Shown here: positions 1 through 21,719 of the stretch, piece by piece
How the letters are laid out: each line of letters begins with the position of its first letter
How positions within the stretch are numbered: position 1 is the first letter of the stretch
Virus record (IMG/VR): IMGVR_UViG_3300027759_000479
Span: 1 to 21,719 of that record
DNA: 21,719 nucleotides
Reading direction: 5' to 3' (one strand)
From: a virus
Position numbers and translations under genes: made by a program
The notes under the pieces: generated by a model
Seen by the model: only the letters and a program-made list of their open reading frames with translations
Database searches by the model: none
Told to the model about the DNA's origin: nothing

Positions 1-198
1 CGCCAATCCTCGGCGACTGATCTGTGTGAGATCGTGGATGGGTGCCAGGCCTAGTCTCACATCAAAGTCTTGATCCAGCCGGGCCTTTCTAGCATAAGGA
101 CAAGGAGCCCAACCACCAAGGTCAGCATGTGGAACTTCTACAAAGTTCGTGATCCACTGTTCGATATTGTTTTTTACATCTTCTAATTTTAATAGCAT
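1..198 (-). CDS. Unrecognised protein, C-terminus beyond left edge (partial)
   Basis: Reading the minus strand from ATG at 198 gives 66 open codons that run off the window, so the C-terminus is missing. It starts MLLKLEDVKNNIEQWI and carries the distinctive stretch GGWAPCPYARKARLD (residues about 28-42). The CPYA-K-A-R pattern is reminiscent of small proteins with a W...CPFAKK signature (DUF1415-like), but this is only a resemblance and I assign no function. Its ATG lies 3 nt beyond the stop of the 70-residue gene and has no Shine-Dalgarno sequence, so it is probably translated by coupling as the third gene of the gp26 operon. That position suggests a late-expressed protein, possibly linked to tail or baseplate assembly. 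Confidence 0.6.
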   Translation of the reverse strand, partial: MLLKLEDVKNNIEQWITNFVEVPHADLGGWAPCPYARKARLDQDFDVRLGLAPIHDLTQISRRGLA

Positions 199-201
199 AG
201 T

Positions 202-414
202 TTAAAAGAAAGGCAAGCCGCTTTTCTTGGTAGTTTCTAAATGTTCTTTAATTAAATCGTTAATCAGATTGCGTTCTTCATAACTCAATGCCATGGCTTG
301 ATCGTATGTCAATCCACCTCGCATGTACCACGACATTCTCAACGCCTCCTGCCGAATATTACTTACTTCTTTATCCATCTGTTCCAGCATCTCAGAGATC
401 TGGTCAGAGTTCAA
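202..414 (-). CDS. Small conserved phage protein downstream of gp26 (70 aa)
   Basis: A small, probably all-helical protein with the central motif SWYMRGGLTYDQAMALSYEE and the C-terminal tail LETTKKSGLPFF. I recognise this pattern (WYMRGG..., ER..I...IK..LE.TKK....PFF) from small proteins encoded next to baseplate hub genes in T4-like marine phages; no activity is known to me. The longest reading begins at a TTG (412-414), 2 nt after the gp26 stop. In-frame ATG codons at residues 9 and 13 are alternative starts, and the start is not settled because no strong Shine-Dalgarno sequence precedes any of them. Position and size would fit a tail or baseplate assembly helper (inference only). Confidence 0.8.
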   Translation of the reverse strand: MNSDQISEMLEQMDKEVSNIRQEALRMSWYMRGGLTYDQAMALSYEERNLINDLIKEHLETTKKSGLPFF

Positions 415-416
415 GG

Positions 417-1256
417 CTAGGAGGCGGATTCGAAAAAACTTGTCATGTCCAAAGTTATATTTTGTTTATATTTGTTTTGGCATTCTGGACATGTAAGATC
501 TATGGGTTGCAGTTCAGCTTTATTTTTAAGCTCAATAATATGGTCTCGTACGCTGGTGAATATTTTACGATCGCAATTGTTCATTAGCTCTAAAATAAAT
601 TCAGATTCAGTGACCACAGCCTGCGGTGTTTTAACTGCGGCAATACTTTGACACAAAGCCTGCACAGTAATTGTGGTCAAGCGTTTCAGTGCATCATTGA
701 TATTTTTTATCTTGTCTGTTTCTGGAGTTTCTGCGTCAGGAATCATGGACATTATTTTTTGTTGCTCAAACTGCAATTGATTGTTGGCATTGAGATCTTG
801 ATAAGTCATAGGCCGGAAGAAAAATTCTAAATCGCCGTGCCGCACACTGTTGTTGTAGTCTGGAGCCTGAATGCCGTCCAGCATCATTCGTAAATCGATT
901 GTGAACTCGTGTTCATGATTGCAACTAGGACATTGGCTACCAGAATCTAAATCATGTCCGTGACTGGCCAATCTAATACCAACCAAAATGGTGTCTACGT
1001 CTACTGCTGGGATTGCCCAGGCATTTTTTATGTTTGGCACACAGCTTTGTATTACATCAACCATGGCAGCTCCATTAAACAAAGCATCTGGTGTTCGATA
1101 GCTGATTTCGTCGATAGCAGTCATGGGCAACACAGGAATTTCTCCATTTGGCGGCATATCCAACGTGCCAGGTGGATAAAAATTACCTTTACTGGGTAGC
1201 CGTATATAAATTGACGGCTGTCTAAAATACTGTTTTAATGGGTTGTTTGATGTCAT
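417..1256 (-). CDS. 26: Baseplate hub subunit, gp26-like (T4_baseplate family)
   Basis: The protein (279 aa) opens with NPLKQYFRQPSIYIRLPS and continues with PVLPMTAIDEISYRTPDAL and VDVIQSCVPNIKNAW, the hallmark N-terminal blocks of gp26-type baseplate proteins in T4-like phages. gp26 takes part in assembly of the baseplate hub at the tail tip. Two CxxC pairs, C109/C112 (CPSC) and C256/C259 (CPEC), look like the halves of one zinc ribbon split by about 140 residues; this pairing is inferred. The ATG at 1254-1256 follows a minus-strand GAGGG Shine-Dalgarno sequence in the short spacer shared with the divergent tape measure gene. It is the first gene of the minus operon; the next gene begins 2 nt after its stop. 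Identification is by motif recall without alignment. Confidence 0.9.
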   Translation of the reverse strand: MTSNNPLKQYFRQPSIYIRLPSKGNFYPPGTLDMPPNGEIPVLPMTAIDEISYRTPDALFNGAAMVDVIQSCVPNIKNAWAIPAVDVDTILVGIRLASHGHDLDSGSQCPSCNHEHEFTIDLRMMLDGIQAPDYNNSVRHGDLEFFFRPMTYQDLNANNQLQFEQQKIMSMIPDAETPETDKIKNINDALKRLTTITVQALCQSIAAVKTPQAVVTESEFILELMNNCDRKIFTSVRDHIIELKNKAELQPIDLTCPECQNKYKQNITLDMTSFFESAS

Positions 1257-1268
1257 AAATTCCCTCGC

Positions 1269-1274
1269 TAAATA
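1269..1274 (+). promoter_or_regulatory. TAAATA late-promoter-like box, tape measure gene
   Basis: TAAATA lies exactly 5 nt before the ATG at 1280, and no Shine-Dalgarno sequence lies between them. In T4 late promoters the TATAAATA element ends about 6 nt before the transcription start, which would put +1 on this ATG. The upstream two bases (GC) do not match TA, so this is a core-only match. Confidence 0.5.
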
Positions 1275-1279
1275 TAATT

Positions 1280-3637
1280 ATGGCAAATGACGACTCCCTC
1301 AAAGAATTAGATGACTGGCTAGCCAGACAAAAAGAATCGTATGAAGCTGGCTATATTTCTGCAAAACAGTTGCACGAAGCAGAAATGGACCACGCAGCCG
1401 GCATACGAGGTTATACTGCACAGCTAAAACAAAGTATAGGTCAACTGGGTACCAGTACCAAAGATACAATTAGCACCATGTCCAAAGGCCGAGATTCTAC
1501 AGAGGCCTGGTCTAAAACAGTTGAGTCCGGTGCTGATGCAGTTGCTTCATACACATCAAAATTTGGCCCGGCTGGCAAAGCCATGGGCTTGTTGGCCAAA
1601 TCAATTGCGGCCCTTAATACTGCGGCCCTGGCACAAAGTAAAGCATTATTTGATCAATATCAAAAGTTAAGTCAAGTTGGTGTAGTTGGCGGCAAAGCCA
1701 TGGACGAAGTCTATGAAAAAATGCGCCAATTTGGTTACACTCAAGACCAACTGGGTAACTTAAATCAAGTTCTTACTGAGAACAGCAAAACACTAGGCAA
1801 GTTCTACGGCAGTGCGCTTGAAGGCAGCCGAGTCATGGGACGGGCCGCGGCTGGATTTGCAGAGCAGCGCGAGTCAATGAGATTAATGGGTCTCACTGTT
1901 GATGACCTAAACGATGGTCTTGCCGGCTACATTGCCCAGGAAGGTGCATTCGGAAGACTACGGGGGAAAACTAGCAAAGAACTAGCCGAAGGCACAATAG
2001 CTTATCTCAAAGAGTTAGATGCTGTGACCAAGCTGACTGGATTGAATCGCAAGGAGCAACAAGATATTCAAGATCAAGGCCGGAACATTGAAGCGTTCTA
2101 TGCTGTTCTTGCAGACATGGATCCAAAGGATGCACTAGAGGCTGAAAAAGCCTACAAACTAGCATACGTGCAACTTGGTCCTAAAATGGCCGCCGAACTT
2201 GCCGGTTCCTTTGGCGGAATTATAACCGGCGGCACTGATATGGCAATGGCCACCGGTGGCGAGAGCATGAAGAAATTCAGCAGAGAGTTTTTTGAGGCTG
2301 GTGGAACTGCATCTCAATCTATGAAGGCACTTGGAGATTCTATTACTCCAGAAACTGTAGAAGCTATCAAAGGCATAAACAAGCTCGGCGGCGCATTTGG
2401 ACCAAATTTAAAAACAGTAACAGAATTTAAAGAAAGTGTTAAAACTCTTACTGAAGATACCGAAAAGGTAACAACAGAACAAAAAAATCAACTAGCAGGT
2501 CTAGACAGTGCAACCAAGAGTCAGGCCGCTATTGCTGAGAATCAAGTTAAAACAGCACAAAGAACAGCAGACTTTACCAATATATTTGTGCCAGCAGCAA
2601 CCAAGATACAAAAATGGGCCACTGATACAGCAGAGTTTACAAGTCGTATAATACCAGGCTCTTCTACCGGTGGTATATTTGGACTTGGGTCAAGAGGTGG
2701 TGGTGCATCTGGTGGCGGTGGTGGTGGCTCTGCACCAGCAGGCGGTGGTGGTGGAACAGGAGCTCCGGCAGCTCCTGCAGCTCTGGGCAGTAGAGGTGGC
2801 GGTGGTGGTACACCTACAGCACCTGGAGCATCCTCGTCGAGCAGTAGCGCACCTCCATCGGGGCAAGGTGCTGATGCTGGTTCTTATAGTAGATCAGGTG
2901 GAGGTCTAGGAGCACCTCCATCAATGCAACAAGCATCAACTGGCGGAATGAGTGATGATGATATTAAAAAGATGATCATCAGGCACGAAGGTATACGTAA
3001 CAAACCCTATCAAGACAGTTTAGGATTGTGGACAGTGGGTGTCGGACATTTAATTGGTGACGGCAAAACGCTACCACCAGAATGGAATAGAGAATTTTCC
3101 AACGATGAAATAATGAAAATGTTCAATGATGACTATGCTAGTCATCGATTGGCAGCACAACGAATACCCAGTTTTGACAAGTTAAACACCAAAGGACAAG
3201 CTGCGTTAACTGACTTGACTTTTAACATGGGCAACAGTTGGATTGACAAATGGCCCATGTTAAAAAAGCAGTTGGCATCAAACGATGTTGCAGCCGCTGC
3301 TGCAAATTTAGAAAGTAGCAAGTGGTATGGTCAAGTGGGCAACCGTGCTCCTACAGTGGTAGATTTATTGAGAAATGGCGCTGCTACTGCTGAGGGAGGT
3401 GCTGCGTTTTCTGGTCCAAAATCTGGATATTCTGCTGTGTTACACGGTGATGAAGCAGTGATACCACTTAATAATAACAGTGGAAATTTTATAAAAATGT
3501 TTGAATCCATGGCCAGCACCAATCAACGTATTGTTTCTTTGTTGGAAGAAACTTTAGATGTGCAATCAAGTATAGCGTCAGCAACCAAGAATACTGCTGA
3601 CAGCAGTGGCAAAATGTTGCACTACGCACAAGGTTAA
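1280..3637 (+). CDS. Tail tape measure protein with embedded T4-type lysozyme domain
   Basis: A 785-residue protein. The N-terminal part (about 1-460) is helix-rich with tape-measure signatures such as LMGLTVDDLNDGLAGYIAQ followed by GRLRGKTSKELAEG and LTGLNRKEQQDIQ, known from tape measure proteins of T4-like phages. Residues about 471-554 are a Gly/Ser/Ala/Pro-rich linker. A GH24 muramidase domain follows (about 558-700) with T4 lysozyme spacing of the catalytic residues: E570 in RHEG, D579 in YQDS and T585 in WTVGVGH, matching E11/D20/T26. At 710-730 sits FSGPKSGYSAVLHGDEAVIP, the GPxSGYxxxLHGxEAV motif typical of tape measure C-termini. It should set tail length and deliver peptidoglycan hydrolysis at injection. 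The ATG has no Shine-Dalgarno sequence; a TAAATA box is 5 nt upstream. It is transcribed divergently from gp26. Confidence 0.88.
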   Translation: MANDDSLKELDDWLARQKESYEAGYISAKQLHEAEMDHAAGIRGYTAQLKQSIGQLGTSTKDTISTMSKGRDSTEAWSKTVESGADAVASYTSKFGPAGKAMGLLAKSIAALNTAALAQSKALFDQYQKLSQVGVVGGKAMDEVYEKMRQFGYTQDQLGNLNQVLTENSKTLGKFYGSALEGSRVMGRAAAGFAEQRESMRLMGLTVDDLNDGLAGYIAQEGAFGRLRGKTSKELAEGTIAYLKELDAVTKLTGLNRKEQQDIQDQGRNIEAFYAVLADMDPKDALEAEKAYKLAYVQLGPKMAAELAGSFGGIITGGTDMAMATGGESMKKFSREFFEAGGTASQSMKALGDSITPETVEAIKGINKLGGAFGPNLKTVTEFKESVKTLTEDTEKVTTEQKNQLAGLDSATKSQAAIAENQVKTAQRTADFTNIFVPAATKIQKWATDTAEFTSRIIPGSSTGGIFGLGSRGGGASGGGGGGSAPAGGGGGTGAPAAPAALGSRGGGGGTPTAPGASSSSSSAPPSGQGADAGSYSRSGGGLGAPPSMQQASTGGMSDDDIKKMIIRHEGIRNKPYQDSLGLWTVGVGHLIGDGKTLPPEWNREFSNDEIMKMFNDDYASHRLAAQRIPSFDKLNTKGQAALTDLTFNMGNSWIDKWPMLKKQLASNDVAAAAANLESSKWYGQVGNRAPTVVDLLRNGAATAEGGAAFSGPKSGYSAVLHGDEAVIPLNNNSGNFIKMFESMASTNQRIVSLLEETLDVQSSIASATKNTADSSGKMLHYAQG

Positions 3638-3640
3638 CGG

Positions 3641-3646
3641 TAAATA
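3641..3646 (+). promoter_or_regulatory. TAAATA late-promoter-like box, portal gene
   Basis: TAAATA begins 4 nt after the tape measure stop and ends 7 nt before the gp20 ATG at 3654. With T4 late promoter spacing, transcription would start 1-2 nt before the start codon. There is no Shine-Dalgarno sequence in the gap. Confidence 0.5.
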
Positions 3647-3653
3647 TACGACC

Positions 3654-5483
3654 ATGGCAGACAATCAAAACACTCGCAAACCCGGTTGGAAAAAGTATTT
3701 CAAAGTTGCAAACACCGGCGGCTCACTGAGTCCAATTTCAGGACAAAATCAATTTGGATTAGATGGCTACCCTAGACAGACCGGTGGTGAATACAGCACC
3801 GGTGGCACACCCAACGACTTTGCATTCCGCAATTATGCCAGCAGATTGCCTGAAGTATATTCAGGACATCCTAACCGAATTGAACGCTATAATCAATACG
3901 AAAATATGGATTGCGATTCGGAAGTTAATGCCTGTTTGGATATCATTGCTGAGTTTTCAACACAGGTCAACGAAGATAACAAAACACCGTTTGACATTAA
4001 TTTTACAGACAAGCCTACCGATCACGAAGTAGAAATTATTAAGAAACAGCTACAACAGTGGACCAAACTAAACAAGCTGGATCAACGCATATTCAAACTG
4101 TTCCGCAACACTATCAAGTATGGCGATCAAGTGTTTGTGCGTGATCCAGAAACTTTTGAAATGATGTGGGTTGACATGGTCAAAGTGGCCCGTGTGATTG
4201 TAAATGAAAGCGAAGGCAAGCGCCCAGAGCAGTATATCATTCGTGATATTAATCCTAACTTCCAAAACATGAGTGTGGCACAAAAAACCACCAGTGACTA
4301 TTATGTAAGCCGTGCGTTAGGCGGTGGCACTAATACTAATAATTATAGCAGTCCTGGCGGAGGTGGCGCCGGCGGCGGAACCGGCAATGGCGGAGTAGGC
4401 AACAGCAGATTTACACAGGCCATGAACGAAACCTGTATTGACGCACGTCACGTGGTGCATTTGAGCCTAAACGAAGGACTTGATTACTTTTGGCCATTTG
4501 GACAAAGTATACTGGAAAACATTTTCAAAGTGTTCAAGCAGAAAGAACTGCTGGAAGACTCAGTGCTGATTTATCGTGTGCAACGTGCTCCTGAGCGTAG
4601 AATCTTCAAGATTGACGTGGGCAACATGCCAAGCCATATGGCCATGCAGTTTGTTGAGCGTGTCAAAAATGAAATGCATCAACGCAGAATCCCTACCAAT
4701 ACTGGTGGTGGCGCCAACATGATGGATGCCAGTTACAATCCCTTGTCAATCAACGAAGATTACTTCTTTCCAGTCAGTGCTGACAGCAGAGGATCAGACG
4801 TTACTACCTTACCCGGTGGTGCTAATCTAGGCGAAATTGACGATTTAAAATACTTTAATAACAAAATGGCCCGTGGTCTGCGTGTGCCTTCAAGCTACTT
4901 GCCCACTGGCCCAGACGACTCAGACCGTGCGTTAAATGACGGCAAAGTAGGCACAGCCTTGATACAAGAATACCGTTTTAATCAATACTGTATGCGTTTA
5001 CAACGCCTAATTATGCAGAAATTAGATGATGAATTTAAGATGTTTCTGCGTTGGAGAGGCTTTAATATTGATGCAGGCCTGTTTACAATTAGCCTGTGCG
5101 AGCCACAAAACTTTGCCAGCTATCGTCAAAGCGAGTTAGATACCAGTCGTATCTCGTCGTTTGCAGCTATTGAACCGTTGCCGTATTTCAGCAAGCGTTT
5201 CTTGATGAAACGTTACCTAGGACTCAGCGAAGAAGAACTGGTAGAAAATGAAACACTGTGGCAAGAAGAACGTGACCAACCAGAGTTAGAAACTACACAA
5301 GGACAAGATCTGCGTAGTATTGGTATTACACCAGCTGGGCTAGAAAGTGATATTGCTACAGGTGAAGAAATAACCGGGGCAGATGCTATGGGCGGACCAG
5401 AGGGTGGTATACCTGGGGCACCAACTACAGCACCTGGCACTGCTGGAGCACCGCCTCCAACTAGCGGAGTGCCCGGTGTATAA
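3654..5483 (+). CDS. 20: Portal vertex protein gp20
   Basis: This 609-aa protein forms the dodecameric portal through which DNA is packaged and ejected and on which the prohead is initiated. The diagnostic blocks are VQRAPERRIFKIDVGNMP, the DVTTLPGGANLGEIDDLKYF block, and ARGLRVPSSYLP with the following YRFNQYCMRLQRLI region, all typical of T4-like gp20. Residues 223-252 are a Gly/Asn-rich insertion that looks like a flexible loop; the C-terminal ~40 residues are Gly/Ala/Pro/Thr-rich. I chose ATG 3654 (MADNQNTRKPGWKKYF): a longer reading from 3606 would overlap the tape measure gene by about 30 nt and add a tail with no family resemblance. The stop codon at 5481-5483 is embedded in the TATAAATA box of the next gene. 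Confidence 0.95.
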   Translation: MADNQNTRKPGWKKYFKVANTGGSLSPISGQNQFGLDGYPRQTGGEYSTGGTPNDFAFRNYASRLPEVYSGHPNRIERYNQYENMDCDSEVNACLDIIAEFSTQVNEDNKTPFDINFTDKPTDHEVEIIKKQLQQWTKLNKLDQRIFKLFRNTIKYGDQVFVRDPETFEMMWVDMVKVARVIVNESEGKRPEQYIIRDINPNFQNMSVAQKTTSDYYVSRALGGGTNTNNYSSPGGGGAGGGTGNGGVGNSRFTQAMNETCIDARHVVHLSLNEGLDYFWPFGQSILENIFKVFKQKELLEDSVLIYRVQRAPERRIFKIDVGNMPSHMAMQFVERVKNEMHQRRIPTNTGGGANMMDASYNPLSINEDYFFPVSADSRGSDVTTLPGGANLGEIDDLKYFNNKMARGLRVPSSYLPTGPDDSDRALNDGKVGTALIQEYRFNQYCMRLQRLIMQKLDDEFKMFLRWRGFNIDAGLFTISLCEPQNFASYRQSELDTSRISSFAAIEPLPYFSKRFLMKRYLGLSEEELVENETLWQEERDQPELETTQGQDLRSIGITPAGLESDIATGEEITGADAMGGPEGGIPGAPTTAPGTAGAPPPTSGVPGV

Positions 5484-5486
5484 ATA
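5479..5486 (+). promoter_or_regulatory. Perfect T4-type late promoter TATAAATA
   Basis: An exact eight-base match to the T4 late promoter. It overlaps the gp20 stop (TAA at 5481-5483) and ends 5 nt before the ATG at 5492, so with T4 spacing transcription would start on that ATG. Confidence 0.65.
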
Positions 5487-5491
5487 CTAGT

Positions 5492-5713
5492 ATGATTCTC
5501 AACGAAATATACAAAAAAAGTCCTGAAGCTTATCAGGATGTTAGCCAAGATAACAGTCAACCTCAACTGGGTAATCTTCGCAAAACTCGTCTGACTTTGC
5601 GTCAGCTTAACAAACTACGTCAGATGCAAGATGTGCGTAGTTACGAGTATAAAGAAAAACTTAAACAAGTTAAGAAACAATATGCACCCGCCCCGGCTGC
5701 TCCTGGACTGTAA
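5492..5713 (+). CDS. Small basic prohead protein in gp67 position (73 aa)
   Basis: A 73-residue basic protein: N-terminal MILNEIYKKSPEAYQD, a Lys/Arg/Leu/Gln-rich central part (KTRLTLRQLNKLRQMQDVR), then KLKQVKKQYAPAPAAPGL. It lies between gp20 and the acidic core protein, the place of the prohead core gene 67 in T4, and similar short proteins occur there in T4-like cyanophages. T4 gp67 is acidic whereas this one is basic, so homology is not claimed; a role in the prohead core or DNA packaging is inferred from position. There is no Shine-Dalgarno sequence: the ATG lies 5 nt after a perfect TATAAATA box. Confidence 0.8.
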   Translation: MILNEIYKKSPEAYQDVSQDNSQPQLGNLRKTRLTLRQLNKLRQMQDVRSYEYKEKLKQVKKQYAPAPAAPGL

Positions 5714-5763
5714 TTAGCTGTAACACAACAGTCAAATATACTCACTTTTCCGCCTCAAAACTA

Positions 5764-5814
5764 CCAATATTATAAGTTAGATGTAAATATCTAACGAGCC
5801 ATAACCATTGGAGG
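5764..5814 (+). promoter_or_regulatory. TAAATA box inside a perfect inverted repeat, with possible Shine-Dalgarno masking
   Basis: GTTAGAT (5776-5782) and ATCTAAC (5789-5795) form a perfect 7-bp inverted repeat with a 6-nt loop; the loop and the right arm contain TAAATA (5784-5789). Outside it, CCAAT (5764-5768) is complementary to ATTGG (5807-5811), which overlaps the GGAGG Shine-Dalgarno sequence (5810-5814) of the core protein gene. Read-through transcripts could therefore fold this site, while a transcript starting just after the TAAATA box (about 5795) would lack both left arms. Function is inferred. Confidence 0.45.
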
Positions 5815-5819
5815 AACAT

Positions 5820-6695
5820 ATGACTAATAAATTTGAACAATTGATCGAATACGTGATCAATGATGAAGAAGCGAAAGCTAAAGAACTATTCCACGACATC
5901 GTGGTAGAAAAATCTCGTGAAATCTATGAAAATTTGATGAACGAGGAAGAAGACGAAGAGTTGGACGAAGAGTCTGATGCCGAACGTGACGACCATGCTG
6001 AAAAAGCTGGTAAGAAAGTGGCCAAAGACATCGAGTACGACGAAATGCACGAAGATTTTGGCGGCGATGCCAGCGATGACTTGATTGACGATGTTGAAGC
6101 CGAAGAACAAGGCATGCAAGAAGACGAAGAGTCTGACGTTGAATTTGACGATGCAGCCGAAGAAGACGGCGAAGATCTAACACACGACATGGAAAAAGAC
6201 CACGATGACGAAGGCGACATCGAAGACCGCGTGGTTGATTTAGAAGACAAATTAGACGAACTCATGGCTGAATTTGAAGCTATTATGGGCGGCGAAGGCG
6301 GCGACAGTGTGTCTGATATCGACGGCGGCGACGCTTTAGAAATGGATGACACAGACACAGCTGACTTTGGCGACATGGACGAAACAATGGGCATGATGGA
6401 AAATGTAACGTTGGACAAAGTGCCTGCTCCTAAGCACGGTGACGATGGTGCTAACAACAAAAGCGTAGTTGCTTTTAACAGTGGTGCTAAAGGCATGGCA
6501 GCAAGCCCAGTTAAAATGACTGGTGACACAGCTCAAGGCCGTAGTGCTCCAAAAACTAGTGACTTGCCACAAGCAGGCCAGTTTAAAAATGTACCAGGCA
6601 AAGGCGGCGCCAACTCCAAGTTGAGTGCAGCTCCGAAGCCTACTACAGCTCAAGCCAGTGGTGTTAATACAAAATCACCAGTTGGTAAAGCGTAA
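5820..6695 (+). CDS. Acidic prohead core (internal scaffold) protein
   Basis: A 291-aa protein starting MTNKFEQLIEYVINDEE, then FHDIVVEKSREIYENLM, a start pattern shared with prohead core proteins of T4-like cyanophages. Residues about 40-200 are extremely acidic, with runs of E and D and few bulky residues; the last ~90 residues switch to a Lys/Ala/Gly/Pro/Ser-rich basic tail. T4 core proteins (gp67, gp68) sit here between gp20 and gp21, fill the prohead and are degraded by gp21. The start is ATG 5820, which has GGAGG 5 nt upstream; an in-frame TTG at 5808 overlaps that Shine-Dalgarno sequence and is less likely. The exact T4 counterpart (67 or 68) is not decided. Confidence 0.82.
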   Translation: MTNKFEQLIEYVINDEEAKAKELFHDIVVEKSREIYENLMNEEEDEELDEESDAERDDHAEKAGKKVAKDIEYDEMHEDFGGDASDDLIDDVEAEEQGMQEDEESDVEFDDAAEEDGEDLTHDMEKDHDDEGDIEDRVVDLEDKLDELMAEFEAIMGGEGGDSVSDIDGGDALEMDDTDTADFGDMDETMGMMENVTLDKVPAPKHGDDGANNKSVVAFNSGAKGMAASPVKMTGDTAQGRSAPKTSDLPQAGQFKNVPGKGGANSKLSAAPKPTTAQASGVNTKSPVGKA

Positions 6696-6704
6696 TCCAG
6701 AGAT

Positions 6705-7349
6705 ATGGCTCGATATCTAAAAGAACATCTAAGCTTCACTCAGGCAGGTCTTGAAATCCTGTCTGAGGAAGCCCACGATGGCAGCAAAACCTTAAAGTTA
6801 AAAGGTGTTTGCATAGAAGGCGGCGTTAGAAATGCCAACGAACGAGTATATCCTGTAAATGAAATTGCCAAGGCAGTTGACACTATTAACGAACAAATTA
6901 AAACAGGTCATTCAGTTTTAGGCGAAGTTGATCATCCAGAAGATTTAAAAATTAACCTGGATCGTGTGAGCCACATGATTGAAAAAATGTGGATGGACGG
7001 CCCTGCTGGAATGGGCACGTTGAAGATATTACCTACACCGATGGGCAAACTGGTTGAAACCATGTTGACTAACGGTGTAAAACTAGGGGTTAGTAGTCGT
7101 GGATCAGGAAATGTTGACGACAGAACCGGACATGTCAGTGACTTTGAAATTGTCACTGTAGATGTGGTTGCTCAGCCGAGTGCTCCAAATGCATATCCCA
7201 CAGCAATTTATGAAGGCCTTTTGAATCACAAAGGCGGACAACGATTGTTGGATATGTTCAAAGACCCAGCTAAGAGCGGCAAAGCACAGAGATACGTTAA
7301 AGACGAAGTAATGCGTCTGATACGTGGTCTCAAGATTGAAGGGAAATAA
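6705..7349 (+). CDS. 21: Prohead core protease gp21
   Basis: A 214-aa serine protease of the T4 gp21 family, which cleaves scaffold, core and capsid proteins inside the prohead after an (L/I)xE pattern. Visible signatures are VRNANERVYP, the histidine motif LGEVDHPED (H77), and the serine motif LGVSSRGSG (S130/S131), followed by DFEIVTVDVVAQPSAPNA. Length and order (core protein, gp21, gp22, gp23) fit. It starts 9 nt after the core protein stop with only a weak AGAG-type Shine-Dalgarno sequence, so coupling with the upstream gene is likely. Confidence 0.94.
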   Translation: MARYLKEHLSFTQAGLEILSEEAHDGSKTLKLKGVCIEGGVRNANERVYPVNEIAKAVDTINEQIKTGHSVLGEVDHPEDLKINLDRVSHMIEKMWMDGPAGMGTLKILPTPMGKLVETMLTNGVKLGVSSRGSGNVDDRTGHVSDFEIVTVDVVAQPSAPNAYPTAIYEGLLNHKGGQRLLDMFKDPAKSGKAQRYVKDEVMRLIRGLKIEGK

Positions 7350-7350
7350 T

Positions 7351-8451
7351 ATGCTAGATGCTATTAAACCGTTACTAGATAGCGACCTTATCAACGAAGA
7401 AGCTCAACAACAAATCTCAGAAGCTTGGGAAGCAAAGTTGAACGAAGCTCGTGAACAGGTACGTGCAGAACTCCGCGAAGAGTTTGCACAACGCTATGAG
7501 CATGACAAACAAGTGATGGTGGAAGCCCTGGATCGTATGATAACAGATGGTTTGACTGCAGAACTTGATCAAGTGAAAGCTGAAAAGCAAGCACTTGCTG
7601 AAGATCGCGTTAAATTTCAAGGCAAGATGAAAGAGTCAGCTACAAAGTTCAACAACTTTATGGTGACAAAACTTGCTGAAGAAATTGGCGAACTGCGTAA
7701 AGACCGCAAGATGCACACAGAAGGCGTTCAGAAGTTAGAACAATTTGTGGTTCATGCTCTTGCACGTGAGATTCAAGAATTTGCAACAGACAAACAAGAT
7801 GTAGTTAATACAAAAGTTCGTTTGGTGCGCGAAGCTCGCAAACAATTGGAAACACTCAAAGCACGTTTCGTAACAGAAAGTGCCAAGAAGATGTCCAGTG
7901 CTGTTAGCACACACCTGAAGGCTGAACTCAGTCAGTTACAAGAAGACATCAAAGTTGCTCGTGAGAACAATTTTGGACGTCGTATTTTTGAAGCGTATGC
8001 AAGTGAATTTGGAGCAACTCACCTAAATGAGAAGCAAGAAGTTCGCAAATTGCATGATACAATCGCGGCCAAAGATAGTAAACTAGCTGAAGCCATCAAA
8101 TTCGCCCAGAAGGCAAAAGTTCTGGTCGAGTCCAAAGAACGCGAAATGCGTATACTTAAAGAATCTAATCAGCGTGAAGCTGTGTTAGAGGAATTGCTTA
8201 GTCCTTTAAACAAGGAAAAAGCAGAAGTAATGCGTAATTTGCTTGAAAGTGTCCAGACAAGTCGCTTGTCGAATGCTTTTGAAAAGTATCTACCAGCAGT
8301 CTTAGAAGATCGTTCAGTGAAAGCCAAAAAAGTAATTACTGAATCATTCAATGAAGCAACTGGCGATAAATCTGCCCGCAGTCCAGATGCAGATCAACAA
8401 GCTGATAATACCAGCAATGTGATCGATCTAAAGCGTTTGGCAGGGCTGTAA
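7351..8451 (+). CDS. 22: Prohead scaffold protein gp22
   Basis: A 366-aa, highly charged, coiled-coil-rich protein starting MLDAIKPLLDSDLINEEAQQ and continuing ISEAWEAKLNEAREQVRAEL, the pattern of gp22 major scaffold proteins in T4-like cyanophages. It forms the core around which gp23 assembles and is then digested by gp21. Near the C-terminus is SRLSNAFEKYLPAVLEDRSV, another conserved gp22 block. I chose ATG 7351, 1 nt after the gp21 stop with GAAGGGA upstream; the longer reading from 7324 would overlap gp21. Confidence 0.93.
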   Translation: MLDAIKPLLDSDLINEEAQQQISEAWEAKLNEAREQVRAELREEFAQRYEHDKQVMVEALDRMITDGLTAELDQVKAEKQALAEDRVKFQGKMKESATKFNNFMVTKLAEEIGELRKDRKMHTEGVQKLEQFVVHALAREIQEFATDKQDVVNTKVRLVREARKQLETLKARFVTESAKKMSSAVSTHLKAELSQLQEDIKVARENNFGRRIFEAYASEFGATHLNEKQEVRKLHDTIAAKDSKLAEAIKFAQKAKVLVESKEREMRILKESNQREAVLEELLSPLNKEKAEVMRNLLESVQTSRLSNAFEKYLPAVLEDRSVKAKKVITESFNEATGDKSARSPDADQQADNTSNVIDLKRLAGL

Positions 8452-8458
8452 TTTAAGA

Positions 8459-8464
8459 TATAAT
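8459..8464 (+). promoter_or_regulatory. TATAAT box upstream of gp23
   Basis: TATAAT (in GATATAATAAAAGG) lies 14 nt before the gp23 ATG in the 27-nt gap after gp22. It is a bacterial -10 consensus and differs from TATAAATA by one missing A. It may give gp23 its own transcript, but no -35 element is obvious. The AAGGAGA Shine-Dalgarno sequence follows directly. Confidence 0.4.
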
Positions 8465-8478
8465 AAAAGGAGACTTAA

Positions 8479-9675
8479 ATGTCACAAGAATTATTAGAAG
8501 GTCGTTGGGACGAAACTAAAGACGCACTCTTGGAAGGCCTTTCTGGTTCCAAGCGCACGTCTATGAGCGTAATCCTTGAAAATACCAAGAAGTATTTGCG
8601 TGAGAACGCATCTTCTGGTTCTACAGTAAGTGGTAACATTGCTACATTAAACCGTGTGATTCTGCCAGTTATTCGACGTGTTATGCCAACTGTTATTGCT
8701 AACGAGTTGGTTGGTGTTCAGCCAATGACAGGTCCTGTAGGTCAAATCCACACATTACGTGTTCGCTATGCACAAAGTTTAACTGACAATTCAGCAGCCG
8801 CTACTAGCGTCCAAGCTGGTCAAGAAGCTTTGAGTCCTTTCACTATTGCTACTGCTTACTCTACTGTTCCACAAACTACTACAACAGCTACTGGATACAC
8901 AGGTAACAACACAGCAACAATGGAAGGTACAGGCGGTAAGCAGATTTCCGTTCAGATCTTGAAACAAGCTGTTGAAGCTAAGACACGCAAGTTACAAGCT
9001 CGTTGGACATTTGAATCTGCACAAGATGCACAAGCTATGCACGGTATTGATGTAGAAGCTGAAATCATGGCTGCTCTTGCACAAGAGATCACAGCTGAGA
9101 TTGATCAAGAGATTCTCTTGAGCTTGTCTACATTGGCAGCTACTGAGTATACATACAACCAAGCTACCGTTTCTGGTACAGCTACATTCGTTGGTGACGA
9201 GCATGCCGCATTGGCAGTTCTGATCAATCGTACAGCTAACCTGATCGCTCAGCGCACACGTCGTGGCGCTGGTAACTGGGCTGTTGTTTCTCCAGCTAGT
9301 TTGACAGTATTGCAAAGTGCAACAACTTCTGCTTTTGCTCGCACAACAGAAGGCACATTTGAAGCTCCTACAAACACCAAGTTTGTTGGTACATTGAATG
9401 GCGCTATGCGTGTGTTTGTAAACTCTTATGCTTCTGATACAGCTTCTGTATTGGTTGGATATAAGGGCACAAGCGAAGCTGATGCCGCAGCGTTCTATTG
9501 CCCATACATTCCATTGATGAGCAGTGGCGTTGTTCTTGATCCATCAACTTTCGAACCAGTCGTATCATTCATGACACGTTATGGCTTCGTTGAGTTGACC
9601 AACACAGCATCCAGCTTCGGTAACGCAGCTGACTATGTTGGCGAGATCGCAGTTCAAAACTTGTCATTCTCCTAA
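8479..9675 (+). CDS. 23: Major capsid protein gp23
   Basis: The 398-aa HK97-fold major head protein of the T4 family. Recognisable blocks are NRVILPVIRRVMPTVIANEL, VGVQPMTGPVGQIHTLRVRY, and the run TRKLQARWTFESAQDAQAMHG, GIDVEAEIMAALAQEITAEI, which match the conserved gp23 core. The N-terminus (SQELLEGRWDETKDALLEG) is a typical removable delta domain. A gp21-type cleavage pattern, LRE followed by N, places a candidate processing site after E42; ILE at 32-34 is another. At 398 residues it is clearly shorter than T4 gp23 (521), so the T4 insertion domain is probably reduced or absent. Strong AAGGAGA Shine-Dalgarno sequence; the stop is followed by an intrinsic terminator. Confidence 0.95.
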   Translation: MSQELLEGRWDETKDALLEGLSGSKRTSMSVILENTKKYLRENASSGSTVSGNIATLNRVILPVIRRVMPTVIANELVGVQPMTGPVGQIHTLRVRYAQSLTDNSAAATSVQAGQEALSPFTIATAYSTVPQTTTTATGYTGNNTATMEGTGGKQISVQILKQAVEAKTRKLQARWTFESAQDAQAMHGIDVEAEIMAALAQEITAEIDQEILLSLSTLAATEYTYNQATVSGTATFVGDEHAALAVLINRTANLIAQRTRRGAGNWAVVSPASLTVLQSATTSAFARTTEGTFEAPTNTKFVGTLNGAMRVFVNSYASDTASVLVGYKGTSEADAAAFYCPYIPLMSSGVVLDPSTFEPVVSFMTRYGFVELTNTASSFGNAADYVGEIAVQNLSFS

Positions 9676-9706
9676 TCAGAGAACTACCCAGGGATGGGAA
9701 GGAGAG

Positions 9707-9730
9707 AAACCTGCTTCGGCAGGTTTTTCT
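9707..9730 (+). terminator. Intrinsic terminator after gp23
   Basis: AAACCTGC (9707-9714) pairs perfectly with GCAGGTTT (9719-9726) across a TTCG tetraloop and runs into T-rich sequence. It closes the head-gene block and separates it from the accessory genes. Confidence 0.93.
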
Positions 9731-9749
9731 TTGGTGTCAATAATATTAA

Positions 9750-9755
9750 CAAATA
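9750..9755 (+). promoter_or_regulatory. Degenerate late-promoter-like box (CAAATA)
   Basis: CAAATA, one mismatch from TAAATA, ends 8 nt before the ATG at 9764. No Shine-Dalgarno sequence is visible in between. This resembles the close box-to-ATG arrangement of the tape measure, gp20 and TPR-GT genes but is a weaker match. Confidence 0.25.
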
Positions 9756-9763
9756 AGTAAACG

Positions 9764-10756
9764 ATGAAATTCAAAGTGCCGTACTATCACGACCCTAAAG
9801 ATATTATTTTTAACAGTGATTTTTCTATTAATCATAAATTTTTTGAGAATCTTACACCAACTTCGCCGGTAGTGCTGAATTTATCATTGGATCCATACAA
9901 TGTTAAAGAAATAAATGAACTACTTAAATTGCAAGGAATAAACACTGATAACATTATATTTTTAACATCAAATTACGATCTAGACTCAACATACAATAAT
10001 ATAATTTTTTATCCAAGTTGGTTAATATCTACCAGTCTTTCGTTGAAAAAAATACCGATTAATCTAAAAAGGAATTATAAGATTAGTTGTCTTAATCGAA
10101 TAGCCAAAGGTCATAGATTTTATCTTTTTTACTTGTTAAAAGAAAAAAAATATTTTAATGAACTAGTGTATACATTGCAAGGACTGTGTTCCTATGACAA
10201 CAACTTGACATGGGACAATGGTCAAATTGCAGGGCTGGATGACTTACCAAAAAAAGTTAAGTTAGAATTGAGCAAACTAGATCTAAATATAACAACAATG
10301 AAGGTACCGGATCCAAACATAAATGTCAATGACCATTCTACCAATCATATTGCCTACTCAGACAGTTATATGAATATTGTTACAGAAAGTTCGTATAGAT
10401 TTGCAACACCGTTTTTTAGCGAAAAAACTATAAAACCATTGGCGTCTGGCCAGTTGTTTTCGATGGCAGGTGATCAGAACAGTATTAACTCACTTAGAGC
10501 ACTTGGATTTGAAACATTTGATCATGCATTTGACAATCACAATTATGATAACTTTGTTACATATAAACAAAGAATTGATTCAATGGTTGAACTGGTAGAT
10601 TGTGTTTATGAAAACATTGAATCAATATATTTTGATAATATTCAAGCCATAACTCACAATCAAGATTATGCATTGTCCGACCATTTTAGAAATAGTTTTT
10701 TTAAACCACTTTTAGATTTAGATATTGTTGATACTTTAAATTTTATACCAACTTAA
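9764..10756 (+). CDS. Glycosyltransferase-like protein with GT10-type motif block
   Basis: A 330-aa protein rich in Asn, Ile, Lys, Phe and Tyr. Residues 203-265 (NIVTESSYRFATPFFSEKTI, KPLASGQLFSMAGD, then LRALGFETFD and HNYDNF) follow the pattern iVtEt...f.tEKt.KPi..G.pF...g....L..LGF.tF seen in the C-terminal half of GT10 fucosyltransferase-like proteins and many phage glycosyltransferase-like proteins. Residues 109-131 (CLNRIAKGHRFYLFYLL) look like the usual N-R...HR...L..L segment. Donor and acceptor are unknown. It is visibly more AT-rich than its neighbours and uses AT-ending codons, which suggests recent transfer. It sits between the gp23 terminator and a convergent glycosyltransferase-like gene, whose end it overlaps by 21 bp. 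Confidence 0.75.
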   Translation: MKFKVPYYHDPKDIIFNSDFSINHKFFENLTPTSPVVLNLSLDPYNVKEINELLKLQGINTDNIIFLTSNYDLDSTYNNIIFYPSWLISTSLSLKKIPINLKRNYKISCLNRIAKGHRFYLFYLLKEKKYFNELVYTLQGLCSYDNNLTWDNGQIAGLDDLPKKVKLELSKLDLNITTMKVPDPNINVNDHSTNHIAYSDSYMNIVTESSYRFATPFFSEKTIKPLASGQLFSMAGDQNSINSLRALGFETFDHAFDNHNYDNFVTYKQRIDSMVELVDCVYENIESIYFDNIQAITHNQDYALSDHFRNSFFKPLLDLDIVDTLNFIPT

Positions 10757-11881
10757 GAATTTGTGTATTTTGTCTACGACACTGGCCCAATCGCCCATTT
10801 TAGGTTGGCGAAACAACCTAGCTGATGAATACCATGGACTTGAATCTCTATCAAGCAACCAGCGCCAGTCCAGCGCATACTGACTCAACATAACCCATAC
10901 AGGTCGACCCAATGCGCCAGCCAAGTGGGCTACAGCAGTATCAACACTGAGCACCACATCCATGTGCATGATCAATGCGGCTGAGTCAGCAAAACTTCGT
11001 ATGGCGCCCGGATATGCTCGGACACCTGCGGCCACTAACTCAGCCTCTTCTTCCGCGGTACAATCACATTGTAGGTTGACCCACTCGTAGCCTGGATTGC
11101 AACGGATTAACTCTAACATGGTTTCAAACGGCATGCCCTTGTGACGATTGATCCAGGTATCTCTACGACCACTCCAACAAAAGCCCACACGCAGTCGATT
11201 TTTAGGTCCCAACGTTGTTTGCCATTCTTTTTGTAATCGGGCGTCGGCAGTCAAGTAGTATTGCACGTTGGCCATGTTCTCAAGAGTTGATCCAATTACA
11301 CCAGGGATGCTCATAATAGGAATCCAATAATCAAATTCAGGCAACGGGTCACCTTCGACTAAAATTGTAGTAATAGAAGGCCCTAGTATCAATGGGCGAA
11401 GATTTTGATTTAACGTTACTATTACTCGAGCGCCACGACTAGTAATGTCACCAATAAATCGAACAAATTGTATATTGTCGCCGTGGCCCTGTTCACCTAC
11501 TACCAAAACAGTTTTATCTTTGATATCTTGACCAGTCCATCTGGGTTGTGGATATTTTGGCAACTCGCCAGCTAAGTGCTCATAATTCCAGCGACTTTCG
11601 TACTGTGGCCAACCACGGGCGTAATCACCAGCTAACAAATAAGCCACAGCCAAGTTGAATTGTGCAGTTGGATGTTGTGGAGCCAATTGTATACTACGTT
11701 GTAAAAATGGTATAGCACCAATTGCGTCTCCACATTCGCGTAATACGTTGCCGTAGTTGTTGAATGCTGATGCTGAATTACGATCTTCAGTTAATGCCTG
11801 GGCATAGTATTTTAGTGCCAGTTCTGGGTTGTTTTCTTCTCTGGCAGTATTGCCGTGCGCTATTAAAAGTTCTGTGTTCAT
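10736..11881 (-). CDS. TPR-repeat protein with GT9-type glycosyltransferase domain
   Basis: A 381-aa protein. Residues about 2-100 hold three TPR repeats (AREENNPELALKYYAQAL; NNYGNVLRECGDAIGAI; FNLAVAYLLAGDYARGW, ending PQYESRW). A second domain follows with PRWTGQ, TVLVVGEQGHGDNIQFVRFI, CWSGRRDTWINRHKGMPF, then VLSVDTAVAHLAGALGRPVW and LDWRWLLDRDSSPWY. These are the classic blocks of bacterial TPR plus glycosyltransferase family 9-like proteins, where TVAHLAGALG corresponds to the nucleotide-sugar-binding side. It may glycosylate a virion or surface protein; no substrate is shown. I chose ATG 11881 (MNTELLIAHG) because TAAATA lies exactly 5 nt upstream, as in the tape measure and gp67-position genes; ATG 11887 overlaps the box. 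It is convergent with the GT10-like gene. Confidence 0.85.
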   Translation of the reverse strand: MNTELLIAHGNTAREENNPELALKYYAQALTEDRNSASAFNNYGNVLRECGDAIGAIPFLQRSIQLAPQHPTAQFNLAVAYLLAGDYARGWPQYESRWNYEHLAGELPKYPQPRWTGQDIKDKTVLVVGEQGHGDNIQFVRFIGDITSRGARVIVTLNQNLRPLILGPSITTILVEGDPLPEFDYWIPIMSIPGVIGSTLENMANVQYYLTADARLQKEWQTTLGPKNRLRVGFCWSGRRDTWINRHKGMPFETMLELIRCNPGYEWVNLQCDCTAEEEAELVAAGVRAYPGAIRSFADSAALIMHMDVVLSVDTAVAHLAGALGRPVWVMLSQYALDWRWLLDRDSSPWYSSARLFRQPKMGDWASVVDKIHKFLSWYKI

Positions 11882-11886
11882 GATCA

Positions 11887-11892
11887 TATTTA
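11887..11892 (-). promoter_or_regulatory. TAAATA late-promoter-like box, TPR-GT gene
   Basis: On the minus strand the sequence reads TAAATA, TGATC, ATG: the box ends exactly 5 nt before ATG 11881. There is no Shine-Dalgarno sequence. This is the minus-strand counterpart of the box-to-ATG arrangement at 1269, 3641 and 5479. Confidence 0.42.
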
Positions 11893-11928
11893 ATGGGCTA
11901 CAGCAACACCTGTAAAATATATATTAGC

Positions 11929-11936
11929 CATAAATA
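11929..11936 (+). promoter_or_regulatory. CATAAATA late-promoter-like box upstream of fibre gene 12029
   Basis: Matches TATAAATA at seven of eight positions. With T4 spacing transcription would begin near 11942, just before the first of three hairpins, giving a leader of about 87 nt. Confidence 0.55.
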
Positions 11937-11942
11937 CTTGTC

Positions 11943-12001
11943 AACGCAATCATGCGTTTTATGCGGCTCTTAACCCAGCCGCGTAGTGGGCTAGAACCCA
12001 C
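11943..12001 (+). promoter_or_regulatory. Three tandem perfect hairpins in the 5' leader of gene 12029
   Basis: AACGCA/TGCGTT (11943-11948, 11953-11958; loop ATCA), GCGGCT/AGCCGC (11963-11968, 11977-11982; 8-nt loop) and GTGGG/CCCAC (11986-11990, 11997-12001; 6-nt loop) follow one another with spacers of 3-4 nt. None is followed by a T tract, so they are not terminators. They lie between the CATAAATA box and the AAGGAGA Shine-Dalgarno sequence, which stays unpaired. A role in mRNA stability or control of a strongly expressed virion gene is inferred. Confidence 0.6.
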
Positions 12002-12028
12002 ATGGGACTTCTTTAAGGAGAAAACAAA

Positions 12029-12976
12029 ATGGGTCGTCCACTTAAAATTAAACAATCTACCACCATCGACATTGGTTTCAATGACTTTGGTAACTTAACA
12101 GCGGCAGTTATTCCAACCGGATTAACTTCTACAGAATTCTTAGGCGTGGTTGGTGGCGCTAATGTTGGTATAGCTACAACCGATTATCCAGTGGTTAAGA
12201 TTACAGCCAACATCAACAGTGTTCAGGGTGCAGCTTACATTATCACACAGAAAGGCACTACCAAGTATCTAGTGACAGATGCAACTTCGGTCAGTGCAGG
12301 AAGTTTCACAGTTGGTTACAGCTATCGAATTCTTGCAGTAGGCAATACCAATTGGACAGCAATTGGTGGCCCTGCTACACCAACTGTTGGCGCTGTGTTC
12401 ACAGCCACAGGCATAGGATCTGGTACAGGTACTGCTACTGCGGTGGCCCAATGCAATTTAGTTGGAAACGCCACAATCAACAGCGGTGAAATGAATATGG
12501 TATTCAATGCTGACGGCAGTGCAATATATGCCACTCGCTTGACCAACAAGTATATTTGGGATAATTCGGCTACACCGGTTCGTTATGCGGTTAACTTCTT
12601 TGTAGCTGGAGATTCAGCAGCTGTTACTCTTGCCAGTGTTGCTGTTGCCAATGCTTCAGGTTGGTTTACAGCCAATGCCAGTTCCTTTACAACCGGTCAA
12701 CTGATCAATGTCAGCGGAGCTTTGACAGGTAATGCTACAATCACTGGTTATGTTAATCCAACAACATATTACGTGGTTGCTACCAATGGAACAACAGCAT
12801 TCCAGTTGGCTGCGTCAGAAGGTGCTGCTAACATTGTTACTGCGGCTGGTAATACCCGTGGCCTTACATTTAGTGAAGCTGTTTCAACAACTGTTAAATC
12901 TGGTGCAGAAACAGAAACCTGGGCCAATGGCACTGGTGATCTTACATTGGGTGATGTTCAAAATTACACTTCGTAA
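12029..12976 (+). CDS. Virion structural/decoration protein, modular (315 aa)
   Basis: Starts MGRPLKIKQST, a start I recognise from structural proteins of T4-like cyanophages. A core reading VKITANINSVQGAAYIITQK, TKYLVTDA, then CNLVGNATINSGEMNMVFN and LTNKYIWD is interrupted by two Gly/Thr-rich modules. Residues about 88-138 (FTVGYSYRILAVGNTNWTAI followed by GTGTATA) match a module found in many phage fibre proteins (Y.I...G.T.FTAIGA...VG..FTATG.G.GTGT). Residues about 196-281 (FTTGQLINVSG, TITGYVNPTTYYVVATNG, TTAFQL) are a second common fibre module. It is probably a head or tail surface protein. Strong AAGGAGA Shine-Dalgarno sequence, hairpin-rich leader upstream and an intrinsic terminator downstream indicate a monocistronic, well-expressed gene. 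Confidence 0.8.
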   Translation: MGRPLKIKQSTTIDIGFNDFGNLTAAVIPTGLTSTEFLGVVGGANVGIATTDYPVVKITANINSVQGAAYIITQKGTTKYLVTDATSVSAGSFTVGYSYRILAVGNTNWTAIGGPATPTVGAVFTATGIGSGTGTATAVAQCNLVGNATINSGEMNMVFNADGSAIYATRLTNKYIWDNSATPVRYAVNFFVAGDSAAVTLASVAVANASGWFTANASSFTTGQLINVSGALTGNATITGYVNPTTYYVVATNGTTAFQLAASEGAANIVTAAGNTRGLTFSEAVSTTVKSGAETETWANGTGDLTLGDVQNYTS

Positions 12977-12990
12977 TTTATGTAGTATCC

Positions 12991-13020
12991 AAAAAATCCC
13001 TGCTGCGGTGGGGATTTTTT
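12991..13020 (+). terminator. Intrinsic terminator after gene 12029
   Basis: AAAAAATCCC (12991-13000) is the perfect complement of GGGATTTTTT (13011-13020) with a 10-nt loop, ending in six T. The A tract on the left arm would also allow termination on the minus strand. Confidence 0.92.
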
Positions 13021-13043
13021 ATGACTATTGCCGTTGTAGACCG

Positions 13044-13051
13044 CATAAATA
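13044..13051 (+). promoter_or_regulatory. CATAAATA late-promoter-like box upstream of gene 13069
   Basis: Seven of eight positions match TATAAATA. It lies 17 nt before the ATG, between the preceding terminator and an AAAAGGA Shine-Dalgarno sequence, as expected for a new late transcript covering the next three genes. Confidence 0.6.
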
Positions 13052-13068
13052 ACAAAAAGGATCTGTAA

Positions 13069-13674
13069 ATGGCAACCTATAAGAATATTAGCAGTGACTG
13101 GTACATTACCGTAGACAGCGGACAAGGCACAATTTATATTGACGGTAACTTGGACGTGGCTGGTAATATTACCTACGTCAGTGATATTGCTGTTAATGAT
13201 GCATTTATTATTGTAGCTGCCAACAATACCGGCACAGTTAATGATATGGGTTTGGTGGCCACAAAAGTTGCCAACACTGCCTGGGCTGGACTTAGATTTG
13301 ATGTTAGTGCAAATGCCTGGCAGATTAGCAGTAGTGTTTATGGCAACGGTGTTCCTGTTGCGGCCTATGCAAATATTTTAACTACATCATCTACAGCCAA
13401 TGCTGCTGGATCCAACACACAGATACAGTTCAACCAAGGTGGCACCTTTGGAGCCAGTGCTAATTTAACATTTGATTATGGCAACAACAAGTTGACCATG
13501 TTGGGCTATCAAGTTTTTGGCAACACCGCCACTCCAGCCAACGTGGCCAATGCTGTGGCACTATACAGCAACGTTACAGGATCAGGTGGCACCGGTCTAT
13601 ACTTTACATCTGCATCAGCCAACGACGAGCTGGTCAGCAAGAGCAAAGCCATAGTATTTGCAATCATATTTTAA
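13069..13674 (+). CDS. Tail fibre-like structural protein (201 aa)
   Basis: Opens MATYKNISSDWYITVD, then IDGNLDVAGNITYVSDIAV and DMGLVATKVANTAWAGLRFD, a module also present near the N-terminus of the long fibre at 19479 (NLTVQGQTTTVDT... DIGTIGLRG... LGWKE). A second phage-fibre motif follows at about 123-145 (AGSNTQIQFNQGG, FGASANLTFDY). It ends DELVSKSKAIVFAIIF, an ending known to me from T4-like phage virion proteins. Composition is Asn/Ala/Thr/Gly-rich, as for its neighbours. It probably forms part of a fibre or decoration assembly with the next two genes. AAAAGGA Shine-Dalgarno sequence upstream. Confidence 0.78.
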   Translation: MATYKNISSDWYITVDSGQGTIYIDGNLDVAGNITYVSDIAVNDAFIIVAANNTGTVNDMGLVATKVANTAWAGLRFDVSANAWQISSSVYGNGVPVAAYANILTTSSTANAAGSNTQIQFNQGGTFGASANLTFDYGNNKLTMLGYQVFGNTATPANVANAVALYSNVTGSGGTGLYFTSASANDELVSKSKAIVFAIIF

Positions 13675-13683
13675 GGAACAACA

Positions 13684-13998
13684 ATGTCAATAACAACCGC
13701 AGCAATAGGCAACACAGTCAGCAACGTATACGTCAGTGGCGGAAACACTGCTATTACCTGGTTAGCCATAAACAATTCAACCGCTAATACGGTCACTGCC
13801 AACGTGTATGCCGTGCCAGCAGGTAGCACAGCCAACACACAAAATTTAATTTTAACCAATATAGAAATGACTGGTTATGAAACATATCAATTGTATAATG
13901 CGGCAGAAAAATTATTGTTAGGTACCAATGACAGTATACAAGTGGTAGCCAACACCAGCGGAAACCTTAATGTAGTGACCAGTTATACTACAATCTAA
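13684..13998 (+). CDS. Small virion structural protein (104 aa)
   Basis: A 104-residue, predicted beta-rich protein. The segment AITWLAINNSTANTVTANVY followed by VPAG, and the later YNAAEKLLLGTNDSIQVVAN, resemble the small tail-associated proteins of cyanophages of the form NAI..L...N......VNVHLVP..G and E.IIL...D.I. The function is unknown beyond a likely virion role. AAGGA Shine-Dalgarno sequence 9 nt after the previous stop; its own stop overlaps the next start (TAATG at 13996-14000), so the two are coupled. Confidence 0.72.
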   Translation: MSITTAAIGNTVSNVYVSGGNTAITWLAINNSTANTVTANVYAVPAGSTANTQNLILTNIEMTGYETYQLYNAAEKLLLGTNDSIQVVANTSGNLNVVTSYTTI

Positions 13999-14396
13999 TG
14001 GGATATTATGTAAAAAATCGACGACTACAAAGCGGCAGTACCGGCGTAGTCTTACCTACAGGATCGTCAGAAACTCGTCCTGAATATCCAACATTTGGTA
14101 TGATTCGATACAACACTGATGTGGGCTTGGTAGAATTCTTTAATGGATCAGTCTGGAATACACTCAGCACTGGTGGCAGCGTTAGCTACACTGTAGATGA
14201 TTTTACCGGTAACGGAGTTCAAACGCTTTTTACAATGACTATAGCAGAAGATGTAGCAGAAAATATCATAGTATTTGTAGGGTCAATCTATCAAGATCCA
14301 GCTACAAGTTATACAGTCGATGGTGGTTATGACATTACATTCACATCAGCACCACCCAATACCGTGCCAATTAATGTAATTCACACCTCAAGTTAA
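13998..14396 (+). CDS. Small fibre-module protein (132 aa)
   Basis: Carries two modules that recur in this window: TRPEYPTFGMIRYNTDVGLV followed by EFFNGSVW (residues 26-54), and DDFTGNGVQTLFTM (67-80) with VFVGSIYQDPATSYTVDGG and ITFTSAPP. The same pair ends the proteins at 17849 and 19479. In phage fibres the first module often marks the end of a shaft and the second a beta-sandwich-like tip; this is family knowledge applied by pattern. Translation is coupled to the upstream gene by a 1-nt overlap with no Shine-Dalgarno sequence of its own. It may be a stand-alone tip or adaptor protein. Confidence 0.75.
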   Translation: MGYYVKNRRLQSGSTGVVLPTGSSETRPEYPTFGMIRYNTDVGLVEFFNGSVWNTLSTGGSVSYTVDDFTGNGVQTLFTMTIAEDVAENIIVFVGSIYQDPATSYTVDGGYDITFTSAPPNTVPINVIHTSS

Positions 14397-14401
14397 TCAA
14401 C

Positions 14402-14407
14402 TAAATA
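14402..14407 (+). promoter_or_regulatory. TAAATA late-promoter-like box upstream of PKD adhesin gene
   Basis: TAAATA (in ACTAAATATCC) lies 19 nt before the ATG at 14427, just after the stop at 14394-14396. A CAGGGA Shine-Dalgarno-like sequence lies between the box and the ATG. Confidence 0.5.
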
Positions 14408-14426
14408 TCCTATACAGGGATAATCT

Positions 14427-17400
14427 ATGGCAGTTAACTACGTAAAAGGGCAAATTTTATCAGACATTCTCGAAAGAGATGGCATTGATATATCTATTGC
14501 CAATGCCAATGTTGGGATCAACACAACTACTCCTACGGTGGCCCTTGATGTTTACGGCAATATCAACGCTAATAATCTCAGTACCACTGGCAATGTTGTC
14601 GGTGGTAATATTGTAGCAGGTAATATCGTATTGGCCAGCACTGGCAACATCAGTGCAGGCAATGTCAATATCAATAATCTAGCAGAGCCAGTGGCCAACG
14701 CAGATGCCACAACCAAATTTTATGTAGATCAAACAGTAGGAAATGTTGCTGGCAACATATCTGGCAATCTAATTCCATTAGGAACACCCACTGACGGTAG
14801 CCTAACTACCAACGTGGCCTATCCAGGATGGACTACTGCTACATTTGTAACTGATGGCCTAGACGATCTAAATCAAGTGGCTCTGAACATTGCTGGAAAC
14901 ACCTATGTGGGTAATGTTTACATCACTGCCAACGTAACATCTGGACCAAGCCCACTCAGTGTGGCATTTACTGGACACTACATTGGTAATCCAAACAGTT
15001 ACCTTTGGGATTTTGGTGACGGTAATACCAGCACCTTGGCCAATCCAACACACACCTACAGCAATGTGCTTGGTGGACAATTTACAGTGGTTTATACTGC
15101 CTACAACACCAACGGAACTTACAGTGGCAACGCCGCAGCTGGTGCTAAAGGATCAACAGCAACATCAACCAACACCAATTACATCACTTTGTTTACACCG
15201 TTACCAATACCATCGTTTAACACAAGCCCAACAACGTTGGACACCGGTAGCAGTGTGACACTGACCAACACCAGTCAGTATGCTACATCTTATTCAATCA
15301 ACTATGGCGATGGTAATATTGTCAACCCTGGCAATAGTTTTACTACCAACAGCCATACCTACATTAACTCTGCCAACACTGATGCCATATACGGAATCAA
15401 CTTAACAGGCACAAATCAAACGGCGGGTAATGCACCACCCTACAGTGTTACGTCAGCCAACACCAATGTTAAAGTTTACGCACCACAGAGTCCTGCAGTA
15501 GCGGCCAATGTTGCAACCATAATCAACTACTTGGCCACGTCAGGTGGTGTGGTAAGTTTTCAAAATCAAACACCTGGCAGTCCTGGTAACACAGCCAGCT
15601 TTGGCGCCCAGCAGTTGTATAACTTCCAATGGGGCGACAGCACAGCCAACAGCAACATCAATATTCAAACTGGATTAGCTGGTAATCCTGGTGCGGCCAA
15701 CGTTACTCATACCTTTGCTCTTACAGCCGGTCAACAAAATGCCGCAACCACGGTAAACCGTGTGGCCAATCTTTGGTTATACACCGGCTTCAGCACCAGC
15801 CCATTTAAGTCCAGCAACGTGACCATTTCAATCGAACCCGAAGTCAGAGCTGGCTTTGTAGGAACCAGTAATACACAAACCGATGCTACCGGATTTACAT
15901 CCAATGCACAGGTTGGATATCTATACACCGACTACAACGGTCTTGATAGAAGTTTATTCAACTTCCGCAACGATACCTCGCCCAATGTGGCCTTTACTGG
16001 AAATGTGTTCAACTGGACCTGGGGCGATACTACCAGCAACACCGGTCTGATAACTTTTGCTAATGTGACACATTCATATCTAACGGCTGTAGGGTCGCCA
16101 ACTACTGGAACTAAAACAGTGGCATTGCAGGCTAACGGAACTCCGGGAACCATATCACAAAGTAACACACAGACTCGAACAGCCTACATCACAATCTTGG
16201 CCAATCCTACAGCACCTACTAATCTCAGTGGCTATACTAATGTAACCATAGCCACAGCCAGTCAAGGCACTAGCCCGTTGTTGGCCGCTGGTGCCCAAGA
16301 CAATACCGGTGGTAACATTGTGGCCAACGGGACCGCAGTGCTTCGTGTAGCAACTACCACACCAGTTGCTACTAGCACACAGGTTCAAAATGCCAATACT
16401 GCAACCACAGGCACATTAACTGCCTTTGTTAATAATACAGCTGCCGGTAACGTAACATTTACTACCAGCGGAAACACAGTAGGCACAGCAGGAGCATTGA
16501 TTGTGTCAGCTGATCGAGATTTGCATGTGGCTAATGCCGCTGTGCCTACAGGATTCTACAAGGTATTTTCTGCCACTATCAGCAATACTTTGGCCAGCTT
16601 GGGCACCGGTTACAATGATTTCCAACTGAGACACACAGTATCGGGCAACACCAATACAGTGGGCATGGTCAAAGACAATTTAAATTCAGCACCTACCCTA
16701 GTGACCAGCAACGTGGTCATGGCCGGTAACGTTGCTGGAACTTACACTTACATATCAGGTATTCCTTATTACAGCGCCACCGGAAGTCCAAGTATTACTG
16801 TGGCCACGTTGGAACTGCAAAATTTTACAGGTCAAACTTTTCGCAGTGCTGATCCAATGACATTGAGTGCTGGCTCGGCTATAGAAGGCACAGGATCAAT
16901 CATTGCCACACAAACCAAAACTTTGGCACAGATTAACGGAACAACTAGTATGCTCACTGGTAGTAATGTCAATGCCAATGTGGGCATTGCATCAAACTAT
17001 ACTATGGGCAATCTTAATGTGCTGATCAACGGAGCGGTCAATGCTGTGGCCAACGTGGGTGCCAACATATTCAACGTGATTGGTACCAGCACCACAGTTC
17101 AATTGCCAACCAAAATACAGGTCAATGCCGCGGCCAATACTGGCATTAGTGAAGGCAACATTGCGGTCAGTGCTACACTAGGATCTGTGTATACCGACAA
17201 TGGATTACGCATAACCGGCTTTGGCTCAGCAGCCAACACACCTGCATTCAATGGAGCCACAAACTACTACACTGGCAACGTTTGGACTGGAGTGCAAACC
17301 ATTGCCGGTACACAAGAAGCAGTTGATCGATATGGTGTAGTTAGACACTATGTTACAGATTTGTCATCTGGATATTTGCCAGTAGGGCCCAATCTTGCCA

Positions 17401-17849
17401 CAGGACGAAGTGGATTACAATACTTTACTTTTGCTTTCCGTAGAGCCACAATGGCCAACTTTGATATCAGACTTACCAGCACCACAGGCATCGCTGGCAT
17501 GTGGATTGCGGCCCCGGGCACTACAATTGACACAGGTGGATTCAGTTCGCCTACTCCAGGATTTCCAGGACCAACATCAACGCTTGATGGTTGGTTAAGT
17601 TGTTCACTACAGTATAACGGATCAGGTGTGCCAGGCGCAAATATAGCCGGAGGCGGTAACGGAACCAATGGTGTTGCTGTAACCGGTGCCGATGTTGTAC
17701 CACTTAATTCGGCCATTGCCAATGTGGCATATACTATGACCTTGGGTTCGCAAAACTCAAGCAACAGCACAGGCAATAATGTTTTGGTTCGTATAGCATT
17801 GAGTAGTGGACAAACTATAACTGCACTTTCAATAGGAGACGCTGCGTAA
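14427..17849 (+). CDS. Large PKD-domain adhesin/fibre protein (1140 aa)
   Basis: The N-terminus (MAVNYVKGQILSDILERDG, then VGINTTTPTVALDVYGN) is a phage fibre attachment and trunk pattern, followed by GNI/GNV repeats and EPVANADATTKFYVDQ (a motif shared with the fibre at 19479). Residues about 172-595 hold four PKD-like Ig-fold domains with the core W-x-F/W-G-D-G/S/T: WDFGDG 194-199, YGDG 293-296, WGDS 402-405, WGDT 532-535, each followed by an aromatic strand such as HTYS, SHTY, THTF, THSY. The middle is Thr/Asn/Ala-rich. The C-terminal ~140 residues (YFTFAFRRATMANFDIRLTS; TGIAGMWIAAPG; NNVLVRIALSSGQTITALS) match a domain known from cyanophage virion proteins. PKD domains bind glycans or proteins, so a role in adhesion to cells is likely. 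Its stop overlaps the next start (TAATG). Confidence 0.85.
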   Translation: MAVNYVKGQILSDILERDGIDISIANANVGINTTTPTVALDVYGNINANNLSTTGNVVGGNIVAGNIVLASTGNISAGNVNINNLAEPVANADATTKFYVDQTVGNVAGNISGNLIPLGTPTDGSLTTNVAYPGWTTATFVTDGLDDLNQVALNIAGNTYVGNVYITANVTSGPSPLSVAFTGHYIGNPNSYLWDFGDGNTSTLANPTHTYSNVLGGQFTVVYTAYNTNGTYSGNAAAGAKGSTATSTNTNYITLFTPLPIPSFNTSPTTLDTGSSVTLTNTSQYATSYSINYGDGNIVNPGNSFTTNSHTYINSANTDAIYGINLTGTNQTAGNAPPYSVTSANTNVKVYAPQSPAVAANVATIINYLATSGGVVSFQNQTPGSPGNTASFGAQQLYNFQWGDSTANSNINIQTGLAGNPGAANVTHTFALTAGQQNAATTVNRVANLWLYTGFSTSPFKSSNVTISIEPEVRAGFVGTSNTQTDATGFTSNAQVGYLYTDYNGLDRSLFNFRNDTSPNVAFTGNVFNWTWGDTTSNTGLITFANVTHSYLTAVGSPTTGTKTVALQANGTPGTISQSNTQTRTAYITILANPTAPTNLSGYTNVTIATASQGTSPLLAAGAQDNTGGNIVANGTAVLRVATTTPVATSTQVQNANTATTGTLTAFVNNTAAGNVTFTTSGNTVGTAGALIVSADRDLHVANAAVPTGFYKVFSATISNTLASLGTGYNDFQLRHTVSGNTNTVGMVKDNLNSAPTLVTSNVVMAGNVAGTYTYISGIPYYSATGSPSITVATLELQNFTGQTFRSADPMTLSAGSAIEGTGSIIATQTKTLAQINGTTSMLTGSNVNANVGIASNYTMGNLNVLINGAVNAVANVGANIFNVIGTSTTVQLPTKIQVNAAANTGISEGNIAVSATLGSVYTDNGLRITGFGSAANTPAFNGATNYYTGNVWTGVQTIAGTQEAVDRYGVVRHYVTDLSSGYLPVGPNLATGRSGLQYFTFAFRRATMANFDIRLTSTTGIAGMWIAAPGTTIDTGGFSSPTPGFPGPTSTLDGWLSCSLQYNGSGVPGANIAGGGNGTNGVAVTGADVVPLNSAIANVAYTMTLGSQNSSNSTGNNVLVRIALSSGQTITALSIGDAA

Positions 17850-19243
17850 TGGCTGCTTCATTTAACGAAAGTCAAAAACTAGACTATCTTTGGAAGAAAG
17901 TTGGTTACGGTGTAGCCAAAACGTCTATTCCTCCTCCCGGCAGTGGCAGTAAAGAAGCGTATAACGAAAGCATACCTAGCCCTCTGCTGTACCGTGGCGA
18001 TTTGGTCTGGACCAACAGCGGTGATATTCCTGCTAATCCGCCTAGCAATACCACATCAATTGTTCAAGTTTATAAAGACGGTGGCGGCGGCGGTTACAGT
18101 GCCACTGTGCAGTGTACCGAAGATTTTACAGCACCTGACAATCAAACTTGGAAAACAAATCTTACCAACTGGATACCCACGCAGTTTGGCGACAATTATT
18201 TGGTAGTGGTTTACGTAGACACTACAGGATCTACAACTCCACAAACCACTGGCACCAGACTGTTCCAGACTGGGTCTGGCAGTGACGACACATGGTTTTT
18301 TGATTATCAAGCCGGTATTCTAAACTTCAACGGCGCTACGATTCCGTCAGTGATCGCCGGTGGTATCTCAGGAAAATCTGTGTTTATTGTGGGCTACAGA
18401 TATGTAGGACCAATTGGTGTGGTTGGTAATGCTGTGCTGGGCAACTTGACCATAAGCAATACCACAATCAGCAGCAGTTTGGCCAACGCCACAATCACAT
18501 TGGAGCCAACTGGAACTGGAGTAGTCAGTATTGACACTACCACAGGATTGATCATTCCAGTGGGCAACATAACACAGAGACCCGGATACCCAACTTATTC
18601 TGCTACATCTTTGGCCACTATACGATATAATAATGATTATAACTATCTTGAATATTATGACGGAACTGAATGGTTAGAAGTTGGTGTAGGAGCCGGCGGT
18701 GCCATAGCTGATCAACAGATCACACCCGATGGAACCAGTGTCACCTATACTCTAACTCAAGATACCGATCAAACCAGCATTCTGGTTGCTATCAACGGTG
18801 TGGGCCAAATACCTGGATCTGCATATTCTGTAACTGGTAATCTTATCACGTTCTCAGAAGCTCCGTTGACCAGTGATGCAATTGACATTAGATTTTTGGC
18901 CTCAGCTTCTGTTACCAGCAAAATAATCAACGGTGCTGGTACTACCTATGTAGAAACCACTGGCGCCAACACAGTGGTTTCTAATGTATCAGGCACCAAC
19001 ATTATGGTGGTTTCCAGCACCGGCGTAAGTGTAGTTGGCAATGTTGTAACCAACAATATCAGCGCAGATCAAAGTTTAACGTTGCCAAGCTATACTGTAG
19101 CTCAGTCAGCAAACATTTCAGCACCGGTGGCAGGACAAGTAATTTATGTATCCAACGGAGATGCTGGCAACCCGTGCTTGGCAGTTTACAGCAGTGGTGC
19201 GTGGAAACGTGTCAGTTTAGGTGCAAATATCAGCGCAACATGA
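17849..19243 (+). CDS. Tail-associated structural protein with fibre modules (464 aa)
   Basis: Starts MAASFNESQKLDYLWKKVGY, then NESIPSPLLYRGDLVWTNSG, a pair of blocks recognised from virion structural proteins of T4-like cyanophages (FNESQK..FLWKK...; NESI.SPLL.RGD.VW..SG..P). Residues about 208-290 hold a fibre module with QRPGYPTYSATSLATIRYN and YLEYYDGTEWLEVG, residues about 292-352 the ITPDGTSVTYTLTQD and VAINGVGQIPGSAY tip module, and the last 50 a further module ending LAVYSSGAWKRVSLG. The N-terminal part probably attaches to the virion and the rest displays tips. Start ATG overlaps the stop of the PKD protein (17847-17851, TAATG), so the two are co-translated and may be partners. Confidence 0.82.
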   Translation: MAASFNESQKLDYLWKKVGYGVAKTSIPPPGSGSKEAYNESIPSPLLYRGDLVWTNSGDIPANPPSNTTSIVQVYKDGGGGGYSATVQCTEDFTAPDNQTWKTNLTNWIPTQFGDNYLVVVYVDTTGSTTPQTTGTRLFQTGSGSDDTWFFDYQAGILNFNGATIPSVIAGGISGKSVFIVGYRYVGPIGVVGNAVLGNLTISNTTISSSLANATITLEPTGTGVVSIDTTTGLIIPVGNITQRPGYPTYSATSLATIRYNNDYNYLEYYDGTEWLEVGVGAGGAIADQQITPDGTSVTYTLTQDTDQTSILVAINGVGQIPGSAYSVTGNLITFSEAPLTSDAIDIRFLASASVTSKIINGAGTTYVETTGANTVVSNVSGTNIMVVSSTGVSVVGNVVTNNISADQSLTLPSYTVAQSANISAPVAGQVIYVSNGDAGNPCLAVYSSGAWKRVSLGANISAT

Positions 19244-19264
19244 TCTGATTTTTATAAAGCCGGA

Positions 19265-19270
19265 TAAATA
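19265..19270 (+). promoter_or_regulatory. TAAATA late-promoter-like box 1, long leader of terminal fibre
   Basis: TAAATA in GGATAAATAAG, 21 nt after the stop at 19243. If used it would give a leader of about 200 nt for the fibre gene at 19479. Confidence 0.45.
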
Positions 19271-19378
19271 AGTATTCACCCAATTGTTATTCTACAATTT
19301 ATAACCTCCAAATAGTTCTCCACACGTTAACTCAGCAGTGAATAATAGGCACAGAGAACCGTTTTCTCACGGCCGCAC

Positions 19379-19384
19379 TAAATA
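19379..19384 (+). promoter_or_regulatory. TAAATA late-promoter-like box 2, leader of terminal fibre
   Basis: A second TAAATA in the same 235-nt gap (CACTAAATAAC). If used it would give a leader of about 90 nt that still contains the ACTGCA/TGCAGT hairpins. A GAGAA/TTCTC inverted repeat (19354-19358, 19364-19368) lies just upstream. Confidence 0.45.
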
Positions 19385-19422
19385 ACATATAGCCCGTATT
19401 GGAACGGACAAAACGTTTATTA

Positions 19423-19455
19423 TTTTACTGCAAATGCAGTGAAAGTGCAGTAAAA
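19423..19455 (+). promoter_or_regulatory. Competing hairpins just before the fibre Shine-Dalgarno sequence
   Basis: TTTTACTGCA (19423-19432) is the perfect complement of TGCAGTAAAA (19446-19455). A second copy, TGCAGT (19435-19440), lies in the loop, so ACTGC can pair either with the near copy (ACTGC-AAAT-GCAGT) or with the far copy (10 bp). Only one can form at a time. The CTGGAGAG Shine-Dalgarno sequence follows 10 nt later. A second small stem CCGT/ACGG (19394-19397, 19404-19407) lies upstream. A switch function is inferred. The rest of the 235-nt gap shows no gene. Confidence 0.5.
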
Positions 19456-19478
19456 AGAAGCCAACTGGAGAGAAAAAA

Positions 19479-21719
19479 ATGGCCGTAACTAGAATTAATA
19501 ACAATCAGGTAACAGATGCGATAACTGGCAACACCGTAGTTGGTATCAACGCCGGTACCAAGTTACAGGCATTCTCAATTACTGCCACTCGAATTGCCAA
19601 CAATTTGACCTATGGCAGTGATTTGACGGTTGCAGGTAACTTGACTGTTCAAGGACAAACAACTACAGTTGACACAGTCAACACCTTGATCCAAGATCCG
19701 TTGATCACACTGGCTGATGGCCAAACGTCAGGTGCTCCTACACTAGACATTGGTACAATTGGCCTACGTGGTAGCCAACTGTCGGCAGTGTTGGGTTGGA
19801 AAGAAAGTGCTCTTGAGTTTGTAACAGCCTTAAGCAATACCACAGTTTCTAATACCACATTTAACATCAACAGTTATGCCAACTTACACACAGGTAACCT
19901 TACTGTTCAAGGCACAACCAGTTTGGTTGGTAACGTAATAGGTACCAACACAAACTTTACCGGCAACATCACAGTTGGTAATTTAATCAACAATGGATCA
20001 ACTTCGGTAACCGGTAACATTACTGGTGGTAATTTGTTAACAGGTGGGTTAATTTCGGCTACTGGAACAATTACTAGTGCAGCCAACGTGATTGGTGGCA
20101 ACTTAACCACTAATGGACAAGTAAGTGCCACAGCCAACATCACCGGTGGCAACGTCTTAACAGGTGGATTGATCAGTGCAACTAGTAACATAACCAGTGC
20201 AGCCAACATTACTGGTGGCAATGTGCTCACCGGTGGACAAGTAAGTGCTACAGGCAACATTACCGGCGCTAACTTGGTTGTAAGCACTAATATCTACGAT
20301 GCCAACGCAATGAACATTGTTACAGGTGCAGGCAACATTAATCTATCACCAGCTGGTAACATTGTATTAAACACTACTTACATTAACGGTCTGCAACTGA
20401 CTCCGGTACAAGATGGTGATGCGGCCAGTAAATACTATGTTGACACTATTGCAACCACAGGCATAACCATACACGAAGCAGTATACGCAGCCACTATATC
20501 TAATTTGGCTGTGGCCACAGGTGGTACAGTGACTTATGCGCAGCCCAATGGGGTTGCCAACGGTGTTGGTGCAACACTGACCACAACCGGTACATATACC
20601 GTCATTGACACAGCCAACGTTCAAACTGTAGGCACACGTATCCTGGTCAAAGATCAGGCCAATGCTGTGCAAAACGGTGTGTATGTGTATTCCAATGCTA
20701 CAGTGATTACACGAAGCACTGACACTGACCAATACGGTGCTGACAGCGCAGAATCATTCAGTATCAACGATTACTTCTTTACTACCAGTGGTAACGTCAA
20801 TGCAGGAACAGCCTTTGTTGTCAACGCACCTCCTGGTGTGATCACATTTGGCACAAGCAATATTAGCTTTGGTGTGTTTAGTCAGAGTCAAGTTTATAGT
20901 GCCAACACACAAGCTGGTTTAATTTTAAATGGCACTGTGTTCTCAGCCAAGGTTGACAACAACACTACAGCATTTGATGGTGGTGGTAATATCAGTGTCA
21001 AAGTTAGCGCAAACTTAACAACACCCAACATTGGCGCAGCCACTGGTACAAGTTTAAGCACAACAGGTACAATTACAGGTGGCAATTTAGTCACTGGTGG
21101 TACTTTAAGTGCCACTGGTAATGCCACATTGGGCAATGTATTAACAGGCGGATTAGTAAGTTCAACTGGAAATGTTACCGGCGGTAACATCCTTACTGGT
21201 GGATTAATCAGTTCCACTGGCAACATTGATGGTGGCAATTTGAGAACAGTTGGTCTGGTTACTGCTACAGGCAATGTAACCACCGCCAATCTAATCCTAA
21301 CCAGTGGATTTATCGATGGCCCAGCCGCAGGCAGAATTACTATCAATGGTTCAGATGCTGACACTGACTTTGCGGTAGACGGCGATACCTTGGCCAATGT
21401 GTTCTACGTGGATGCTGGAACTGGTACAGCCAGTTTTGGCAACTCAACACAGATTACCAATTCAATTGCGTCGTTTAACGTCACGTCGTCAATGGTGATT
21501 CCAAGAGGTAATATATTACAACGTCCAGCCACAGGTGTCACTGGTATGATGCGTTTCAACAGCACTACCAACAGTTTAGAAATATACAACAACACAGACT
21601 GGATAGGTGTTGGTTCTACAGTGTTTACAGTTATTACTGATCAACAGTTCAACGGTGATGGCGTAAACGTAGCATTTACCTTGTCCAATGCTTCAACCAC
21701 AGCTAGCACAATCGTCAGT
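19479..21719 (+). CDS. Long repeat-rich tail fibre protein (C-terminus beyond right edge)
   Basis: An open frame of 747 codons from ATG 19479 to the window end. It starts MAVTRINNNQVTDAITGN, then a trunk module (YGSDLTVAGNLTVQGQTTT; DPLITLADGQ; DIGTIGLRG) typical of phage fibres. Residues 183-262 and 534-601 hold GGNxLTGGLISATGNIT-type repeats, likely a trimeric beta-structured shaft. Between them is TPVQDGDAASKYYVDT and a well-known fibre domain (about 325-480: YAQPNGVANGVGATLTTTG, GTRILVKDQANAVQNGVYVY, TRSTDTDQYG). Near the end are QRPATGVTGMMRFNSTTNSL (681-700) and the start of the F.GDGV..AFTLS tip module, so only a short C-terminus should be missing. Shine-Dalgarno CTGGAGAG. Probable role: host receptor binding. 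Confidence 0.88.
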   Translation, partial: MAVTRINNNQVTDAITGNTVVGINAGTKLQAFSITATRIANNLTYGSDLTVAGNLTVQGQTTTVDTVNTLIQDPLITLADGQTSGAPTLDIGTIGLRGSQLSAVLGWKESALEFVTALSNTTVSNTTFNINSYANLHTGNLTVQGTTSLVGNVIGTNTNFTGNITVGNLINNGSTSVTGNITGGNLLTGGLISATGTITSAANVIGGNLTTNGQVSATANITGGNVLTGGLISATSNITSAANITGGNVLTGGQVSATGNITGANLVVSTNIYDANAMNIVTGAGNINLSPAGNIVLNTTYINGLQLTPVQDGDAASKYYVDTIATTGITIHEAVYAATISNLAVATGGTVTYAQPNGVANGVGATLTTTGTYTVIDTANVQTVGTRILVKDQANAVQNGVYVYSNATVITRSTDTDQYGADSAESFSINDYFFTTSGNVNAGTAFVVNAPPGVITFGTSNISFGVFSQSQVYSANTQAGLILNGTVFSAKVDNNTTAFDGGGNISVKVSANLTTPNIGAATGTSLSTTGTITGGNLVTGGTLSATGNATLGNVLTGGLVSSTGNVTGGNILTGGLISSTGNIDGGNLRTVGLVTATGNVTTANLILTSGFIDGPAAGRITINGSDADTDFAVDGDTLANVFYVDAGTGTASFGNSTQITNSIASFNVTSSMVIPRGNILQRPATGVTGMMRFNSTTNSLEIYNNTDWIGVGSTVFTVITDQQFNGDGVNVAFTLSNASTTASTIVS
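20025..20264 (+). repeat. Two tandem 120-bp (40-residue) copies in fibre gene
   Basis: Copies at 20025-20144 and 20145-20264 each encode a 23-residue unit (GGNLLTGGLISATGTI plus TSAANVI type) followed by a 17-residue unit (GGNxxTxGQVSATxNIT). Exact spacing and near-identical protein text show tandem duplication; silent differences show it is not very recent. Confidence 0.85.
21078..21281 (+). repeat. Four 51-bp (17-residue) repeats in fibre gene
   Basis: Four in-register 17-residue units: GGNLVTGGTLSATGNAT, LGNVLTGGLVSSTGNVT, GGNILTGGLISSTGNID, GGNLRTVGLVTATGNVT. They are the same unit as in the 20025-20264 block but without the 6-residue insertion, about 270 residues further on. Confidence 0.85.

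Follow-up and report, generated by a model that had tools for sequence, protein, structure and literature searches.

The characterised architecture that appears closest in logic to the enzyme described here is that of FlmG from Caulobacter crescentus, a soluble cytoplasmic enzyme in which an N-terminal TPR domain binds flagellin and Ser/Thr pseudaminylation depends on a C-terminal GT-B part (PMC7591256). The same TPR and GT-B combination is found in OGT and SPINDLY (GT41), and related catalytic folds are present in the GT9 heptosyltransferases WaaC and WaaF. Among phage enzymes, the T4 alpha- and beta-glucosyltransferases glycosylate modified phage DNA, and the gtr-type serotype-conversion enzymes have membrane segments. 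Virion glycosylation has been reported for the capsid and tail tube of mycobacteriophages, with phage-encoded glycosyltransferases proposed as the decorators (work cited in PMC12619734). Mycobacteriophages are different phages from the one investigated here, and the likeness is one of proposed function.

In the present study, a 21.7 kb stretch of viral DNA (record IMGVR_UViG_3300027759_000479, positions 1 to 21,719; the window) was analysed. It contains a T4-type structural block, followed by two genes, P1 and P2, and then by a fibre block, and its source is an uncultured T4 relative, probably from fresh water. Both P1 and P2 look like glycosyltransferases and very probably are. The features of the locus are as follows.

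Structural block: gp20, portal-like (PHROG-type family match)
Structural block: gp21 and gp22 (assigned from position and context)
8479..9675, + strand: gp23 major capsid protein, bordering the slot on its upstream side (PF07068, E 2.9e-97; phrog_138)
9708..9735, + strand: gp23 terminator-like hairpin AACCTGC-TTCG-GCAGGTT with T-run (TTTC), read from the sequence
9736..9763, + strand: P1 leader with late-promoter-like AAATAAGTA near the ATG (leader and motif comparison)
9764..10756, + strand: P1, 330 aa, GT10-like predicted GT-B glycosyltransferase, cargo of the exchangeable slot (FucT profile match, hhalign against GT10, BFVD family, GC content)
10736..10756, both strands: convergent P1/P2 overlap of 21 bp (terminal P1 codons LNFIPT-stop from the antisense of the P2 3′ end)
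10736..11881, − strand: P2, 381 aa, TPR (approximately residues 1-95) and GT9-like GT-B domain (PF01075 and TPR matches, AF2, Foldseek)
11882..11895, − strand: P2 start region, late-promoter-like ATTAAATA 4-6 nt before the P2 start (TAA[AG]TA count)
11929..11938, + strand: late-promoter-like motif CATAAATACT of F1, divergent from P2 (homologous intergenic regions)
11942..12031, + strand: freshwater-2 RNA (Rfam RF02980), F1 leader (65.8 bits, E 2.9e-8)
12029..12976, + strand: F1, 315-aa structural-block protein, candidate acceptor (51 of 51 loci, composition)
13069..19243, + strand: F2-F6, fibre block including a 1140-aa PKD-domain protein, further candidate acceptors (family matches, composition)

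As stated in the preliminary description, P1 and P2 are convergent ORFs that overlap by 21 bp, and they follow the gp23 terminator and precede the fibre block, the hairpin and T-run being located between the gp23 stop (9675) and P1. The hairpin raised no flag in a simple terminator scan of the window; it is present with its T-run at the same position downstream of gp23 in empty-site relatives. Because it follows gp23, P1 would be outside the capsid transcript, barring read-through. The P2 ORF can be extended to an upstream ATG at 11887 (383 aa); the start kept in homologues is the ATG at 11881.

P2, a TPR and GT9-like protein

Pfam, the structure model, and Foldseek all find in P2 the arrangement that defines the TPR-GT9-like family, an N-terminal TPR followed by a GT9-like GT-B domain, as had been read from the sequence beforehand. 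PF01075 (GT9) matches with 26.6 bits (E 4.5e-6, cut-off 22), as do several TPR models. The AF2 model has a pLDDT of 86 and a pTM of 0.83, and its best Foldseek matches are SPINDLY, OGT, XcOGT, heptosyltransferase II, and a GT9 protein from Veillonella. The C-terminal half alone found no match in PDB. TM-scores against OGT and SPINDLY are low (0.27-0.35), an effect of the poor alignment of long chains; these proteins share the architecture of P2, but its catalytic domain is GT9-like and the sequence match to them is limited to the TPRs. Likewise, WaaC and WaaF share PF01075 above cut-off and the fold (TMq 0.49-0.51), whereas P2 has an added TPR part and the EQGxGD and WY motifs specific to the TPR-GT family, and its acceptor is not expected to be lipopolysaccharide. 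FlmG, with which P2 is likened by architecture, not by sequence alignment, has the same domain order, although at 596 aa it has a longer TPR part than the approximately 95 residues in P2; no flagellin gene is present in the window.

Viral relatives of P2 number 45 (49-93% identity), and 239 matches in bacterial genomes were confirmed, the best at 39% identity, spanning Rhodospirillales, Telmatospirillum, cyanobacteria, Planctomycetes, and Burkholderiales. Cultured phages gave six weak matches, either below 27% identity or partial. Comparison with 92 bacterial relatives shows that E132, Q133, G134, G136, D137, H321, W352, and Y353 are kept in approximately 100%, and all are present in P2, which carries the EQGxGD, H321, WRW, and SPWY motifs of the bacterial TPR-GT9-like members. 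Pairwise dN/dS of P2 is approximately 0.06. Based on the family and fold matches, the intact invariant motifs, and this low ratio, P2 belongs to a bacterial TPR-GT family and looks active.

The bacterial relatives are usually at least 480 aa in length, compared with 381 aa for P2. Flagellin genes adjoin them in two loci (L161 and L144) and serralysin-C/RTX-type secreted-protein genes adjoin others (L147 and L182). In rhizobia, six relatives (L147, L155, L162, L166, L173, and L191) are fused chains of approximately 1680 aa; a second TPR-GT, approximately 500 aa long, often comes after them, and most of these six loci have an RTX/serralysin-C-type secreted protein upstream.

P1, a GT10-like protein

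The GT10 type previously proposed for P1 is invisible in the single sequence, which matches no Pfam and no PHROG family and does not reach the PF00852 cut-off, and emerges from the family profile. No match to P1 was found in cultured phages, and a degenerate-pattern search found no viral relative. Relatives were instead gathered via synteny, giving 12 divergent members including P1, with 17-27% identity to P1. PF00852 weakly matches two of the 12 (best E 0.0069). The profile made from all 12 matches the H. pylori alpha-1,3-fucosyltransferase (FucT; E 2.4e-4), and when 11 bona fide PF00852 proteins were collected from 150 genomes, each of the 11 scored above every other ORF in its own locus. 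With hhalign, the P1 family aligns to these 11 GT10 proteins at 92.5% (E 4.9e-7), pairing E208 and E220-K221 of P1, invariant in the 12 members, with the invariant E and EK of the GT10 donor site; the same profile against P2, as a control, gives a probability of 0.2%. The P1 profile found no match in three bacterial genomes. What P1 and the GT10 fucosyltransferases have in common is this E...EK motif with the surrounding stretch, the likeness being confined to approximately 55-90 residues of the C-terminal half and below Pfam detection for P1. It is fair, from these profile comparisons, to call P1 GT10-like without assigning it to GT10 as a member.

A structural check for a glycosyltransferase fold, which had been suggested for both proteins, separates them: the P2 model (pLDDT 86; SPINDLY, OGT, and WaaF matches) has the fold, and the P1 model is moderate (pLDDT 67), with PDB matches that are not significant (E >0.04) and, although many of the top ones are GT-B proteins, of mixed type with no GT10 among the best 50 listed. 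Among predicted viral proteins (BFVD), P1 matches a family of approximately 20 unannotated proteins from uncultured phages (TM 0.5-0.66). One member of this structural family (788 aa) is annotated as a UDP-glucose/GDP-mannose dehydrogenase, and beyond the family are annotated glycosyltransferases, including fucosyltransferases. The GC content of P1 is 29.5%, compared with 40-46% in every neighbouring gene, and catalytic-type invariants are kept across its 12 divergent family members.

The exchangeable slot between gp23 and P2

Identity of gp23 among the P2-carrying loci is 89-100%, except for L099 (87%). The interval between gp23 and P2 was surveyed in the 48 related loci that contain both genes, counted as loci, some of which are near-identical records. 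For clustering of slot ORFs, starts were taken after the gp23 stop, because frames that run on through the gp23 terminator have a translated segment in common. Nothing occupies the slot in 14 loci (interval of 60-235 bp), and the alternative cargo genes anticipated for this position were indeed found, glycosyltransferase-like, endonuclease, and other. A putative glycosyltransferase family of 277-317 aa, one member of which weakly matches DUF6492 (E 0.0015), is present in 12, homing endonucleases (SegE-type GIY-YIG or HNH/NUMOD3) in nine, a P1-type gene in eight, and other genes in five (radical SAM, GT17 read from the P2 side, structural or lectin-like proteins, and an unidentified 201-aa protein). 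The slot is therefore not a dedicated glycan locus, since endonucleases, radical SAM, and lectin-like genes are also carried. Endonuclease loci include L021, L023, L013, L039, L053, L054, L060, and L062, those of L013, L039, L053, and L060 being assigned by similarity to the remaining endonucleases, and these enzymes are possible drivers of cassette exchange.

In L010, where gp23 is 99.5% identical to that of the window, the slot is empty and 79 bp in length. In L004 and L011, almost the same terminator and leader as in the window, as far as the ATG, stand in front of a 277-aa gene; such leaders before different genes place the left border at the start codon. On the right, the exchange ends at the P2 stop, the last P1 codons (LNFIPT) being the reverse strand of the P2 3′ end, and a distant P1 in L099 ends alike (LNFKPA). 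Because these last codons are borrowed from the P2 3′ end, the 21-bp convergent overlap is explained without regulatory meaning, as a by-product of cassette insertion.

P1 and P2 had also been proposed as a pair, and the survey does not support a dedicated one. P2 is kept without P1, with the slot empty or otherwise filled, and P1 homologues are present behind gp23 with no P2 detected in L058 (at a contig end), L088, L089, L118 (twice), and L120. The pairing of P1 and P2 is thus not fixed: P2 is a gene of the lineage and the gp23-P2 interval is an exchangeable slot. The two P1-like genes of L118 are in tandem behind gp23 (4148-6093), with no P2 found on that phage contig.

Expression signals

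Distinct upstream regions were searched for TAA[AG]TA within 14 nt of the ATG. The motif precedes P2 in 38 of 38, only one of which has a Shine-Dalgarno-like site, compared with 0 of 74 for gp23, 0 of 70 for gp21, 0 of 61 for gp22, and 11 of 17 for gp20. An identical or degenerate motif is found at the equivalent place for P1 and the 277-aa genes. From the T4 late promoter, TATAAATA, transcription begins approximately six bases downstream; since the motif abuts the ATG, P1 and P2 would be late, leaderless genes. The motifs favour late expression of both, timing that would fit modification of a virion protein. In the window, TAAATA is present 3-8 nt before starts that have no Shine-Dalgarno site at 11882-11895 (P2), approximately 3640-3654 (gp20), and 5479-5492, which suggests, as far as sequence can, a class of leaderless late genes.

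Early expression of P2 from a good sigma70 site (TTGACA-17-TATATT, 11944..11916 on the minus strand) was considered and dropped for the late-type motif, because in homologues, as judged by eye, the −35 half falls on the beginning of the F1 leader, which is conserved, and the −10 half varies.

Unlike P2, F1 has CATAAATACT, near-universal in the homologous intergenic regions listed, and downstream of it the freshwater-2 RNA as leader, together with a strong Shine-Dalgarno site. A scan of 10 related T4-like loci placed this RNA, a cis-regulatory candidate according to the RF02980 entry line, directly before F1 in eight, reaching as far as the F1 start codon, whether or not P2 is present. The freshwater-2 RNA thereby gains a genomic home, as the 5′ leader of a phage fibre operon. 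At title/abstract level, no paper describing this RNA, or leaderless late genes in T4-like phages, was identified.

Candidate acceptors

P2 and F1 are divergent neighbours in all 51 loci that have both; F1 is present without P2 in four. The P2 genes of L043 and L044 are away from structural genes, among non-structural genes. No Pfam or PHROG family was found for F1. The richness of the fibre proteins in Ser, Thr, and Asn, raised earlier as a mark of acceptors, is real, at 29.5-39.4% in F1-F6 (30.8% in F1) against 13-25% in other structural proteins, but is ordinary for fibre proteins.

In sister loci without P2 (L112, 6962-7546; also L065, L089, and L100) there is a gene between F1 and F2. It has a weak match to alpha-2,3-sialyltransferase (phrog_4603, E 8e-4), so sugar-transferase-like genes recur in the fibre cluster.

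Proposed function and alternatives

It is proposed, at about even chances, that P2 is a FlmG/OGT-like glycosyltransferase of a virion (fibre) protein and that P1 provides a lineage-specific second sugar. With a promoter of its own, P2 would be expressed late in infection; its short TPR part would dock the acceptor and its GT-B domain would move one sugar from a nucleotide-sugar onto Ser/Thr. The target would most likely be a virion protein, with F1 or another fibre-block protein first in line. P1 would have come as an exchangeable cassette, inserted downstream of the gp23 terminator and bounded on the other side by the P2 stop codon, and most likely would add the second, lineage-specific sugar, on the P2 glycan or on another, altering the appearance of the particle to its surroundings or its binding to them. 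P1 need not extend the product of P2, since P1 homologues occur where no P2 was found (L088, L089, L118, and L120).

If P2 glycosylates a fibre or capsid protein, a whole T4-like lineage, apparently freshwater, builds sugar-coated particles. The coating enzyme would be short, soluble, and TPR-guided, an unusually compact protein O-glycosyltransferase at 381 aa when compared with most bacterial relatives, and neighbouring lineages would swap the second enzyme. This would give a testable genetic handle on the purpose of virion sugars, be it adsorption, protection from grazers, or particle stability.

A less probable explanation, although one with a substantial chance of being correct, is that the two genes are independent, P2 modifying a virion protein and P1 being a neutral or selfish slot filler. 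This would account for the empty slots (14 of 48), the homing endonucleases (nine of 48), the presence of P1 where no P2 is found, and the AT-rich, recently acquired nature of P1. However, glycosyltransferase-like genes of unrelated families recur in the slot, and catalytic-type invariants are retained by 12 divergent members of the P1 family.

Remodelling of the host surface (lipopolysaccharide, capsule, pili, or flagellin) by P1 and P2, for example in superinfection block or progeny release, with the slot merely accepting cargo, is considered unlikely. LPS heptosyltransferase II is among the closest characterised folds to P2, flagellin or RTX/serralysin-type genes adjoin its bacterial relatives, and P2 sits among non-structural genes in L043 and L044, all of which are consistent with a host target. 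Against this, no membrane segments were found in P1 or P2 (maximum KD19 of 1.4), unlike the gtr-type enzymes, the start regions of both genes are of late type, and the linkage of P2 to F1 is constant.

It is very improbable that modified phage DNA is the substrate of P1 (or P2), as it is of the T4 enzymes: T4 BGT and AGT are among the low-significance Foldseek matches to P1 (prob 0.72 and 0.21), but the similarity is not significant (E 0.09-0.7) and has no family match, the P1 sequence motif is of GT10 type, the TPR architecture of P2 is that of protein glycosyltransferases, and both genes are placed among late structural genes.

The proposed glycosylation of a virion protein by P2 can be extended to a modular virion-glycan system, in which P2 would be a constant priming O-glycosyltransferase locked to the fibre operon and the second glycosyltransferase (277-aa family, GT10-like P1, or GT17) would be an interchangeable cassette with fixed gp23-P2 borders, possibly exchanged with the aid of homing endonucleases. 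This extended form is speculative and rather doubtful. Were it correct, the sugars displayed would differ between close relatives, in a phage parallel to O-antigen serotype switching.

Other features of the window

The 1140-aa fibre protein (14427-17849) contains PKD domains, with a C-terminal part that matches phrog_8578, and is missing or replaced in several relatives. From approximately 19350 to 21719 on the + strand, an open frame of repeated NITGGNLLTGGLISATGNITS-type units runs past the contig end and represents a repetitive fibre protein. Adjoining the portal gene, a 785-aa protein (1280-3637) has a phage lysozyme domain near its C-terminus (PF00959, E 1.2e-13) and is possibly an internal virion or tail lysozyme.
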